NCBI RefSeq assembly: GCF_024746815.1
Contig: NZ_CP080525.1
Location: 6,442,501-6,506,500 of the forward strand
DNA from: Mesorhizobium sp. AR07
GTDB taxonomy: Bacteria > Pseudomonadota > Alphaproteobacteria > Rhizobiales > Rhizobiaceae
DNA: 64,000 nt
Reading direction: 5' to 3'
A program made the position numbers and the translations under genes. The notes below the pieces were generated by a model. The model saw only the letters and a program-made list of their open reading frames with translations, had not been told where the DNA came from and did no database searches. Shown piece by piece: positions 1 to 64,000 of this stretch; position 1 is the stretch's first letter, and each line of letters starts with the position of its first letter.

Positions 1-350
1 GCGGCCTTGAACGCATCCATGAGCCCGGCATAGGCGGCTGCGATACCGGCCACCGGGTTGCTGCTTCGCGACACGGTCTCGACCTTCAAGGAGCCACCGC
101 CGGTCGGCAAGGTCAGCAGCAGGAACTGGCGATTGCCGCCGTCGCCGACGGATGCGGCCGCGACGTGCTGGCCTTCGCCCTGGCTCTGGACGCACATTTT
201 GAACAGCAGCGTGCCGCCGACCGCTTCGAGCGCGCCGCCGACGACTTCAACAAACTCATCTTCGGAAACAGTCTTTGTATCCGGCGCCAGATCGGCCAGA
301 CTTTCGGCAAGCGAATTTTCGAGGGCCTTATCGTCGAGTTGCGCGTCCAT
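1..350 (-). CDS. hypothetical protein, incomplete at the window edge
   Basis: A reading frame starts with ATG at 350 on the minus strand, preceded by an AGAGG ribosome-binding site, and stays open to the window edge (116 residues visible; the C-terminus is outside). The N-terminus is acidic (MDAQLDDKALENSLAESLAD) and is followed by a segment with alternating hydrophobic residues (FVEVVGGALEAVGGTLLFKM) that looks like a small folded domain. No catalytic motif or export signal is visible. It is divergent from the acyl-CoA ligase, with about 210 bp between the starts that must hold both promoters. I do not recognise the family. That it is coding rests on the start, the RBS and the open frame. 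Confidence 0.7.
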   Translation of the reverse strand, partial: MDAQLDDKALENSLAESLADLAPDTKTVSEDEFVEVVGGALEAVGGTLLFKMCVQSQGEGQHVAAASVGDGGNRQFLLLTLPTGGGSLKVETVSRSSNPVAGIAAAYAGLMDAFKA

Positions 351-561
351 GCGAACCTCTTTCAGTCGCCAATCGCCCCCCTTTGCCCGTTAACGAAGCT
401 TAACGCCGACGATGGCCGGATTGTGGCGGTTTTCTCGGTCATTTCGATCAATGCCGCGCTTGTCCGTGCTGGTGGCTGGACAATCCGCCGGTTCGCACCA
501 CAATGGCACGCAAAGCTCGGCGGCACGAAAAGCTCGGCGCAAAAGCATAGGGGAGGAACGA

Positions 562-2190
562 ATGCTGGGACTGATGCAGGAATGGCCGCTGCTGTGCCAC
601 AAGCTCCTGGACAATGCCGAGCGACAGCATGGCGTGCGCGAGATCGTGTCGCGCTCGATCGAGGGGCCGATCGTGCGCACCACCTATGCGGACATCCATC
701 GTCGCGCCCTGAAGGTGGCCCAGCGACTGGAACGCGACGGCTACGGGTTGGGCGACCGCATTGCCACACTGGCCTGGAACACCGCGCGTCACATCGAGGC
801 CTGGTACGGCATCATGGGGGTTGGCGCCATCTACCACACGCTCAATCCGCGCCTGTTTCCCGAGCAGATCGTCTGGATCATGAACCATGCCGAGGACAAG
901 GCTGTTTTCGTCGACCTGACCTTCATGCCGTTGCTCGAGAAGATCGCCGGCGCCGTCAAGTCGCTGAAACAGGTGATCGTGCTGACCGACAGGGCGCACA
1001 TGCCGCGGACGACACTGCCGAATGTGGTCGCCTATGAAGACTGGCTTGATGAGGCGGATGGCGATTTCGCCTGGAAGACCTTCGACGAAGGCACCGCCGC
1101 CGGCATGTGCTACACGTCGGGAACCACCGGCGATCCAAAAGGCGTCGTCTACAGCCACCGTTCGAACGTGCTGCACGCCATGATCGCCGCCATGCCCGAC
1201 GCCATGGGCCTGTCGTCACGCGATACGATCTTGCCGGTCGTGCCGATGTTCCACGCCAATGCCTGGGGCCTTGGCCAAAGCGGGCCGATGATCGGCGCCA
1301 AGCTGGTCATGCCCGGCTGCAAGATGGATGGCGCCTCGATCTACGAATTGCTCGATACCGAGAAGGTGACCTTTAGCGCCGCCGTGCCGACCGTATGGAT
1401 GATGCTGCTGCAGCACCTGGAGGAGACCGGCAAGAAGCTTCCCTATCTGAACAAGGTGGTCATCGGCGGCTCGGCCTGCCCACGCGCGATCATGGCGAAG
1501 TTTCAGCAGAACTACGATGTCCAGGTCATCCATGCCTGGGGCATGACCGAGATGTCGCCGCTCGGCACGCTGTGTACCCTGAAGCCGGAATATGCCGGCC
1601 TTGAGGGTGAGGCACGGCTCGATGTCAAGCAGAAACAGGGCTACCCGCCCTTCGGCGTCGAGATGAAGGTGACCGACGACGACGACAATGCACAGCCATG
1701 GGATGGCAAGACGTTTGGCCGCTTGAAAGTGCGCGGACCGGCCGTTGCCCGCGCCTATTACGGCGGTGCCGGCGCGGAGCAGTTCGACGCGGACGGATGG
1801 TTCGACACCGGCGACGTCGCTCATATCGATGCCGGCGGCTACATGCAGATCACCGATCGCGCCAAGGATGTCATCAAATCCGGCGGCGAATGGATTTCGA
1901 CCATCGACCTCGAGAATCTGGCTGTCGGCCACCCCGATGTCGCGGAGGCAGCGGCCATCGGGGTTCACCATTCGAAATGGGGCGAGCGGCCGTTGCTGGT
2001 CGTGGTTGCCAAGCCGGGCAAGGAACCGACCAAGGCTGATATTCTCGATTTCATGGACGGCAAGGTGGCCAAATGGTGGATGCCGGACGATGTTGCCTTC
2101 GTCGGCGAAATTCCGCACACCGCCACCGGCAAGATCCAGAAGATCACCTTGCGTCAGCAATTTAAGGACTATCGCTTGCCGACGGATTGA
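562..2190 (+). CDS. AMP-forming fatty-acyl-CoA ligase (long-chain acyl-CoA synthetase family)
   Basis: Activates a carboxylic acid, probably a fatty acid, to acyl-AMP and then acyl-CoA in the cytoplasm. The 542-residue protein has the usual length and motif order of the ANL superfamily: the P-loop [16 protein letters not shown] (about 177-192), the A5 motif [12 protein letters not shown] (about 327-338), the A7 motif GWFDTGDVA (about 413-421), the hinge [15 protein letters not shown], and the C-terminal catalytic lysine region [10 protein letters not shown]. The frame is open from 412, but I place the start at the ATG at 562 because GGGAGG lies just before it and the family begins here ([10 protein letters not shown]). 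The close relatives I know include long-chain acyl-CoA and 3-methylmercaptopropionate CoA ligases; the substrate cannot be read from sequence. It appears to be a single-gene unit, followed by an intergenic repeat. Confidence 0.93.
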
Positions 2191-2232
2191 CGGGAATGTT
2201 GCGTCTTTCGGCTTCAAGCCGCAGCCAAAAGG

Positions 2233-2334
2233 CTCTAGAGCAATTCAAGGAAAACTGTGAACCGGTTTTCCCGGGAAAAGCGCGTAGCGCTTTCCCTTGC
2301 GGAATTGCGTCAAAACAAAGAGATAGAGCAGTTC
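2233..2334. repeat. nested palindromic intergenic repeat of rhizobial type
   Basis: This roughly 100-bp non-coding stretch is made of nested palindromes: CTCTAGAG at its left end, GCAATTC (2240-2246) paired with GAATTGC (2302-2308), the perfect 14-bp palindrome TTTTCCCGGGAAAA (2266-2279), and GGGAAAAGCGC facing GCGCTTTCCC across three bases. It ends in AGATAGAGCAGTTC, which resembles its start. Elements with this wording occur in intergenic regions of Mesorhizobium and relatives (general knowledge, not checked here). In RNA it would fold into a strong stem and may end or stabilise the acyl-CoA ligase transcript. Confidence 0.75.
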
Positions 2335-2397
2335 GTCGTTTCCGTGAACGATGGACCGCCTTAAGTCTCCGTTCGGGTTGGGGTGGTGCGGCAATCG

Positions 2398-3183
2398 ATG
2401 GCAAGTATTCCTGAACGGCAGACGTCGAGGGCGGCCGGCTGGTCGCGGCGCACCGCGGCCTTTTCGGCGGTGCTGCTGCTGACCGTCTTCGCCGGCCATC
2501 GCTTCGACCTTGTCGAAACCCCCGTTTTCCTGTGGGTGCTGGGCATTGTCGCGCTGCTGGCGGCGCTGGCGCTGTTGTTTGCCGGGTTTGCCTTTTCGCG
2601 GTTATGGAACTTTGGCGACCTCGGCGGTCGCGCCCTGACGGTGGGCTCCCTTTTGGCGCTGCTGGTGCTCGTGCCCTTTGGCGTTGCCGCCTACTGGGCG
2701 ACAATCTATCCGCCGCTCAGGGACATCTCGACGGATTTCGACGATCCGCCCGCGCTCGACGTGAGCGACCGGACGAAGGATATGAATGTGCTTGCTCCGT
2801 CGACACCAGGCGAGCAGCGGTTGCAGACCGAGAGCTATCCGCTGGTCAGCGCTCGCAGCTACGATCTGCCGTTCGACACCGTCGTGGATGCCGTCGAAAG
2901 CGTGCTCGACCGGCGCAATTGGGATCTTACCGAACCTTATCCGGACCTCAGAGGGCAAAGCGAGGTGACGATTGCCGCCGTGGCCAAGGGTTTCGTCCTC
3001 GGTCTTCCCGCCGACGTCGCGATCCGCATGACCGACGACGGGGACACGATCATCGTCGACATGCGGTCGGCGTCTCGCTACGGGCGCTACGACCTCGGCG
3101 ACAATGCCGCGCGTATCGTCGATTTCCTAGCCGAACTCGACCAGGAAGTCGCCGGTCAGGTTGGCGCGGCTCCGGCCGAATAG
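2398..3183 (+). CDS. DUF1499 membrane protein
   Basis: A 261-residue protein with hydrophobic segments near residues 18-36, 43-67 and 79-98, followed by a soluble C-terminal part. That part carries the DUF1499 pattern: SYPLVSARSYDLPFDTVVDAVE, then the conserved W of RNWDL, and near the end ADVAIRMTDDGDTIIVDMRSASRYGRYDLGDN. The family is common in alphaproteobacteria, usually membrane-anchored, with no settled function. The start is either GTG at 2383 or ATG at 2398; I chose the ATG because neither has a clear Shine-Dalgarno. It is the last core-like gene before the accessory island. Confidence 0.85.
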   Translation: MASIPERQTSRAAGWSRRTAAFSAVLLLTVFAGHRFDLVETPVFLWVLGIVALLAALALLFAGFAFSRLWNFGDLGGRALTVGSLLALLVLVPFGVAAYWATIYPPLRDISTDFDDPPALDVSDRTKDMNVLAPSTPGEQRLQTESYPLVSARSYDLPFDTVVDAVESVLDRRNWDLTEPYPDLRGQSEVTIAAVAKGFVLGLPADVAIRMTDDGDTIIVDMRSASRYGRYDLGDNAARIVDFLAELDQEVAGQVGAAPAE

Positions 3184-3391
3184 ATCCATTTGCAGTTTTG
3201 AAGCCGCATGGGCGCAATCCCTGTTAAACCGCAAAATACAGGGATCTCGACCGCAAAACCCAGTCGGCGACGATTTTCCACCCTGAATTGGTCCGTAAAT
3301 TCAAGGGATACAGAAGAGTTCCCCAACAGGGAATGTTTTCTGGGTAAGAGGGAAAGAAACAGGAATATCAGTTCCATTTGCTCGATGTCCG
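3184..3391. other. left island junction region with scattered CAGGGA/TCCCTG words
   Basis: No gene is supported here. The stretch contains repeated short words related to ACAGGGAA and its complement (near 3218, 3237, 3302 and 3328), as in degenerate repeat debris sometimes found next to inserted DNA in rhizobia. The change in gene content from core-like to accessory falls here, so it is the best candidate for the left edge of the island. I could not find a matching direct repeat at 30.5-30.7 kb. Confidence 0.4.
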
Positions 3392-3682
3392 CTACCGGCG
3401 AAACCTGCTGCGAAGGGCATCATCCGGGCGCGCCGAAGCGATTTGAAGGTAGTGTGCTGAGAGTTCTGCAAATTCGCTGAGAGATGGCGGCCATGGCAGG
3501 CTGGTGATGTTCAACGTCACCTGATTCCCGTGAAGGAACGCCACCATGACCAAGATAGAAGGTAATCCGACAGCGAACCGAAGGAGTTCCTGGGAGGCTC
3601 CCTCGACGTGGCTGATGCCCGAGGTCACCCCAGGCCGAAGAGCTTTGATGTAGACCGGAGGAGAGAACCAGTGCAGAGCCAT
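3392..3682 (-). CDS. DUF982-like small protein
   Basis: A 96-residue frame starting at ATG 3682 (a GTG at 3712 in the same frame is the alternative). The start MALHWFSPPVYIK and the following spacing to SHVEGASQELLRF resemble the DUF982 family, small proteins abundant in Rhizobiales that begin with a W/F-x-P-V strand followed by a helix. No catalytic residues are known for the family. It lies last in the minus-strand operon that starts at 6318. There is no strong ribosome-binding site, so translation is less certain than for its neighbours. The family assignment rests on the N-terminal half only. Confidence 0.45.
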   Translation of the reverse strand: MALHWFSPPVYIKALRPGVTSGISHVEGASQELLRFAVGLPSILVMVAFLHGNQVTLNITSLPWPPSLSEFAELSAHYLQIASARPDDALRSRFRR

Positions 3683-3708
3683 TGGGGGGACTATCAGATA
3701 TTTTGGGA

Positions 3709-4082
3709 TCACGAGGAAAGTCTGCCGCCGTCGAGAGGATGCCGAGCGCCCTCAGGATTCTGATCCGGTCCATAGCTTCGGTCCTGCCGACGCTTTGATG
3801 AGCGCCTGCCGATCTGCTCGGGCGATGTCGCACCGGTCAAGATGTCGCCGATGCGTTCCTGTGCGAAGTCCGCCAGTTCCTCAGCCTCGGTCAATGTCGC
3901 GGCCCTAGCATCGAGAAGAGCTCGGCAAAGACGGCCTGCATATGCCTCGGGTCGTCGGCAGCCGTATTGGTCTGATACCAGGAATCGGCGGCTGCGCATT
4001 CGGGGCAGACATCGGGACGTCGCCCACGGCCCTCCGTCCTGCATTCGGTGCAGAGCCAGCGCCATTTCTTCTCGTTCGTCAT
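3709..4082 (-). pseudogene. small zinc-ribbon protein, apparently frameshifted
   Basis: A frame from ATG 4082 begins MTNEKKWRWLCTECRTEG and carries CTEC and CPEC pairs that form a zinc ribbon at residues 11-29. It stops at 3891 after 63 residues. A second frame continues with no gap from the same place (DARAATLTEAEELADFAQER...) to a stop at 3709 and reads like a natural helical C-terminus. One base gained or lost near 3900 would join them into a protein of about 124 residues. The start overlaps the upstream gene by four bases (ATGA), typical of translational coupling. The 63-residue form alone could still be functional. Confidence 0.5.
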
Positions 4083-4438
4083 TCCAGCACCTCGTCGCCA
4101 GGCTCCGGAGGCACGTCAGGAGCGCCGTCGATGATCGCGAACGCGCGCTCCGCCTTCAGGCGGTCCAGGAACACTCGCGTCAGCTGCGTCACCCGCTCGT
4201 ACTCTCGAATGCGGGATTCCAACAGCTGCTCGGAGGTCTGACCGGACATCCCGGTTCCATCGGGAAACACGATCTCATGCTTGGCATCCGGGAGCCGGAC
4301 CAGCACGGCGAAAGAGTCACATTCCCACCCCGCCCACATGATCGGCACGACGGCGAGAGCGTCGTAGCCAACGTCGCCGAAGCGGTCGTGCATCTCGTCG
4401 GCAAGCATTCGCAGTTGGCTGCGGTCCAGGTCCGTCAT
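4079..4438 (-). CDS. hypothetical protein of the island operon
   Basis: A 119-residue protein starting MTDLDRSQLRMLADEMHD. Its ATG overlaps the stop of the upstream gene as TGATG, and its own end overlaps the next start by four bases, so it sits inside a tightly coupled operon. It has no signal peptide or membrane segment. The middle (DSFAVLVRLPDAKHEIVFPDG) looks like two beta strands, followed by a long charged helix (LLESRIREYERVTQLTRVFLDRLKAERAF). I do not recognise the family. A GTG one codon upstream is the alternative start. Confidence 0.65.
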   Translation of the reverse strand: MTDLDRSQLRMLADEMHDRFGDVGYDALAVVPIMWAGWECDSFAVLVRLPDAKHEIVFPDGTGMSGQTSEQLLESRIREYERVTQLTRVFLDRLKAERAFAIIDGAPDVPPEPGDEVLE

Positions 4439-4851
4439 CACATCCCCGCCGACGGCGGCGCGGGCACGCCGCCTTCGGCATGGTCCTCACAGCGGGTCAG
4501 CAGCCAGGCACCGCCCTGAACGCGGAAAACGCCGGGCCTGCCGCAGACCTCGCAGGTCCCAGCCGCACGGGCTTCGGCTGCGCTATAGGCCGCGTGGATT
4601 TGAGTCTCCGCAGCGGTCGCGACGCGCTTGCCGAGGCGGTAATAAATCCGCAGGCCGCCCAGTTTTTCTTTGATCTGGAGGAGAGTGAAGTCCCTTTCCT
4701 TGCCCTTCGGGTTCACCCGTCTGACGACGGCGAAAAACTCCCGAAGGATCGGGAACCACCCAGTGTCGCACTCGAATTGCTTTGTCACGATCCCGGGGAA
4801 TTCGGCTTTGATGGCTTCGTATTTCCGACTGTGCTCGGTCTCGACGGTCAT
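4438..4851 (-). CDS. phage/island-type hypothetical protein with C-terminal zinc ribbon
   Basis: The 137-residue protein has the order seen in a widespread but uncharacterised phage and island family: CDTGWFPILREFFAVV, then LLQIKEKLGGLRIYYRL, then a C-terminal CEVCGRPG and RCEDHAEG with the Cys/His arrangement of a zinc ribbon. In relatives the middle motif reads QVKEKFGxLRFY (from memory, not a search). I place the start at ATG 4851, since GGAGATTTG precedes it, rather than at the upstream in-frame codon at 4917, which would run into the preceding gene's end. It is followed directly by the 119-residue gene. Confidence 0.7.
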   Translation of the reverse strand: MTVETEHSRKYEAIKAEFPGIVTKQFECDTGWFPILREFFAVVRRVNPKGKERDFTLLQIKEKLGGLRIYYRLGKRVATAAETQIHAAYSAAEARAAGTCEVCGRPGVFRVQGGAWLLTRCEDHAEGGVPAPPSAGM

Positions 4852-4906
4852 CGTCAAATCTCCAAATCGGTCCGGTTGTAAAGTTTTCGCAAAAACATTA
4901 CAGCGC

Positions 4907-5671
4907 TCAAATCTCAACGACTAAGCCGGGGTCGAACCTCGGATTCTCGTTGCCGTATCCACGCGGGTTGCAGCCCACACGCGTGTCGCGCACCCGGTAG
5001 TCGAAGGAATCATGGACGTGGCCGTGCACCCACAGCGCAGGCTTGTGAATCTCGATCATGCCCGACAGGTCTGAAGCGAATGCACCGTTGAGCGCGCTCT
5101 GCCCGTAGCGCTCATGGACCGAATTCCGGTGCGGAGCATGGTGCGTGACGACAACAGTTGGACCGTCAAACGGAGACTGCAATTCCCGCCGGATGTATGC
5201 CGCCGAGGCTTCATGCAGTTCCCTGGCTCGGCCTGCCGTGAACGCCTCATGCGGCGACTGCGTCCACGTGATTGCCCGGTAGTCTGTGAGCATGCCCTCC
5301 GCCGTCGCCATCGCCCAAGCCAGGTCGCGGGGGCTGCGGCTATCGAGCGCGAAGTCCGTCCAGAGCGTCGCCCCGACGAACCTGACGCCGCCGATGACGA
5401 CGCTGGAGTTCTCAAGGAAATGCACGTTCGGCAGCCTGATCTGCCGCGCGAACGCCAGCTGTTCGACGACCGAGTAGCGGTAGAATTCGTGGTTCCCGGC
5501 AACGAAGATCGTCGGCATGAACGCGGCGATCTCGCGCCCGATCCAGTGCATGGCATTAGATACGCCGTTGGTGACGTCGCCCGCTACGATGCACACGTCC
5601 GCGTCCGCCGGCGGGATCGGCAGCATGTCCTCGTAGTCGAGGTGGAGATCGGAGAGGACCCATAGCTTCAC
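4907..5671 (-). CDS. calcineurin-like metallophosphoesterase
   Basis: A 254-residue phosphoesterase starting at a GTG that overlaps the previous gene's TGA. The metal-binding motifs appear in the family's order: SDLHLDYED near the N-terminus, VAGDVTNG, GNHEFYRY, THHAPH and finally HGHVHDSFDY. Together these bind two metal ions at the active site. Members cleave phosphodiesters or phosphomonoesters in nucleotides, nucleic acids or proteins; the substrate here is unknown. The frame is open further upstream, but that part overlaps the preceding gene and is low-complexity Arg-rich translation, so the GTG at 5671 is the likely start. It is one of two phosphoesterases in tandem. Confidence 0.85.
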   Translation of the reverse strand: MKLWVLSDLHLDYEDMLPIPPADADVCIVAGDVTNGVSNAMHWIGREIAAFMPTIFVAGNHEFYRYSVVEQLAFARQIRLPNVHFLENSSVVIGGVRFVGATLWTDFALDSRSPRDLAWAMATAEGMLTDYRAITWTQSPHEAFTAGRARELHEASAAYIRRELQSPFDGPTVVVTHHAPHRNSVHERYGQSALNGAFASDLSGMIEIHKPALWVHGHVHDSFDYRVRDTRVGCNPRGYGNENPRFDPGLVVEI

Positions 5672-6318
5672 GGCTTCGCCCTCCCAGCCTGGCGCTCTCG
5701 GAATTTCACCGCCCCGTCGCGCGCGGCGTACTGCGAGGCCTTGTTCATGAGCCGCATGCAGATGTCTTCGATCCGCTGCTCCGCATGCTCGATCGTGTAG
5801 TCGGCCTGGCGGACGAATTCTTCGGCTGCGACCGGTTTGAAATCCTGCGCGTCTACGCCGACGTCGATAGAGCCTGGCATGCCGAGAAGCTTGCCGTGAC
5901 TGTGTCCAAAAGCCTGGTAGGCACCCCGATGCTGCGCATTCCACGCATAACCCGCGTAGTGCGAAAGCATGATCCTTTGTCCGTCATGCATGATCTCTGC
6001 GGCATGCGCGATCTCGGCCCATTGCAGCCGCTGCAAGGATAGGAGGATGTTGCCTTTCTTGTCCGTGTCGTGATTGCCGACGATCAGCTTCTTCGTGCCA
6101 TTCAAAGCGTAGAAGATTTGGGCAACCCTGCGCTCGTCCAGCCCCATTGCGAAGTCGCCCAGATGCCAAACGGTGTCGCGTGGGTGGACGATGGCATTCC
6201 AGTTGTCGATGAGCGTCTGGTCCATCTCGTCGACGGACGAATAGGGACGATCACAAGCCTCGGGTTTGAGCATGAGTGCATGACCGAAATGGGTATCTGC
6301 AGTCAGGAAGGTACACAT
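5668..6318 (-). CDS. metallophosphoesterase of the small prophage/YfcE-like type
   Basis: A 216-residue protein, first gene of the minus-strand operon. It shows the binuclear metallophosphoesterase motifs TADTHFGHALML (residues 6-17), WHLGDFAMG, IVGNHDTDKKGN, LSHYAGYAW and AFGHSHGKL. The start is ATG 6318, with GGAG six to ten bases upstream; the open frame further upstream to 6579 is probably leader. Similar short phosphoesterases with a DTHFGH start are common in phages and mobile islands, where the substrate is generally unknown. The gene overlaps the second phosphoesterase by four bases, which suggests the two proteins are made together. Confidence 0.85.
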   Translation of the reverse strand: MCTFLTADTHFGHALMLKPEACDRPYSSVDEMDQTLIDNWNAIVHPRDTVWHLGDFAMGLDERRVAQIFYALNGTKKLIVGNHDTDKKGNILLSLQRLQWAEIAHAAEIMHDGQRIMLSHYAGYAWNAQHRGAYQAFGHSHGKLLGMPGSIDVGVDAQDFKPVAAEEFVRQADYTIEHAEQRIEDICMRLMNKASQYAARDGAVKFRERQAGRAKP

Positions 6319-6603
6319 AGGAGAACTCCTCGAAACGATAGCGTATGTCTGCGTGCCGCAAGGCACGCGGGTGGGCTGGGTCAGCCCGCTATTCGGTTCG
6401 GGATCCTCGTCATGATGTCGTCTCCGTCTGATGCTCATTTTTAGCACCAGAGATCTAAGGAAGTGCGATCGGACTACAGGGCTCGCCTGAGGGGCGTCAA
6501 GTGTCCTTGGCGCCTTCGTGCTCAGGAGTGTCCCGATCACGCGCTTCGTGGCTTTGATCAACCGTCTGCCCGGAACCACATCCTCGGACGGAGCAGGTGT
6601 GAC

Positions 6604-6622
6604 CGCGAAAATAATTATCGCG
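6604..6622. promoter_or_regulatory. near-perfect 19-bp palindrome in a divergent intergenic region
   Basis: CGCGAAAATAATTATCGCG has eight of nine base pairs in register around its centre. It lies in the 426 bp between the start of the minus-strand operon (6318) and the start of the Rep-like gene (6745), about 120 bp before the latter. An AT-rich core in a palindrome within GC-rich DNA is the usual look of an operator for a dimeric repressor. No other gene is supported in this interval. Confidence 0.4.
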
Positions 6623-6744
6623 CCCAGTTTTGTTGACGAGGAAGTGCGGGTCCTTGGATGAACTCTTCGAGATTTGTCAGGTCGCCATTCTGATCCCTCT
6701 GCCGGCTATTGTGGCCGTCCGGTAGACGCCGAACCCTGATCCTC

Positions 6745-8598
6745 ATGAATGGGATCGGTATGCAGGGTTCGGGTGGTAGGGCGCAGGCGTTCAGTGCCGC
6801 GTTTGCTGCTGCGCGTGCCACCAGATCGGCCTTGCTAGCCGACGAGCGCGAGCAAAAGAAGCGCCGGAAGGCCCGCAAGCGCGCCGTCATGCCTGACGGT
6901 CTGACCGAAGCCGAACAACGCACCTGGCGCCTCAAGGAACAACTCCGCTTCGAAGACGCGAAAAAGTTCGCAGAGAACGCCCGTTTCGAAAGCGGTCTCG
7001 TCGACGAGCGCCTCCGGGAAGGCTTCAAGCTCCTGTTCCCCCGAAAGATCTGCGGGCGCTGGCGCGAAGGCGTTTGCGAAAAGGGCTTGCGTAGCGTCGC
7101 TTTCGGACTCCCCGGGCAGATGCTCGTCGCGTCGACCCACAAGCGCGGCGATCTCCGGGTGTCCTGGGATAAAGCGGCTCTCGGCGTCGAGAGCCGTTCC
7201 AAGCTGCTGTCGCTTGACCTGCCGTATCTCGAAGGCAACAAAACCTTCCTCTCATTCTGGCGCATCGACCTCGACATGTCCTGGTCGTCAATCGAGTCGT
7301 TCAAGGACGACATCCATCAACTCGTGGGCTGCAAGATCCCGTTCGCGCCGCATCTCGTCGCGGGAGACGAACTCCGCGATGGCACGTTCGTGAGGCCGCA
7401 CCTCTATTTCTTCTTGCCTCCGGGCGAGGCCGTCTGGAACGACCCCGAGGATCCACGGTGCAACATGTGCACGGTGAAGTTTTTCGAAGGCGTCTACTAC
7501 GGCATCGTAGACGCGCTGAAGTCGATCAAGGCTGACCCGGGCGCTCCCGCGACGACCCAACGCGGCAAAAACCCACTGTCGCCGCTCCTGCTCGGTTTCA
7601 CGATGAACGACCGCGAGTTCATGTCGATGTCGCGTTGGGCAGGGTGGGTCGACACTTCTCTCAACCGCGATGCACTCGTGCGACATGCCGCGGCGGAAAA
7701 CGCCGGCCTCGACATCAAGACCTCAAACCAGTTCTTCACCGCGGTCCAGAAGCAGGCATACAGTCTCCTGCGTCGCTGGTACTATAACTCCGACCTTCGT
7801 CTGCGCGCCCGCGACCAGGGCGGTATCGCGGATGAGCTGCATCAGGCCCTCGAGCCTGTCGCGCAGGAGATGTCCGCGCGCATGTGCAGCCACATCTCTG
7901 AGCATCAGGTGACCCTGATGGTCGCCCGGGTCTCGTCCTACGCCGCTGGCGCGTTTGATCCAGCAAGGCTCGAGAAGGACATCGTCCGGAAAGCTCTCAT
8001 GCACATCGTTGACGGCCTCACGACGGTCAGGGAACGGCAGCAGGTCGCCGCCGAATATGCATCGAAGGAGAAGGCCGAAAAGACGCTCCGGCGCCTCGTG
8101 GGCGCATGGGATTCTCTTGCCGTAGAATCCTTGCACGTCTCGAAGGCGGCGCTGGCCCGCGAGGCCAAGGTTTCCCGTCCGACCGTCTACGCGAGATGGG
8201 CGGAACTGCAGGCCGTCCTTGAGGTCCGCAACGGGTGTAAAGTTCGGTGTATAGATAAAAAGCTTCCCACTGGCACGGCCATGCCTGGATTGAAGGGCAC
8301 GGCACTGCAGGACAGGAGGCCTCTCGGAAAGCTACATGGCCAGTCCGAGCACCCCATGGCCCAGACCAGAACGATGGCGGAAATCCAGCCCTTCGTGACT
8401 CGGAAACGGGAGACCGCATTCCGCATCTCTCGGGACGTCCTGCACGAAACCCATCCTGGCGCCGTCGGTCCAGCATGGTGCGGGGCTCAGTGGCTCGACG
8501 AGGAAGACGACGAGGATGCAATGCTGATTGCAATGCAGGAATCCTTCCCCGCGGAAGACTATGTCGCCGCTGCCGAGTGGCTCTGTGAAGATCCTTAG
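6745..8598 (+). CDS. Rep-like protein with primase-type (AEP) motifs and C-terminal HTH
   Basis: A 617-residue protein, mostly unlike anything I can name. The region RIDLDMSWSS (173-182) has a D-x-D pair in a hydrophobic strand, followed by HLYFFLPPGEAVW and, near 272-280, QRGKNPLSP. This order resembles the archaeo-eukaryotic primase-like replicases of plasmids and phages, where D-x-D binds metal and a K-N-P/L motif follows. Residues about 463-493 (SKAALAREAKVSRPTVYARW) form a clear helix-turn-helix. The N-terminus is very basic and probably helical. I infer an initiator or primase that binds an origin in the island. The start is uncertain between ATG 6745 and ATG 6760. It could instead be a large DNA-binding protein with no catalytic activity. 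Confidence 0.5.
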   Translation: MNGIGMQGSGGRAQAFSAAFAAARATRSALLADEREQKKRRKARKRAVMPDGLTEAEQRTWRLKEQLRFEDAKKFAENARFESGLVDERLREGFKLLFPRKICGRWREGVCEKGLRSVAFGLPGQMLVASTHKRGDLRVSWDKAALGVESRSKLLSLDLPYLEGNKTFLSFWRIDLDMSWSSIESFKDDIHQLVGCKIPFAPHLVAGDELRDGTFVRPHLYFFLPPGEAVWNDPEDPRCNMCTVKFFEGVYYGIVDALKSIKADPGAPATTQRGKNPLSPLLLGFTMNDREFMSMSRWAGWVDTSLNRDALVRHAAAENAGLDIKTSNQFFTAVQKQAYSLLRRWYYNSDLRLRARDQGGIADELHQALEPVAQEMSARMCSHISEHQVTLMVARVSSYAAGAFDPARLEKDIVRKALMHIVDGLTTVRERQQVAAEYASKEKAEKTLRRLVGAWDSLAVESLHVSKAALAREAKVSRPTVYARWAELQAVLEVRNGCKVRCIDKKLPTGTAMPGLKGTALQDRRPLGKLHGQSEHPMAQTRTMAEIQPFVTRKRETAFRISRDVLHETHPGAVGPAWCGAQWLDEEDDEDAMLIAMQESFPAEDYVAAAEWLCEDP

Positions 8599-8612
8599 CA
8601 CACCACGCCACA

Positions 8613-8973
8613 ATGAGCATCGCGGAACGTCGCGCCTACAACCGCGCCAGGGTCGCGGAGAACCGGCAGCGCCGGCGCGAAGCCCCGCTATCGTTGAACC
8701 TGATCCGACCCCCCCGACGTGAGAGCTGCGCTCGCTGATGCTGCTCTGGCGATCAATGCGCCTGGGGCGGAAGAGATCTGGCGCGTCTTGATGGCCGCGT
8801 TTCCATCGAAGCCAAGTCTTACGATGAGCGCGAAGCTCCTAGTTGGGGCTTGTCGAGCCCGGGCTTTCGACGAGATCCTGGGGGACCCTGCATTACCCCC
8901 ATCAAACCATGTTCATGGCACTATGCTGGCGGAGAGTGACGACGACCGACACGAGGCAGGGATGAGGCGCTGA
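8613..8973 (+). pseudogene. small basic hypothetical protein split at a C7 tract
   Basis: ATG 8613 opens a frame with a very basic start (MSIAERRAYNRARVAENRQR) that reaches a stop after 44 residues, because a run of seven cytosines at 8709-8715 changes the frame. With six cytosines the frame would run straight into the next open frame (...RPPDVRAALADAALAINAPG...) and end at 8973, giving about 119 residues. The joined product has the same plan and length as the intact protein at 9402-9761: a basic, Arg-rich N-terminus and then helices starting VRAALADAA/VDVALAAAT. Whether the C7 tract is a real mutation, a slippage switch or a sequencing error cannot be told from one sequence. Confidence 0.5.
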
Positions 8974-9045
8974 TGGCGCTGTCCAAGCATCTGACGGCGA
9001 GACCTGGTACATCTCAGCTCCTGCAGATCAGCGTCGTGACTAGAT

Positions 9046-9240
9046 GTGCCGAAAGAAAGCCAAGAGCCGGGAGCGGCAGAGATCGCTGTGGACCGCGGAG
9101 AGGTTTCCCACACCGATGCGAATGTTCGGGCCGCCCTGGCTGACGTAGCGCAGCTCATTCTGGCAACCGACGCACCCAGGGCGGACCAGATACGAACTGT
9201 GCTCGGGAAGTATTTGAGGCACGACCGGACGTGCCGCTGA
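9046..9240 (+). CDS. small hypothetical protein, possible decayed relative of its neighbours
   Basis: A 64-residue frame, starting at GTG 9046, whose core VRAALADVAQLILATDAPRADQIRTVL matches VRAALADAALAINAPGAEEIWRVL of the preceding split gene almost position for position. The overlapping frame from ATG 9044 gives a basic stretch (KKAKSRERQRSLW) like the N-terminus of that neighbour, so this may be a second frameshifted copy of the same small gene. No good ribosome-binding site is present. Function is unknown. Confidence 0.35.
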   Translation: MPKESQEPGAAEIAVDRGEVSHTDANVRAALADVAQLILATDAPRADQIRTVLGKYLRHDRTCR

Positions 9241-9401
9241 CCGTGTCCTCCAGGGCGAAGACCGGAGCGCTCAGGACGAAACTACTTAGGCTCCCAGCAC
9301 CTCATCTTAAATTATCCTGATGCGCGGCAGGCTCCCTTTGTCGCTTGCATGCGCATCCGCTCTCATGAGTCACGTAGAGACGGCTCGTAGAGGCGAGGAG
9401 A

Positions 9402-9761
9402 ATGCCGAGACCGGAGAATCCAAGTGAGGCCGCCAAAAGGGAACGCCAAGCACGCTACAGACAGCGTCTTGAAGACCGAGGCCGTCCCGAATCGTCTGAG
9501 GTCGACGTTGCGCTAGCTGCCGCGACGGCGGCTTACGTCAACGCGGTGAATGCGATCCCCGTAGGGCAGGGCGATTTCCGCACAGCTCTGAAAGCGATCC
9601 TTCGGGGCACTGTCGACATCCTAGTTCGGCGTGGATGCTCGTCGGACGAAGCGATTGCTATGGTGCGCTGGCGCGTGTCGCGGGAAACTCGCCCGGACAT
9701 CGATGCGCTCATTTCGGCTTCACGGATGCCGCAGCGGCTCGGATTGGGGGAGGTCACGTGA
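9402..9761 (+). CDS. small hypothetical protein with basic N-terminus
   Basis: A 119-residue protein from ATG 9402, with GAGGAG well placed upstream. Residues 8-28 (SEAAKRERQARYRQRLEDRG) form a strongly basic amphipathic helix that could contact nucleic acid. The rest is mostly helical (VDVALAAATAAYVNAVNAIP..., then FRTALKAILRGTVDILVRRG). The layout matches the split gene at 8613-8973. Several such small genes follow the Rep-like gene in the same direction and may form one transcript with it. I do not recognise a family. Confidence 0.65.
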   Translation: MPRPENPSEAAKRERQARYRQRLEDRGRPESSEVDVALAAATAAYVNAVNAIPVGQGDFRTALKAILRGTVDILVRRGCSSDEAIAMVRWRVSRETRPDIDALISASRMPQRLGLGEVT

Positions 9762-9827
9762 AACGGTCTTCTCCCCGTTACTTGGTAGAACCGAATCCAA
9801 AGCCCCTCGATTCTCTACGAGGCGGCC

Positions 9828-10049
9828 ATGGCCGATCGGCTGACCGCTGCTCTCGACGCGCGACGTCATGTCGCCCGGCTCGATCCTGATCATGCCAGGC
9901 GGCCAAGGCGTAGGCTTGGCACGGAGCGACATTGCCCTCGGTCATCGTCTCGCAGTGACGAGCGCGGCTTCGCGAAGGGCGGCCCAATGGGCGCTACGGC
10001 GATCGCGCTTGCGGCTCGCTACCGCCGTCAAGTCCCGACAGGTATCTGA
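9828..10049 (+). CDS. possible small hypothetical protein
   Basis: A 73-residue frame starting MADRLTAALDARRHVARLDPDHA. The first 25 residues look like a natural helix, but the rest is Arg-rich and low in hydrophobic residues, as in a shifted frame. The preceding gene ends as GTGA at 9758, which could also start a different short frame across this stretch. Between 9762 and 10149 I see no frame that is clearly coding. Treat this entry as weak; it may be the remnant of a longer gene. Confidence 0.25.
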   Translation: MADRLTAALDARRHVARLDPDHARRPRRRLGTERHCPRSSSRSDERGFAKGGPMGATAIALAARYRRQVPTGI

Positions 10050-10149
10050 CGGATCAGGGGGATCTCTTCGAATGAGCGCAGTGATTCATCCTGGTCTTTT
10101 GCATGAACTCAGCAAATCCTTGCGCCACGAAACGAGGTGAGACGGGTCG

Positions 10150-11088
10150 ATGCGAGGAACGGAATCGGAAGAACTCAAACGGGGACGGGCGCTTTCGCGG
10201 AGGACAAGAGACATCGCGAAATCGTATGGTCTCGATAGTCGTGCCGCGCTGCAGCGTTGCGTTTGCGAGGCCGTGTTGTGGGCGCTCCAAGACGTGTCCG
10301 CGCATGATTTCGTCGTCAAAGGAGGGCTGCTAGAGGATCAGCGTGTCCGCGAGACAGACAATGCCGACATCTCATATTTCGTCCCGCGAACCGTGAAGGA
10401 AATCCAATCCGACCTTTCGTTGGCTGCCGAGCAGCTCCGGAATTACGGCATCCTCTGGTCACTCGCCGAGTTAAAGATTCTCGAAATGAACGGCCGGGTT
10501 CATGGTTGCCGTGTTCCGGTACGCGCGGCCCTCGGTGACACCCGTGTCGCAACGCACGTGGATATCAGTTTGGGCGACCTGCCTGTCGGAGCGGTTCGCC
10601 GCCTGTTTGGGTCAATTTTCAAAGGGCCAGAATTTTTGGCCTGGGCGCAACCGCTTGAAGCACAAGTTGCCGACAAATTCGCGATCATCGTCACCAACGG
10701 GGTGGCGAACACCCGGCTGAAAGACTACCGGGACCTGTTGCTGGCCCGATGGAAGGGGCTGGACGACACCAAGATTGCTCGAGCTCTGCATCGCACGATC
10801 CGCGAGCGAAATGCCGATACAGGTCTTCTTCTGGGCATTCCGGACGGGTTTGGTTTTGAGTTCGCGGATGCGAAGAAAGCGGAATGGAAAGCCTTTACCC
10901 AGGACGGCGGTGATTTCCTCGACGTCGTCTGCCAGCTGCGGCGCTGGTACGCCGAAATCTCCGACAGGCTTTATAAACTCGCCGCGGCCGGCCCGCTGGA
11001 GCCGCGTAGCCACGTCCAGGCGCCGGGTCTTGAGATGCCAAAATGCAACGTCATCGAGCTGTCGGCGTATCGCCGGATGCGCGCGTGA
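10150..11088 (+). CDS. AbiEii/AbiGii-family nucleotidyltransferase
   Basis: A 312-residue protein of the nucleotidyltransferase-fold family that includes the toxins of type IV abortive-infection systems (AbiEii). Visible features are VVKGGLL (K57-G58-G59), where relatives have the conserved KGG loop, then ETDNADISYF (68-77) with the acidic pair D70 and D73 that would bind metal, and further on EAQVADKFAIIVT...RLKDYRDLLLARW, where relatives have the AEK and R-x-KD-x-x-D motifs. AbiEii toxins transfer nucleotides, for example to tRNA ends (family knowledge). The usual AbiEi antitoxin gene is not found beside it. The next gene starts 17 bp downstream and may be co-transcribed. The family call is good; toxin activity is inference. 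Confidence 0.75.
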   Translation: MRGTESEELKRGRALSRRTRDIAKSYGLDSRAALQRCVCEAVLWALQDVSAHDFVVKGGLLEDQRVRETDNADISYFVPRTVKEIQSDLSLAAEQLRNYGILWSLAELKILEMNGRVHGCRVPVRAALGDTRVATHVDISLGDLPVGAVRRLFGSIFKGPEFLAWAQPLEAQVADKFAIIVTNGVANTRLKDYRDLLLARWKGLDDTKIARALHRTIRERNADTGLLLGIPDGFGFEFADAKKAEWKAFTQDGGDFLDVVCQLRRWYAEISDRLYKLAAAGPLEPRSHVQAPGLEMPKCNVIELSAYRRMRA

Positions 11089-11105
11089 ATCGCAGGAGAA
11101 TTTCG

Positions 11106-11486
11106 ATGGCCCGCTCAAACCGTAAGCCCGACTCTGTGCTGCCCGTCGACGAGGAGCCCGAGGTCCCTCTCACGAACTGGACTCTGGTCCATCATTCTGG
11201 CGTCGGCTATCGCCTTGCCGGATATCGGGAAGACTCCGCCCAAGGACGGATGACGTCGAAGGTTGTGGCCTTTGACCTCAGTGCAATGATGGCGACGACG
11301 AAGTCTGGGCGTATCTATCACCTCCGCGGTGACCAGGATCCCGATGCTGCTCTCCTGGTTGTAAAGGCATACATGGCAAGGTGGGGCATCGGCGTCCGCG
11401 ACATGGCGCTGGCAGATGTCGAAGAACTTGAGCAGGGGCTTGGGTCAGCGATGGGCGTCACCATGAAGATGCCGACGCTCAATTGA
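11106..11486 (+). CDS. small protein of an uncharacterised island domain family
   Basis: A 126-residue protein from ATG 11106, with AGGAGA upstream, starting 17 bp after the AbiEii-like gene. The core NWTLVHHSGVGYRLAGYRED, then VVAFDLSAMMATTKSGRIYHL, recurs in two other places in this island: the N-terminal half of 11810-12409 (...STALVEFDPIAGTAKTASGRPYRLDG) and the decayed gene at 20554 (HWTLVQHNGVGYRLVGAHED). The shared pattern is W-x-L near the start, then a V-x-F-D strand, then T-x-SGR-x-Y-x-L. Function unknown. Because it is next to a toxin-like gene and a relative carries a DNA-binding domain, an antitoxin-like or regulatory role is possible (inference). Confidence 0.7.
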   Translation: MARSNRKPDSVLPVDEEPEVPLTNWTLVHHSGVGYRLAGYREDSAQGRMTSKVVAFDLSAMMATTKSGRIYHLRGDQDPDAALLVVKAYMARWGIGVRDMALADVEELEQGLGSAMGVTMKMPTLN

Positions 11487-11809
11487 ATTCTGATCCGGGT
11501 GAGGGGGGCGGCGCTACGCATAAAGCTCGTCCCATTCTTCGCCCATTACCTATCTGAACGCCGACAATTCCCATTCAACATGCCCCATTCGAACTTGGTC
11601 CCAAGGTTCTCGGCGCCAATTTCCTCTTTCGTCTGTCGAGTGGCTTCAAGCGCTCGCCGTCGTCATGGGTTGTTCTTTCTCATGGGATTATCTGGCTCGT
11701 CCGGAACCGCGGCGACCCGCTGAACCGCCTCTCGTTTATGTTTGGCGCCTTGTCCCAGGCTTTGCGACATCAATGATCATTCTCACAGGAGCCACATGAG
11801 GGGATCACG
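11487..11809. other. intergenic region, nothing recognised
   Basis: This 323-bp gap has only short frames without ribosome-binding sites. It probably contains the promoter of the 11810 gene, but I see no convincing -35/-10 pair, operator or terminator. Confidence 0.4.
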
Positions 11810-12409
11810 ATGGTCGAAAAAACCGAGCGCGTAGTGCATTTTTGGGCACTTATTTCCGAAAATGGGCGCGGCCCGCACGTCGCGGGAATGGACGCTTTTG
11901 GAGTGATGTGCACGTCGACGGCCCTGGTCGAATTTGACCCTATTGCAGGGACTGCCAAGACTGCATCGGGCCGCCCGTATCGTCTCGATGGCCCGCCTGA
12001 GCCCGACTACGGTCTCGCTGTCGCGCATGAGCTTTGGTCGCGTGTCTACAATCTGGAGGGTTCCGACATTAGAAGCCTGTCGCCGGACGAAGCGGTGGCA
12101 CTGATATCGAAGCGCGGAAACAAGTTTTTTGGGTGTTCGCCCAAAGCCTATGGCCGCGGAAATGTTTTCCGAGATCTCGATCTACCCAATCCGGATGTCC
12201 TGATGGTCAAAACCGACGCCGCGATCAGTATCGCTTCCCTGATTCACGAGCGTGGCCTCTCCGTCGAAGAGGCTGCCGAGATCGTCGGGATCGAGGCCCA
12301 TCAGCTGCGTGGGATCATTGAGCGAGGACGGTTTGACGATGTGAGCGTCGAGCGGCTGGACAAGATCGTGGAGGCATTGGAGACGCATGCGCCAGGGACG
12401 CAGCCGTGA
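11810..12409 (+). CDS. island domain fused to XRE-type helix-turn-helix
   Basis: A 199-residue protein. Residues 1-95 repeat the small domain of the 126-residue protein at 11106 (HFWALISENGRG..., ALVEFDPIAGTAKTASGRPYRLDGPPEPDYG). Residues about 135-195 (DAAISIASLIHERGLSVEEAAEIVGIEAHQLRGIIERGRFDDVSVERLDKIVEAL) form a Cro/XRE-type helix-turn-helix of the antitoxin-like class, with the usual helix spacing ending in LDKIVEAL. It is probably a transcriptional repressor, with the N-terminal domain for dimerisation or sensing (inference). The ATG is preceded by GGGGATCACG. It is transcribed convergently towards the 12614 gene. Confidence 0.75.
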   Translation: MVEKTERVVHFWALISENGRGPHVAGMDAFGVMCTSTALVEFDPIAGTAKTASGRPYRLDGPPEPDYGLAVAHELWSRVYNLEGSDIRSLSPDEAVALISKRGNKFFGCSPKAYGRGNVFRDLDLPNPDVLMVKTDAAISIASLIHERGLSVEEAAEIVGIEAHQLRGIIERGRFDDVSVERLDKIVEALETHAPGTQP

Positions 12410-12613
12410 TCGGTCATGAGCGTGAAGCCAAGACGTCATGTAGCAAAGGATGCATGTTTGGCCCATGGACCACGTCGATCATCTGGAGCGTATGGTAGAG
12501 CTCGGTATCAGCGCCGGTCACAGCGAGCGCGGCTGGAATCGATTCAGCCGCGTTCACTATGAGATCGGTTCGAGGTGGCTGGGCGGCCAAGATGGTCGCC
12601 CAGCCGGCCGGTA

Positions 12614-13123
12614 TCAATGCATCACCGCCGAGTTTATCATCGCCTTTGCCCTCGACAGGACGCCGTTTTTCGCGAACCATTCGTTCTCATACTCGATGCG
12701 GAACACCTGCGTGCCGAGCACGACGTCGCCTTCGAAGCCTCCATCTTTCAGAGGTGTGACGACGCAGTCAATGCCTAGGCCGTTGCCCTCCATCCACGCG
12801 CAATAGGAAAAGATTTCCGGCTCGTATTCCCAGATGGATGTCGGGCTACCGGAGCTGTCTTCCGAGGCCTCCTGCTCGTCTTCCGTGAGCCTACCGACCA
12901 CTATGTAGCCGAGGCGTTTTCCGGCGGCGATACAGGCGAGCCTTGCCCCCACGAGCGTGGGCCAGTCACCATGCCAGATGGCTTCCTGGTTGGTGAGATC
13001 GAAGAGATAGCCTTCGAATACCCCTGCCGTCCCTCTGACAACACAAATCTCCACCTCCTCGTCGAGGCGCAGTGTGTGCTCGTCACGCCCGTAATCGTAG
13101 GTCCAATTGTAATTCCCTGGCAT
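12614..13123 (-). CDS. hypothetical acidic protein
   Basis: A 169-residue protein starting MPGNYNWTYDYGRDEHTLRL, with AAGGAG nine bases before the ATG, which fixes the start. It is acidic, has no signal peptide, and contains several W/Y-rich strands (EAIWHGDWPTLVGARLACIAAGKRLGYIVVG). The region after residue 85 is Glu/Ser-rich and probably a linker (EDEQEASEDSSGSPTSIWEY). I do not recognise it; the composition resembles small immunity-type proteins, but nothing in the neighbourhood supports that. It is convergent with the HTH gene and stands alone. Confidence 0.65.
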   Translation of the reverse strand: MPGNYNWTYDYGRDEHTLRLDEEVEICVVRGTAGVFEGYLFDLTNQEAIWHGDWPTLVGARLACIAAGKRLGYIVVGRLTEDEQEASEDSSGSPTSIWEYEPEIFSYCAWMEGNGLGIDCVVTPLKDGGFEGDVVLGTQVFRIEYENEWFAKNGVLSRAKAMINSAVMH

Positions 13124-13999
13124 CGTATACTCCTTACTTGCCTGCTGGGTCGAAGAACGTTGATGTCTGCAGCTGCGCCGCAGGTCATTTCCGAGACATT
13201 TCCGGAATGACGGGCATTTTTAGCAGACTATTTCGCCATATTCAACACGTACAAATACATATATCGAGATATTTAAGATAGTTGCACAAAATAGGAAATA
13301 AATACTAATAGATGATGGTCGTAAGAATTAGAATATACTTATCCTTTATTTTGTATTTCCAATCCTAAATCTGTAGGATTGAATCCTTGTGCGAAGGGTT
13401 CGTTGATGCCGTTTGGAGCGGGGCCATCGAAGGCAGCAAGGATTCGGACGCGCTTCGTCCGCGACCGGCTTCCGTCGTCAGTAGAAAATTATTCCTGATG
13501 GACTCGCTACATCCGCCCTTTCGACGTCCGGTCCGGGGGATATTTCTCAGCTGTGACGGTCGGCATGGGCAACTTAGGCTCCTGGCGGCGAAGTGGCGGG
13601 CCACAATCGTTGGCAGTCGACCGGGTCGTTAACCGGGGATCCGGAATTCCCAGATCCCTGCTCGCCTTGGGTTCGGCATCGTTGACCGTAAGCGATACGC
13701 CTTGTCGCACGGAAGATGTGGCAAGTGGATGGACCGCCTATCCGATCATGTGGATCGACCAAGTGACGCTTGACGGCCAAGCGGCGGAACGTCCGTGCCT
13801 ATCTGAGAACCTCTTCATGGCGTCCAAATTGTTGCACAAATACAACGGCAAGAGGGCTCGCCAAAAATTTCCCGCGCCAAATTTGTTGACCAGCCCCAGT
13901 GTTTGCTGAGATCGGTCAACCATTTGTTTAAAAACGCTTATTTGACCCGAAGATGAATCCAACGAACCCTTGAAGGCACCGGCAACAAGGGATTTTCGA
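13124..13999. other. long intergenic region with an AT-rich core
   Basis: I find no convincing gene in these 876 bp. About 13210-13380 is strongly AT-rich against a GC-rich background, with the palindromic word ATATATCGAGATAT and a small inverted repeat CAATCC...GGATTG near 13358-13380. It could hold the promoter of the 12614 gene, a nucleoid-silencing site, or an origin for the island's Rep-like protein. The short frames in 13380-13960 have poor codon use and no ribosome-binding sites. Confidence 0.45.
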
Positions 14000-15352
14000 A
14001 TGCGGGTCTTTTCCACTTTCTCAGGCATTTCAGCTGCAAGCGTCGCATGGAGACCACTGGGCTACCGCTTCGTCGGTTTTTCGGAGATCGAGCCGCTCCC
14101 CTGCCATGTGCTCCACCATCGCTGCGGAGCAAGCCAACCCAGGCGACTGCCGATAGGTGACGTCAAGCGCGCCAAAGCAGTCGCCGGGCTTCCAGAGGCA
14201 GGCATTCCGAATCTTGGTGACATCAGCCAGATCACGGATGAGGATCTGCAGGCGCTTGGGCCTGTCGATGTATTGGAGGGCGGAACGCCCTGTCAGGACT
14301 TCTCGGTGGCGGGTCTGCGCAAGGGCCTGGCCGGCGCCAGGGGAAATCTGACGCTCGCGTTCTGCGACCTAGCCGAGCGGATGCGTCGCGTCAACAATCT
14401 TCAATTCATCGTTTGGGAGAACGTATATGGGGTCCTATCGGACAAGACGAACGGTTTCGGCAACCTCCTCGCGGCGCTCGTCGGGGAAAGTCGCGCACTG
14501 GTCGCGCCAGGGCAAAGGTGGACGAACGCGGGTCACGTTGCTGGACCCGAGGGGGAGGTCGCATGGCGGGTCTTTGATGCTCAATATTGGGGCGTCCCCC
14601 AACGTCGCCGTCGCGTCTTCGCTGTGGCAAGTGTTGGAGACCGACAGATCGATCCTCGAGCCATATTGTTTGAGCCCAAAATACTGCGCCGGCATTCTGA
14701 GGCGAGCGGAAACCTGGGGAAAGGTGCTCCCTCTGGTAGTGACCGAGACACTATTGTCGGTCCGCTAGCTTACGCGCTCTGTGACGACTATGTGCCAAAA
14801 GCTTCGCCTGACCTCGCCTATAGCCTGCTCGCCGGGTCGGCAACAGGCACCGGACACACCCCGTGTGTCGTGCACAGGCAGGCAATTGCGAATACGGCGA
14901 ATCCAGAAAATCGGGCCGTAGGTATTGATGCGCCTTCAATCGTCGCAGCAATACCGCCCTCAGCGGAATGCGACAGCAGCCTGCCGCCGAGCGTCACGCC
15001 TCCTGTCATGCGAGCGCCGGCCAACGGCGCCTCGCGGCGCTGCCGTGGGGGAACACGTTCCACTGCAAGCGGGCGCCAACGCCAGCGTCGACCCAGAGAT
15101 CGGCGGCAGGCTGGGGTGGCTTCGGCTGAGGCGCCGTGGATCGTTCGGCGTCTCCTTCCTGTCGAATGTGAAAGGCTGCAGGGATTTCCAGACGGTTGGA
15201 CCGGTGTGCCGTTTCGCGGTCGCAGAGCGGCGGACACGCCCCGCTACCGCGCGATCGGCAATTCCATGGCCGTGCCCTGCATGCGTTTTATTGGCGAGCG
15301 GCTGCTGGAGTGCTGGCTGAGCGAAGGGCATGGCCCGCGAGGCGTCGTATGA
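14000..15352 (+). CDS. DNA (cytosine-5) methyltransferase, solitary
   Basis: Transfers a methyl group from SAM to C5 of cytosine in a DNA target. The 450-residue protein has the C5-methyltransferase motifs in order: FSTFSGISA (4-12, SAM binding), GGTPCQDFS (94-102, catalytic Cys98), WENV (139-142), WGVPQRRRRVFAVA, then near the C-terminus ECERLQGFPDGWT and RYRAIGNSMAVP. The start is ATG 14000; the frame is open earlier but the family begins here. No restriction endonuclease or second subunit gene adjoins it, so it is an orphan methylase as in many phages and islands. The segment around 15040-15130, in the target-recognition area, is Arg-rich and low quality, so a compensated pair of frameshifts there is possible. 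Confidence 0.88.
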   Translation: MRVFSTFSGISAASVAWRPLGYRFVGFSEIEPLPCHVLHHRCGASQPRRLPIGDVKRAKAVAGLPEAGIPNLGDISQITDEDLQALGPVDVLEGGTPCQDFSVAGLRKGLAGARGNLTLAFCDLAERMRRVNNLQFIVWENVYGVLSDKTNGFGNLLAALVGESRALVAPGQRWTNAGHVAGPEGEVAWRVFDAQYWGVPQRRRRVFAVASVGDRQIDPRAILFEPKILRRHSEASGNLGKGAPSGSDRDTIVGPLAYALCDDYVPKASPDLAYSLLAGSATGTGHTPCVVHRQAIANTANPENRAVGIDAPSIVAAIPPSAECDSSLPPSVTPPVMRAPANGASRRCRGGTRSTASGRQRQRRPRDRRQAGVASAEAPWIVRRLLPVECERLQGFPDGWTGVPFRGRRAADTPRYRAIGNSMAVPCMRFIGERLLECWLSEGHGPRGVV

Positions 15353-15403
15353 CCCTGGGGTTCGTTGGATCGCGACACTTATGCCGCAGGCCTAGACCAT
15401 AGA

Positions 15404-15434
15404 TCACCAGCGCGACGTCCAAAAGCGCTGGTGA
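15404..15434. terminator. 10-bp perfect inverted repeat between convergent genes
   Basis: TCACCAGCGC (15404-15413) and GCGCTGGTGA (15425-15434) pair perfectly across an 11-base loop. The stem follows the stop of the methyltransferase gene by about 50 bp and faces the minus-strand gene ending at 15476. There is no T-tract, so intrinsic termination is uncertain. Confidence 0.45.
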
Positions 15435-15475
15435 ATTACGGAACGCAATAAGCGCCCAAATCGCAGCTCCTACGT

Positions 15476-15820
15476 TTAGGACGGCAAGGACGTCGGGCGA
15501 CACGGCACGATGCGGACAGTCTGCGCGGTAATGAGCGCCGTGGCTTTCTTCGCCGACAAGGCGGCGACCGCGATCATCAACCCGACAGCCGCCGAATGCG
15601 ATGCCGCATCCGTGCCTTCAGCGAGCGCCAACAACGCACGTGCAGTTGCTTTCAAACCTTCACCTTCCCGCTCGATCATGAGTGCGCGCGACAAGAGAGG
15701 GCGTACGGTCCTTGGATCGGGCGAAGGGTAATCGTTTGCGATTGCCGGCTTTGTTCGGCGGGCACGGGTCCCCCACCAGGCTTTCGGCGACCCAGCGTGC
15801 ATGGACGACGGCTCAGTCAC
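15476..15820 (-). CDS. hypothetical protein
   Basis: A 114-residue frame from GTG 15820, preceded by GGGAG. The N-terminus is polar; the middle (TVRPLLSRALMIEREGEGLKATARALLALAEG) is a convincing helical run, followed by an Ala-rich hydrophobic segment (AAVGLMIAVAALSAKKATALI). No family is recognised. A second frame (15288-15503, 71 residues, one hydrophobic segment) overlaps its end and could be a downstream partner, but it also runs into the end of the methyltransferase gene on the other strand, so I do not list it separately. Confidence 0.45.
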   Translation of the reverse strand: MTEPSSMHAGSPKAWWGTRARRTKPAIANDYPSPDPRTVRPLLSRALMIEREGEGLKATARALLALAEGTDAASHSAAVGLMIAVAALSAKKATALITAQTVRIVPCRPTSLPS

Positions 15821-16122
15821 GAGTTGCTCCCGGCCTGATCATTCGTCCCCCCTGGCTGTCGGTGCGAACTCGTTTCAAATTTAACGGATCTTCGAATGCA
15901 TGATTCATCTCGTCACCAACATCCCGTTTCCGGATCTGGATCTCCTGCGCCCCCACTGCTAAGGACGCTGCGCCCCGGGGATGTTGCGACATGGCCGCCG
16001 CCGGGCCGAGATTCCTCCTCTATCGTAGATCAGAGACTGTCCGTAGCTGCTGAGCCGCGGCCGACTCGCGTGTACCGTCACTTCGACGGAGCGCGGTCCC
16101 TAGCCAACAATAGGAGATCGAG
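15821..16122. other. divergent intergenic region
   Basis: This 302-bp gap separates the minus-strand gene at 15820 from the plus-strand gene at 16123 and must contain both promoters. I see no operator-like palindrome or RNA gene in it. Confidence 0.4.
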
Positions 16123-16629
16123 ATGGCTACCACCCTTACCAACCGCGTCGCGACGATGACGATGGGCTATTCGACTGAACCCTGGAAGCCGGAAGGCTCG
16201 CGCCGCCCGGATTCGTCGCGGGTCCCCGTCGGCTACGACGTCCCGCTGCGCGAACTGCCGCCTGAAGTACAGGCACAGTTCGTCGAGTCCGTCGACAATC
16301 CTCCCGAGCCTTATGCAGTCCGGACGTCCGGACTGGACGGCGACGAGGCGGTCGTCGAGTTCGACTTCCGCCTTTCGGACGAGACCGCACGGAGGCTGCG
16401 GATCAAGCCCTTGGCAAGGCTGGTCGTCGCAGGGCACGGCCCTGACGCCGGATACCCCGGCCGCGTCAGCATCCACTGGTCGTCGCCGAAGTCTGGCAAT
16501 GATCGTCTGTTCTCCGGTTCGGAGACCCAGTTCTGCACGGAGGGGACGTGGGTTGAGAGGGCTGACGAGGCTATCGGCCAGCCCGGACGTACGCTGCTCG
16601 AGCTGCTCGAAGGCGCACTCGACGGCTAG
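16123..16629 (+). CDS. hypothetical protein
   Basis: A 168-residue protein from ATG 16123, with AGGAGAT upstream. The first 25 residues are Thr-rich and probably flexible (MATTLTNRVATMTMGYSTE). It then has alternating strands and charged loops (YAVRTSGLDGDEAVVEFDFRLSDETARRLRIKPLARLVVAGHGPD), which suggests a small beta-rich domain, and ends in an amphipathic helix (TLLELLEGALDG). No signal sequence, membrane segment or catalytic motif is visible and I do not recognise it. It stands alone and is followed by a strong hairpin. Confidence 0.65.
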   Translation: MATTLTNRVATMTMGYSTEPWKPEGSRRPDSSRVPVGYDVPLRELPPEVQAQFVESVDNPPEPYAVRTSGLDGDEAVVEFDFRLSDETARRLRIKPLARLVVAGHGPDAGYPGRVSIHWSSPKSGNDRLFSGSETQFCTEGTWVERADEAIGQPGRTLLELLEGALDG

Positions 16630-16661
16630 CGTCGCCGCGTTTTTCAGGCGGCTCCATGACA

Positions 16662-16692
16662 TACCATTCCGCGATGATTTCGCGGAATGGTA
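16662..16692. terminator. 12-bp perfect hairpin after the 16123 gene
   Basis: TACCATTCCGCG (16662-16673) pairs without mismatch with CGCGGAATGGTA (16681-16692) across a seven-base loop, 33 bp after the stop codon. It is a very stable stem but has no following T-run on either strand. A second GC-rich stem follows at about 16738-16776 (GCCAAAG...CTTTGGC). Together they probably end transcription from both sides. Confidence 0.6.
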
Positions 16693-16917
16693 CTCGGCGT
16701 ACCTGGAGACAAGTAGCCCACGTTTGCGCTGACAGATGCCAAAGCCCCGCCCTGGCCGGTAGGGCTTCTTTGGCCTCCAGATGGAAATCGTACTGGCAGC
16801 CCGTCTGTCGAGCCACAACGAGCTCGCTGGCGATGCGATGGGAATCTCAGCCGCTGCGCTTGAGACGGTCCCGGATCTCTACGTAGTGGTCGCGCTCTTC
16901 TTGGTGTGATGCGGTCC

Positions 16918-17310
16918 TCACAGCAACCGACCTTCTTCCACGCCGAAGGCCTCTTTGAGGTCCCATTTGGGACCGCACTTGTCCACTCGGCGTTCGACAT
17001 CGAGCTCCCGTTCATGGATCACGGTAAGCGCATGCGCCACGTCGGCCAGCACCTCGGTGCTGTTCCCGCCCTCCTCGCGGTAAAGGGAAAACCGGTTGTC
17101 GATCGCCACGGTCATGTATGCGATGCACTCTTTGATATGGTCGAACGCGGCTTGGCCGTAGAGACGGTCGTCCTCGTCACCGTTGCGGTCGGTCCAGCCG
17201 CCGCTCGGAATCTCCGTGGCGTCCAACCGAAGCTCTTCGGAATCGTGCAGTCCTACCGAGATCACACCGTAGAGCGCGATGCGGCGTCGGCGAAGTTCAG
17301 TGTCAGTCAT
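16918..17310 (-). CDS. hypothetical protein of a three-gene island operon
   Basis: A 130-residue protein from ATG 17310, preceded by GAGGTGAAC; the frame is open further upstream, but that part is the duplicated hairpin element. The sequence begins MTDTELRRRRIALYGVISVG, is acidic (DRNGDEDDRLYGQAAFDHIKECIAYMTVAIDN), and ends in a helical stretch. There is no export signal and no recognised domain. It is the third gene of an operon with 18107-18259 and 17410-17976, separated from the second by a copy of the hairpin element. Confidence 0.6.
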   Translation of the reverse strand: MTDTELRRRRIALYGVISVGLHDSEELRLDATEIPSGGWTDRNGDEDDRLYGQAAFDHIKECIAYMTVAIDNRFSLYREEGGNSTEVLADVAHALTVIHERELDVERRVDKCGPKWDLKEAFGVEEGRLL

Positions 17311-17355
17311 GTTCACCTCCTCATTAGGGACTTCGTTGTCGAGGTTCCATACGAG

Positions 17356-17419
17356 GTCCCCATATATGCGCTGTGCTGGTCGGCTGCGCCGCATAGGTTG
17401 GGACACCGCTCAGGCTGCG
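17356..17419 (-). repeat. intercistronic hairpin element, copy B
   Basis: About 64 bp that match copy A (18006-18069) at most positions: GTCCC-x-TATATGCG, CGGCTGCGCCGCAT and CGCTCAGGC are shared in order. In the transcript (minus strand) it begins at the stop codon of the 17410-17976 gene and ends about 46 bp before the next start. Its stem (ATGCGGCGC with GCGCxxxGCAT) is less perfect than in copy A. Confidence 0.6.
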
Positions 17420-17976
17420 TCGAGATCGTTGAGGATGTCACGCGCGACATAATCGCAGACGTGATAACCGAGCGCCGCCACGCGCGCGCCATCGCTGGCC
17501 TCCCAATCCATGAGGCCGATTTGGTACAAGTGGTAGACGGTATTGCCTGCGCCTCCCGAAACTCCGCGAGCCCCGCGGACTTCGTTCCAGGCCATCGAAT
17601 GGCCTCCGATGGATTCGATTTCCGCCTGCGCAGCCTTGACCGTCGTCCCTTGTGCGAAGACCGCGCCGGAGTTCCCATTGACGACGACGTAACCTTGCGG
17701 AGCCGACGCCAGATCGGCGAGCGTCTGCAGTGCCTCGCCGACGGCGTTGGCGGCGAGCACCCACCGGAAATTTTGCTGAAAGCCGTCCGTGCACGCTTCG
17801 AGGAAGGCCTCGATGGCCGTATCGGCGTCGTAGTAGTCATAGATGCCGGGACTATCCTCTTCCTCCTTGATGGCGTACTCGATGACCCTGGCGGCGAATT
17901 TGGCCGAGCCTTCGTCATCCGGCAGATATCTGCCCATCAGTGCGATGATGCGGTCGTTCAGAATGTTGGTATCCAT
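17410..17976 (-). CDS. hypothetical protein of a three-gene island operon
   Basis: A 188-residue protein from ATG 17976, with GAGGAGAATGGC upstream. It is acidic with a helical N-terminus (MDTNILNDRIIALMGRYLPD), an aromatic/acidic stretch (EEEDSPGIYDYYDADTAIEAF), a short strand-turn segment (QGYVVVNGNSGAVFAQGTTVKAAQAEIES) and a C-terminal part with HVCDYVARDILNDLDAA. No export signal, metal site or known domain is seen. The gene lies between two copies of the hairpin element, and its stop codon is inside copy B. Confidence 0.62.
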   Translation of the reverse strand: MDTNILNDRIIALMGRYLPDDEGSAKFAARVIEYAIKEEEDSPGIYDYYDADTAIEAFLEACTDGFQQNFRWVLAANAVGEALQTLADLASAPQGYVVVNGNSGAVFAQGTTVKAAQAEIESIGGHSMAWNEVRGARGVSGGAGNTVYHLYQIGLMDWEASDGARVAALGYHVCDYVARDILNDLDAA

Positions 17977-18005
17977 GCCATTCTCCTCGTTTTCCGTGCC
18001 GGGAT

Positions 18006-18069
18006 GTCCCCGTATATGCGGCGCTCGTCGGCTGCGCCGCATTCGCTGGGATATCGCTCAGGCGGCTTC
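18006..18069 (-). repeat. intercistronic hairpin element, copy A
   Basis: Copy A contains a perfect nine-base-pair stem, ATGCGGCGC (18016-18024) with GCGCCGCAT (18034-18042), around a nine-base loop. On the transcribed strand it follows the codons for Glu-Ala-Ala and a TGA, just as copy B follows Asp-Ala-Ala and TGA, so the repeat includes a gene end. It precedes the 17976 start by about 30 bp. Confidence 0.6.
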
Positions 18070-18106
18070 GGACGTGCTGTAGATGCTGCGTAGATGATCC
18101 TCTGCG

Positions 18107-18259
18107 CTAACGCCGAGCGGCATCGTGGTCGCGGGTCCGGTCATAGTCGCCGCTCGAGTTGCGCGTGCGGATCTCATATTGGTTGACGCGGGACTGCCCG
18201 ACGTGCGGCAGCAGGTGCTCGGTCCGGCCGACGGTGACGGATTTCAATGACTTCGCCAT
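18107..18259 (-). CDS. small hypothetical protein, possibly frameshifted near its end
   Basis: A 50-residue protein from ATG 18259, with GGAGGAAACC directly upstream, one of the best ribosome-binding sites in the window. It is basic (MAKSLKSVTVGRTEHLLPHV). The frame stops at 18107, but an adjoining frame continues from the same point as MPLGVSAEDHLRSIYSTSEAA and stops inside hairpin element copy A, in the same position as the end of the next gene. A single-base shift near 18125 would give a protein of about 70 residues. Function unknown; first gene of its operon. Confidence 0.55.
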   Translation of the reverse strand: MAKSLKSVTVGRTEHLLPHVGQSRVNQYEIRTRNSSGDYDRTRDHDAARR

Positions 18260-18292
18260 GGTTTCCTCCTTCAAATGTAAGCCGCAGTGCAC

Positions 18293-18504
18293 TTCCGATA
18301 ACGCAAGGATTATGCGTAATGACGATCAAGGCAAGCCTGGTTCAGAATTTATTTTGATACTTGCAAAGTGCAATTTGCAACTTTCAAGCTTCTTAAGATG
18401 CCTGTAAACAAATTAAATTTCGAAAATCTGCATGTAGATTGCAGAAAACTCCGGCACGATTGGTAGCGGGACCTAATCACCGACAATTTTAAGGAGTTCG
18501 TTCG
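18293..18504. promoter_or_regulatory. AT-rich divergent promoter region
   Basis: Between divergent starts at 18259 and 18505 the DNA becomes AT-rich. It has a palindromic cluster TTGCAAAGTGCAATTTGCAA (about 18362-18381) that pairs TTGCAAA with TTTGCAA and is followed by a related CTTTCAAG word. This looks like an operator overlapping one or both promoters. The regulator is unknown; the XRE-type protein at 11810 is one candidate. Confidence 0.4.
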
Positions 18505-19029
18505 ATGAAAGCTGCTGTCCGTCTCGCCCTGGAGGCTGCCGAAGCCATCCTGAAGGCCATCCTCGCGATCATCGCCGCGTTCTGTCGGCTGCTCGGGGTA
18601 GCGTCGCCGTCAATGCCCCAACCGCCGAGACCGACGACCACGCCGGAGGACGTCGCCGCGGCCTACCGCGACGAGTACACTCGCGAAATCGCGAACGATC
18701 ATGCGCACGCCTCTGACGTCGGAATGGCGGTGCATCAGTACGCCGCTGCAATTGACCCAGCGATCCGCGGAGCCGTCGATATTTCCGGGTTATCAGCAGA
18801 GCAGACGGACTGGCTGCTCGGCCTTAGGGAAGAGGACCTGCAGCGGTTGGTCGCCGCGGGGCCGAAGGCGTGCGAGCTTGCCGTCTCGGGAAAGAAATGC
18901 GGCGTCGTCGGGTTGCCGATCCCGACAACGCCGCAGATCGAAGGACCGAGGACCGTGAGGCACCCGGCGCGCGACTTGCTAGTGGATCGAATCCGTGATC
19001 ATGCCGCTCGCGTGAAGCTGGTCACGTAA
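18505..19029 (+). CDS. hypothetical protein with N-terminal membrane helix
   Basis: A 174-residue protein from ATG 18505, with AAGGAG 11 bases upstream. Residues 1-33 (MKAAVRLALEAAEAILKAIL and on) form one hydrophobic or strongly amphipathic helix, followed by a Pro-rich linker (PSMPQPPRPTTTPEDV) and a soluble helical domain (AYRDEYTREIANDHAHASDVG..., GLSAEQTDWLLGLREEDLQRLVAAGPKACELAVSG). The helix has no obvious cleavage site, so an anchor is more likely than secretion. The last 51 bp overlap the end of the minus-strand gene at 18979. No family recognised. Confidence 0.65.
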   Translation: MKAAVRLALEAAEAILKAILAIIAAFCRLLGVASPSMPQPPRPTTTPEDVAAAYRDEYTREIANDHAHASDVGMAVHQYAAAIDPAIRGAVDISGLSAEQTDWLLGLREEDLQRLVAAGPKACELAVSGKKCGVVGLPIPTTPQIEGPRTVRHPARDLLVDRIRDHAARVKLVT

Positions 19030-19209
19030 CGCGTTCCAGGCCTCCTCGCGTTTCTGCAACTCGCGCTCGCGCAGGCGAGCGATAGCCGCGTCAGGCGACT
19101 GGCCGCCGCGGATCGCACGATAGTCCCGGAGCGCGCGCTCCGCCTCAGGGACCTCTTGCAGAAGGTCCCTGAATTCTTCGTACAGCTTGTCGATTTTCGC
19201 CTTCTTCAT
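18979..19209 (-). CDS. small coiled-coil protein
   Basis: A 76-residue charged helical protein (MKKAKIDKLYEEFRDLLQEV..., AIARLRERELQKREEAWNAL) likely to form a coiled coil. Its ATG overlaps the stop of the upstream gene by four bases (19206-19209), so the two are translationally coupled. Its 3' end overlaps the end of the convergent gene 18505-19029. Function unknown; it may pair with the upstream helical membrane protein. Confidence 0.6.
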   Translation of the reverse strand: MKKAKIDKLYEEFRDLLQEVPEAERALRDYRAIRGGQSPDAAIARLRERELQKREEAWNALRDQLHASGMITDSIH

Positions 19210-19520
19210 GCTGCCATCCGCTGACGATCGATGTATGCCTGCCGTTGCTCGAGCGCGCGGCGCAGCTTCGCGTTCTCGGCCCGCTCAACGGCGAGATCGC
19301 GGACTGCCTGCCGGGCGATGCGGCCAAGGGCTTCGGCGTTGCCGAGAGCGGCCGACACGGCAGCGTCGTACGCCGCCTGTTCGCGAGCCTCACGGTCCTG
19401 GCGGACGCGCTCCATCGCGTTGGCGTGTCCCGTGAAGAGGACGGCTCCAATCCCGACGCCGAGCGCGGTTGCCTGAAGCCCGACCGCTGTTCCGACGTCC
19501 ATTCCCCGATGCTGTGCCAT
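19206..19520 (-). CDS. small membrane-anchored coiled-coil protein
   Basis: A 104-residue protein from ATG 19520 (a GTG one codon upstream is possible), with CAGGAG upstream. Residues about 8-28 (VGTAVGLQATALGVGIGAVLF) form a Gly/Ala-rich membrane helix. The rest is a long, charged, Arg/Glu-rich helix (ERVRQDREAREQAAYDAAVS..., ERAENAKLRRALEQRQAYID) that should form a coiled coil. This layout, a short anchor and a cytoplasmic helix, resembles small phage spanin- or holin-like proteins only in shape. It is first in a two-gene unit. Confidence 0.6.
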   Translation of the reverse strand: MAQHRGMDVGTAVGLQATALGVGIGAVLFTGHANAMERVRQDREAREQAAYDAAVSAALGNAEALGRIARQAVRDLAVERAENAKLRRALEQRQAYIDRQRMAA

Positions 19521-19663
19521 CACGAAAATCTCCTGTTCCCGAGCCTCGCATAGAGGGATCCAGGAGGGATCTAAAGGGGTCGATCGAATTGAATCCGTCG
19601 GCGATTAGGTTTTTGCAGCCGGCCGCACAACCCTTGTCTGCAGACAATGATGAGGAGGGCGTT

Positions 19664-20143
19664 ATGCAACAGGGTTTCACGAGCAATCTTGAGGTGACGC
19701 GGGTCGAGAAGGACGGCAAGACCGTCGGACGGCAGCACGAAGAGACCACCTTCATGGATGCGACCGCAGGACTGTGCGGCGTCGCAAGGACGCTCGCGCT
19801 CGAGGCGCGCAGATATTACAGCAACGGCATGCGCGCCCGCGCCGTCGGCCCAGACCAAATGCTTGATCTCCAGTGCAATGCCGGGCATCGCATCGAACAG
19901 ATGTCAGCGCGCCTGTTTAAGCTCGACGGCAGGACGGCGACGATGGCGGACCTATCCGACGACGTGCGCCGGATCGACGCCGACGCTCTCTCGTTGCCCA
20001 GGCTGCGTGATGAACACCAAATTATTTCTGCCGCAGGACGTCGATTTTCTCGAGGAGTGGCGGGAGAAGACGGCCGAACACCGCAGCCTGAATTTGGCGG
20101 AGCGTTTCCTGCTGCACCATTCTGTTGGCCGGATCGCCGCTAA
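19664..20143 (+). CDS. hypothetical protein, C-terminus probably out of frame
   Basis: A frame of 159 residues from ATG 19664, preceded by GAGGAGGG. Up to about residue 120 it reads naturally (TSNLEVTRVEKDGKTVGRQHEE..., DQMLDLQCNAGHRIEQMSARLFKLDGRTATMADL). After SLPRLRDEHQ the composition becomes Arg/Gly/Pro-rich, typical of a shifted frame, just where another frame (20010-20159) looks real. A stop codon in the third frame at 20008-20010 overlaps the ATG of that next gene as TGATG. The original end was therefore probably at 20010 and a base was gained or lost upstream (inference). Confidence 0.5.
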   Translation: MQQGFTSNLEVTRVEKDGKTVGRQHEETTFMDATAGLCGVARTLALEARRYYSNGMRARAVGPDQMLDLQCNAGHRIEQMSARLFKLDGRTATMADLSDDVRRIDADALSLPRLRDEHQIISAAGRRFSRGVAGEDGRTPQPEFGGAFPAAPFCWPDRR

Positions 20144-20159
20144 CGAGATTCGGGAGTAG
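20010..20159 (+). CDS. small hypothetical protein overlapping the previous frame
   Basis: A 49-residue frame (MNTKLFLPQDVDFLEEWREK..., LAERFLLHHSVGRIAANEIRE) with a natural-looking acidic/aromatic sequence and helical potential. It begins at ATG 20010 within a TGATG junction, and the next gene starts 12 bp after its stop. Because it lies entirely in the tail of the preceding open frame, one of the two is not read as drawn here. No family recognised. Confidence 0.45.
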   Translation: MNTKLFLPQDVDFLEEWREKTAEHRSLNLAERFLLHHSVGRIAANEIRE

Positions 20160-20171
20160 GCCAGTCGGACC

Positions 20172-20525
20172 ATGTCCGAAGGCTGGTATGACCCGATGCC
20201 CCGACGCGACCTCAACGAGACCGTCTCCAAGATCAAATGCTTCGAAGACGAGCGCGACAAGGCGGTCGCCCAGGCCGACACCGCAGCCTACACGCGAGAC
20301 GCTATCGTTGCACGATGCAGGGATCAGGAGGCGCAGCTTGCCGTCGAAGGCCGAGTGCTTGGGATGGACGTCCAGTCCGTCGACGGCGTGACCACTGTCA
20401 GCGTATCCGAAGTCATCGAACCCGATTTCACCGTCGGCAGCCGCATTCGCTGGATCACGGTGACGACATCCGGCACCGATGCAGCCACCGTCATTCGTCG
20501 GCATCAGGAGACGGTGGACGGATAG
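20172..20525 (+). CDS. hypothetical protein
   Basis: A 117-residue protein from ATG 20172. The N-terminal half is a charged helix (RRDLNETVSKIKCFEDERDKAVAQADTAAYTRDAIVARCRDQE). The C-terminal half has alternating strands (VLGMDVQSVDGVTTVSVSEVIEPDFTVGSRIRWITVTTSG). There is no export signal or known motif. It follows the preceding small gene by 12 bp, and the remnant at 20554 starts 28 bp after its end, so the three lie in one transcript. Function unknown. Confidence 0.55.
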   Translation: MSEGWYDPMPRRDLNETVSKIKCFEDERDKAVAQADTAAYTRDAIVARCRDQEAQLAVEGRVLGMDVQSVDGVTTVSVSEVIEPDFTVGSRIRWITVTTSGTDAATVIRRHQETVDG

Positions 20526-20553
20526 AATTCTACGACCAGGAAAGCGAGGCAGC

Positions 20554-21123
20554 ATGACCGTTACCTCCGTCGACGACGAACCCGAGATCGGGTTGATGCA
20601 CTGGACGCTCGTCCAACACAACGGCGTTGGCTACCGCCTCGTAGGGGCACACGAAGACACCAGCATCGGCCGCATTTCCAGCCCGATCGTCACGAACCGT
20701 CGACGAGCTGATGACACGAACCTACGCCAAGTTTTTCAATTATGCCGCCGGTTTTCTGGCCGGCAGAAGCGCGGCCACAGTGCATTCGCGATGTTCGCGT
20801 CAGATTCCTTCGGCCCGTTTTTCCCTATCGATACTTCTCTTCCGACGACATGCCGCCGCCGTCGGGTGGGCGTCCCGATGGTCCGGTGGAGGAAGACCCG
20901 GACGAGGGAATTAGCGTGCTGCGCATCGCGATCGAGAGGAACGATCTCGAGAAATAGGTGTTGTGGCCTCAGGTCACGCTTTGTCGGAAGCATAGAAAGC
21001 ACGTCGCCCATGAGCGTAAGCGATTGGGTGGCCGCTTTCCACCATGCGCTAGACGGAAATCTCACGGGCCTGAAGGTCCCCGTCTACTGTCTCAGCTTGC
21101 ATCGATTTGCCGTTCCTAAATAA
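20554..21123 (+). pseudogene. decayed copy of the 11106-type island domain
   Basis: The frame from ATG 20554 starts with a clear relative of the 126-residue protein at 11106: EPEIGLMHWTLVQHNGVGYR against EPEVPLTNWTLVHHSGVGYR, continuing to GRISSPIVT. After about residue 50 the similarity stops and the frame becomes Arg-rich and unnatural; the other frames here (20711-20914, 20742-20957) read somewhat better in parts. It looks like the N-terminal half of a paralogue joined to unrelated DNA or disturbed by frameshifts. No function is expected for the long frame. Confidence 0.55.
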
Positions 21124-21311
21124 GCATTGCATAATTTATTTGGTCGACTTAAGCTGTTAGATCATAAATAGAAAATGGTGGGCTTTTCTGGGTGGGGTGT
21201 AACGGATGCTCGCGGGGATGTTCCGCGCCGTAATTGCGCACGGAAGAGTATTTTGTTGCGACATTGTCCAACGCAGCTTTGATCAGCGCGAACAAACGGC
21301 GGGGGCATTTT

Positions 21312-21553
21312 TTTGACCCTGTCCAAGGTTTCGTCGATTTCGGTGATCGTCAAGTTTTACAACTGACCGGAGTCGCCGAGGCTGAGCCTCCAGTCGCTCG
21401 CCAGCCAGACCGAGCGCTACGTAGAGGTCATCATCGCCGACGATGGGTCGCGTCCAGACACGGCCGACATGATCAAGGCCCTTGCTCGGTCTGCATCGGT
21501 CCCGGTCAGCTCCAACGCTACGCCGTCGCGCTCGACAATCCACCGCTCCTGAT
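21312..21553 (+). pseudogene. N-terminal fragment of a family 2 glycosyltransferase
   Basis: In one frame the DNA encodes SSISVIVKFYN, then a TGA at 21363, then LSLQSLASQTERYVEVIIADDGSRPDTADMI. This is the standard GT-A beginning of a family 2 glycosyltransferase (strand, helix with LQSL-x-Q, strand with DDGS). The TGA stands where most relatives have an Arg or other residue after FYN. The frame ends after about 80 residues, just before the next gene. It is a remnant of a polysaccharide gene truncated at its 3' end. Confidence 0.7.
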
Positions 21554-21571
21554 CGTGTCGGACATCGGACC

Positions 21572-22753
21572 ATGACCAGGATTTACACCGACTGGACCAA
21601 CAGCGTCTCCAAGGTCCACAAGATCGCGATCGCGGTCTTCGACTTGGCCGAGGCCGGCGGCATCGAGCGGGATGCCGCGAGGGTGGCGCGTGCGTTGATC
21701 GATCGCGGCCACGACGTGAGATTGTTCAGCACGTCGGCCGGGCCGCTTGCCGAGGGCATTCCGACCACCATACTTCCCGCCCGGGGACTGACCAACCATA
21801 GCCGGATGGCTACGTTCGCGAACGATCTTGAGGTTATCGATCGTCGCAAGCAGTTGGTCGTCGGCTTCCAGAAGCTGACCGGGCTCGATGTCCTCTATTG
21901 TGGCGATTGGTGCTTCACCGAGCGACCGCTGCCGTTCTGGAAACGACTGTTGCCGCGCTACCGGGTTATGCGTCGGCTCGAAGGGGCGTGTTACGGGCCG
22001 CGGTCGAACACGGTCCGGCTAATGCTCAGCCAGCCTCAGGCCGATGCCTATCGGCGGGCGTGGTCGATCGCGCCCGAACGCATGGTGGTCCTACCGCCCA
22101 CACTCGATCCCCGCCGTCTCCTCGCCTCGCCAACGGAATGCGAGCGCCTGGAATTGCGCCGATCCCTCGGCGTCAAGGAGGGGCAGAGCGCGTGGCTATG
22201 GATCGGCCTGCAGCCAAAGGTCAAAGGCCTGGACCGCGCAATAACCGCACTGTCGCTGGTTCCAGACGCGCTGCTGGTGGTCGCCGGCGTCGATCCGATG
22301 CAGAAATGGGCTCGCCGGATGTTCGAAGAGGCCGGCAGGCGCGGTTGCCGCGACCGTATCCTCCCTGTCGGCAGGGTCGACCATTCGATGCTCGATCGTC
22401 TTTTCGGCGCTTGCGACCTGCTCGTTCATCCCGCCCGGCTGGATGTGACCGGCACGGTCATCGTCGAGGCACTCGCTGCGGGCCTGCCGGTTATTACGAC
22501 GGCGACCTGCGGTTACGCCGTGCACGTCAGCGCGTCAGGTGCCGGCATCGTGCTTCCGCCGGATGCGTCGGCGTCGATGATCGCTGAGGCGGCGGTCGCC
22601 TCCAAGTACAAGCGGGCGAGCTTCAGCAAACTGGCGCACGGGTATGTCGGGAAGACCGAACTGACTACCGGAATTCACCACGCTGCAACCAGGATCGAAG
22701 AATTCGCGAACCGGGGCTCCGCACTGCCCTTGGAGACAGCAAGCGGGCGATAG
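21572..22753 (+). CDS. family 4 glycosyltransferase, WaaG-like
   Basis: A 393-residue GT-B glycosyltransferase. The N-terminal domain starts IAIAVFDLAEAGGIERDAARVARALIDRGHDV, as in lipopolysaccharide glucosyltransferase WaaG and relatives. The C-terminal domain has SAWLWIGLQPKVKGLDRAI, LLVVAGVDP, and DLLVHPARLDVTGTVIVEALAAGLPVI, with the E-x7-E type motif (E of VIVEALAAG) that contacts the nucleotide sugar. It transfers a hexose from a nucleotide sugar to a lipid or polysaccharide core at the inner face of the membrane; the sugar is unknown. The start at ATG 21572 follows the GT2 fragment directly. It appears intact among decayed neighbours. Confidence 0.82.
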   Translation: MTRIYTDWTNSVSKVHKIAIAVFDLAEAGGIERDAARVARALIDRGHDVRLFSTSAGPLAEGIPTTILPARGLTNHSRMATFANDLEVIDRRKQLVVGFQKLTGLDVLYCGDWCFTERPLPFWKRLLPRYRVMRRLEGACYGPRSNTVRLMLSQPQADAYRRAWSIAPERMVVLPPTLDPRRLLASPTECERLELRRSLGVKEGQSAWLWIGLQPKVKGLDRAITALSLVPDALLVVAGVDPMQKWARRMFEEAGRRGCRDRILPVGRVDHSMLDRLFGACDLLVHPARLDVTGTVIVEALAAGLPVITTATCGYAVHVSASGAGIVLPPDASASMIAEAAVASKYKRASFSKLAHGYVGKTELTTGIHHAATRIEEFANRGSALPLETASGR

Positions 22754-22829
22754 CTTGATTTTAGCAGGCTGATGCGAGCAGCCCCGAAAGTCGCGTTCAC
22801 CGAGCGCGGGTTGGCATGGTGCGGGATCG

Positions 22830-23792
22830 ATCTGAGGACGATTGAGCGTGCAAAATGCATGGTCTGTTCTCGTCGCCCATAGAATGGTCGATTCCCCGAT
22901 GTTCCAACGATGTCTGCGGTTCCCTTCGGCTCGATCCGGCCCGCTTCCTGATGAGCTCGGGCACGCCTATCTCGACTATTTCACCCATGAGAGGCGCGGC
23001 CTGCCTCGCCTGTCCCGGGCGAAACGCGCATATCTTGAATCTGTCTATGGTCCGAAGGCGCAGAAAAGCCCGGGCGATCGGCTGCGCTCGCGGATCTTCG
23101 CTTTGCGTTATCGTTGGAAACTCGAAGCGACGACCAGATCTGTCACATCGACATCGAGTCTCCGCCCTCAAGGTCCTCGATATCGGCTGCGGTGACGAGC
23201 GCGCTCTTTGGACGATGAAGCAACTGGGTTGTGACGTGGTCGGTGTCGCGTTCGACGGCGAGGCCGCTGTCACTGCCCATGAGTTCGGGCTGGATGTCGG
23301 GCTTTGGTCGCTTTACGAACGGGGCTTTGCGAGGGCGACCTTTGATGCGGTTATGATGGGTCATGTCATCGAGCATCTGCCTGGCCCGAAGACGACGCTG
23401 CGGGAATGCCTCAGTACGCTGAAGCCTGGCGGCCAGCTGCCTATGCTGACCTCGAACGCCGATCCTGGGGGCCAAAGACATTTCGGTCGCGAGTGGGTGG
23501 CTTCGACGCGCCGCATCACCTCAACATCTTCACGTCGTCAAGCATGACCGATCTGCTTAGGTGCGTCGATTTTTCGGATCCGGTGGTGGAAACCACGCCG
23601 GCTGGCGCCGACCGTATCGACGTGATGAGCCGACGAATCCGCAAGACCGACCATGGCGGCATCCTCGAGCCGTCCGGGTAGCTGGAGAAGCGATACGGAC
23701 GCGTTATGCCGCTTGTCGAAAGACTGGTCAACGCCGGCGGGGGTGCTCGCGGCTCGAAGTTAGTAGTGAAAGCCAGAAAGTCCTTAGGGTGA
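22830..23792 (+). pseudogene. class I SAM methyltransferase with several frameshifts
   Basis: The pieces lie in order but in different frames. They are an N-terminal zinc-ribbon-like part (AKCMVCSSPIEWSIPRC..., DVCGSLRLDP), a helix (DELGHAYLDYFTHERRGLPRL), the SAM-binding motif and core (VLDIGCGDERALWTMKQLGC..., FDAVMMGHVIEHLPGPKTTLRE), then GFDAPHHLNIFTSSSMTDLL, and a normal C-terminus LVNAGGGARGSKLVVKARKSLG ending in TGA at 23792. At least three frame changes are needed to join them (near 22960, 23150 and 23480). The original gene belonged to the Methyltransf_23-like group often found in polysaccharide loci. Confidence 0.78.
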
Positions 23793-23806
23793 ATGCATCG
23801 CTATCG

Positions 23807-24898
23807 TTAGGATCGCCGCCAATCTCGCATTCTCCGCTCCCATCGTCGCAAGACAGAATTGAGCAAGACGCGCGGCAGCGGTCGATATGGCATGGAGGCA
23901 TTAGCAAGCTGTTTGCCGAGTATGGTCGCGACGGTAGCGTATGATCGCTGCAGGTGAACGGCCTCCACCCTCGCGCTGTCGATGTTCTTGGCCGGGTGCG
24001 CGGCGACTTCCGCGATCGCTTCGCGCCACGCCTGCGGGGTGTTGGCCACCAGTGGCGCCGGCGCGAGATCGCTGTTTCGGTATGGCCAGGCCGCCGAGTA
24101 GACCGCTGGAATGCCGTGGCCGAGGAAATCAACTGCCTTGATGTCGGACTTTGAATCGATGAAGGCCTGATGGTTGTCCGAATGGATCGGCAACGGCGCG
24201 ACCGCCATCGTTTCGCCGACCGAGGCGAGAAATCTCCGGTAGTCGGCGAAGACCAGTCTGGGGACATGCTCGACCTGGCGGAACGAGGACCGGATGTGGT
24301 CGGGAAAGCGCCCGATCAGGATCGCCGTTAGGCCGAAGTCGTTCGCGACGGCGGCAATCGCCTCTGCAAGTCCCAGACCCTCGATTTCGACCATCGGAAG
24401 GTCGCTCGAAACCCAAAGCAGCTTCGTAGCCGGGGCGGCCCATCTGCTATCGTTCACCGCGACAGGCTCGAGACCGTTTGGAACGACGATGCTGCGATCT
24501 CCAAAATCTATACCGATCGCTTCTTGGAGCTCGGTTGCGAGCTTTTGATTGGGCGTCAACACGGCATCTGCATGAGCGAGGCACCAGGCGATCCTGCGGC
24601 TGGTCTCGTGCGTGTCGCGGTGCTGGTGAGCCGGCAGCCGAGGGATCAGGTCGTCGATGTCATAAATGAACCGGAGGCTATGACGCGCTAGAAAATCGAG
24701 CTGCGCTCTGCTGATATTCCTCTGCACAATCGCGGCATTGAAGTGATCGAAACCACGCCGCCCAATAGGCGCCAAGTCACGGTCCAGCAAGACATAGTCT
24801 GCTATCACCTTGGTCCTGGTCAGCGCATCGAGCAAAGGCGCGAGACGTATTTGGCAAATCTCCGGTTCGCTGGCGAAAACGGCCACACTGAGGTTCAT
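23807..24898 (-). CDS. glycosyltransferase-like protein (GT-B type)
   Basis: A 363-residue protein starting MNLSVAVFASEPEICQIRLAPLLDAL. The N-terminal half contains SLRFIYDIDDLIPRLP, a motif typical of a group of GT-B glycosyltransferases in surface-glycan loci, and then ADAVLTPNQKLATELQEAIG. The C-terminal half has TKLLWVSSDLP, AILIGRFPDHI and a late segment with DSKSDIKAVDFLGHGIPAVYS, which corresponds to the nucleotide-sugar binding helix. Donor and acceptor are unknown. It is on the opposite strand to the other remnants of this small locus and looks intact. Its 3' end is 15 bp from the end of the methyltransferase remnant. Confidence 0.75.
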   Translation of the reverse strand: MNLSVAVFASEPEICQIRLAPLLDALTRTKVIADYVLLDRDLAPIGRRGFDHFNAAIVQRNISRAQLDFLARHSLRFIYDIDDLIPRLPAHQHRDTHETSRRIAWCLAHADAVLTPNQKLATELQEAIGIDFGDRSIVVPNGLEPVAVNDSRWAAPATKLLWVSSDLPMVEIEGLGLAEAIAAVANDFGLTAILIGRFPDHIRSSFRQVEHVPRLVFADYRRFLASVGETMAVAPLPIHSDNHQAFIDSKSDIKAVDFLGHGIPAVYSAAWPYRNSDLAPAPLVANTPQAWREAIAEVAAHPAKNIDSARVEAVHLQRSYATVATILGKQLANASMPYRPLPRVLLNSVLRRWERRMRDWRRS

Positions 24899-25679
24899 CG
24901 TCGCTGACCACGTTAAGATGGCTCCGGTTATTTCCGGAGGAATGGCAATGGGTTACGCTTTTTAGTGGGGTTGTGGCAACGGGACGCCGCGCCATGCTCG
25001 TGGCACCAAGGCCAATTCCCATGGGTTTTTCTCAAGACCAGCTTCTGGCGCAACCGACCTCCAGTGTGGTCGATTGCAATGTCGCCTTTCAGGCGACGGC
25101 AAGGCTGACCGCTACGGCGGAGAAGGCCGCCCCCCATATGGGTCGTTCCATGGGGCTCCGCGACCTCGACGTTTCTAATCGTGACGGTCCTCGTGCTTCC
25201 TCGTGCTTGAAGCGCACCAGCGCCTCAGGCCCGAATTTGTCCTCGATCACGGCGAACCCCGTTCCGAGACTGTGATCCTTGAGTATGTGGATCGCATCCC
25301 AAATACCAGTCCATCGCGACATGAGTGCGCGGGACGTTTCCCGCATGAGCAAAACAGAACGTCAGCGAATTCTAGAAGTAGGCTTTAGGGAGCGGATGCG
25401 AAGACGGGTTCCTGGCCAAAAAAGCATTCGCAAGGGTACAATTCGAAATCGTCCGTTTCGAAGAAAGAAGGAAATCTAGGCGTGGTCGCAAGCGATCACA
25501 ACAGTTTTCCGCTGAATTCTGAAATTGCTAAGATGGGGCGGCCGGCGCGCGCTCGGAATGGAGCTCCCAGACGATCATCTGTCAGCGTTGATTGCTGTTG
25601 CGCTATCTACTCTACCGTTATGCTGGATCTTCGCACCAGATCGGCACGCGATTGATCTTAATCGCCACCAAGCGGCGGA
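24899..25679. other. intergenic region left of the IS element
   Basis: No gene is supported in these 781 bp. An 87-residue minus-strand frame (25089-25352, with WTGIWDAIHILKDHSLGTGF) reads fairly naturally in its first 50 residues and may be the tail of a lost gene, but I do not recognise it. The rest shows frames with stop codons and poor composition, as expected of decayed insertion debris. Confidence 0.35.
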
Positions 25680-25698
25680 TACGTAGTCGGCCGTGAAC
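25680..25698 (+). repeat. left terminal inverted repeat of the IS5-type element
   Basis: The 19-bp end reads TACGTAGTCGGCCGTGAAC and is the exact reverse complement of 27220-27238. Confidence 0.85.
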
Positions 25699-25709
25699 AA
25701 TGAGAGGGA

Positions 25710-27047
25710 TCAGGCTTCGAGTTCCTTGGGGCGACTTTGGAGGGCGGCGATGAGAAGCCACAAAAGAGCCTTCAGCCACCTGAGCACGAGGGAGAAGTTG
25801 TAGCCTGCGGCGGCCAGGATGGCGTTGACGGCGTCGCCCTGCTTGCCGGCGAGGTAGTTGCGGCCCATCCGGTGCTCGGCCTTGATGTGGCCGATCACGG
25901 GCTCGATGGCGGAGCGGCGGCGCATCTGGCGCTTGATGAGCGGGGTGACGCGGCGTTTCTGGCCGCTGGTGAAGACTCTGAACGTGTGGCTCTGCGGTGC
26001 GTTGTGGCCGCGATAGCCGGCGTCGGCGAGGATGCGGCTGATCTCGTTGCCAATGGCCTTTTCCATGTCGGGGATGACGCTTGCGAGCGTGTGGCCGTCA
26101 TAGGGATTGCCGGGAAGCGCTTTTGCATGCAGGGCGAACTGGCCGCCCTTCGAGCGCTTCAGCCGTGGTGGCCACCGACACCTTCACCCCGAACTCGTAG
26201 GGCGCATGCGCCTTGCCCTTGCCGATGCATTCCACCTCGTGCGCGTGCAGGCTGTAGATCTTGCGGCCCCGCTGGCGCTGGCGCTGCTGGAGAACGGTGG
26301 CGGCCTGGTAGAGCGGCCATTTGAAGAGCGCGTCCAGTTCCGCATCGCCGGCGATCTGGCGGGAGATGTCGCGAAGGGTCCGGCCGAGATAGGTCTTGAG
26401 CCTGCGCAGCGCCTTGTTGGCCCGGTTGAACTGCTTGGCGTGGGCATAGCGCTGGTGCTTGATCAGCGCCAGCTTGCCGACCCGCACATAGCTCTGGCGC
26501 AAATTGAGCCCCGTCTTCTGGCCAGCCGCACCAGCCGTTCACGCGCCCGGTGGATGAGCTTGGCGTCGGTCGGGAACATAACGTTCTTCGGTTGCACGGT
26601 GGTGTCGACGATGACCTGGCACGTGTCGGCCGGCTTCATCGCCCCGGTCTTGACCGCAAGGCTGAGGCTTTCCTGCAAGAGCGCCATGATCCGCTCTTCG
26701 CCCATGCGGCTGCGCCAGCGCGTCATCGACGAGCGGTCGAACGGCAGCGTATGGTAGAAGAACGCCTCGCCGGTGAGATACTGGAAGTAGGGGTTCTCCA
26801 CCCAGCGCTCGCACAGCACCTCGTCCGACAGGTTGAAGGTGTGCTTGAGGATCGCCAGCCCCGCCATCAGCCGGGTCGGCAGCGGCGGCATGCCAGGGCC
26901 GTCCGAATAGACCGTGCCGAAACGCTCCTCCAGAACCGGCCAGTCGATCGCCTGCGCCAGCCGTACCAGCTCGTGCTTCATGTTGATGATCTGATCGAGC
27001 CTGGAGCGGAACAGGTCCTGCTCCCCCGTCTCGCGTGGCCTGGACAC
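25710..27047 (-). pseudogene. IS5-family transposase, frameshifted into three pieces
   Basis: The N-terminal piece (26463-27047) has DLFRSRLDQIINMKHELVRL, FNLSDEVLCERWVENPYFQY and VIVDTTVQPKNVMFPTD with the first catalytic Asp (VDTT). The middle (26098-26502) starts LRQSYVRVGKLALIKHQRYAHA, with the YSLHAHEVECIGKGKAHAPYEFG region. The C-terminal piece (25710-26066) has ILADAGYRGHN with the second Asp and RRSAIEPVIGHIKAEHRMGRN with the Glu. The DDE triad and the order match IS5-family transposases of about 445 residues. Frame changes lie near 26520 and between 26165 and 26070. It is very unlikely to make an active enzyme. Confidence 0.85.
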
Positions 27048-27219
27048 TCGCCGTCCCCTCGATTCGCCGCCGCCGAACCGAGTGAATCACGCTCCGCAGC
27101 ACAAGGGAATCGCAAAATCGAATTGCACGAAAACAGCGCCCAAACACCACAAATCCGGCATGCAATTCCAAAGCCGTCGTCCGCCTTAATCAGGATGCCA
27201 GATCAACGGCTTGCGGATA

Positions 27220-27238
27220 GTTCACGGCCGACTACGTA
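27220..27238 (-). repeat. right terminal inverted repeat of the IS5-type element
   Basis: This 19-bp end is the exact reverse complement of the left end; it lies about 170 bp upstream of the transposase start. Confidence 0.85.
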
Positions 27239-27696
27239 GGCCGACCGCTTCGCGCCCGGTGGCACGAATGACGGCCACACCCGGGACAGACTGGAAATGG
27301 CAGTCACTCCTTCGTCGACTGCTTTCCCAAAGAATCCCTTCTCAAACCAAGTTCAAGCCCAAAATTCCCATATGCGATTCCCCTGCCCGGGACAGGGATA
27401 GAAATGGTCCTGTTCATCAACCGGATCGCCTCAGCGGCAAGTCATCTGGCATTGGGAGCCGGGGCACGAACCGCTGGACTGGACGCTCGAAACGAAACGA
27501 GCCCGCCCACCTTTCGGCACGGTGGGCTCTCCACGGTCCAAAAATTGCTTGGGTTCCCGGACCGGTATAATCCACGTAGCCGAAATGGTTCCGGCAATCA
27601 AGCCGGACACCATTTTGGCTTGATCCGCTATCGTTGAAGTGTCAGCCTTGTGTCCGCATCAAGGTTCCGGCATGCTCAACGCCGCCGGAGGAGAAG
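27239..27696. other. intergenic region right of the IS element
   Basis: I see no supported gene in these 458 bp. Frames are short, Pro/Arg-rich and without ribosome-binding sites. The end of the stretch contains GGAGGAGAAG, which serves the following gene. Confidence 0.35.
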
Positions 27697-28023
27697 GTGG
27701 TAAGACTTTTTTTGGCCGCGTTGCTATTCATCGGCGCCTATCCGGCGCTGGCTAACGATCAGGCCGACGCTCTATCCGACATTGAGGCCAACTGCAAAGC
27801 CGAATGGGCTACCGACGATTCGATGCAGGAGTACTGCATCGGCAGACAGATCGACGCGATCGATGCCGTCGCGAAGATTCATAAATCCTCTCTCAGCGTC
27901 GCCGAGAAAGACATGCTCAATCAGTGCCTTTCGCAATGGACAAAGGATTGGAGCATGGTGAATTACTGCTATACAAAGCAGCATGACGCCTACGTTCGGC
28001 TCCAGGAAATTGAGCACCGATAG
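27697..28023 (+). CDS. small secreted protein with a duplicated Cys motif
   Basis: A 108-residue protein starting at GTG 27697, placed directly after GGAGGAGAAG. Residues 1-19 (MVRLFLAALLFIGAYPALA) form a typical Sec signal peptide with A-x-A cleavage before NDQADAL. The mature part has two similar halves: CKAEWATDDSMQEYCIGRQ and CLSQWTKDWSMVNYCYTKQ, each with C-x3-W, SM and Y-C followed by Q-x-DA. Each half could hold one disulfide within a short helical hairpin. It would act in the periplasm or outside the cell. I do not recognise a named family. Confidence 0.7.
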   Translation: MVRLFLAALLFIGAYPALANDQADALSDIEANCKAEWATDDSMQEYCIGRQIDAIDAVAKIHKSSLSVAEKDMLNQCLSQWTKDWSMVNYCYTKQHDAYVRLQEIEHR

Positions 28024-28049
28024 CTGGGGTTTCCCCGCTAGATGGATAC

Positions 28050-28210
28050 GCCTAGGGTGGTGTGGACTCTTAGAATTCCCCTTTTTGATCGGTTCGTGAT
28101 TCAAGACTGCTTTTTTGGAGCAGCCTTGCGCGTGATGGATCGGTCGGTGTTGAGTGACGCGGCGTGGGAGCGAATGATGCCGCTGGTCATCGGGCGTCCT
28201 GATCAGAAGG
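28050..28210 (+). mobile_element. left end of an IS5-family element (fragment)
   Basis: At 28135 a frame reads MDRSVLSDAAWERMMPLVIG, then RPDQKGS: the standard N-terminus of the orfA transposase of IS5-family (IS427-like) elements. About 80 bp before it, GGTGTGGACTCTTAGAATTCCC resembles the terminal repeat of such elements. The frame is lost after about 27 residues, so only the left end remains. Confidence 0.6.
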
Positions 28211-28350
28211 GATCGGCTCTGAAGCGCCGTTTGACGAGCAGCAACAGGCAGATCAAGGCCGCTCGCACCGTAACAGGTCGATCACTTTCTTCATGTCCTG
28301 GATGACGTCTCGGGTTCCGTAAACAGCGCCGACCTCCCGTATTCAGTACG

Positions 28351-28557
28351 ATGAGTGAGATATTGCGAGAATCCGGGTTTTCGGTCTGGCCAATCGCAGC
28401 ATTGATGTTCATCGCAGCCGGCGCGATTGGCCTGGCATTCGGGCACCTGGAGTTCTTTGCGCATGACCGCTTGCTGAAGCCAATCGCCACCCACTTTGGA
28501 AGGCGCAAGGTCGCCGCTGACAATAGCATCCAAACCCTGCCCGCATTGGCGACCTGA
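28351..28557 (+). CDS. small membrane protein, hypothetical
   Basis: A 68-residue frame starting MSEILRESGFSVWPIAALMF, with one hydrophobic helix (IAALMFIAAGAIGLAFGHL) and a basic C-terminal tail. There is no clear ribosome-binding site. Similar one-helix proteins are common next to mobile debris and are easily over-called, so the confidence is moderate. Function unknown. Confidence 0.4.
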   Translation: MSEILRESGFSVWPIAALMFIAAGAIGLAFGHLEFFAHDRLLKPIATHFGRRKVAADNSIQTLPALAT

Positions 28558-28574
28558 CAAAGGCGGGCTCGCGG

Positions 28575-28805
28575 TTAAGCTATCTCGTACGCGCCGTTGA
28601 AGAAGCCGAAGGCGTTATTGGCGACGATGGTCACGTTATTGTAGTCGCCGATCAGAACGCCACCGCCCGACGCGATCTCGCCCCGGATGTCCTTGCCTGT
28701 GCCCTCGTCGACACCGTATCCGGCGCTTCCACGGACAGGAGGATCCGGGAGATTGATCTGCAAGCTGCCGGTTCCTGAGCCGGCTCCCGGCAACGCCGAG
28801 CGCAT
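28575..28805 (-). CDS. hypothetical Gly-rich protein
   Basis: A 76-residue frame from ATG 28805, seven bases after the end of the upstream gene. It is Gly-rich and ends with IASGGGVLIGDYNNVTIVANNAFGFFNGAYEIA, where strands and turns alternate. No export signal is seen and no family is recognised. Being directly downstream of 28813-29142, it may be the second gene of a pair. Confidence 0.45.
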   Translation of the reverse strand: MRSALPGAGSGTGSLQINLPDPPVRGSAGYGVDEGTGKDIRGEIASGGGVLIGDYNNVTIVANNAFGFFNGAYEIA

Positions 28806-28812
28806 AACGCCC

Positions 28813-29142
28813 TTAGAACCTTAGCCCCTTGCTGTCGATGCCAGGGACCTCGGTATAGCCGAGGTCCTTCAACTGCTGCTGCAAGCGCTCGACCGTTTCT
28901 TTATCCACAACCACACCGGCAGCAATGAGTGCGGCAGGTTCTGCCGCTGCCGGCCGGCGACTTGTGGCCGGCGTTGGCGGCAACGATTTCATAAACCTTG
29001 AAAGGAACGTCATGTCGAACGAATAATGCACCGCGTCTAGCAGCAAACCCTTTGGCTTCTCAGCAGGACGCTTACCGTGGCGATCGTTCTTGTAACGGCC
29101 ATCATCCAGGTCGAACGCGACTCCGATCACTGATGTCGACAT
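28813..29142 (-). CDS. hypothetical protein
   Basis: A 109-residue protein starting MSTSVIGVAFDLDDGRYKND. The middle is Pro/Ala-rich and probably unstructured (PPTPATSRRPAAAEPAA). The C-terminus has a helix and a turn (VVVDKETVERLQQQLKDLGYTEVPGIDSKGLRF). A 42-codon frame before it (29127-29255, MVAQLIENMRSRTMGALDAV) overlaps its start by 16 bp and may be a small upstream gene; I do not list it separately. No family is recognised. Confidence 0.45.
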   Translation of the reverse strand: MSTSVIGVAFDLDDGRYKNDRHGKRPAEKPKGLLLDAVHYSFDMTFLSRFMKSLPPTPATSRRPAAAEPAALIAAGVVVDKETVERLQQQLKDLGYTEVPGIDSKGLRF

Positions 29143-29431
29143 TTCGGCACTTGTGCGACCTCGGGATAAGTTCCCTCGGCTGAGTTCTGCATCTTGACAG
29201 CATCTAGCGCGCCCATCGTTCGTGATCGCATGTTTTCAATCAGCTGCGCCACCATCGCCCTTCGCTTCGCGATGCCTGAAGCCAGCGCGCACCACATCAT
29301 TGAGTTTGCGTTTCGGACCGTGTTGGACGAAGCTGACCACCGCAACGCCGAGATAAGAGGTCGCCAATGATCGATTGCACGTGCCCAGGTTGGTCGGCTT
29401 AGGCGAATGCCTTGGGAGCCGGGTGTCGCGC

Positions 29432-29722
29432 ATGTGTCAACGAGTCTGGGCCATTATGGAGCAGTTGGAGATGCAGGGACGCTCGATGCGCGAGAAAGCG
29501 GGGATGATCCTGCTGGTATGCCATCACTTAGAGATGAAGGCGGGTGACATCTTGCCGATGAAAACTATCCTACACCTGGCCGCAACAATGTGTGATCTTT
29601 GCGCCGAGGAGGTCGCAGAGGGGATTGATCAGGCTTTTGAATACGGTTGGGTTGCTGGAACCAGGAAGGGATCGGCCATGCTGACGGAGGTGGGTCTGAA
29701 GCATACCCGGGCCACTGGTTGA
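29432..29722 (+). CDS. hypothetical winged-helix-like protein
   Basis: A 96-residue frame starting MCQRVWAIMEQLEMQGRSMR. The order helix-helix (AGMILLVCHHLEMKAGDILPMKTILHLAATM), then CAEEVAEGIDQAFEYGWV and a short strand pair (GSAMLTEVGLKHTRAT) fits a small winged-helix DNA-binding domain, the last part being the wing. The frame opens earlier, at 29375, and the start is not fixed by a good ribosome-binding site. A role in transcription control is only a shape-based guess. Confidence 0.45.
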   Translation: MCQRVWAIMEQLEMQGRSMREKAGMILLVCHHLEMKAGDILPMKTILHLAATMCDLCAEEVAEGIDQAFEYGWVAGTRKGSAMLTEVGLKHTRATG

Positions 29723-30688
29723 GCGATCGCAATATGGGAAAACAATGTGGGACGTCGCCGAAAAGCGATCATATCTGCCGCGAGACGGTCTGCCCTGGCG
29801 CGCTTATTTAGTTCAATGTCGGACAGCCTCAGGGCGGGGTAAAACAATGCGTATGCAGGTTGGGCCTGCCGAGCAGGAGGGGACTTCTCGAACAATCTTC
29901 TATCGATCTTTGATTGCTGGCGATGTCAGATCCGATCGATGCTGATAGCATCTATGCCGACGGCTCGAGGTACCTTGATGGAATTGACGATCGATGAAAC
30001 TCCAGGCAGTGATAAACGGACACCGCTGATCGCCGCCGGCTAGCGGTGATAGGGTGGCTTTGCGGTTAGGATCGACCGTTTTGACCATCTATGTGGCGGG
30101 GTCGAGCAGAAATTCACTGAAGCCGCCGTGATGCTTGCCTATGTGTCGCACCTGATCGTCCAGTCGACTGGCGTGTGGGTCGTCAGCATTCACCCCAATG
30201 GAGAGAACGCGGGGAAGGGATTTGTTCGAGTGCTGGCGATTAGGACCACGCTTTATGGTGGCCAATATCGACAGGGCGAGCACACAATCATCGTGAACCC
30301 AAGCTCGAGCCGCGGAGACGTTGTCGCCAAATTGACGGTCGCCGGGTGATTGCGGAGTACAGAGGCGGTGCGATCAAATTCAAGCCAAGCCGGCCAAAAA
30401 AGCCGTCTACCAACGGCCTTGCGGAACCGGTAGGGCAACTTATAGTCCGAGCCTGCGAATTGAACGCCAAGTGGCAGTCCTGCCTTATACACCCCAAGTG
30501 AGCGGATCAACGTCAAGCTTTCTCCTCGATGCAAGATAGCGGGAATTGAGATCGCGCTTGCCCTTGCTGATGGCGCTATAGTTTGCGTTCCCGGATAGAG
30601 CGGATACCTACACTGGCGGTGCAGACTTTATATTATTTTTTTTGAAATCGGTTTGCCGGCTGCAGCAGCTCATCTCGCCCGATAATCC
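29723..30688. other. right island end, mostly non-coding
   Basis: No gene is well supported here. A 73-residue plus-strand frame (30128-30349: MMLAYVSHLIVQSTGVWVVS, with RQGEHTIIVNPSSSRGDVVA) has some natural composition. A minus-strand frame near 30400-30534 contains KAGLPLGVQFAGS, which resembles an amidase C-terminus and may be a gene remnant. A T-rich tract lies at 30630-30645. Core-like genes resume at 30689, so the island's right edge is probably between 30.5 and 30.69 kb. Confidence 0.4.
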
Positions 30689-31597
30689 CTACACGACAAG
30701 TGTGACTAGGTTGTGGATGGTTGGGGCGCCATCGCTCTCTACAATTCCGCGCGCTATGAGATGCTCGATATGGGCAAGCACCGACAGTCCGGCAGCACCA
30801 TGCAGCCGCGGATCGGTATCGCGATAGATCGTCTTGACCATGTCCGCAATAGACCGGTCGCCGGCTCTTATCCTCTCCAGGATGGCGCGCTCGCGCATCT
30901 TGCGATGCGTCTTCAACCCGCGCATGAAACCGCGCGGTGCTGTCACCGGCCCGCCATGTCCCGGCAGCAGCAGGCGGTCCCCGCGTTCGATCAGCCGGTC
31001 CAGCGAGGCCATATAGTCGGCCATCGCCCCATCCGGCGGCGCGACGATAGACGTCGCCCATGCCATGACATGATCGGCCGAAAACAGGATCCCGGTTCCG
31101 TCCAGCGCGAATGTCGCGTGATTGGCAGTGTGGCCCGGGGTCAGAACCGTCCTGATCGACCAGCCGTCGCCGTCGACCACCTTGTCGTCGGGCAATGCGA
31201 TATCGGGAACGAAAGCCGTGTCGGCACTGGCATCGAGCGCATTGGTCTCGCCGATATGCAAGGGTCTTGCGGGGCGATGCGGTCCCTCTGCCACAACGGC
31301 GGCGCCGGTGCGCTCCTTCAGCCGGGCCGCCAGCGGGGAATGGTCGCGGTGCGTGTGGCTGACGAAGATATGGCTGACCGGCCGGCCGGCGATCACATCG
31401 AGCAGGGTTTGCAGATGCGCCTCGTTATCCGGCCCCGGATCGATCACCGCCAGCGTATCGCGGCCAACGATGTAGCTGTTGGTGCCGTGAAAGGTGAAGG
31501 GGCTTGGATTGCGGGCCGTGATGCGCTGGATATCAGGCGCGACACTCACCGCCTGGCCGTAGGCGGGATCGAAGCCGGTTTCGAATTTGAGAGCCAT
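30689..31597 (-). CDS. MBL-fold metallo-hydrolase
   Basis: A 302-residue metallo-beta-lactamase-fold hydrolase. It has the two-metal site motifs: HTHRDHSPL (HxHxDH) at about residues 79-84, the distal His of TPGHTANH, the Asp of FSADHVM, and a late LPGHGGP. The C-terminal part (GLKTHRKMRERAILERIR..., GLSVLAHIEHLIARGIV) is the winged-helix-like tail seen in LACTB2-like members. Relatives hydrolyse thioesters, phosphodiesters or RNA; the substrate here is unknown. I place the start at ATG 31597 (MALKFETGFDPAYGQAV); the much longer open frame upstream runs across the BioY gene on the other strand and is not coding. Confidence 0.88.
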   Translation of the reverse strand: MALKFETGFDPAYGQAVSVAPDIQRITARNPSPFTFHGTNSYIVGRDTLAVIDPGPDNEAHLQTLLDVIAGRPVSHIFVSHTHRDHSPLAARLKERTGAAVVAEGPHRPARPLHIGETNALDASADTAFVPDIALPDDKVVDGDGWSIRTVLTPGHTANHATFALDGTGILFSADHVMAWATSIVAPPDGAMADYMASLDRLIERGDRLLLPGHGGPVTAPRGFMRGLKTHRKMRERAILERIRAGDRSIADMVKTIYRDTDPRLHGAAGLSVLAHIEHLIARGIVESDGAPTIHNLVTLVV

Positions 31598-31636
31598 GGC
31601 AGGTGCATCGGTGCTTTGTTTGAGGAGGCGGCAAAA

Positions 31637-31709
31637 CCGATTGCCGCATAACACGCAAGCCAATATATAGGAGAACGCGGGGCCGCGAACATGAGATAGC
31701 GGCAATCGG
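31637..31709. promoter_or_regulatory. 11-bp perfect inverted repeat in the MBL/bioY divergent promoter region
   Basis: CCGATTGCCGC (31637-31647) is repeated in inverted form as GCGGCAATCGG (31699-31709), with 51 bp between the arms, in the 126 bp separating the divergent starts. The spacing could let a dimer or tetramer bridge the two arms. I looked for the alphaproteobacterial BioR box (TTATAGATAA-like) and did not find a clear one. Confidence 0.4.
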
Positions 31710-31723
31710 ATTGGGGAAATACG

Positions 31724-32314
31724 ATGGCAATTGCAACAACGATGCGTCCGCTTGTGTCTCTGGCTTTGCCGCAAAAGGGCGCGGCGCGGCTGGCAACGCA
31801 GCTTTTCCTGGCGATCGCCGGAACGCTGCTGCTGACCCTGTCGGCCAAGACCAAGGTGATGCTCGGGCCGGTCGACATTTCGATGCAGACGCTGGCCGTG
31901 CTCCTGATCGCCGCCGCCTTCGGCATGCGTCTCGGCGTCGCCACCTTGCTGCTCTACATGGCGGAGGGCGCGATAGGCTTTCCGGTCTTCCAGAGCACCC
32001 CGGAAAAGGGTCTCGGCATTGCTTACATGCTCGGCTCTACCGGCGGCTATCTCTTCGGTTTCGTGGTCATGGCGGCGATTGTCGGCTGGGCCGCCGATCG
32101 GGGCTGGGACCGCCACCCGATCAAGCTTTTCAACGCGATGCTGGTTGCCGAAGTCGTCATGATGGCCATGGGCTTTGCCTGGCTGGCGCTGCTGATTGGT
32201 CCCGAAAAGTCGTGGCAGTTCGGCGTCGTGCCGTTCATCGTCGGCGATCTGATCAAGGTTGCCCTGGCGGCAAGCCTGGTGCCGGCCATGTGGTCGCTGC
32301 TGAAGCGCGGCTGA
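31724..32314 (+). CDS. bioY: biotin transporter BioY
   Basis: A 196-residue membrane protein, the usual length for BioY, the substrate-binding unit for biotin uptake. It has five to six hydrophobic segments. The N-terminal region has [21 protein letters not shown], the family's substrate-facing segment with the M-Q-T motif, followed by [11 protein letters not shown] and [15 protein letters not shown], both well-conserved BioY segments. In rhizobia BioY can work with its own or shared EcfAA' energising units; none is encoded beside it here. It is divergent from the MBL gene and 38 bp from the next gene. Confidence 0.92.
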
Positions 32315-32351
32315 ACCCCGGGAGCGATCGAGGACCGGACAGGTGCTTCGG

Positions 32352-33377
32352 ATGAAGGTTCTGGTCACCGGCGCAGCCGGCTTCATAGGCTATCACGTAT
32401 CGAAGCGCCTGCTGGAGCGCGGCGACGAGGTTGTCGGCATCGACAGCGTCAACAGCTACTACGATCCGCAGATCAAAGAGGCGAGGCTGCGGCTGCTGGA
32501 GGAAACGAGCCGCAAGACCAATGCAGGATATCATTTCATCCGCGGCAATCTCGCCGACAAAAGCGTGGTCGACGGCTGCTTTGCCGACCACGCATTCGAC
32601 CGGGTGATCCATCTCGCCGCCCAGGCTGGGGTTCGTTATAGCCTGGAAAACCCGCATGCCTATGTCGAAAGCAACATTATCGCCTACACCAACATGCTCG
32701 AAGCCTGCCGCAGAAGCGCCGTTGCGCATTTGACCTATGCCAGCACCTCGAGTGTCTATGGCGCCAACACCGATATGCCGTTTTCCGAGCACCGGCCGGC
32801 CGATCATCCGCTGCAGTTCTACGCTGCGACCAAGCGCGCCAACGAGCTGATGGCGCATAGCTACAGCCATTTGTTCGGGCTGCCGACGACCGGGCTTCGC
32901 TTCTTTACGGTGTATGGTCCCTGGGGGCGTCCGGACATGGCGCTTTTCCTGTTCACCAGAAGCATTCTTGCCGGCGAGCCGATCAGGCTGTTCAACAACG
33001 GCAACCACACGCGCGACTTCACCTATGTCGATGACATCGCCGAAGGCGTCGTCCGGGCTAGCGATAGCCCGGCTGCCCGCAATGCCGCCTGGGACTCCAA
33101 CCGCCCCGATCCGGCCACCAGCAGCGCCCCCTGGCGCATCTTCAACATCGGCAACAACAATCCGGTGAAGCTGGCCGCCTATGTCGAGGCACTGGAAAGC
33201 GCGCTTGGCAGAAAGGCCATCATCGAACTGCTGCCGCTGCAGGCCGGCGACGTGCCCGATACCTTTGCCGATACATCGGCGCTGGAGCAGGCGGTCGGCT
33301 ACCGCCCGACGACGACGGTGGCGGAGGGGGTCGGGCGGTTTGTGGATTGGTACCAGGCGTATTTTGGACTGACCTAG
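32352..33377 (+). CDS. NAD-dependent epimerase, UDP-glucuronate 4-epimerase type
   Basis: A short-chain dehydrogenase/reductase-type sugar epimerase of 341 residues. It has the NAD motif GAAGFIGYH at the N-terminus, the D of [18 protein letters not shown] typical of UDP-glucuronate 4-epimerases (LspL/Cap1J type), [11 protein letters not shown], the active-site pair [12 protein letters not shown] and YAATK (Y-x3-K), and then [15 protein letters not shown]. It converts UDP-glucuronate to UDP-galacturonate in the cytoplasm for surface polysaccharide. The start is ATG 32352 (GTG 32343 is possible). It opens the polysaccharide region and is followed by a hairpin. Confidence 0.88.
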
Positions 33378-33387
33378 CTGAGGTCAC

Positions 33388-33430
33388 ATCTCGGCGCGAA
33401 ATAGTCCGGCCGTTTGTCCAGCGCCGAGAT
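33388..33430. terminator. 10-bp inverted repeat after the epimerase gene
   Basis: ATCTCGGCGC (33388-33397) pairs perfectly with GCGCCGAGAT (33421-33430) across a 23-base loop, starting 11 bp after the epimerase stop. No T-run follows. It separates the epimerase from the rml genes and probably marks the end of its transcript. Confidence 0.45.
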
Positions 33431-33508
33431 TGACAAGCCATTGCATGGAACCTAAGCACGAGCAGTTTATGTCAGGGCTGGGGGTTTCGGCATGTCAAGG
33501 AGAACTTC

Positions 33509-34390
33509 TTGAAAGGAATTATCCTTGCTGGAGGCAGCGGGACGCGGCTCTATCCGCTAACGTTGGCAGTCTCTAAACAAATCCTTCCGATATATGACAA
33601 GCCGATGATCTATTATCCGCTGAGCGTTTTGATGCTCGCGGGTATCCGTGAAATTTTGATCATTTCGACGCCGCGGGATCTGCCGGTTTTCCGCGAGTTG
33701 CTTGGCGACGGATCGAACTTCGGGCTTGAGCTGTCCTATGCCGAGCAACCGCAACCTAACGGACTCGCGGAAGCCTTCATCATCGGCCGTGACTTCATCG
33801 GCAAGGACAGCGTGTCGATGATCCTGGGCGACAACATCTATTTCGGCGAAGGCCTGTCGCAGCTCTGCCGTGCAGCGGCATCGCGCGAAAAGGGGGCTTC
33901 GGTGTTCGCCTATCATGTCGAGGATCCCCAACGCTATGGTGTCGTTTCCTTCGACAAGGTCACCGGAACCGCTCTGACAATCGAGGAAAAGCCAGCCCAG
34001 CCGAAATCCAACTGGGCTGTCACCGGTCTCTATTTCTACGACAACGATGTCGTTGACATCGCCCCCGCGATCCGCCCGTCGGCGCGTGGCGAACTCGAGA
34101 TCACGGCGGTCAATAACGTCTATCTCGATCGTGGCCAGCTGCATGTGCACCGGTTGGGGCGCGGTTACGCCTGGCTCGACACCGGTACCCACGACAGCCT
34201 GCACGAAGCGTCCTCCTTCGTGCGCACGATCGAACATCGCCAGGGCATCAAGGTTGCCTGCCCGGAGGAAATCGCCTTCGAACAGGGTTGGCTGACGGCG
34301 GACGATGTCCTCCGGCGCGCCACCCGCCTGGGAAAGAACGAGTATGCAGCCTATCTGCGCCGGCGTGTCGTCGAGCGGTTGGAGGAGTAA
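33509..34390 (+). CDS. rmlA: glucose-1-phosphate thymidylyltransferase
   Basis: Makes dTDP-glucose from dTTP and glucose-1-phosphate, the first step of dTDP-L-rhamnose synthesis. The 293-residue length is normal. The signature [21 protein letters not shown] starts at residue 3, followed by [20 protein letters not shown], the metal-binding ILGDNIYFG and [20 protein letters not shown]. The start is a TTG at 33509, since the family begins MKGIILAGG and AAGGAGAA lies seven bases upstream. It is the first gene of the rmlA-C-B-D cluster; rmlC follows with no gap. Confidence 0.97.
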
Positions 34391-34945
34391 ATGCTGGAGG
34401 TCAGGCCCCTTGGCATCGAAGGCGTGCTGGAAATCATTCCGAAACGACATGGCGACGCCCGCGGTTTCTTTGTCGAAACCTATCATGCCGAACGCTTTTC
34501 GCAGGCCGGCATAGACTTGCGTTTCGTACAGGACAATCAGTCTTATTCCGCTGCGGCGGGCGTCCTGCGCGGGCTTCACTACCAGCTTGCGCCGCGAGCT
34601 CAGGACAAGCTGCTGCGTGTCACCCGGGGTGCGCTGCTGGACGTAGCAGTCGACATTCGCCGTAGCTCGCCAACCTTCGGAAAATGGGTTGCGCTCGAAA
34701 TTACCGCTGAAAAGGGCAACCAGATTCTGGTGCCAAAGGGCTTTGCGCATGGCTTCGTGACGCTCGTGCCGGACACCGAAGTCTTGTACAAGGTGACTGA
34801 TACCTATTCGCCCGAACACGACCGCTCGATCCGTTTCGACGATCCTGCCATCGGCATCGACTGGCCGTCATTGGCTGGCGGGTTCCAGCTTTCGGACAAG
34901 GATCTCAAGGCGCCGGTGTTGGCCGCCGCCGAGGTGTTTGCTTGA
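34391..34945 (+). CDS. rmlC: dTDP-4-dehydrorhamnose 3,5-epimerase
   Basis: Epimerises dTDP-4-keto-6-deoxyglucose at C3 and C5. The 184-residue cupin-like protein has the normal length and motifs: [35 protein letters not shown] with the catalytic His (RGLHYQ), [17 protein letters not shown], and [20 protein letters not shown] with the substrate-binding Tyr region. The ATG follows the rmlA stop directly, so the genes are co-translated in one operon. Confidence 0.97.
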
Positions 34946-34967
34946 TGGGTTGTATGAGGACAGCAGC

Positions 34968-36038
34968 ATGAATTTTCTAGTGACAGGCGGTGCCGGCTTC
35001 ATCGGCTCGGCGGTGTGCCGGCATCTGTGCGCCAACCCGGCCTATCGCGTGACCAATCTCGACAAGCTTACCTATGCGGGCAATCTGGCCTCGCTGCGGC
35101 CGATCGAGAATGCACACAATTACCGTTTTGCTCATGCCGATATCTGCGACGAGAGGGCGGTGCTCGAGATTCTGCATCGGGACGAAATCGACATCGTCAT
35201 GAACCTTGCTGCCGAAAGCCATGTCGACCGCTCGATCGACGGACCCGGCGCCTTCATCGAGACCAACATCGTCGGCACCTACAAGGTTCTGAATGCCACC
35301 CTGGAATATTGGCGCGGCCTTCCGGACGACAAGAAAAACCGCTTCCGCTTCCATCATGTCTCGACCGACGAAGTGTTCGGCGATCTTCCTTTCGACGGCG
35401 GTCTGTTCGTTGAGGAAACACCTTACGCGCCGTCTTCGCCCTATTCCGCCTCGAAGGCGGCCTCGGACCATCTGGTGCGGGCCTGGCACGAAACCTACGG
35501 CCTGCCGGTTGTGCTTTCCAATTGTTCGAACAATTATGGACCGTATCACTTTCCCGAAAAGCTCATCCCGCTGGTCATCCTCAACGCGCTCGACGAAAAG
35601 CCGCTGCCGGTCTATGGCGCCGGCGCCAATGTGCGCGACTGGCTGTTCGTCGAGGACCATGCGCGCGCGCTGGAACTGGTCGCCACCAAAGGCACGCCAG
35701 GCGAGAGCTACAATGTCGGCGGCAATTCGGAGCGGACGAACCTGGGCGTCGTCGAGACGATCTGCGATCTGCTCGACATCAGGCGTCCTCGGGCCGGCGG
35801 CAAGAGTTATCGCGATCTGATCTCTTTCGTCACCGATCGTCCGGGCCATGACCGCCGCTATGCCATCGACGCATCGAAAATAGGCCGGGATCTCGGCTGG
35901 GCGCCCAACGAGAACTTCGACAGCGGCCTGGCGAGAACCGTGGACTGGTTCCTGGACAACAAATGGTGGTGGGGGCCGATCCGCGAAGAGCGCTATGCCG
36001 GTGAGAGATTGGGTGAAGCGCGCAAGGGGGCCGCGTGA
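34968..36038 (+). CDS. rmlB: dTDP-glucose 4,6-dehydratase
   Basis: Converts dTDP-glucose to dTDP-4-keto-6-deoxyglucose, second step of the rhamnose pathway. The 356-residue protein has [10 protein letters not shown] at its N-terminus for [18 protein letters not shown], the active site [10 protein letters not shown] and [13 protein letters not shown] (Y-x3-K), and [20 protein letters not shown] start it at ATG 34968 because the family begins [13 protein letters not shown]; the frame is open a little earlier. Its end overlaps the start of rmlD by four bases. Confidence 0.97.
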
Positions 36039-36928
36039 GGCTGGTTGTCACCGGACGCGAAGGCCAGGTCGCGGCAAGCCTTCTGGAGGCAGGCCAGAAG
36101 CGCGCCGGCGTGGAAGTCATCGCCATTGGCCGTCCGGAGCTCGACCTGGCAAACCCCGACACGGTCATCGACGCCATTGCGGCCGCGAAACCGGATATCG
36201 TCGTGTCGGCTGCCGCTTACACCGCCGTGGATCGGGCCGAGGATGAGCCCGACCTGGCTTTTGCGGTGAACGCTGTCGGCGCCGGCAAGGTGGCCGAAGC
36301 CGCAGCGCAGCTTGACATTCCCGTCATCCATCTTTCGACCGACTATGTCTTCGATGGCAGCGCTTCTGGTGCCTATATCGAAACCGACGCAACCGCACCG
36401 CAAAGCGTCTATGGTGCCTCCAAGCTCGCCGGCGAACAGGCGGTGGCAGCCGCCAATCCGCGCCATCTGATCCTGCGTACGGCATGGGTCTACAGCCCGT
36501 TCGGCAAGAATTTCGTCAAGACCGTGCTGCGGCTTGCCGCCGCCAGGGATGAGATCGCTGTAGTGGCCGATCAGTGGGGAAATCCCACCTCCGCGCTTGA
36601 TATCGCCGACGCAATCCTGCATGCCGTGGCGATGCTGCATGGCAACAAGAACTTCGGCGCGTTTGGCGTGTTTCATCTGGCCGGTTCGGGCGAGACCAAC
36701 TGGAGCGGCTTTGCCCGCCATATCCTGGACACAAGCCGCGTGTTGGGTGGTCCTTGGGCGCGGGTGCGCGATATTGCTACGATCGACTACCCGACCAAGG
36801 CGCGACGCCCCGCCAATTCGAAGCTATCGAGCGCGAAATTCGTCTCCACCTTCGACTGGGATGCGACGGACTGGCGCGCTTCCTTTGAGAAGGTAATAGA
36901 CCGCCTTGTAGGCAGCATACCGAAATGA
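36035..36928 (+). CDS. rmlD: dTDP-4-dehydrorhamnose reductase
   Basis: Last step to dTDP-L-rhamnose: reduces the 4-keto group with NADPH. The 297-residue protein starts at GTG with [16 protein letters not shown] (the family's NAD(P) motif G-x-x-G-Q), followed by [29 protein letters not shown] and [13 protein letters not shown] (Y-x3-K), all in the normal order. The start overlaps the rmlB stop. Rhamnose made here is a common component of rhizobial O-antigens and capsules. The ABC permease gene starts five bases after the end. Confidence 0.97.
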
Positions 36929-36932
36929 AAGA

Positions 36933-37793
36933 ATGCGAGGAACAAGTGCGGCTCAAATCAGCTCCGATTGCCTGATGCAACAGTTTCATGCTTTCCCCTC
37001 GGAAATGGTTCGCAGCTTCTGTCGCAATCGTTCTCTCATCGGAGCTTCAATCAAGCGCGAAATCGTTGGGCGTTATCGAGGATCATTGCTTGGAATACTT
37101 TGGTCTTTTTTTAACCCGCTTCTGATGTTGGGAATATATACTTTCGTGTTTGGTTCGATTCTCAAGGCTCGCTGGACGGTTGAAGGCGGATCCGGTATGG
37201 AATTTGCCCTTGTCCTTTTCGCAGGATTGATGACGTTCAATGTTTTTGCGGAGTCCATAAACCGGGCGCCAACTTTAATTGTTTCCAATCCAAACTACGT
37301 GAAGAAGGTCGTTTTCCCGCTAGAGATCTTGCCGTTCGTCATCATTGGATCAGCGGTGTTTCATCTCTTGATTAGCCTCGGAGTTTGGCTTCTGGCTTAT
37401 GCTTTTTTTTACGGCGTGCCTCCGGCAACGGTGCTCTACTTCCCGCTGGTACTCTTACCCTTTTTGATTTTCATACTGGGTTTGAGTTGGATGCTCGCGT
37501 CGCTGGGGGTTTTTTTACGTGACGTCTCGCAGTTCATAGGTATCGTCACCACTGCGATGATGTTCCTGTCGCCCGTGTTCTACCCTGCGAGCGCGCTACC
37601 GCAAGGCTATCGTCCCTTGCTCTACCTGAACCCGCTGACGCCTGCGATCGAGTATTCTCGTGACGTACTCTACTGGGACAAACAGCCGGATTTCACGCTC
37701 CTGACCATTTATCTGGTGGCAGCCGTATTGTTTGCTTGGCTCGGCTTCGCTTGGTTCCAGAAGACGCGGAAGGGATTTGCCGATGTCCTCTGA
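36933..37793 (+). CDS. wzm: ABC transporter permease for polysaccharide export (Wzm type)
   Basis: Membrane part of an ABC exporter that moves a lipid-linked polysaccharide to the outer face of the inner membrane. The 286-residue protein has the ABC2_membrane layout with six hydrophobic segments. It has the characteristic IKREIVGRYRGSLLGILWSFFNP before the first helix, NYVKKVVFPLEILP after the second and a YLNPLTPAIEYSRDVLYW motif near the end. The start is ATG 36933 or 36975 (MQQFHAFPSEMVRSF); no ribosome-binding site decides it. It overlaps the ATPase gene by 11 bp and follows rmlD closely. Confidence 0.92.
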   Translation: MRGTSAAQISSDCLMQQFHAFPSEMVRSFCRNRSLIGASIKREIVGRYRGSLLGILWSFFNPLLMLGIYTFVFGSILKARWTVEGGSGMEFALVLFAGLMTFNVFAESINRAPTLIVSNPNYVKKVVFPLEILPFVIIGSAVFHLLISLGVWLLAYAFFYGVPPATVLYFPLVLLPFLIFILGLSWMLASLGVFLRDVSQFIGIVTTAMMFLSPVFYPASALPQGYRPLLYLNPLTPAIEYSRDVLYWDKQPDFTLLTIYLVAAVLFAWLGFAWFQKTRKGFADVL

Positions 37794-39150
37794 TATCTCC
37801 GTCAACGTCCAGAATCTGAGTAAATGTTATCAGATTTATGACCGCCCCCGTGATCGTCTTAAACAATTTGTGGTGCCTCGCCTGCAGCGCCAAGTCGGTA
37901 TGCAACCGCAGCAATATTTTCGCGAGTTTTGGGCGCTCAAAGACGTGACACTGGAGGTCAGGAAGGGCGAAACGGTCGGCATTATAGGTCGCAACGGCAG
38001 CGGAAAATCGACGCTGCTGCAGATGATTTGCGGCACTCTTAATCCAACCAGTGGCGAGGTCCACACTACCGGAAGAGTCGCGGCCCTCTTGGAACTTGGC
38101 TCTGGTTTCAATCCGGAGTTCACGGGTCGTGAGAACGTACATATGAACGCCGCGATAGTAGGTTTAAGCCCGGATGAGATTGAGGCCCGCTTCGATGACA
38201 TTGCCGCTTTTGCGGACATTGGCGGTTTTCTTGAGCAGCCCGTAAAAAGCTATTCGAGCGGGATGGTCGTGCGGTTGGCATTCGCTGTCCAGGCCATGAT
38301 CAACCCTGATATCCTCGTGGTGGACGAGGCCCTGGCTGTCGGTGACGAGAAGTTCCAGCGCAAATGCTTCACGCGGCTAGAGGAATTGAAGGCCAGAGGA
38401 ACATCAATCCTATTTGTGTCACATTCAGCGCCTAGCATCATCGAACTGTGTGACCGGGCGCTAGTGCTCGATCGAGGCGCGCGGATCATGTACACATCGC
38501 CTCAGCAGGCCATACGTGCATATCAGAAGATAATCTATGCACCGGACAAGGACTACCAGCATCTTGTCCAGAGCTATGTGGCGGCCGATCAAAGCGGCGA
38601 GGCACCAGCCATCGAGCGCGATTTTCCTCGGGCCGTAGAGACGTCCGAAAAGGCCGCAGCCGAAAACGCCGCAATATTCGATCCCGGTCTCATTCCGGAA
38701 ACGACCTCGGTCTACCCGATTCAGGGCGCGGAGATCGAAAACATTAGCATATTGGACGAGAACAATAATGCTGTGAACGTCCTGAACGCAGGATCCGTCT
38801 ACCAGTTTGAGATATCTGGAAAGTTTATCGACAATTTTTCTGGCGTGTACTTCGGGATGCACATTCGCAATGTATCAGGAGCGGTTATCACAGGGCAGAA
38901 GTATCCCGAAGATGGCAACTTCATCAGGGCCGTTCAGGGCGGGAGCGCGTTCACGGTCAGGTTCTCGTTCAACATGAGCCTGATCCCTGGTGTGTATTTT
39001 GTCGGCGCGGGCGTATGGTCTGCCGAGGAGCCAACCTGCGCCCATCGAATAATGGACGCGATCATGTTTCGTGTCTCGGCGGTCGGAAAGCCTATTTCGT
39101 TTGGGTATGTAAATTTGAGCGCGAGTGAACCTCGCCTTGAAATGGTATAA
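37783..39150 (+). CDS. wzt: ABC transporter ATPase with C-terminal glycan-binding domain (Wzt type)
   Basis: Powers the Wzm permease. The 455-residue protein has an ABC domain (about 5-250) with Walker A IIGRNGSGKSTLL, the Q-loop region, signature VKSYSSGMVVRLAFAVQ, Walker B ILVVDEALAVGD and the switch His of FVSHSAPSI. Residues about 290-455 form a second domain (AEIENISILDENNNAVNVLN..., FSGVYFGMHIRNVSG, IPGVYFVGAGVW), the beta-sandwich that in Wzt of O8/O9a systems recognises the modified glycan end before export. This points to export of a finished, end-capped polymer. The small gene at 39158 follows. Confidence 0.93.
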   Translation: MSSDISVNVQNLSKCYQIYDRPRDRLKQFVVPRLQRQVGMQPQQYFREFWALKDVTLEVRKGETVGIIGRNGSGKSTLLQMICGTLNPTSGEVHTTGRVAALLELGSGFNPEFTGRENVHMNAAIVGLSPDEIEARFDDIAAFADIGGFLEQPVKSYSSGMVVRLAFAVQAMINPDILVVDEALAVGDEKFQRKCFTRLEELKARGTSILFVSHSAPSIIELCDRALVLDRGARIMYTSPQQAIRAYQKIIYAPDKDYQHLVQSYVAADQSGEAPAIERDFPRAVETSEKAAAENAAIFDPGLIPETTSVYPIQGAEIENISILDENNNAVNVLNAGSVYQFEISGKFIDNFSGVYFGMHIRNVSGAVITGQKYPEDGNFIRAVQGGSAFTVRFSFNMSLIPGVYFVGAGVWSAEEPTCAHRIMDAIMFRVSAVGKPISFGYVNLSASEPRLEMV

Positions 39151-39157
39151 GCCAAAT

Positions 39158-39514
39158 ATGACAGATCGTGCGTTACTTGCGGTCGGAGACTCGCATTTGG
39201 AGGCACTTAAGTTGGCGGCCGAGCTAAATCTTGTGGATGTGACAGCGAGTGATTTTTGTATAGTTCCTGGTGCGACAGTGATCGGACTCAGAAATCCAAA
39301 TTCGTCAACGGACGCGGTCAATCTCTTCAAATCGTTCCTCAGACCGGCCCCGGTAAGCTATTTTGATATCAGCAGGGCAGTGCTGGACCGCTCATCACAC
39401 GTCGTCCACGAATTCCTCAGAAATTCAGATCCTCGGGACCATCACCTTGATGATTTGAAAACGGTCGTAATCTGGGCTGAAAAGTGCAGCGCATACATGG
39501 TCGGTGACCTGTGA
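39158..39514 (+). CDS. small GDSH-containing protein, possibly a truncated SGNH-type domain
   Basis: A 118-residue protein with ALLAVGDSHLEALKLAAELN at the N-terminus, which has the GDS-H block of SGNH/GDSL-type esterases, followed by VDVTASDFCIVPGATVIGLRNPN. The other SGNH blocks (G-x-N-D and the late D-x-x-H) are not clearly present, so this is a short relative or a remnant. The start is ATG 39158; GTG 39125 would overlap the wzt end. Its stop overlaps the start of the next large gene as TGATG, so both are coupled. A role in glycan modification, for example deacetylation, is inference. Confidence 0.6.
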   Translation: MTDRALLAVGDSHLEALKLAAELNLVDVTASDFCIVPGATVIGLRNPNSSTDAVNLFKSFLRPAPVSYFDISRAVLDRSSHVVHEFLRNSDPRDHHLDDLKTVVIWAEKCSAYMVGDL

Positions 39515-42500
39515 TGTGTCCGCAGAATGACAAGGGCAAGAACAACAAATTGCGCCTAGAACATCTCGAACGTTTGGCTGCCGAAGGGCATACGCTGGTT
39601 CATCATCTGCAATGGAACAGCTACCTGTCGAACCGGTACAAGATATTGTACGTCAGTACGCCCAAAGTCGCCTGCACGTCTCTCAAGTGGTGGTTCGCGT
39701 CTTTGGAGGGGTATGCACAAGCGTTGCATAGCATTGCGGATAGCGAGGAGAGCGATCCCGCTCTCGTTGTCCACGAGTCCCACAAGGTGGCGCCGCACGT
39801 CACTGGTTTGAAGCTGGATAATTTGTCAGAGGCGCTGTCCTCGGAATCTTACTTTCGGTTCGCCGTCGTTCGAAATCCTTACGAGCGGCTATTTTCTGCT
39901 TGGCAGTCAAAGCTTTTGCTCCGGGAGCCGCGCCAAGCGCGGTTCTATACTAACACCGAGTTCTTCCACTATCCTGTGAATGACGAGCGCGATATTGCCC
40001 CGGCATTCGAGGCATTTCTTGAGCATCTCGCAGCCAACGAAGCTCCGTCTTACTGGGATCATCATTGGATGCCCCAGGCAGATTTGCTGCGTCCTGATCT
40101 GATCAATTATTCGCTGATTGCAAAGATCGAGCAGGCGTCGGAGTTAAGCAAAGCATTGGTCAGCTGGATTGGCCAATACGCTCCGGATCCCTTTGGCGTT
40201 CGACGGGCCAATGAGAGCCTTATTCCCTACCTCCCCGCTTTTTTGACACCCCGAAGCGCTGAACTGGTTGCCAGTCTATATAGCGCAGATTTCGACATCT
40301 TCGGTTATGAACGAGTACCCCCCTCTCAACGGAAGGCGTTTTCCTCCGAGCAATTGGATGTCGCCCTTCAGGCCATTGGCCTCATTCGAGGGCGTCATCA
40401 GGAGTTGAATCAGCGCGCCATCAGGATAAGCACACTTGGAACGGCGTTTGCTGCGCGCGAGGGAGAGATTGTCGATCTCAAGCAGACGCTTAGCGAGCTG
40501 AACGGCCAAATTGCGGGGCTTAATTTAGCGGCTGACGAACGCCTGGCGGAAATCTCTGACCTCAATCAGACCGTTGCCCATCGTGACCACCAAATCGCCA
40601 GCCTGAGCGAGGCGGTTGGCGAGAAGAATGACCTGATTGCCGATCTCAATCAGACCGTTGCCGATCGCGCCCGGCAAGTTGCCAACCTGAGCGAGGCGGT
40701 TTGCGAGAAGAATGACCTGATTGCCGATCTCAATCAGACCGTTGCCGATCGCGCCCGGCAAGTTGCCAGCCTGAGCGAGGCGGTTGACGAGAAGGATCAT
40801 CTTCTCACCGATCTCAGCCGAACGGTCGGTCAGCGAGACAGTGAGATTGCTGGCCTGCACGACGTTATTGGCCAGCGGGACTCCATCAAAAGAGACGGAG
40901 AGATTCTTGTGCTTCGGCAAAGGCGCGCAAAGAGGTATTGGAAACATCTGTTTTCTGCGATGCGTGGACGCGTCTCCAAGTCACCTGTCAGCATTATTGG
41001 GGGGAGCTCGCTGTTCGACGCGGACTATTATCGATCCGTTTATCCAGACTTGCGGGATGTCGACCTCGATCTCGCAACTCACTATTTGATCCACGGTTGG
41101 AGAGAGCTCCGAAATCCATCACCGCTGTTCAACACAGCGCAATATCTGTCCGACAACCCCGATGTGGCGAGGGCAGGCGTCAACCCGCTCATTCACTATC
41201 TCATGTACGGCAAACGGGAGGGCCGGGCACCAGCGCCGGTCGCTGTCGCCGAGACTGAGCCTGACAATACACCGGTAGCAGCGGACCACGGCTCTCAGCT
41301 ACCTGTGTGCCGGACGACGCTGTCGAGTGAACAACTTGCCGCGGAGGTCGAGGCCATCCAGGAGTCAGGACTGTTTGACGAGCCCTTTTACATGTCTATG
41401 TACGCCGACCTGATGATCTCCCCCGACGCGGCAATTAGGCATTACTGCGAGCGCGGCTGGCAGGAGGGAAGGAATCCGTCCGACGAATTCGACACCCAAT
41501 TTTATCTCGCTACTTATCCCGATATTCGCAATTCGGGCCTGAATCCTTTCTGGCACTACGTCACGGCTGGATGGACGGAGAACAGGCATGCTTTGCCGGA
41601 TTTGGCCACCCGCTACGAGGACGACATCTGGTTCGGAGCAATCGAGAGCGATATTAAGCCGCTGGCTTTCTATTCGACACCAGTTTGGGATGGTTTGCGA
41701 GGAGGGCAGCCAGCCTTCAAAGGGCATGCCTATCCCTTGTATCCTGGAACCGAGCTTGGTTATTACGCCCCAGCTGATTGGCACGTGCTGAAGCGTCATG
41801 CGCAAATGGCTAGGCATCACGGCATCCAGGGCTTTGTTTTTGATCTCGATATTGCCAACTGCGGAACGGGGTCACTTCCGATTGAGCACATACTGGCTCA
41901 CGACGATATCGAGATTGGATTCTGTCTCCAGTTAGAGTTCTCGCCGGACGTTCCGATGGCGCAACTTGCGAAAACGCTCGCTTCGGCTTTCTCAGATCGC
42001 CGGCAGATTCTTGTCGAAGGCCGGCCCATCATAGTGGCCACAGCCGCAGACGCTGATTCTCTCCTCGGCATGCGTCTGGCTGAACTGCGACAACTGGTTG
42101 TTGACGAAGGCATGCCGAACCCGTTCGTGATCGGTCGGTTAGCTGGTTGCGACGACGAGATGACGTTGACCAGTTCCTTTGATGCCATGCTCAATGTGCC
42201 AAGACCGGAAGAGAGCGGCGCATTCTCGCCCGTGGACAAAAATGGGACCAACACGGTTCCGTATAGCGTGGTCGCATCGCATGGTGTCGCTCGAGCTGAA
42301 CAAGATCGAGATGCCGCCTTTCCGATCTACCATGCGGTAACTACTGGGCACGATGACACGCCCCAGGGTTCAGAGCACCCGCTGGTCTACACGCGGTTTT
42401 CCATCGGCGATTATCGCCGCTGGCTCGATGCCGTCATCGACATGACAAGAGCTTCGCACACGGCCGACCGGCGACTGCTGTTTTTGAATGCCTGGAATAA

Positions 42501-43578
42501 TTGGAGTTCAGGTAGCGTCCTTGAACCTGATAAGGCAGGAGGCTTTGCGCGCCTGAACGAAACGGCGCGCGCGCTCGTCAAGCTGGGGCCAGCGCTGCGT
42601 ATGCCCAAGGTATCCGTTATTGTGCCAAATTATAATCATGAGCGATTTCTACGCCGTCGCCTCGACAGCATCTATCAACAGACTTACAGGAACATAGAAG
42701 TAATTCTGATGGATGATTGCTCTTCTGACCAGAGCCAGTCGATCTTGGAAGAGTATTACATGAAAAATCCTGAAATAACGAGGAAGATTTTTAATAACGA
42801 GAATTCCGGAGGACCTTTTCACCAGTGGGCCAAGGGTCTGAAGTGGGCTACCGGCAATTTGGTCTGGATTGCTGAAAGTGACGACTTCTGCGATGAGAAG
42901 TTTCTCGAAGTTCTAGTGCGCTGCTTTGATGATGAAGCAGTGATGCTGGCGTACGGCGAATCAATTTTTGTTGACAGAGCGGGAGCGCCTCTCGCCAATA
43001 ACTTCCACAATTACTTGGATGATCTAAAGTCCCCGCAAAAGTGGGGTAGACCATACGTGGAGACAGCTCACAATGAGGTGAAAACGGTTCTGGGAATTAA
43101 GAATACAATTCCCAATGCAAGTGGTGCGATCTTCAGGCGACCGATAAGCATGCCATTGTTGACGGACGAGACTTGGCTATCCATGCGTGTCGCTGGAGAT
43201 TGGGTGTTCTATCTGCATCTCATTCGCGGCGGAAAGATTGCCTTTACACCTAAAGCTGTCAACTTCTTCCGCCGATATCAGGGAAGCACCGCCGAGCTTA
43301 CTTATAGAAGCGAGCGATTCTATCGCGAAGTTGGCCTTGCGAGTCGTGCAGTTGCGGCCTTGTATGACGTGCCGTGGAGTGTCTTAGAGCGCTGCCGCAA
43401 TGGATACGAGGCCGTTTATTGGACAATGGTCGGTCGGAGCGCTTATGAGTTTGAAAGCTGGTACAACTACGGAACAGTTGTGCAGGCGCGCGATAGTCGT
43501 CTGCCGAATATTATGGTCTCCACCATGGGCTTCTTTCCGGGTGGGGCCGTAAATATTGCCTATCAGAATGGCGAATGA
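39514..43578 (+). CDS. giant multidomain protein: sulfotransferase, coiled coil, repeats, WbsX-like and GT2 domains
   Basis: A 1354-residue protein. Residues about 40-270 are a sulfotransferase with YVSTPKVACTSLK (PAPS 5' phosphosulfate loop) and RFAVVRNPYERLFSAW (3' phosphate loop). Residues 300-460 form a coiled coil including tandem 28-residue repeats. Residues 495-690 hold repeats of the type YYRSVYPDLRD...HYLIHGWREL, in which Y-P-D-x-R and H-Y-x-x-x-G-W/K recur. Residues 695-1025 resemble WbsX-type glycosyltransferases (AFYSTPVWDG..., HGIQGFVFDLD). Residues 1030-1290 are GT2 (VSVIVPNYNHERFLRRRLDS, MDDCSSDQS, WIAESDDFCDE). It probably adds sugars and sulfate to the surface glycan at the inner membrane. 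It ends abruptly next to a GT4 domain in another frame (see 43568). Confidence 0.85.
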   Translation: MCPQNDKGKNNKLRLEHLERLAAEGHTLVHHLQWNSYLSNRYKILYVSTPKVACTSLKWWFASLEGYAQALHSIADSEESDPALVVHESHKVAPHVTGLKLDNLSEALSSESYFRFAVVRNPYERLFSAWQSKLLLREPRQARFYTNTEFFHYPVNDERDIAPAFEAFLEHLAANEAPSYWDHHWMPQADLLRPDLINYSLIAKIEQASELSKALVSWIGQYAPDPFGVRRANESLIPYLPAFLTPRSAELVASLYSADFDIFGYERVPPSQRKAFSSEQLDVALQAIGLIRGRHQELNQRAIRISTLGTAFAAREGEIVDLKQTLSELNGQIAGLNLAADERLAEISDLNQTVAHRDHQIASLSEAVGEKNDLIADLNQTVADRARQVANLSEAVCEKNDLIADLNQTVADRARQVASLSEAVDEKDHLLTDLSRTVGQRDSEIAGLHDVIGQRDSIKRDGEILVLRQRRAKRYWKHLFSAMRGRVSKSPVSIIGGSSLFDADYYRSVYPDLRDVDLDLATHYLIHGWRELRNPSPLFNTAQYLSDNPDVARAGVNPLIHYLMYGKREGRAPAPVAVAETEPDNTPVAADHGSQLPVCRTTLSSEQLAAEVEAIQESGLFDEPFYMSMYADLMISPDAAIRHYCERGWQEGRNPSDEFDTQFYLATYPDIRNSGLNPFWHYVTAGWTENRHALPDLATRYEDDIWFGAIESDIKPLAFYSTPVWDGLRGGQPAFKGHAYPLYPGTELGYYAPADWHVLKRHAQMARHHGIQGFVFDLDIANCGTGSLPIEHILAHDDIEIGFCLQLEFSPDVPMAQLAKTLASAFSDRRQILVEGRPIIVATAADADSLLGMRLAELRQLVVDEGMPNPFVIGRLAGCDDEMTLTSSFDAMLNVPRPEESGAFSPVDKNGTNTVPYSVVASHGVARAEQDRDAAFPIYHAVTTGHDDTPQGSEHPLVYTRFSIGDYRRWLDAVIDMTRASHTADRRLLFLNAWNNWSSGSVLEPDKAGGFARLNETARALVKLGPALRMPKVSVIVPNYNHERFLRRRLDSIYQQTYRNIEVILMDDCSSDQSQSILEEYYMKNPEITRKIFNNENSGGPFHQWAKGLKWATGNLVWIAESDDFCDEKFLEVLVRCFDDEAVMLAYGESIFVDRAGAPLANNFHNYLDDLKSPQKWGRPYVETAHNEVKTVLGIKNTIPNASGAIFRRPISMPLLTDETWLSMRVAGDWVFYLHLIRGGKIAFTPKAVNFFRRYQGSTAELTYRSERFYREVGLASRAVAALYDVPWSVLERCRNGYEAVYWTMVGRSAYEFESWYNYGTVVQARDSRLPNIMVSTMGFFPGGAVNIAYQNGE
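40603..40854 (+). repeat. three tandem 84-bp repeats (28 residues each)
   Basis: Three consecutive 84-bp units at 40603, 40687 and 40771 encode LSEAVGEKNDLIADLNQTV-ADRARQVAN and close variants. Units 1 and 2 differ by only a few bases; unit 3 is more diverged. Half a unit lies on each side (LNQTVAHRDHQIAS before, LHDVIGQRD after). The 28-residue period is four heptads, so copy number sets the length of a coiled coil. Confidence 0.85.
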
Positions 43579-44638
43579 GTTCAAACGCCAAGGCCATTCT
43601 GTTCTTCTCCTCAGTGCCAATCTGAACCCACGTGAGGACGGCGTTCGCCGAATGTTGCGAAATGACGTACCGCTTGTCGAAGCCTCCGAAGTAGGAGACG
43701 CCGGGGTGCTCATCAACGATTTTGGCATCGAAGCGCTGAATACCCATCAATGGCACATACAGAAGTATCCAATGACGGTTCCTAACGTGTTTGACGGACT
43801 GCGCACACACGTCGCGTCCCTGCATGGCATGATTGAACATGGGGAAGCATTTGAGGTCACTGAAAAGCAACTCAGTAGTGCGGACCGGAAAGTCACTACC
43901 TGGGTCTATACCGCCGACAAGAATCTTGGGCCTTTCGTCAAGTTGGGGCTTTACGACAACGATCCAACCAAATTCATAAAGATACCCAACGGCATGCAGC
44001 CGCCGACCATATCGCCAATAGATCGTACGCAACTCAATATCCCAGCGGAGGCCTTCGTACTCTGCTGCGTCAGCCGCGCGATTCCCGACAAGGGCTGGGC
44101 TGAAGCGATCTCCGCAGTGGAAAAAGCACGCGCCAACTCGGGGCAGGATATTCGGCTTATCCTCGTCGGCAATGGCCGTGTGTATGACGAATATTGCCAT
44201 AACGGTGTGCCCGATTTTGTGTACCTTGCCGGATTTAGCGAGAATTCCGTTGGATACTATGCCGCTTCGGATGCGGGCATTATGCTAACCAAGTTCAAAT
44301 CCGAGAGCTTTCCTCTGACAGTCGTTGACTGCCTATTCGCTGGCAAACCCTATATCGCGACCGATGTCGGGGAGATCAGAAACATGTTGTCGATCGAGGA
44401 CTCGATTGCCGGGTCCGTTATCGAACTCGATAACTGGGAGGTACCGGTAGATCAGGCGGCAGCGGCCATCGCCAGATTGGCTTCGGATCATGAGGTATAC
44501 CGATCTGCGTTAGCATGCGTCGAGAAGCTCGCCAATCGATATAGGATCGACGTCGTTGCGTCTCAATATGTCAGGCTTTTCGAAGCAGGCCGCAACAATC
44601 GTCGGTTAGGTGACAGAACCGGCGAGAAATTTGATTAA
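43568..44638 (+). CDS. GT4 glycosyltransferase domain, probably cut off from the preceding protein
   Basis: A 356-residue frame (ATG 43568; TTG 43556 is in the same frame). The second domain reads LNIPAEAFVLCCVSRAIPDKGWAEAI, IRLILVGNG, VYLAGFSENSVGYYAASDAG and ESFPLTVVDCLFAGKPYIATDVGEIRN, which is a complete GT4 donor-binding domain. The first part (NEFKRQGHSVLLLSANLNPREDGVRRML) lacks the usual start of a GT-B fold. In the next gene the same GT4 sequence is fused behind a GT2 domain, with GGGETFPIMLANLLKQKGYP at the join. Removing one T at 43550 here gives GGAEILPIRMANEFKRQGHS, in one frame with the previous protein. Confidence 0.75.
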   Translation: MANEFKRQGHSVLLLSANLNPREDGVRRMLRNDVPLVEASEVGDAGVLINDFGIEALNTHQWHIQKYPMTVPNVFDGLRTHVASLHGMIEHGEAFEVTEKQLSSADRKVTTWVYTADKNLGPFVKLGLYDNDPTKFIKIPNGMQPPTISPIDRTQLNIPAEAFVLCCVSRAIPDKGWAEAISAVEKARANSGQDIRLILVGNGRVYDEYCHNGVPDFVYLAGFSENSVGYYAASDAGIMLTKFKSESFPLTVVDCLFAGKPYIATDVGEIRNMLSIEDSIAGSVIELDNWEVPVDQAAAAIARLASDHEVYRSALACVEKLANRYRIDVVASQYVRLFEAGRNNRRLGDRTGEKFD

Positions 44639-44639
44639 C

Positions 44640-46958
44640 ATGACAGCTAGTACGGGGCGTATCACTGAGTGGCTAAAGATCCCAGGCCGGATCCTGTTGG
44701 TTGTGAGAGCTTTGCTTGAAGCTGTCCGGCCTGCACTGGATTTTTACCGCGGATCGTGGCGCATTGCCGTGCGTCGTGTCGTTGGTGTCTTCATGCGGGA
44801 GGGGTTCGGCGGCATTGTTCGTCGCGCGCATATCCTGGTTGGCAGGTCGGTGGGGTACGGCAATGAGCAGTTTTCGCCCGCTCTCATCTATGGAAAATTG
44901 CATCCTCTCGCGCCGGATTTCCGGCCGCTTGTGTCGATTATCGTCCCCAACTACAACCATGCGCCGTATTTACGAGAGCGACTGGAGACGATCTATCAGC
45001 AGACCTATCAAAATATCGAGGTGATCTTGCTCGATGATTGCTCCAGCGATGAGAGCGTCACAATTCTGCGAGAGTTTGCCAGCCGCTATCCCGAAAGAAC
45101 CCGCTGCCGGTTCAATAGCAAAAATTCAGGCGGTGTATTCAAGCAATGGAAGAGAGGCCTCGAACTGGCTGCGGGAGATCTGGTCTGGATCGCCGAGAGC
45201 GACGACTATTGTTCGGAAAGTTTTCTAGAGGAACTGGTGCGCAGTTTTCAGAACCCAGGCGTCATGCTGGCATTCAGTCGCAGTGAGTTTGTGCGCGGCG
45301 TTCCCGCCGAGACCATTTGGACGACATCGGAGTATTTGCGCGATCTGGGTCCAGATATTTGGGGGCAGCCCTTTATCCGGTCAGCCCATGCCATGGTCGT
45401 GGGCGGCTGGGCAATCAAGAATATCGTCCCCAATGTCAGCTCCGCCTTGTTCCGACATCCTGGTCAACTGACGCTCTTTAACGACCCAGAATGGCGCGGT
45501 TTGCGCCTATGCGGCGACTGGATATTTTACATCTCCATCATACGCGGCGGATTGGTGGCTTATAGTCCACACGCTACAAATTATTACCGGCAGCATTCAA
45601 AGAATACGTCCGTGGATGCCCAGAAGGATGATAATTACTATGCAGAGCATGAGATCGTCGCGCGACACATTGCTACTCTCTATCACGTAGAACGCGACGT
45701 TCTCGATATGCAGGAGCGACATCTCTACCGCCATTGGTGCAGCCAGCGAGGGGATGATCGGCCAACCGATTTTCAGCGGCTTTATAGCCCAGATCGCGCG
45801 TGGCGACTGAGGACCGAAAGGCTTCCCAATTTGGCTATGGCTGTCTACGCCTTTACGGCGGGGGGCGGAGAAACCTTTCCTATCATGTTGGCCAACCTGC
45901 TCAAGCAAAAGGGCTATCCGATAACCCTGTTCAACTGTCGCGAGCAACCAACTCAGCAGGGTGTTCGTGGCATGCTGTCGCCAACCATCCCTATACTCGA
46001 GCTGGACCGGTGGGAGCACGCTGCTGCAGCCTTTTCGGATATGGGCATCGAATTAGTGCACTCGCACCATGCCTGGGTGGACGTCTCCTTGGCCACACTA
46101 CTCCTAGGTTATCCCGCCATACGGCACCTCGTCACTACGCATGGCATGTATGAAATGATGACATCTGAACAGTTGGAGAGCCTGATGCCAGTATTGCAGC
46201 GGCGCATTGATCGGATTGTCTATACTGCGGAGAAAAACTTAAAGGCCTTCTCCCCCGAGTTTCGCCAAGACAAAGGCTTCCATCGAATAGACAATGCGCT
46301 ACCGGCGAAGCATATCTCGCCGATATCGCGCGCCGAACTGTCGCTATCGCCGGAGGACTTCGTCTTCTGCTGTGTTGCGCGGGCGATTCCAGACAAAGGA
46401 TGGGAAGAAGCAATTCGGGCGGCAATATGGGCCAACGCGCAGTCAGGGCGCCGAATCCGGCTCCTGTTGATTGGGGAAGGGCCGGAAGCCGATCGGCTGC
46501 GCCCGCAATACGACAATGAGTGTGTCCGGTTCATCGGGTTCCGCCCGAATATAAGGGACTATTTTGCGGCAGCCGACATTGGCTTGCTGCCGTCCCGATT
46601 CAAGGGCGAAAGCGCTCCACTGGTGCTGATCGACTGCCTGTTGTCTGGAAAGCCAGTGCTCGCCAGCGATGTGGGCGAAATTCGGTCAATGCTCGACTCC
46701 CCGGCAGGGCTTGCCGGCGAAGTATTCGAACTGAGCGATTGGCAGATTGACGTTCCTGCTCTGGGGGAAATAATGCGCCGGCTTGCCAATGATGACCATG
46801 TTTATAAGGAAATTTTAGATCGTGTTCCGGTTGCTGCTGTCAAATTTGAAATGTCCCGCATGTTGCTGGAATATGAAGACATTTATCGCAACATTTTGCG
46901 TAGTTCTAGCGGTGGCAACTTTCACGATGAATCGGAAATTGTTGGAGAAGCCTTGTGA
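44640..46958 (+). CDS. bifunctional GT2-GT4 glycosyltransferase
   Basis: A 772-residue protein. The first 90 residues are basic/hydrophobic helices that may bind the membrane. GT2 spans about 97-330 (VSIIVPNYNHAPYLRERLET, LLDDCSSDES, WIAESDDYCSE, GDWIFYISIIRGG). GT4 spans about 400-760 (AVYAFTAGGGETFPIMLANLL, LVHSHHAWVDV, FCCVARAIPDKGWEEAI, VRFIGFRPNIRDYFAAADIG, SAPLVLIDCLLSGKPVLASD). GT2 and GT4 match the end of the giant protein and the 43568 frame in order, so the two loci are paralogous, and this one is intact. It probably adds two different sugars in one pass. The start is ATG 44640; GTG 44610 would overlap the previous gene. Confidence 0.88.
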   Translation: MTASTGRITEWLKIPGRILLVVRALLEAVRPALDFYRGSWRIAVRRVVGVFMREGFGGIVRRAHILVGRSVGYGNEQFSPALIYGKLHPLAPDFRPLVSIIVPNYNHAPYLRERLETIYQQTYQNIEVILLDDCSSDESVTILREFASRYPERTRCRFNSKNSGGVFKQWKRGLELAAGDLVWIAESDDYCSESFLEELVRSFQNPGVMLAFSRSEFVRGVPAETIWTTSEYLRDLGPDIWGQPFIRSAHAMVVGGWAIKNIVPNVSSALFRHPGQLTLFNDPEWRGLRLCGDWIFYISIIRGGLVAYSPHATNYYRQHSKNTSVDAQKDDNYYAEHEIVARHIATLYHVERDVLDMQERHLYRHWCSQRGDDRPTDFQRLYSPDRAWRLRTERLPNLAMAVYAFTAGGGETFPIMLANLLKQKGYPITLFNCREQPTQQGVRGMLSPTIPILELDRWEHAAAAFSDMGIELVHSHHAWVDVSLATLLLGYPAIRHLVTTHGMYEMMTSEQLESLMPVLQRRIDRIVYTAEKNLKAFSPEFRQDKGFHRIDNALPAKHISPISRAELSLSPEDFVFCCVARAIPDKGWEEAIRAAIWANAQSGRRIRLLLIGEGPEADRLRPQYDNECVRFIGFRPNIRDYFAAADIGLLPSRFKGESAPLVLIDCLLSGKPVLASDVGEIRSMLDSPAGLAGEVFELSDWQIDVPALGEIMRRLANDDHVYKEILDRVPVAAVKFEMSRMLLEYEDIYRNILRSSSGGNFHDESEIVGEAL

Positions 46959-47938
46959 GTCGAGCAGACTACGTTGAACCAGGCACGTTCAAACGGTGCC
47001 TCGTCCTAGGTGGACGTGGTTTCATCGGCTCTCACTTGGTTGAAGCACTACTCTCGCGCGGATACGCGGTTCGTTGCTTATATCGCCCACGCGGAGTCCT
47101 CCTTAATGAGAGGCGTCCGGTGCATCCTAATCTCGAAATTCTAGAGGGGGACTTCAGTAACATCGCTGACGTCGCCCGGGCGTTGCAAGATTGTGAAATT
47201 TGCTTTCATTTGATTTCGACCACCTTACCGAAATCGTCGAACGCCGATCCGATGTTCGATATCGAAAGTAACGTCGTCGGCACAGTGCGTCTTCTGACCC
47301 GCGCAGTTCAGTCTGGAGTTAAGAAGATCATTTTTGTGTCGTCGGGTGGCACAGTCTATGGTGTGCCTCAACAAACTCCGATTCTGGAGACGCATCCTAC
47401 GGATCCCATAGTCCCGTACGGAATTACGAAACTCGCGATAGAGAAGTATCTACACCTGTTCCATTTTCTCCATGGTCTAGATTATACAGTTTTGCGATTA
47501 GCCAATCCCTTCGGTGATGGGCAGCGCGTTAATAACAGCCAAGGCGCCGTCGCAGTATTCCTCGGAAAAGTTTTGCGTGGCGAACCTGTTGAGATCTGGG
47601 GGAATGGTTCGGTTGTTCGTGACTATATTTACATTGAGGACGTCATTAGCGCATTGTTGGCCGCTATGGATGACGCCGGCGGAAAGCGCGTTTTTAATAT
47701 CGGATCAGGCCAAGGGCATAGCTTGAACCAAGTGCTCGACGCAATAGAAATAGCAACTGGCCGCTCGGCAAATCGAACCTACCTGCCCGGCCGTGCCTTT
47801 GACGTCCCCGTTAGCGTGCTAAGCATAGAGAAGGCAAGCCAATTTCTAGGTTGGACACCGAAAGTGAGTTTCGAGGAGGGCCTCAAAAGATTCGCAATCT
47901 GGGTATCGGATCATGAAAGAGAAACTAATGGTCCTTGA
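46955..47938 (+). CDS. NAD-dependent sugar epimerase/dehydratase
   Basis: A 327-residue extended SDR enzyme. It has LVLGGRGFIGSHLVEALLS at the N-terminus for NAD, CFHLISTTLPKSSN, the active-site elements VSSGGTVYGV and VPYGITKLAIEKY (Y-x3-K), then LANPFGDGQRV and DYIYIEDVISALLAAM. The layout is that of UDP-hexose 4-epimerases (GalE/WbiG-like), which interconvert gluco- and galacto-configured nucleotide sugars; the exact sugar cannot be read. The GTG start overlaps the previous stop by four bases. It supplies a precursor for the adjoining glycosyltransferases. Confidence 0.88.
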   Translation: MSRADYVEPGTFKRCLVLGGRGFIGSHLVEALLSRGYAVRCLYRPRGVLLNERRPVHPNLEILEGDFSNIADVARALQDCEICFHLISTTLPKSSNADPMFDIESNVVGTVRLLTRAVQSGVKKIIFVSSGGTVYGVPQQTPILETHPTDPIVPYGITKLAIEKYLHLFHFLHGLDYTVLRLANPFGDGQRVNNSQGAVAVFLGKVLRGEPVEIWGNGSVVRDYIYIEDVISALLAAMDDAGGKRVFNIGSGQGHSLNQVLDAIEIATGRSANRTYLPGRAFDVPVSVLSIEKASQFLGWTPKVSFEEGLKRFAIWVSDHERETNGP

Positions 47939-48054
47939 AATAGGCAAATTGCCGCAGTGCGTTTTTTCGCGCATTGAGCAAACTATCTTTTCTCAGCACG
48001 CGGGAAAGCAAGACACTGGCGGCGAGCATAGGGCGGGGGAGCAAAACAGAAACG

Positions 48055-48717
48055 TCAGATATAGATTGATTTTTCCAACATCGCCAATCTTGATGGTTCG
48101 AATGGCGCCTGCAAGCTAACGTTACCAGTACGCCTCTCCGGGGTCATAAGCGCAGCAGCGAAACCGCCCCATATCTGGCCTTTGAGGTCGGGTCGGTCGA
48201 AAAGAACGCCGGGGACAAAATCCAGATCGAGTTCGTGCAGGTAAGGGCTATCCGACCAAGGGGCGTCGATGATGCCTTTGCGGACATCTGGGTTGCAGCT
48301 ATCGTGCAAGAGAATGATGGTGGGCCGCGTCTTTGGGATATACCGCAAGCAAGTCGCAATGTCGGCCTTTACACCGTCTTCTGAATGGTCGCCATCAATC
48401 AATATGAAATTGATCTCCCTGTCGGACGCATTTATGCGGTCGATTACAGGCAGAAGCGTTACAGATGAATTACCGGTGACGAACTCGACATTCGGCAATC
48501 CAGGGAAAGACCTGTCATCAATGTCAAATGAATAGACCTGACGGCTTGCGGCGGAAATTGGACGCAAACTACCACCGAGGAAAGTGCCGATCTCAATGCT
48601 GATGTCGGGCTGAAACCGGCTCAGCACATACATCAAGGCAACTCGCTCGCTGAGCTGCATGTGCCAGTCTTTGTTCATGGCGGGGTCGAACAATGTATTC
48701 TCAAGTGATCCAGTCAC
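48055..48717 (-). CDS. class I SAM-dependent methyltransferase (Methyltransf_24 type)
   Basis: A 220-residue protein. It has ISIEIGTFLGGSLRPISAAS as motif I, VYSFDIDD with the acidic residue that binds SAM's ribose, INFILIDGDHSEDGVKADI with the typical DGDH motif and PTIILLHDSCNPDVRKGI. The DGDH/HD pair is typical of the Methyltransf_24 and CmcI-like group common in surface-glycan loci, where they methylate sugars. It is on the minus strand, convergent with the upstream genes and divergent from the next methyltransferase, so it has its own promoter. The acceptor is unknown. Confidence 0.8.
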   Translation of the reverse strand: MTGSLENTLFDPAMNKDWHMQLSERVALMYVLSRFQPDISIEIGTFLGGSLRPISAASRQVYSFDIDDRSFPGLPNVEFVTGNSSVTLLPVIDRINASDREINFILIDGDHSEDGVKADIATCLRYIPKTRPTIILLHDSCNPDVRKGIIDAPWSDSPYLHELDLDFVPGVLFDRPDLKGQIWGGFAAALMTPERRTGNVSLQAPFEPSRLAMLEKSIYI

Positions 48718-48895
48718 GAGTCATCCCTTTTCACTGCGGTACAACGTTCGAATATCACGAAACCCCGACCGAGAGGAACTGCCATGGACCGCACTTTCGC
48801 GAGCCAGCTCGCAAAACCCCAAAGCCCTTGCCCGACGTGACACTGAGGAGCATATATACGCCATCGCCTGGTGCCGGCTCTTCCGAGGACAGTCA

Positions 48896-49621
48896 GTGAT
48901 TAACTGGATCAACAATTCTTCTTTTGAAATCGACGGCTACCGGCTCACGCTCGACTGGGCTGCGGGGGGGAGTAAGCGGGCTTCTTCTGATCGCGATTTT
49001 ACGATGATGAAGGGGCGCGACTTTATCGACCACTACACCAAAATGGTGAACACCGGGATCGAGAAGGTCCTGGAGGTCGGCGTGTATCAAGGTGGCTCTG
49101 TCGTCTTTCTGGACAAGCTTCTGCGCCCAAAGAAGTTCTGCGCCATCGAATTATCGGAACAGGCGATTCCGGCGCTCGACAAGTATGCCCGGAACTCAGG
49201 CGATCGGGTGAATATCTACTACGGCACGTCCCAGGACAATGCGCAGGCGATCGAGAAAATCATCAGGCAGGATTTCGATGGCCAGGTCGACTTCGTCGTC
49301 GACGACGCGTCGCATTGGTACGAATATTCCAAGGCCACATTTATGGCCGTATTCCCCCATGTGAAGCCCGGCGGCTATTATTTCATCGAAGACTGGTCTT
49401 GGAGCTTTCAGCCGGATTTTCAAAAACCATCGAATGGCTGGTTTAACCAAAACTCGCTCGCAAATCTCGCGATCGACCTTATGGAAGACATGGTCAATTC
49501 CGATGCGATCGATAGCATCGAAGTCGTTCGTCAGATGATAAAGGTTAGGCGCAGTAGCGCGCCAAGCCGGCCAGTGTTCGAGACGACTGCGCGCCGGTCA
49601 CGTCAAACGAACCTCCTCTAA
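48896..49621 (+). CDS. class I SAM-dependent methyltransferase, C-terminus possibly replaced
   Basis: A 241-residue protein starting at GTG 48896 (GAGGA upstream); the longer open frame before it reads unnaturally. VLEVGVYQGGSVVFLDKLLR is motif I, FCAIELSEQAIPALDKYAR follows, then VDFVVDDASHWYEYSKATF and PGGYYFIEDWSWSF, as in CmcI-like sugar methyltransferases. After VVRQMIKVRRSSA the sequence becomes Arg/Ser/Thr-rich (RRSRQTNLL) and ends within 10 bp of the IS66 remnant, so the natural C-terminus was probably cut off by that insertion. The catalytic core is complete. Confidence 0.7.
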   Translation: MINWINNSSFEIDGYRLTLDWAAGGSKRASSDRDFTMMKGRDFIDHYTKMVNTGIEKVLEVGVYQGGSVVFLDKLLRPKKFCAIELSEQAIPALDKYARNSGDRVNIYYGTSQDNAQAIEKIIRQDFDGQVDFVVDDASHWYEYSKATFMAVFPHVKPGGYYFIEDWSWSFQPDFQKPSNGWFNQNSLANLAIDLMEDMVNSDAIDSIEVVRQMIKVRRSSAPSRPVFETTARRSRQTNLL

Positions 49622-49629
49622 CCCACCTA

Positions 49630-50790
49630 CCGCTGCCGGCATTGAGTGGGCGCCGCTAGCGTAACTCGGTACCGTGGACAGTTTGCCTGAAACCGCGCCG
49701 TCGAAGGAACCGCGTGCCACAGTTGGGCCGACGTTTGGCAGTCTTTGCCAGACGTTCCGTGGGGGCAGCCTGCTCGTTCTCCTCCTTGTCGGCCGCCTCG
49801 ATCTGCTCGGCTTCCTCAAGCCCCAGCAGTAGCTGATCCTCGGGGAGCGTCTCAGCTTCGGCCGAAGCGGTGGCGCTGCAATTCCTTGATGATCTGGATA
49901 AGATGGCGTTCTCGACGTCGCGCGCCGGGACCATCGCCTTCAGAGCGCCCGGATCGTCGGGAGGCGGGTCAGCCGTCATCGCCATGACCGGATCAGACCA
50001 TATTCGCAGACAGCCCGCGACAGCGGAATCCAGGCTGATTCACTTCGTCGCGGGTCAGCCCGCCTGGGCTGGAACGCGGGTCCGGTGCGCCTCGTGGACC
50101 CGCCGCCAGTCCAGCCCTTCCAATACCCCGGACAGTTGCACGGTCGTCAGCCGCATCACGCCGTCCTGTACTTTCGGCCAGCGGAACTCGCAGTCCTCCA
50201 GACGCTTGGCATAGAGGCAGACGCCGGTGCCATCCCAGAAGATCAGCTTGATCCGGTCCGTCTGTTTCGCCCAGAAGACGTAAACCGCGCCGCTGAACAG
50301 ATCGGCGCCCATCGTCTCGCGCACCAGCGCCGCTAGCCCCTCCGCTCCTTTCCGAAGTCGACTGGCCTTGTCGCCACCATGACCTTGACCGCACCTGTCG
50401 GCCCAATCACGTCGTCACCTTCAGCGCTCGGATCACTGCGGTCACGGTCTTCGCATCCGCACCCGGGCCAACGCGCATGGCGATGCTCTCGATCTCAAGC
50501 TCGATCACGCCCGCGGCGCGGGTGGCTTTCCGTTTGCGCTGCTTCGATGGATGCCTGGCTACAGATTCCGGCGCCACAACCGCCGGCTCGAAGGCAGGAG
50601 AATCCTGCTGCGCCGAAGCAGCCTGTTTGCGCGCTTCGCGCCGCCAGGCGAAGATCTGCTACGGCCTGAGGCCACACCGGCGGGCACCTCGGAAATGATT
50701 GCGTTCGGCTCCAGCGTTTCCGCGATGATCCGCGCTCTGTCATTCCATCGACCACTGACACCGATCGCCAGCACCGTTGATCGCCTCGAA
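49630..50790 (-). mobile_element. IS66-family remnant (tnpA-tnpB-tnpC, all damaged)
   Basis: On the minus strand, parts of the three IS66 genes lie in the normal order. tnpA is about 50400-50790: IFAWRREARKQAASAQQ, ending RVGPGADAKTVTAVIRALKV, with stops and frame changes upstream. tnpB is about 50055-50400: MVATRPVDF, then DLFSGAVYVFWAKQTDRIKL and CLYAKRLEDCEFRWP. The first 100 residues of tnpC are about 49656-49985: MAMTADPPPDDPGALKAMV and AETLPEDQLLLGLEEAEQIE. The tnpC transposase body is missing, so the element is dead. Terminal repeats were not found. Confidence 0.82.
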
Positions 50791-51070
50791 ACGTCGAGGG
50801 TTGCCGCTCCGGGTCAAACGCGTAAGTCAAGTCCAGACACAAGCCGATCTCCGATCGCAATGCAGAGCCGGCAACCTCACAGATCGCGACCACTCCCGAA
50901 AGGTGGTCCCGAAACACCGCTTACATTTGACCGGCTGGTCCATTTGTTCAAGCAGTCGGCGGGTAAGGCCAGCCAAGCGGAAATCAAGTGTATCTCTACG
51001 ACGCTCTTCAGCCTTGATTCGCTCAAGAATTTAAGATTGACAACCAGGCTGCCGTATCTCAGGTCAGGGA

Positions 51071-51769
51071 ATGACCATTTCTAAGAACGTTGCGATTATA
51101 TCTGAACTCGCGCACCTTTCCAGCCGCGTCGACATATGGGCGTCGTGCGTCAACAAAATCGATGCACGTACGCTTCTAGAACTTGGAGTTTGGAGGGGCG
51201 AGTTCGCCGAGAGCTTATTGAAGGCCTGCCCGGCGATTGAACGGTTTTATCTGATCGACCCTTGGCGGAATCTGGACACGTGGAATAAGCCATGGAATGT
51301 AACCGATGAAACATTCCGGCTGGTTTATGAAGAAGCATTGAACCGAACGCGGATCGGAGGCGACCGGTGTGTTAGTTTGCGCGGAACCACGATGGAGGTC
51401 ATAGACGAAATTCCAGATGGTTCGTTAGATTTCGCTTATGTGGATGGTGATCATACGCTGCGTGGAATTTCCATCGATCTGATTAAAGCATACCCCAAAG
51501 TTCGCCCGGGGGGTATCCTCGGTGGTGACGACTATACTCCGACGATCTGGCAGCATAGCGAGGAGTTTGAACCGTCTCTCGTGTGCCCATTCGCAGCGTA
51601 CTTTGCTGAAAGTCAAAACGCTCCGTTGATTATACTGCCATTCAGCCAGTTTGCCATCCTCAAGCCGCTGGAGGGTGAGATGAGCACCTTTCAAGTGATC
51701 GACACGACAGGGACCTACGGCTCTCGGAATCTGATTTCGCAGGTCAAGAGGCGGGAAAGTCAAACGTAG
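51071..51769 (+). CDS. class I SAM-dependent methyltransferase (Methyltransf_24 type)
   Basis: A 232-residue protein. LLELGVWRGEFAESLLKACP is motif I, FYLIDPWRNLDTWNKPWN follows, then GSLDFAYVDGDHTLRGISID with the DGDH motif and VRPGGILGGDDYTP. Together with 48055 and 48896 this makes three related small methyltransferases in 4 kb, which suggests a glycan with several O-methyl groups or a methylated end-cap (inference). The ATG at 51071 follows the IS66 remnant by about 280 bp; no other gene lies between. It is convergent with the ABC ATPase gene at 51889. Confidence 0.82.
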   Translation: MTISKNVAIISELAHLSSRVDIWASCVNKIDARTLLELGVWRGEFAESLLKACPAIERFYLIDPWRNLDTWNKPWNVTDETFRLVYEEALNRTRIGGDRCVSLRGTTMEVIDEIPDGSLDFAYVDGDHTLRGISIDLIKAYPKVRPGGILGGDDYTPTIWQHSEEFEPSLVCPFAAYFAESQNAPLIILPFSQFAILKPLEGEMSTFQVIDTTGTYGSRNLISQVKRRESQT

Positions 51770-51888
51770 GTCGACTCTGCCCTACCAACGAGATTACTCT
51801 TCGTCCCAGATATGCTGTGGTGAAGCGTGACGAGCATCGGCATCGACTGCGTCGTCTGTGCGTTTTCCGGCTATGGCATGGGATTGTT

Positions 51889-52602
51889 TCAGAACGGTCG
51901 CGAAATGAAAGACTCCACGCGACCACTTCTAAGTGTTAGTTTTTTGGTGCATACGCGCTGGATCAGCTTGTCATCGTGGCTGGCCAGGACGATGATGCCG
52001 GCCTTTTCCGCCAGTTCGTCCATCCGTCGTTTGGCTTTTTCCTGGAACGACGCGTCGCCGGCGCCGATCCACTCATCCATCAGCAGAATTTCAGGCTCAA
52101 GCGCGGTCGCTGCCGCAAATGCCAGACGTGCCGCCATACCTTGGCTGTACGCCTTGAACGGCAGGTCGATGAAGTCGCCCAGTTCGCTAAAATCGATTAT
52201 TTCTTCCACCTTCTCTTCGATCTCGGCCGCCGTCCAGCCGCTGATCAACCCCCTCAGCACGATGTTTCTGCGCCCGGTGGCCTCGGGACGAAACCCTATG
52301 CTGATGTTGAACAAGGCATCGACCTTGCCCGCGATCGATATCATGCCGCCCGATGGCTGATAGATTCCGTAGAGAACTTTGAGCAGGGTGGTCTTGCCTG
52401 AGCCATTCGGGCCGACAAGCCCCAACCGGTCGCCCGCCTTGAGTTCGAAGCTGACATCGTCGAGTGCCTGCACGACCTGCCTGGTGCCGGAGCTCGCAAT
52501 GTTGCCGCCGAGAGCGCTTCGACGCCGGCCAGGCGCCGAAAGCGTCAACTTTTCGAACAGGCGATAAACGAGGCTGACATTGTTCAGTTTGATGGAGGTC
52601 AT
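51889..52602 (-). CDS. ABC transporter ATPase for polysaccharide export (KpsT/RfbE-like)
   Basis: A 237-residue ATPase from ATG 52602. Walker A is LVGPNGSGKTTLL, the signature is FKAYSQGMAARLAFAAATAL, and Walker B is ILLMDEWIGAGD with the switch His of LASHDDKLI. The segment before Walker A (LEKL... ALDDVSFELKAGDRLG) is typical of capsule and O-antigen exporters. Unlike the Wzt protein at 37783 it has no C-terminal glycan-binding domain. It pairs with the permease gene upstream (stop at 52608, six bases away). Two exporters in one locus suggest two polymers or replacement of one system by another (inference). Confidence 0.9.
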   Translation of the reverse strand: MTSIKLNNVSLVYRLFEKLTLSAPGRRRSALGGNIASSGTRQVVQALDDVSFELKAGDRLGLVGPNGSGKTTLLKVLYGIYQPSGGMISIAGKVDALFNISIGFRPEATGRRNIVLRGLISGWTAAEIEEKVEEIIDFSELGDFIDLPFKAYSQGMAARLAFAAATALEPEILLMDEWIGAGDASFQEKAKRRMDELAEKAGIIVLASHDDKLIQRVCTKKLTLRSGRVESFISRPF

Positions 52603-52607
52603 GGAAT

Positions 52608-53399
52608 TCAGATCAGGAAAACGATGCGCTTGCGATAAAGGCCCAGCAGCAGCAACGCAAGCGCCCAGGCGCCCAGACAGATGTAGCTTGTCACCATGAA
52701 GGCATGCATCGGAAATATGCCCGCCGTGATTGGCTCGCGCACGCCCTCCAGGAAATAGGTGAACGGGTTCCAATGATAGGCATATTTTTGAATGCCCTCT
52801 TGCCCGCTATAGACCCAAAAGACCGGTGTCAGGAACATGCCCACCCGCATCATGTTGCCTACGATGAACTCACTATCGGGAAAGAAAGCACCCAGGAAAG
52901 CGAAAACCGTGATGAAAGCAGGAGTAGCCAGCACTATGAGCAACAGACCCGGCAACGACAGCAGCCAACTCATGTTGATCCCGTAACCGCTCAGCAGGAG
53001 AATAAGAATGCAGCCCGCCATCGAATAAGCAGCCCGGATGATGCATTGCATCGTCAATCGCATTACATATACGAACAACGGCAGCGTCGTGCCTTGAATG
53101 AAGCTCGCTTCGCGCTGGAAGAGCGACACGCTCATGCTGATGGTTTCGCTGAGATAGAACCACACCAGCATGCCGATGGCTACATGGGCTATGTAACTTG
53201 GGTTGCTGGCATCCTTGGTCACGAAAACAAAGACAAATGTGCCGACGAAAGCAAAATAATTGACCAGCATCCAAAGCGGGCCAAGCGTCGTGCGTCTGTG
53301 CTGGTCGCCGATGTCCTCATGGGCAAGCGCAACCCAGACCCGGTGCAGCCGCATGGCATTGGAGATGTCGTCAAGGGCGCCGTTTAATGCCGCAATCAT
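52608..53399 (-). CDS. ABC transporter permease for polysaccharide export (KpsM-like)
   Basis: Membrane part of the second exporter. I start it at ATG 53399 (MIAALNGALDDISNAMRLHR), giving 263 residues; the frame is open to 53498, but that extension is polar and lacks a ribosome-binding site. It has six hydrophobic segments and ABC2_membrane motifs: RVWVALAHEDIGDQHRRTTLGPLWMLVN before the first helix, GMLVWFYLSETISMSVSLFQREASFI, and YHWNPFTYFLEGVREPI near the end. It lies in the order permease-ATPase, with its promoter in the divergent region before 53816. Confidence 0.9.
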   Translation of the reverse strand: MIAALNGALDDISNAMRLHRVWVALAHEDIGDQHRRTTLGPLWMLVNYFAFVGTFVFVFVTKDASNPSYIAHVAIGMLVWFYLSETISMSVSLFQREASFIQGTTLPLFVYVMRLTMQCIIRAAYSMAGCILILLLSGYGINMSWLLSLPGLLLIVLATPAFITVFAFLGAFFPDSEFIVGNMMRVGMFLTPVFWVYSGQEGIQKYAYHWNPFTYFLEGVREPITAGIFPMHAFMVTSYICLGAWALALLLLGLYRKRIVFLI

Positions 53400-53815
53400 C
53401 AGGAGTGTCACATCTTTGTTTTGTGCGTCATGTCCAGACGGCTCTGATGAACCGTCAAAGACCTGTTCACAGTCATTGTGATGATCATATGGCAACACAC
53501 TGCGTCACAATGGCGTTGAAAACGGAGCTTCTCACGGCAGGGTTGAATACCGCCCCTGTATCCTGCTGACCTGTCCCTTGCAAGGGGGCGGTTCCTAAGG
53601 AACTGGCATCATTCACGAATTAGCGGTAAACATAAGCGGCGGCTTAACTAACCGCCGTTTGGAAAAAACATCTGGCTATGACCTCAAGCCCGCAGTATGC
53701 GATACAGGGCGGGGGCCAGGGATGGCACTTTGAAAAGGTGATCGGCCACGAAGTATCTTTGTGTTCGCACTTTGGTGATATCCACGTCAGCGAGCCTGGA
53801 GTCTAGTGCCGTCCA
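53400..53815. promoter_or_regulatory. divergent promoter region with several palindromes
   Basis: Between the permease and the dehydratase gene lie the 12-bp palindrome CCCTTGCAAGGG (53575-53586), TTCCTAAGGAA close after it, and a stem CGGCGG...CCGCCG with a following A-run near 53636-53670. They may be operators or a transcription-attenuating structure for one of the two divergent units. No gene is supported here. Confidence 0.4.
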
Positions 53816-55804
53816 ATGAATTCTTACCTCGAAGCTGTATTCGGACTCAGGCCGGAAACACGGCGCGCCTTGATCATGGTCCAGGACGTGGTCATGGTCC
53901 TGGTAGCGGTGGCGCTCAGCCTTGTGCTTTCGCGTTCGAATCTTTCGTTCGACCCGCTCTCCAACCAGGGTTTGGCAACCTGGGCGGGCATTGTTGTCAT
54001 CAGCCATTTCCTGTTCAGATATTGTGGTCTCTACAAGACCGTCTGGCGCTTCGCCTCGACGCCCGACTTTTTCAATATCCTGAAGAGTTGCGCGATTTTG
54101 ACGGTCGCTCTGTATGCCGCTTCGATGCTGGTTCGTTCTTTCCAGCCTGTGCAGGGGCTCAACGAGCGTCAGTTCATCGTCTTCTTCCTCGTCTCCTTCA
54201 CGATCATATCGGCGCCCCGGCTGTTCTACCGCTTCCTGCGTGACGGTGCGAGTTGGGGCATTCTAAGCAACAAGGCCAACAGGACACTGGCCAAGCGCGC
54301 GTTGTTCGTTGGCCGGCTCGGCGAAGCCGACCTGATCATTCGCTTCACGCGCACGGCGGAGCCTGCGGACTATTCGATCGCCGGGATCATGGCCACCGAG
54401 CGTGGCGTACCATTGGGCACGCGGATACAAGGTGTCCCCGTGGTGGCGACGGCGTCGCGGCTGATCGACGTCCTGGAAGACTATACGACCGGCACCAAAA
54501 GCCTGGACTTGCTGATTTTCGGCAGTGGCGCCGAGCACGAGATCGAGGAGTATTCGGAACTCGTCCGCGTCGCCAGGCACGGCGACATAACGGTCGTGCA
54601 GTTCTCCGGTCTTTCGGAATTGGAGCGGCAGGGAAAGCTGGTTCTCGACGCCGTCGAGATGGAAACGATCCTGCGCCGCCCGACAGTCCCGTCCGATCTC
54701 GAGCGTATCGGTGCCTTTGTCGGCGGCAAGCGTGTTCTGGTGACGGGTGGCGCGGGATCGATCGGCCGAACGCTGGTCAAACGTTCGCTGGAACTGGGGG
54801 CAGTGGCGGTGCTGGTCGCCGACAACTCCGAGTTCGGCATTTTCCAGTTGAGCCAATACATTGACGAGAAGGACCATGACCGTCTCAAGGTCCGCATCGT
54901 CGATGTCGCGGACCGGCGCCAGATAACGCGTGTCGTCACGGAATTCGGGCCGGACATCGTCTTTCATGCCGCCGCGCTCAAGCACGTTCCACTGCTCGAG
55001 GAAAACTGGGATTCGGCCATCCAGACCAATATTTTCGGAACGCTTGTCTGTGCCGAGGTCGCCGCCAAATGCGGGGTCGCGCAGTTTGTCCTGATATCGA
55101 GCGACAAGGCGGTGGATCCGTCATCGGTGCTTGGCGTGACAAAGCGGGCCGCCGAACAGATCGTCAGCGCCTTGCATGGGACGCCCGCGAGCGAGCCGGG
55201 CGCGCGTCGATCGGTTACCAAGTTCGTCGCCGTCCGGTTCGGCAATGTCTTTGGCAGCAACGGTTCGGTGGCGACCATATTCCAGGCGCAGATCGAAGCC
55301 GGGGGGCCTGTCACCATCACGGACCAGCGCATGACACGCTATTTCATGACAGTGGCCGAAGCCGTCGATCTCGTCATCATGTCGGCGGCCGATGCCTCAT
55401 CGCGACAAAGCGGGCAAGATCATGCCGTCTATATGCTCGACATGGGCAAGCCGGTGCCGATCCTTCAAGTGGCCGAAACGATGATCCGCCTGTCCGGCAA
55501 GATCCCACACACGGACATTCCTATCCGGTTCACCGGTATAAGGCCGGGCGAGAAACTCCACGAAACGTTGCACGGCGAGGATGAGGAAGTCGTCGAACTC
55601 GGCATTTCGAAGATCTTTGGCCTGAGCACGGATGTCGTGGAATGGTCGGATGTTCAGGCCGCGCTCACGGCGCTGCAGCAGGCGGTGAAGAACCAGGACA
55701 AGACTGCCGCGCTCGCCGTGCTGGCAGGCCTCGACCGCGCCAAGAAGGCCAGGGGGAGCATTCATCAGGACGCGATCCCGAAAACGGCCAGGCAGGCGAC
55801 CTAA
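53816..55804 (+). CDS. membrane-bound nucleotide-sugar 4,6-dehydratase (FlaA1/CapD/WbpM family)
   Basis: A 662-residue protein of the usual length. Four membrane helices span about residues 18-140. A Rossmann domain follows (about 160-290), and then the SDR dehydratase domain begins with RVLVTGGAGSIGRTLVKRSL (about 307-326). That domain has FHAAALKHVPLLEENWDSAI, the active-site ISSDKAVDPSSVLGVTKRAAE with the K of TKR, and VRFGNVFGSNGSV. Relatives convert UDP-GlcNAc or UDP-hexoses to 4-keto-6-deoxy sugars, often for the first sugar of the repeat. It probably supplies the substrate for the sugar transferase at 56931. Confidence 0.93.
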   Translation: MNSYLEAVFGLRPETRRALIMVQDVVMVLVAVALSLVLSRSNLSFDPLSNQGLATWAGIVVISHFLFRYCGLYKTVWRFASTPDFFNILKSCAILTVALYAASMLVRSFQPVQGLNERQFIVFFLVSFTIISAPRLFYRFLRDGASWGILSNKANRTLAKRALFVGRLGEADLIIRFTRTAEPADYSIAGIMATERGVPLGTRIQGVPVVATASRLIDVLEDYTTGTKSLDLLIFGSGAEHEIEEYSELVRVARHGDITVVQFSGLSELERQGKLVLDAVEMETILRRPTVPSDLERIGAFVGGKRVLVTGGAGSIGRTLVKRSLELGAVAVLVADNSEFGIFQLSQYIDEKDHDRLKVRIVDVADRRQITRVVTEFGPDIVFHAAALKHVPLLEENWDSAIQTNIFGTLVCAEVAAKCGVAQFVLISSDKAVDPSSVLGVTKRAAEQIVSALHGTPASEPGARRSVTKFVAVRFGNVFGSNGSVATIFQAQIEAGGPVTITDQRMTRYFMTVAEAVDLVIMSAADASSRQSGQDHAVYMLDMGKPVPILQVAETMIRLSGKIPHTDIPIRFTGIRPGEKLHETLHGEDEEVVELGISKIFGLSTDVVEWSDVQAALTALQQAVKNQDKTAALAVLAGLDRAKKARGSIHQDAIPKTARQAT

Positions 55805-55873
55805 CCAAATTCAGAAGGCGATCTTGATCGTGGATCGGACAATTCAAGCCATTCCCAGGCTTTTGCAGGGTAT

Positions 55874-56815
55874 TTGAAGCTCGTGAGCAAAGAAGATCCG
55901 CGCATTGCAGTCCTGATGGGCACGAGAGACGGCGCCGCCTTCATCGATGAGCAGCTGCAATCCCTGCTCGTACAGTCGCACCCTCTGGTCGACCTGTGGA
56001 TCTCGGACGATGGCTCCGTCGATGGCACGATCGCCATTATCGAGACATGGAAATCCCGCTGGCCCAAGGGTCGAATGACCCTGGTGGAGGGGCCGCGGCA
56101 AGGGTTCGCTGCCAATTTCCGGTCGATGATCGTTGATCGGCGCATCGATGCGGACTGCTATGCCTTCTGCGATCAGGACGATATCTGGGAGTCTGACAGG
56201 CTGGAAAGCGCCATTGGCTGGATGCAGGCTCATGATGCAAAAACCCCGCTGATGTTTTGCTCGCGAACCGCGACTATGACCGAAGCCGGAAGCCTTGTCG
56301 GCCATTCGCCGCTGTTTCGCCGGCCGCCATCCTTTCGCAATGCGCTTGTGCAAAGCATCGCCGGCGGCAACACCATCCTGCTCAACGCCGCCGCACGCGA
56401 TCTGCTGGCCAGGGCTTCCGCGCGGAGCGGGTTCGTCAGCCACGACTGGTGGGCCTATCTCATCGTGACCGCCACCGGCGGCGTCGTCCACTACGATCCG
56501 CGGCCGCTGGTGCGCTACCGGCAGCATGCGGCAAACCTGGTTGGCGCCAACGCGTCGTGGAGGGCAAGGTTTTCCCGGCTTGGCCGTTTGTTCAAGGGCG
56601 ATTTTGCCGACTGGACCGATCTCAATCTTGACGGCCTCGCCGTCAATCGAGACCTGCTCACATCAGATGCGGCGGCATGCCTCGACCTGTTCACAAACGG
56701 ACGACGGGGCAATCTTTTCCAGCGTTTGGGTGCCTTGCGCAAAAGCGGCGTCTATCGGCAGACCCTTCCCGGGACCCTGGGGCTCTATCTGGCATTCACG
56801 CTGGGACGCATCTGA
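55874..56815 (+). CDS. family 2 glycosyltransferase
   Basis: A 313-residue GT-A enzyme (TTG 55874; GTG 55883 is as likely). It has IAVLMGTRDGAAFIDEQLQS, LWISDDGSVDGTI with the first acidic motif, YAFCDQDDIWESDRLE with the DxD-type metal site, GGNTILLNAAARDLLA and SHDWWAYLIVTATGG. The layout is of RfbF/RgpF-like enzymes, which add rhamnose or similar sugars; since dTDP-rhamnose is made by the rml genes here, rhamnosyl transfer is a reasonable guess. It lies 69 bp after the dehydratase gene and 115 bp before the sugar transferase. Confidence 0.88.
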   Translation: MKLVSKEDPRIAVLMGTRDGAAFIDEQLQSLLVQSHPLVDLWISDDGSVDGTIAIIETWKSRWPKGRMTLVEGPRQGFAANFRSMIVDRRIDADCYAFCDQDDIWESDRLESAIGWMQAHDAKTPLMFCSRTATMTEAGSLVGHSPLFRRPPSFRNALVQSIAGGNTILLNAAARDLLARASARSGFVSHDWWAYLIVTATGGVVHYDPRPLVRYRQHAANLVGANASWRARFSRLGRLFKGDFADWTDLNLDGLAVNRDLLTSDAAACLDLFTNGRRGNLFQRLGALRKSGVYRQTLPGTLGLYLAFTLGRI

Positions 56816-56930
56816 GCATCGAACGGCTGCATGGCGCGCTTGGTCAAGGGACGGCCTCATGCTACCGGAATGACGGCTTCGTCCGCGGCGTTGCCGCGGG
56901 AGCTTTGGCAGGGAGCACTATCGGCCGTTC

Positions 56931-57470
56931 ATGAAGATAGCCAAGCAAATCTTCGACTTTGCCGGCGCGGCTCTGCTGCTGGTGGTCACATCGCCTGTTC
57001 TGATGCTCGCCTTCCTTGCCGTTCGGGCATCGTCGCCCGGTCCGGCTATTTTTTCGCAAACGCGGGTCGGCCGCGACGGCCTGCTTTTTCGCTGTCACAA
57101 GTTGCGTACGATGTATCAGGGAACACCGTCATTACCCACGCATGAGGCGCCGGCGAGTTCCGTGACATCGGTTGGCAAGGTGCTGCGGAAGTTCAAGCTC
57201 GATGAGCTGCCGCAGTTCTGGAACGTCCTGAAGGGCGAGATGAGCCTGGTCGGGCCGCGCCCTTGTCTGCCCACTCAAGCGGAATTGATCGAGTGTCGCA
57301 GGCGGCTGGGGGTCTTGGCGGCACTTCCGGGCATAACCGGCCTGGCTCAGATCAGGGGCATCGACATGTCGAACCCGGAGCTTTTGGCCGAAACGGATGC
57401 CGCCTATCTCAGGACGGCATCCTTCTGGCTCGACCTTCGGATCCTGTTTGGAACGCTCTATCGAAGCTGA
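56931..57470 (+). CDS. initiating phosphosugar transferase, PglC-like
   Basis: A 179-residue monotopic phosphoglycosyl transferase that puts the first sugar-1-phosphate onto undecaprenyl phosphate. It has one N-terminal re-entrant hydrophobic segment ([20 protein letters not shown]), then [44 protein letters not shown] with the catalytic D-E of the family, and [11 protein letters not shown]. The short length corresponds to PglC rather than to the long WcaJ/WbaP forms. The ATG is preceded by a weak GAAG. Together with the dehydratase it starts synthesis of the repeat unit. Confidence 0.92.
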
Positions 57471-57490
57471 GCAGGCCAAGATCCCAGACT

Positions 57491-58465
57491 TTAAAGCGCG
57501 TCGCCCGAATCCGTTTCAACGCGATGCGCTTTAGGTTCGCGGAGCCGCGCCAGCTCGGCCAGCCGCTCCAGCGTGGCGGTTTCAGGTGCCCACCCCTGCG
57601 ATATCAGCAGGGAAGGGTCGCATATCTGTGTCGCGGTCATGCTGTCCCAAAACGCCCGCCTGCCCAACACGGCCGCGGCCGGCCGCATCAGGCCGGCCGG
57701 TACGGCGATCAGGCGCATCGGCCGTCCGAAACCCCTGCGAAACGCGGCGAGGATGGCCGCGACGGCGACCGGCGGCACATCGGCGCCAACATAGATCGGG
57801 CGAAGTGGCCCCGAATGGCTCAACAGGTGCGACACCGCTCGCGCGGCGGCCCCGGCGGACATCAGCGAGCGGATTCCGCTCAGGGCGCCCGTTGGCAGTG
57901 GCAGTGCCGTATCGGCCAGGCGCATCAGGGTCGCCAGGTTTCCCTTCATGCCGCGTCCATAGACCGGAGGCAGGCGCAGTACGGCGGCATCGGAACGGCC
58001 GTGCGATGCATAAGCATCCAGAACCTTGATCTCGCCTTCGAGCTTTGAGCGCCCATAAATGCATTGCGGGGCAGGACGCGTGTTCTCGTCGATCGTTGCG
58101 CTGACGCGCGCGCCGATCACGGCCCGGATCGAGGAGAGATGGATGAAACGTCCGCTTGCCTGCGTGGCCGCTGCAAGCGCCAGCCGCGCGCTCAACTCCA
58201 CATTGGCCGCCCGATAATCGGCTTCGGTGGCGTCGCCCCGATCGTTGTTGAGGCCGGCACAATGGACGACATGGGTCACATCCCTGGTGAGGTCCAGGAA
58301 GGCCGTGGCCGGCGCGTCGAAACCGGGCATCCGCACAGCCTCGTTTCCCGAACCAAGCCGCTCCGGGTGACGGGAGGCGAGGCGAAGCTCGGCACCGGCC
58401 TCGCGAAGCTGGTGCACGACATGACGCCCGATGAAACCCGTCGCGCCTGTCACCAAGACTTTCAT
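57491..58465 (-). CDS. NAD-dependent epimerase/reductase of the locus
   Basis: A 324-residue SDR enzyme. It has KVLVTGATGFIGRHVVHQLR at the N-terminus, HLSSIRAVIGARVSAT, the active-site YGRSKLEGEIKVLDAY (Y-x3-K), RLPPVYGRGMKGNLATLMRL and late segments typical of WbpV/GalE-like 4-epimerases or 4-reductases found next to PglC-type transferases. It is likely to act on UDP-4-keto-6-deoxy sugar from the dehydratase (inference). ATG 58465 overlaps the stop of the O-antigen ligase gene by four bases, so the two are one transcript. Confidence 0.88.
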   Translation of the reverse strand: MKVLVTGATGFIGRHVVHQLREAGAELRLASRHPERLGSGNEAVRMPGFDAPATAFLDLTRDVTHVVHCAGLNNDRGDATEADYRAANVELSARLALAAATQASGRFIHLSSIRAVIGARVSATIDENTRPAPQCIYGRSKLEGEIKVLDAYASHGRSDAAVLRLPPVYGRGMKGNLATLMRLADTALPLPTGALSGIRSLMSAGAAARAVSHLLSHSGPLRPIYVGADVPPVAVAAILAAFRRGFGRPMRLIAVPAGLMRPAAAVLGRRAFWDSMTATQICDPSLLISQGWAPETATLERLAELARLREPKAHRVETDSGDAL

Positions 58466-59817
58466 TTGCCTTGCCCCACAACTGTTATTGGGCGGGCTGG
58501 TCGAAGTGCCTGCACTTCCATCACTGATGGAAGTGCTTGCTTTTCCATCGCTGATGGAGGTGCTTGCTCTCCCGTCAACGGAACCTGACGTCCAGAAGCA
58601 AGATATGTTCCACACACCAGGAAGACCATCAGGACCGAGTCCAGAATGTCATGGCCGATCAGGATGCCGGTCATTCCGGCCGTGAGATAGGTGATCACCA
58701 CGATGACGATCATGGTGGCGCCAAACCGCTCGACCGGATCGTTGCTGTTTCGCAAGACCCGGGCGGCATTTCCGGCCGCAACGACAAAGATTGCCGCCAG
58801 CGTCACGGCGCCCAGAATTCCGGCTTGCACCAAGGCGGTCAGGAAGCCGTTGTGGAAATGGTTGAAGCCCGCGTCCATTGCGAACTGATCATGGAAGCCC
58901 TGCTTGATCAGAAGCTGGGTCGCACCCACACCATGCCCGAACACTGGCATGTCATCGAATGCCCTGAGGCCGATCTCCCAGAGTGCGACACGAAATCCCA
59001 ACGAGTTGTCGTAGTTGCCGTGAGTCCCAAGCGCATCCCAGTCGGAGTGCAGGAAGTCGACGCGCCCGGATATCGCCTGGAAGCCGAAAGCAGCGATCAC
59101 GATGCCGACTGCCACCAGCAGCCACAGCAGGCGAACGGCATTCCTGCCTCTGAGCCTCCGTTGGTTGATCAGCAGAACAGCGATGCCGGCAATCAGCAGC
59201 GCCAGCCAGACAATACGCGAACCGGAATAGATGATGGCGATCGTACCGGCCAATGCGGCGTAGAAGAGGGGGCTGCGGGCTCGCTCTATGCCTGACAAGG
59301 CGCCGGCTACACTGACCACCACGGCAAGGCAGAGGACCTCCGCGAACACGATCGCATTGCCGGCCCCGCCCTTGGCTCTCATCCCCAGCCAATATTGCTG
59401 AAAGATCGCCAGCATCAGTGCGACAAAACAGGCCGCTATGCTGCTGAGCACGATGATGCGGGCAAGCGTGCTTTTCTGCGTGATGCTCCAGGTGGAATAG
59501 GAGATCGGGAAAAGCAGGAAGGTGACGAGTGGGATAAGGTGTGGCGCATCTCTGATGAACGAGTTGTTGACGATGGAAGCCACGAGATTGGCCGCGCAGT
59601 AGGCATAGATCGCGGCCGTCAGCCAGATCATGGGCCGGTCGGCGTTGAAGCGCCTTTTCCCCTTGGCAATCAGCACGGCGGACCAAAGGCCGCCGCCATT
59701 GAAAACAAAACTGACCAGCGATCCCAGAACCGGTGGAAAAAAGAAGCAGAGGATGGAGAAGTAGATATTCGCCCGCGAGGGTGTGAACTGCTGTCTCAGG
59801 GATGAAAACCGGTTCAA
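58462..59817 (-). CDS. O-antigen ligase/polymerase family protein
   Basis: A 451-residue membrane protein with about ten to twelve hydrophobic segments and one large loop near residues 250-330. The loop contains AISGRVDFLHSDWDALGTH, GFRVALWEIGLRAFDDMPVFGHGVGAT and NHFHNGFLTALVQAGI, where HxHN is the conserved motif of the Wzy_C/WaaL family. Such proteins ligate or polymerise lipid-linked glycans at the periplasmic face. It may attach the exported glycan to the lipid A core, or polymerise a repeat unit. The C-terminal tail is variable, Pro/Ala-rich, and contains a 27-bp tandem repeat. ATG 59817 is the first codon of the family-like start. Confidence 0.88.
   Translation of the reverse strand: MNRFSSLRQQFTPSRANIYFSILCFFFPPVLGSLVSFVFNGGGLWSAVLIAKGKRRFNADRPMIWLTAAIYAYCAANLVASIVNNSFIRDAPHLIPLVTFLLFPISYSTWSITQKSTLARIIVLSSIAACFVALMLAIFQQYWLGMRAKGGAGNAIVFAEVLCLAVVVSVAGALSGIERARSPLFYAALAGTIAIIYSGSRIVWLALLIAGIAVLLINQRRLRGRNAVRLLWLLVAVGIVIAAFGFQAISGRVDFLHSDWDALGTHGNYDNSLGFRVALWEIGLRAFDDMPVFGHGVGATQLLIKQGFHDQFAMDAGFNHFHNGFLTALVQAGILGAVTLAAIFVVAAGNAARVLRNSNDPVERFGATMIVIVVITYLTAGMTGILIGHDILDSVLMVFLVCGTYLASGRQVPLTGEQAPPSAMEKQALPSVMEVQALRPARPITVVGQGK
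58503..58583. repeat. 27-bp tandem repeat in the C-terminal tail of the ligase gene
   Basis: Two close copies (58503-58529 and 58530-58556) and one diverged copy (58557-58583) follow each other without a gap. Each contains TTCCATC and GATGG in inverted order, so each unit is itself a small hairpin. In the ligase frame they encode the variable tail with the repeated word ALPSVMEVQ and variants. Confidence 0.75.
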
Positions 59818-60293
59818 TGCTCTAGGTCACAATTCTATGGGAGCGATAGGTGTCACTGGCGGAAACGGATGTGACCGCGTCGAAATAGCACGTGTTCCAT
59901 TCTGCGTCGTGCTCGTCTTCAACGGCCGGTATAGCGGCTGAGGTCTTTTTTCGATAGTGCGGCCAGGCGGGGTTGCCATCAGAAATCGACGGCCACCGGC
60001 GGCCGCCTGGCGAAGGCATGCGGATGGCAATTTATGTGTTAATCTGGGCATATTTTTCCCGACTTTTCTTGTCGGCTCGCCATGTGAGCAGGAATTTGCG
60101 CATTTTGCAGCGCACATGGAAAATTCATTCCCGAACCGTGCGCCGCCGGGCCAGTCTTGCATTGTTCTCGACAATGGCGATCTGCTAGAAGGCCGACACG
60201 AAAGAGATTGTCCAGAAGCAAGGCTTGAATCGGGCCCAAAAGGCTCGATGATCTGGTCTTCTGTCGGAAGGCACGAGAGAACGCCCAAAGTCC
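59818..60293. other. divergent intergenic region before cysD
   Basis: This 476-bp gap separates the ligase gene (minus) from cysD (plus). Frames here are short and have no ribosome-binding sites. A small stem CCGAC...GTCGG with a T-rich loop lies near 60059-60074. It presumably holds both promoters; no operator is recognised. Confidence 0.4.
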
Positions 60294-61199
60294 ATGACAA
60301 CAGCGCTTACGCATCTTCAGCGGCTTGAAGCCGAGTCCATCCATATCTTCCGCGAAGTTGCGGCCGCCTTCGCCAAGCCGGTCATGCTTTATTCGGTCGG
60401 CAAGGATTCGTCCGTGCTGCTGCATCTGGCGATGAAGGCGTTTTATCCGGCCAAGCCGCCGTTCCCCTTTCTTCACGTCGACACGACGTGGAAATTCCGC
60501 GAGATGATCGCCTTTCGCGACCAGATGGCGCAGAAACTCGGCTTCGATCTGCTGGTCCATGTCAACGAAGACGGCGTGCGCGACAACATCAATCCGTTCG
60601 ATCATGGTTCGAACACCCACACCCACGTGATGAAGACCGTGGCACTGCGCCAGGCGCTCGACAAATACGGTTTCGACGCCGCCTTTGGCGGTGCCCGTCG
60701 GGACGAGGAGAAATCACGCGCCAAGGAACGCATTTTCTCCTTCCGCAACGCTCAGCATGTGTGGGATCCCAAGAACCAGCGCCCCGAGATGTGGAAGATA
60801 TTCAACACCCGCATCGCGTCGGGTGAATCGATCCGCGTCTTTCCGCTGTCGAATTGGACCGAACTCGACATCTGGCAGTACATTCTTCAGGAGAACATTC
60901 CAATCGTGCCGCTCTATTTCGCCAAGCAGCGGCCGGTGGTCGAGCGCGACGGCATGCTGATCCTGCGGGATGACGAGCGCATGAAACTGCGCCCGGGTGA
61001 GGTCGTGGAAGATCGGCTTGTGCGGTTTCGCACGCTGGGCTGCTATCCGCTGACCGGCGCCATTGAATCGGATGCCGACACGCTGGAAGCCATCGTCGGC
61101 GAAATGCTGACCGCGCGCACCTCCGAACGGCAAGGTCGCCTGATCGACCGCGATGAAGCCGGCTCGATGGAAAAGAAGAAGCGCGAGGGGTACTTTTGA
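60294..61199 (+). CDS. cysD: sulfate adenylyltransferase subunit 2
   Basis: Small subunit of ATP sulfurylase, which forms adenosine phosphosulfate (APS) from sulfate and ATP in the cytoplasm. The 301-residue length is normal. [22 protein letters not shown] is the PP-loop-type ATP-binding motif (S-x-G-K-D-S), followed by [30 protein letters not shown] and [20 protein letters not shown], then the conserved C-terminus [17 protein letters not shown]-like segment. It starts at ATG 60294 and is followed by cysNC without a gap. Confidence 0.96.
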
Positions 61200-61201
61200 C
61201 C

Positions 61202-63139
61202 ATGCGCCACATCATGGCAAAGAGCCTCGCGCCCACCGACGGCGTCCGCGATTATCTGGCGGCGCAGGAGAAGAAGTCGCTGCTGCGCTTCCTGACCTGC
61301 GGTTCGGTCGATGATGGCAAGTCGACGCTGATCGGGCGCCTGCTGTCTGACACCAAGCAGATTTTCGAGGATCAGCTCGCCGCGCTCGAACGCGATTCGC
61401 GCAAACACGGCACGACCGGCGACGACATCGATTTCGCTTTGCTGGTCGACGGCCTGGAGGCCGAGCGCGAGCAAGGCATCACCATCGACGTCGCTTACCG
61501 CTTCTTCGCCACGCCGAAGCGCAAGTTCATCGTCGCCGACACGCCCGGCCACGAACAATACACCCGCAACATGGCCACCGGCGCCTCGACCGCTGACCTG
61601 GCCATCGTGCTGATCGACGCCCGGCAAGGGGTATTGCCGCAGACCAGACGCCATTCGATCATCGCCTCGCTGCTCGGCATCCGGCACGTAGTGCTGGCCG
61701 TCAACAAGATCGATCTCGTCGGGTTCGACCAGGCGGTCTTCGAACGCATCACCGAGTCCTACCGGCAATTCTCGCGCGATCTCGGCTTCCAGACCATCGT
61801 GCCGATCCCGATGTCCGCCCGCTACGGCGACAACGTCACCAGCCGCTCGGAAAGCATGGATTGGTATTCCGGCCCGACGCTGATCGAGCATCTTGAAACC
61901 GTGTCGGTCGACGAAGCAGTGGTCGAACTGCCGTTCCGTTTCCCGGTCCAGTATGTCAATCGCCCCAATCTCGATTTTCGCGGCTTTGCCGGCACGATCG
62001 CGTCCGGTTCGGTGGCGCCCGGCGACGAGGTGGTTGTAGCCAAGTCCGGCAAATCCTCGCGCGTCAAGCGGATCGTCTTCCATGGCGGCGACCTGGCCCA
62101 AGCTGCGGCCGGCCAGGCTGTCACGCTCGTCCTTGACGACGAGGTCGAGATATCACGCGGCAACATGCTGGTTTCGCCGGCCGCACGGCCGCAGGTCGCC
62201 GACCAGTTCGCCGCCAACATCGTCTGGTTCGACGAGCACGCGCTGCTGCCCGGCCGTTCCTATATCCTGCGCACCGAGACCGATCAGAGCAGCGCCACCA
62301 TCACCGACCTGAAATACCGGATCAACGTTAACGACTTCGCCCATGAGGCGGCCAAGTCGCTCGAAATGAACGAAGTCGGCATCTGCAACATCTCAACCCG
62401 GACGCCGATCGCCTTCGATCCCTTCGCCGAAAACCGCACCACCGGCGCCTTCATCCTGATTGACCGCATCAGCAACGCCACGGTCGGCGCCGGCATGATC
62501 CTGCATTCGCTGCGCCGGGCCGAAAACATCCATTGGCAATCGCTCGATGTCGGCAAGCGCGTCCGCGCCGACATGAAGAACCAGCGGCCCGCCGTATTCT
62601 GGTTCACCGGGCTGTCGGGCTCCGGCAAGTCGACCATCGCCAACCTGTTCGAAAAGAAACTTTTCGCCACCGGCCGGCATACTTATATCCTGGACGGCGA
62701 CAACGTCCGTCACGGTCTCAACCGCGATCTGGGTTTCACCGACGCCGATCGCGTCGAGAACATCCGGCGCGTCGCCGAAGTGGCGCGCTTGATGGCCGAT
62801 GCCGGACTGATCGTCATTGTTTCGTTCATTTCGCCGTTCAGCGCCGAGCGGCGCATGGCGCGCGAATTGATGGCCGACGGCGAATTCATCGAGGTGTTTG
62901 TCGATACCCCCTTCGAGGAATGCGCCAGGCGTGACCCGAAGGGCCTCTATGCCCGGGCGCTGAATGGCGAGATCAAGAATTTCACCGGCGTCGATTCGCC
63001 TTACGAAGCGCCGGAGAAACCCGAAATCCATCTGAAGACGCTCGGCAAATCGGCCGAGGAGATGGTAGACGCCCTGGAACACTGGCTGAACGAGCGCGAC
63101 ATTGCCGAAGACCAATACGACAACGGCGGCGGCATCTGA
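61202..63139 (+). CDS. cysNC: bifunctional sulfate adenylyltransferase subunit 1/adenylylsulfate kinase
   Basis: A 645-residue fusion of CysN (GTPase that drives ATP sulfurylase) and CysC (APS kinase), as in rhizobial NodQ/CysNC. In the CysN part, [18 protein letters not shown] is the GTP P-loop, [17 protein letters not shown] the switch region and [10 protein letters not shown] the base-binding motif. In the CysC part, [18 protein letters not shown] starts at about residue 469, followed by [20 protein letters not shown] and [18 protein letters not shown]. It turns APS into PAPS, the sulfate donor for sulfotransferases. The start is ATG 61202 (ATG 61214 possible). Confidence 0.96.
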
Positions 63140-63149
63140 CGACAGGCTG

Positions 63150-63980
63150 ATGCTCGAAATCTTCGAGCGGCTGGCCCTGGCGGCCGGCCGCGAGGTGATG
63201 CGTGTCTTCCACGCCGGCTGTGCGGTCGACCGCAAGTCCGATGCCTCGCCGGTGACCGAGGCGGACCGCGAGAGCGAGAAGATCATTCTCGCCGGACTGC
63301 GTGCCGCATTTCCCGACATTCCCTGCGTCGCCGAGGAGGAAGCGTCCGCCGGCATCGTGCCGCCCGATCTGGATGGCGCCTTCTTTCTCATCGATCCGCT
63401 CGACGGCACCAAGGAATTCGTCAACCGCCGCACCGATTTCACCGTCAACATCGCGCTTGTCCGTCATGGCGTGCCGGAAGTCGGCGTTGTCTTCGCGCCC
63501 TGCAGCGGCCGATTTTTTTCGGGCCGGCCGGGCAGGGCGGAAGCGCTCGAGATCGATGGCGACTACCAGGTCACAGGCCGCCGGCCGATCTCGGTCAGAA
63601 CAGCCGTTGCGCCGCTGGCGGTGGTTGCCAGCCGCTCCCACAACACACCGGAAACCGAGGCCTATATTCGCGATCTCGGTGCCGCCGAAATCGTTTCGGT
63701 CGGTTCGTCCTTGAAATTCTGTCTTCTCGCCAGCGCCGAAGCGGATGTCTATCCGCGCTTCGGCCGCACCATGGAGTGGGATACCGCAGCGGGCGATGCC
63801 GTGCTGCGCGCGGCCGGCGGCATGACGCGCACGCTGGATGGCCAACCCTTGCTCTATGGCAAGCGCCAGCAGAGCGACGACGAGGATTTTGCCAACCCGC
63901 ATTTCATTGCCAGCGGGAAGGGCGGGGCCAGCGGCAAGAGCGGGACCAGCGGCAAGGCAGGCGAGGCGAGCCCCGCCTGA
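63150..63980 (+). CDS. cysQ: 3'(2'),5'-bisphosphate nucleotidase
   Basis: Removes the 3' phosphate of PAP, the by-product of sulfate transfer, to AMP. The 276-residue protein of the inositol-monophosphatase-like family has EEEASAGIVPPDL and FLIDPLDGTKEFVNRRTDF with the metal-binding DPLDGT, SRSHNTPETEAYI, and YPRFGRTMEWDTAAGDAVL with the last metal ligand. The C-terminal tail (GGASGKSGTSGKAG...) is Gly/Ser/Lys-rich and not seen in most relatives. The start is ATG 63150; a frame extension to 63102 would overlap cysNC. It follows cysNC by 10 bp in one operon. Confidence 0.93.
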   Translation: MLEIFERLALAAGREVMRVFHAGCAVDRKSDASPVTEADRESEKIILAGLRAAFPDIPCVAEEEASAGIVPPDLDGAFFLIDPLDGTKEFVNRRTDFTVNIALVRHGVPEVGVVFAPCSGRFFSGRPGRAEALEIDGDYQVTGRRPISVRTAVAPLAVVASRSHNTPETEAYIRDLGAAEIVSVGSSLKFCLLASAEADVYPRFGRTMEWDTAAGDAVLRAAGGMTRTLDGQPLLYGKRQQSDDEDFANPHFIASGKGGASGKSGTSGKAGEASPA

Positions 63981-64000
63981 GACGGGCCGAAATCTACTCG

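Follow-up and report, generated by a model that had tools for sequence, protein, structure and literature searches.

The window, a 64,000-nucleotide stretch of a contig from Mesorhizobium sp. AR07 (NZ_CP080525.1), carries on its forward strand a reading frame that is open from an ATG at position 6745 and encodes a protein of 617 amino acids (rep; Table 1). An alternative TTG start of this frame at 6709 is possible; an ATG stands at the equivalent of 6745 in three close homologues (beginning MNGI, MGGI and MSGI), which supports the start given here. The closest homologues, from Tianweitania sediminis and Aminobacter niigataensis, are 61–65% identical to the window protein, and dN/dS over 520 aligned codons was 0.188, 0.137 and 0.166 against the three close relatives, at dS values of 1.2–1.65 that are near saturation at synonymous sites. 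By these comparisons the gene is real and intact, is under purifying selection (dN/dS 0.14–0.19) and is more than a chance ORF. No second copy was found in its own genome. The leader directly upstream of the ATG is a possible expression-control region of rep; the stability of its predicted RNA fold was no better than that of shuffled sequences, and an Rfam search for antisense-RNA or structured-leader control of rep gave no match. At the other end of the frame, the C-terminal tail had pLDDT block means of 23–29 from residue 511 onward, and blastn similarity to the three close relatives ended at 8263.

Table 1. Features of the rep locus (positions in the window; residues numbered from the ATG at 6745).
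Feature	Position	Strand	Evidence
Island, 27.5 kb, between DUF1499 gene and metallo-beta-lactamase-fold gene	about 3184..30712		comparison with genus relatives
Phosphoesterase-like gene (calcineurin-like), divergent from rep	5668..6579	-	Pfam below cut-off; homologues near rep relatives
Leader upstream of ATG	6698..6744	+	similar in both Aminobacter copies
rep gene, predicted 617-aa ColE2-like AEP replication initiator	6745..8598	+	ORF, dN/dS, profile alignments, tree
AEP motif I, RIDLD, residues 173-177	7261..7275	+	R173 and D177 invariant among relatives aligned; position 175 D or E
AEP motif II region, RPH, residues 217-219	7393..7401	+	P218 and H219 invariant among relatives aligned
AEP motif III, AD, residues 263-264	7531..7536	+	invariant among relatives aligned
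KNPLSP, residues 275-280, counterpart of K-[NT]-P in ColE2-type Reps	7567..7584	+	profile alignment
PriCT-like helical domain (predicted), residues 323-423	7711..8013	+	low-confidence model against 3vw4_B; profile alignment
Helix-turn-helix (predicted), residues about 440-497	8062..8235	+	TetR-type HTH structural matches, profile alignment
Candidate replication origin, codons 498-506, TGTAAAGTTCGGTGTATAGATAAAAAG	8236..8262	+	synonymous-site conservation, CAGATAA resemblance
C-terminal tail, residues 507-617, poorly conserved, predicted without structure	8263..8595	+	pLDDT, blastn

rep lies within an island whose extent is established by comparison with the genus. The left flank (1–3183) is conserved in most genus relatives searched, and in seven of the eight genus relatives examined the DUF1499 block is followed, after 63–85 bases, by the metallo-beta-lactamase-fold block, which in the window stands at about 30.7 kb; the DNA between the two blocks of the window is therefore an insert. 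The eighth relative (G016, C1:1997000-2016900) has about 6 kb of other DNA at the same insertion place, which may thus be a hot spot. No tyrosine recombinase in the island was among 58 genome matches, no ParA of the AAA_31 family was found in it, and no exact 11-mer was common to the two island end zones scanned, nor was any end repeat found; for serine recombinases the analysis covered 29 selected ORFs of the island in addition to rep, by Pfam scan. The earlier note on this DNA had proposed an integrated element whose excised form this protein could start to replicate. The integration part stands, as an acquired 27.5-kb island; excision is unsupported, since neither a tyrosine integrase, a ParA nor an end repeat was found, nor an 11-mer common to the end zones scanned, nor a second copy of the gene or of the origin-like site described below.

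The island holds other genes besides rep. Small ORFs follow rep and AT-richer DNA lies at 13–14 kb (50.8% GC), both as the earlier note had described. Homologues of the calcineurin-like phosphoesterase gene are present in Tianweitania (7021–7581, adjoining rep) and on a viral contig (4708–5229, about 2.5 kb from rep), and in both places the phosphoesterase gene adjoins a gene for an FtsH-like AAA-M41 protease. The phosphoesterase gene and rep possibly form a linked module. An AbiEii-type nucleotidyltransferase toxin gene and an HTH_37 gene occupy 10150–12409, and a C5 cytosine methyltransferase gene (13970–15352) lies downstream of the AT-richer stretch. Positions 15506–15840 hold a fragment resembling L-aspartate oxidase genes of Mesorhizobium plasmids (best-covered match about 78% identical), and parts of a DDE transposase at 25710–27047 on the reverse strand fall in separate ORFs, so that the gene is apparently split. 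Two dispersed repeats of about 125 bp, one at 2234–2359 in the left flank and one at 3448–3575, have many copies in genus relatives; the second also matches Sinorhizobium plasmids, and one Mesorhizobium plasmid has its match at a place annotated as an IS256 transposase.

The motifs of archaeo-eukaryotic primases (AEPs), given in PMC5862659 as hhhDhD/E, a motif-II histidine (sxH) and hD/E, are established in the window protein in that order as RIDLD, PH and AD. The residue two before the motif-II histidine is R, not small as in sxH. All 12 clade members compared have D or E at position 175, D at 177, H at 219 and D at 264; the acidic residues are thus not scattered, and scattering is what the earlier note had named as a sign against a primase. 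The sequence QRGKNPLSP occupies residues 272–280, and the succession of RIDLD, QRGKNPLSP and a C-terminal helix-turn-helix that had drawn attention to the gene is present as described and conserved in the relatives.

Structure prediction, which the earlier note had suggested as a check, was run and yielded a poor model. AlphaFold with eight sequences, in an alignment that held no ColE2 sequence, reached a mean pLDDT of 48.9; a single-sequence prediction (pLDDT 37.1) was unusable. With the poor model, Foldseek found no match at E up to 0.001, and ColE2-P9 Rep came fifth and sixth (E 2.0). When the model was compared with the 482 top-ranked Foldseek chains, the second match was 3vw4_B, the ColE2-P9 Rep DNA-binding domain bound to its origin, at a Z of 7.1 that is tied with its neighbours in the list and within the range of common arrangements; it covered 88 residues within 323–423 of the model. 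TetR-type helix-turn-helix chains aligned with the model at about 440–497 with Z up to 7.5. When PDB sequences were searched with the clade profile, 10 matches were obtained, all at the helix-turn-helix with E of 0.009 or more and nearly all named TetR-type or transcriptional regulators. A Pfam scan of the window protein gave no match to PriCT_1 and placed the helix-turn-helix matches below cut-off. The structural comparison, made with a predicted model, supports a ColE2-type assignment without proving it.

To place the protein in a family we relied on profiles. Pfam, PHROGs and NCBIfam scans of the window protein gave nothing above threshold. The Pfam family PF03090 (Replicase) did not match it at E up to 10, nor did it match the three closest relatives; its cut-off was passed by four of six plasmid relatives and by one of four further distant ones, the other three falling below. 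A genome search with PF03090 was uninformative on distribution (0 of 61 genomes, the own genome included, and 0 of 14 controls). By tblastn against plasmids, six records were recovered, all from alphaproteobacteria, and in four of them the gene is annotated as a replication initiation protein; a chain of matches led from the window protein to a Microvirga plasmid protein (2e-52), from there to Azospirillum (3e-39) and on to RepA of the Pseudomonas syringae group (6e-5 at best among the matches listed for the Azospirillum relative). At E up to 1e-3 the Azospirillum relative matched 129 plasmid records, counting its own, and Pseudomonas accounted for 79 of these. When a profile built only from the window protein and three close relatives was aligned with one of eight gammaproteobacterial ColE2-type Reps by hhalign, the two were collinear over 299 columns (96.3%, E 1.7e-9), from before the catalytic motif to the helix-turn-helix. 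A wider clade alignment raised this to 99.7% (E 9.4e-26); an unrelated control profile gave 0.3%. In these alignments RIDLD corresponds to [FL]D[LIV]D, PH to the region of the motif-II histidine, AD to AD and KNP to K-[NT]-P. With high confidence for a profile-based assignment, the protein is thus predicted to act as initiator primase in a ColE2-like (class C theta) replicon. The earlier suggestion of a plasmid or phage replication initiator of the AEP type agrees with these alignments; it had assigned the protein to no named family, and the protein can be placed beside one, ColE2-type Rep.

A tree was built from 20 proteins, the eight gammaproteobacterial Reps and 12 others, with the pACRY02 and A. 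ramasamyi proteins left out. The 12 (alphaproteobacterial, one of them from a viral contig) separated from the eight with support of 100/100, and the window protein grouped with Aminobacter and Tianweitania (100/100), then with Microvirga (99/97). Given this split and the lack of a PF03090 match above the gathering score, we file the window protein as a member of a sister clade outside the characterised family. The relatives from Acidiphilium, Azospirillum, Microvirga and Roseomonas plasmids are annotated as replication initiation or hypothetical proteins. Roseomonas p5 is a circular 49.7-kb plasmid with terminase, portal, capsid and tail genes as well as a clade member, which is listed as hypothetical; none of its 55 listed features is annotated for replication, and no initiator domain was found in ten further p5 proteins. 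Another clade member lies on a 49.8-kb viral contig with a terminase. Acidiphilium unnamed3 carries other rep genes, so the clade member is not the sole initiator candidate there. A 55-kb Aminobacter niigataensis contig (NZ_JACHOT010000012.1) has two Rep paralogues about 19 kb apart that are 75% identical over 539 residues; both genes carry the origin-like site described below, each in a different version.

The gene is rare among the genomes searched. A protein search found rep in one of 101 genomes, its own, and a DNA search matched 22 of 146 genus genomes, the other 21 giving only matches of 26–37 bases. A search of 385 genomes with the clade alignment gave matches in 14, the own genome included; 12 of the 13 others matched in or around the helix-turn-helix only and one (G126) partly upstream. 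The Microvirga protein matched four of 398 genomes, again with the own genome included; two of the three others were helix-turn-helix segments and one (G753) was a weak match over 243 residues (E 8.1e-4). No relative of rep came from the first genome-contig scan with the protein alone, from two viral-contig scans with broad alignments, from tblastn on phages or from blastn of the rep DNA on plasmids. Among the titles and abstract starts listed by searches of the open-access literature, with most subscription papers outside that scope, none describes the clade or its embedded origin-like site.

Directly after the end of the helix-turn-helix coding part, codons 498–506 read TGT AAA GTT CGG TGT ATA GAT AAA AAG, with a GC3 of 2/9 against 0.75 for the window gene. 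Conservation of this site at the codon level is established among the close relatives: codons identical in all four genes (the window gene and its close relatives) made up seven of the eight informative positions here versus 55 of 264 gene-wide, the 264 columns being those with the same degenerate residue in all four. When columns were shuffled, such a window arose in 1.4% of cases (P about 0.014), and a run of six identical codons likewise in 1.4%, both figures being uncorrected for the choice of window at a site that had been noticed beforehand. The window gene and the Tianweitania gene each use the codon ATA a single time, and in both it falls at this site. With up to 3 mismatches allowed, the 27-bp sequence matched nowhere else in the window or in the 8.73-Mb genome; the exact origin pattern had 0 matches in viral contigs.

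A similar short stretch follows the helix-turn-helix in 11 of 14 clade genes examined. It reads CKV[RG]CIDKK in the close group and C-x3-C-[IL]-[DG]-[KR]-[KR] in Microvirga and all three Acidiphilium genes; three Azospirillum genes encode PLDKK. In Roseomonas and Belnapia only VKK is present, and the viral-contig member L037 has no such stretch. At the DNA level Microvirga retains TGT...TGT ATA, and the Azospirillum group, in which the cysteines are absent, has TTA GAT AAA AAG at a GC3 of 3/9 in genes of 0.77–0.79. GC3 at the stretch was mildly low in Microvirga and Belnapia and not low in two Acidiphilium genes tested (6/9). Roseomonas p5 contains a 45-nt stretch holding GTAAAAAAGG (the VKK codons) twice at 93%, at 7216–7260 within rep and at 7460–7504 from the rep stop codon on.

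ColE2 origins comprise two CAGATAA repeats and an AGA primer site (PMC3632715, PMC10457243), and the putative origin of the pPT23A family lies within the 3' end of rep or directly behind it (PMC5304414). The candidate site has one TAGATAA and a TGTAAAG/TGTATAG pair; two CAGATAA repeats are absent. Among eight ColE2-type records, AGATAA occurs 5–23 bases past the rep stop in three and 200 bases past it in one, and four have none after rep on the same strand; none was found in two pPT23A-like genes examined, in Roseomonas p5, in Belnapia or on the viral contig (L005, L036 and L037 together). The earlier note had pointed to iterons near 6.6 or 13.3 kb. No array was present in 6400–6900, 8500–10200 or 12600–14000, where only short two- and three-copy families were seen, and our candidate lies elsewhere, inside the rep gene itself. 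From its codon conservation and its resemblance to ColE2 origins, we lean towards the 27-bp site within the reading frame as the putative origin of the replicon. More tentatively, much of the alphaproteobacterial clade might have its origin embedded in the rep frame, with the DNA-binding domain encoded before it and a disposable tail after it.

Part of the codon conservation at the site could reflect a conserved peptide, and one alternative attributes all of it to a protein motif, C-x3-C-[IL]-D-K-K, with codon identity by chance or shared ancestry. We hold this to be doubtful, though of some weight: the residues at 498–506 are themselves conserved, the shuffled-column P is only about 0.014 and the low GC3 does not extend to the two Acidiphilium genes, yet the Azospirillum group lacks the cysteines and still has TTA GAT AAA AAG at low GC3, the ATA is the single such codon of two genes, and the second copy in Roseomonas p5 lies outside the coding region. 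It is very improbable that ribosomes shift by -1 at the AAA AAG run and so produce a shorter Rep. A AAA AAG is a known slippery heptamer and is created by GTA AAA AAG in Roseomonas and Belnapia; in the window gene, however, the heptamer is T AAA AAG, and some relatives interrupt the run, with AAG AAG in one Aminobacter copy, AGA AAG in Microvirga and AAA AGG in two of three Acidiphilium genes. The conserved part begins about 20 nt upstream of the run. The frameshift reading was rejected on the heptamer of the window gene and the broken run of the relatives.

The island and the protein also admit other accounts. A functional integrative element, excising and replicating as a circle with this Rep, would explain a discrete insert with an empty place in seven of the eight relatives examined and a rep gene that is intact and under selection; it is unlikely given that no tyrosine recombinase, no ParA and no 11-mer common to the end zones scanned were found, and in view of the split transposase and gene fragment inside the island. 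We think it probable that the island is instead a captured, partly decayed remnant of a plasmid or phage-plasmid. The setting of the gene, in a 6.66-Mb contig beside phosphoesterase-like and toxin-like genes, might suggest that its product is a primase-like protein of the chromosome that serves repair or defence and has no link to plasmid replication, but this is scarcely credible for a gene found in one of 101 genomes, whose clade members are on plasmids and whose product has the domain order of ColE2 Rep.

Our overall reading, to which we give a probability of about 0.8, combines a ColE2-like initiator, a candidate origin embedded at 8236–8262 and an island that is probably a plasmid or phage-plasmid remnant. 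The observation in the earlier note is confirmed and its interpretation partly supported. ColE2 Rep unwinds DNA with its PriCT-1 and helix-turn-helix domains (PMC5862659), and the ColE2 primer is extended by host DNA polymerase I (PMC3632715). The gene arrived with the 27.5-kb island. By analogy with ColE2 we infer that its product functions as a replication initiator: a small origin would be bound and opened by the helix-turn-helix and PriCT-like part, the primase domain would then make a very short primer at this origin, and extension would fall to host DNA polymerase I. If the clade, which serves plasmids and phage-plasmids, does keep its origin within the rep frame, a single gene would suffice as an entire replicon, and such a unit in this chromosome would be a potential second origin. 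The assignment offers a name and a likely mechanism for replication proteins of alphaproteobacteria that lie at the edge of Pfam's reach or beyond it, among them probable initiators of phage-plasmids, and proposes an exact 27-bp candidate origin. An intact chromosomal initiator with its own candidate origin raises the question whether it is silent or firing.

Compared with known systems, the window protein resembles ColE2-P9 Rep and ColE2-type RepA (PF03090 Replicase, PriCT-1 and helix-turn-helix) in its predicted domain order; ColE2-type Reps likewise have the AEP motifs, the K-N-P motif and a helix-turn-helix, and their PriCT-1 domain has a putative PriCT-like counterpart in the window protein. 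It differs in size, the eight ColE2-type Reps compared being 291–457 amino acids long versus 617, with an extra N-terminal region of about 120–140 residues and a 110-residue tail in the window protein, and it remains below Pfam thresholds and in a separate clade. Next to the end of the helix-turn-helix coding part, three of eight ColE2-type records have an origin-like site, as the window gene does; unlike in those records, the site lies inside the gene, with about 110 poorly conserved codons still to come before the stop. RepA of the pPT23A-family plasmids of Pseudomonas syringae is a ColE2-related initiator of a different clade, and the one P. syringae RepA gene examined has no AGATAA in its second half or in the next 500 bases. 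The putative origin of that family, within the rep coding sequence or directly behind it, is comparable to the candidate proposed here. The alphaproteobacterial proteins from plasmids of Acidiphilium and Azospirillum, from Microvirga pR24_2 and from Roseomonas p5 are 24–31% identical to the window protein; they differ from it in that the window copy is chromosomal, and they share with it the motifs and, for those included in the tree, the clade.
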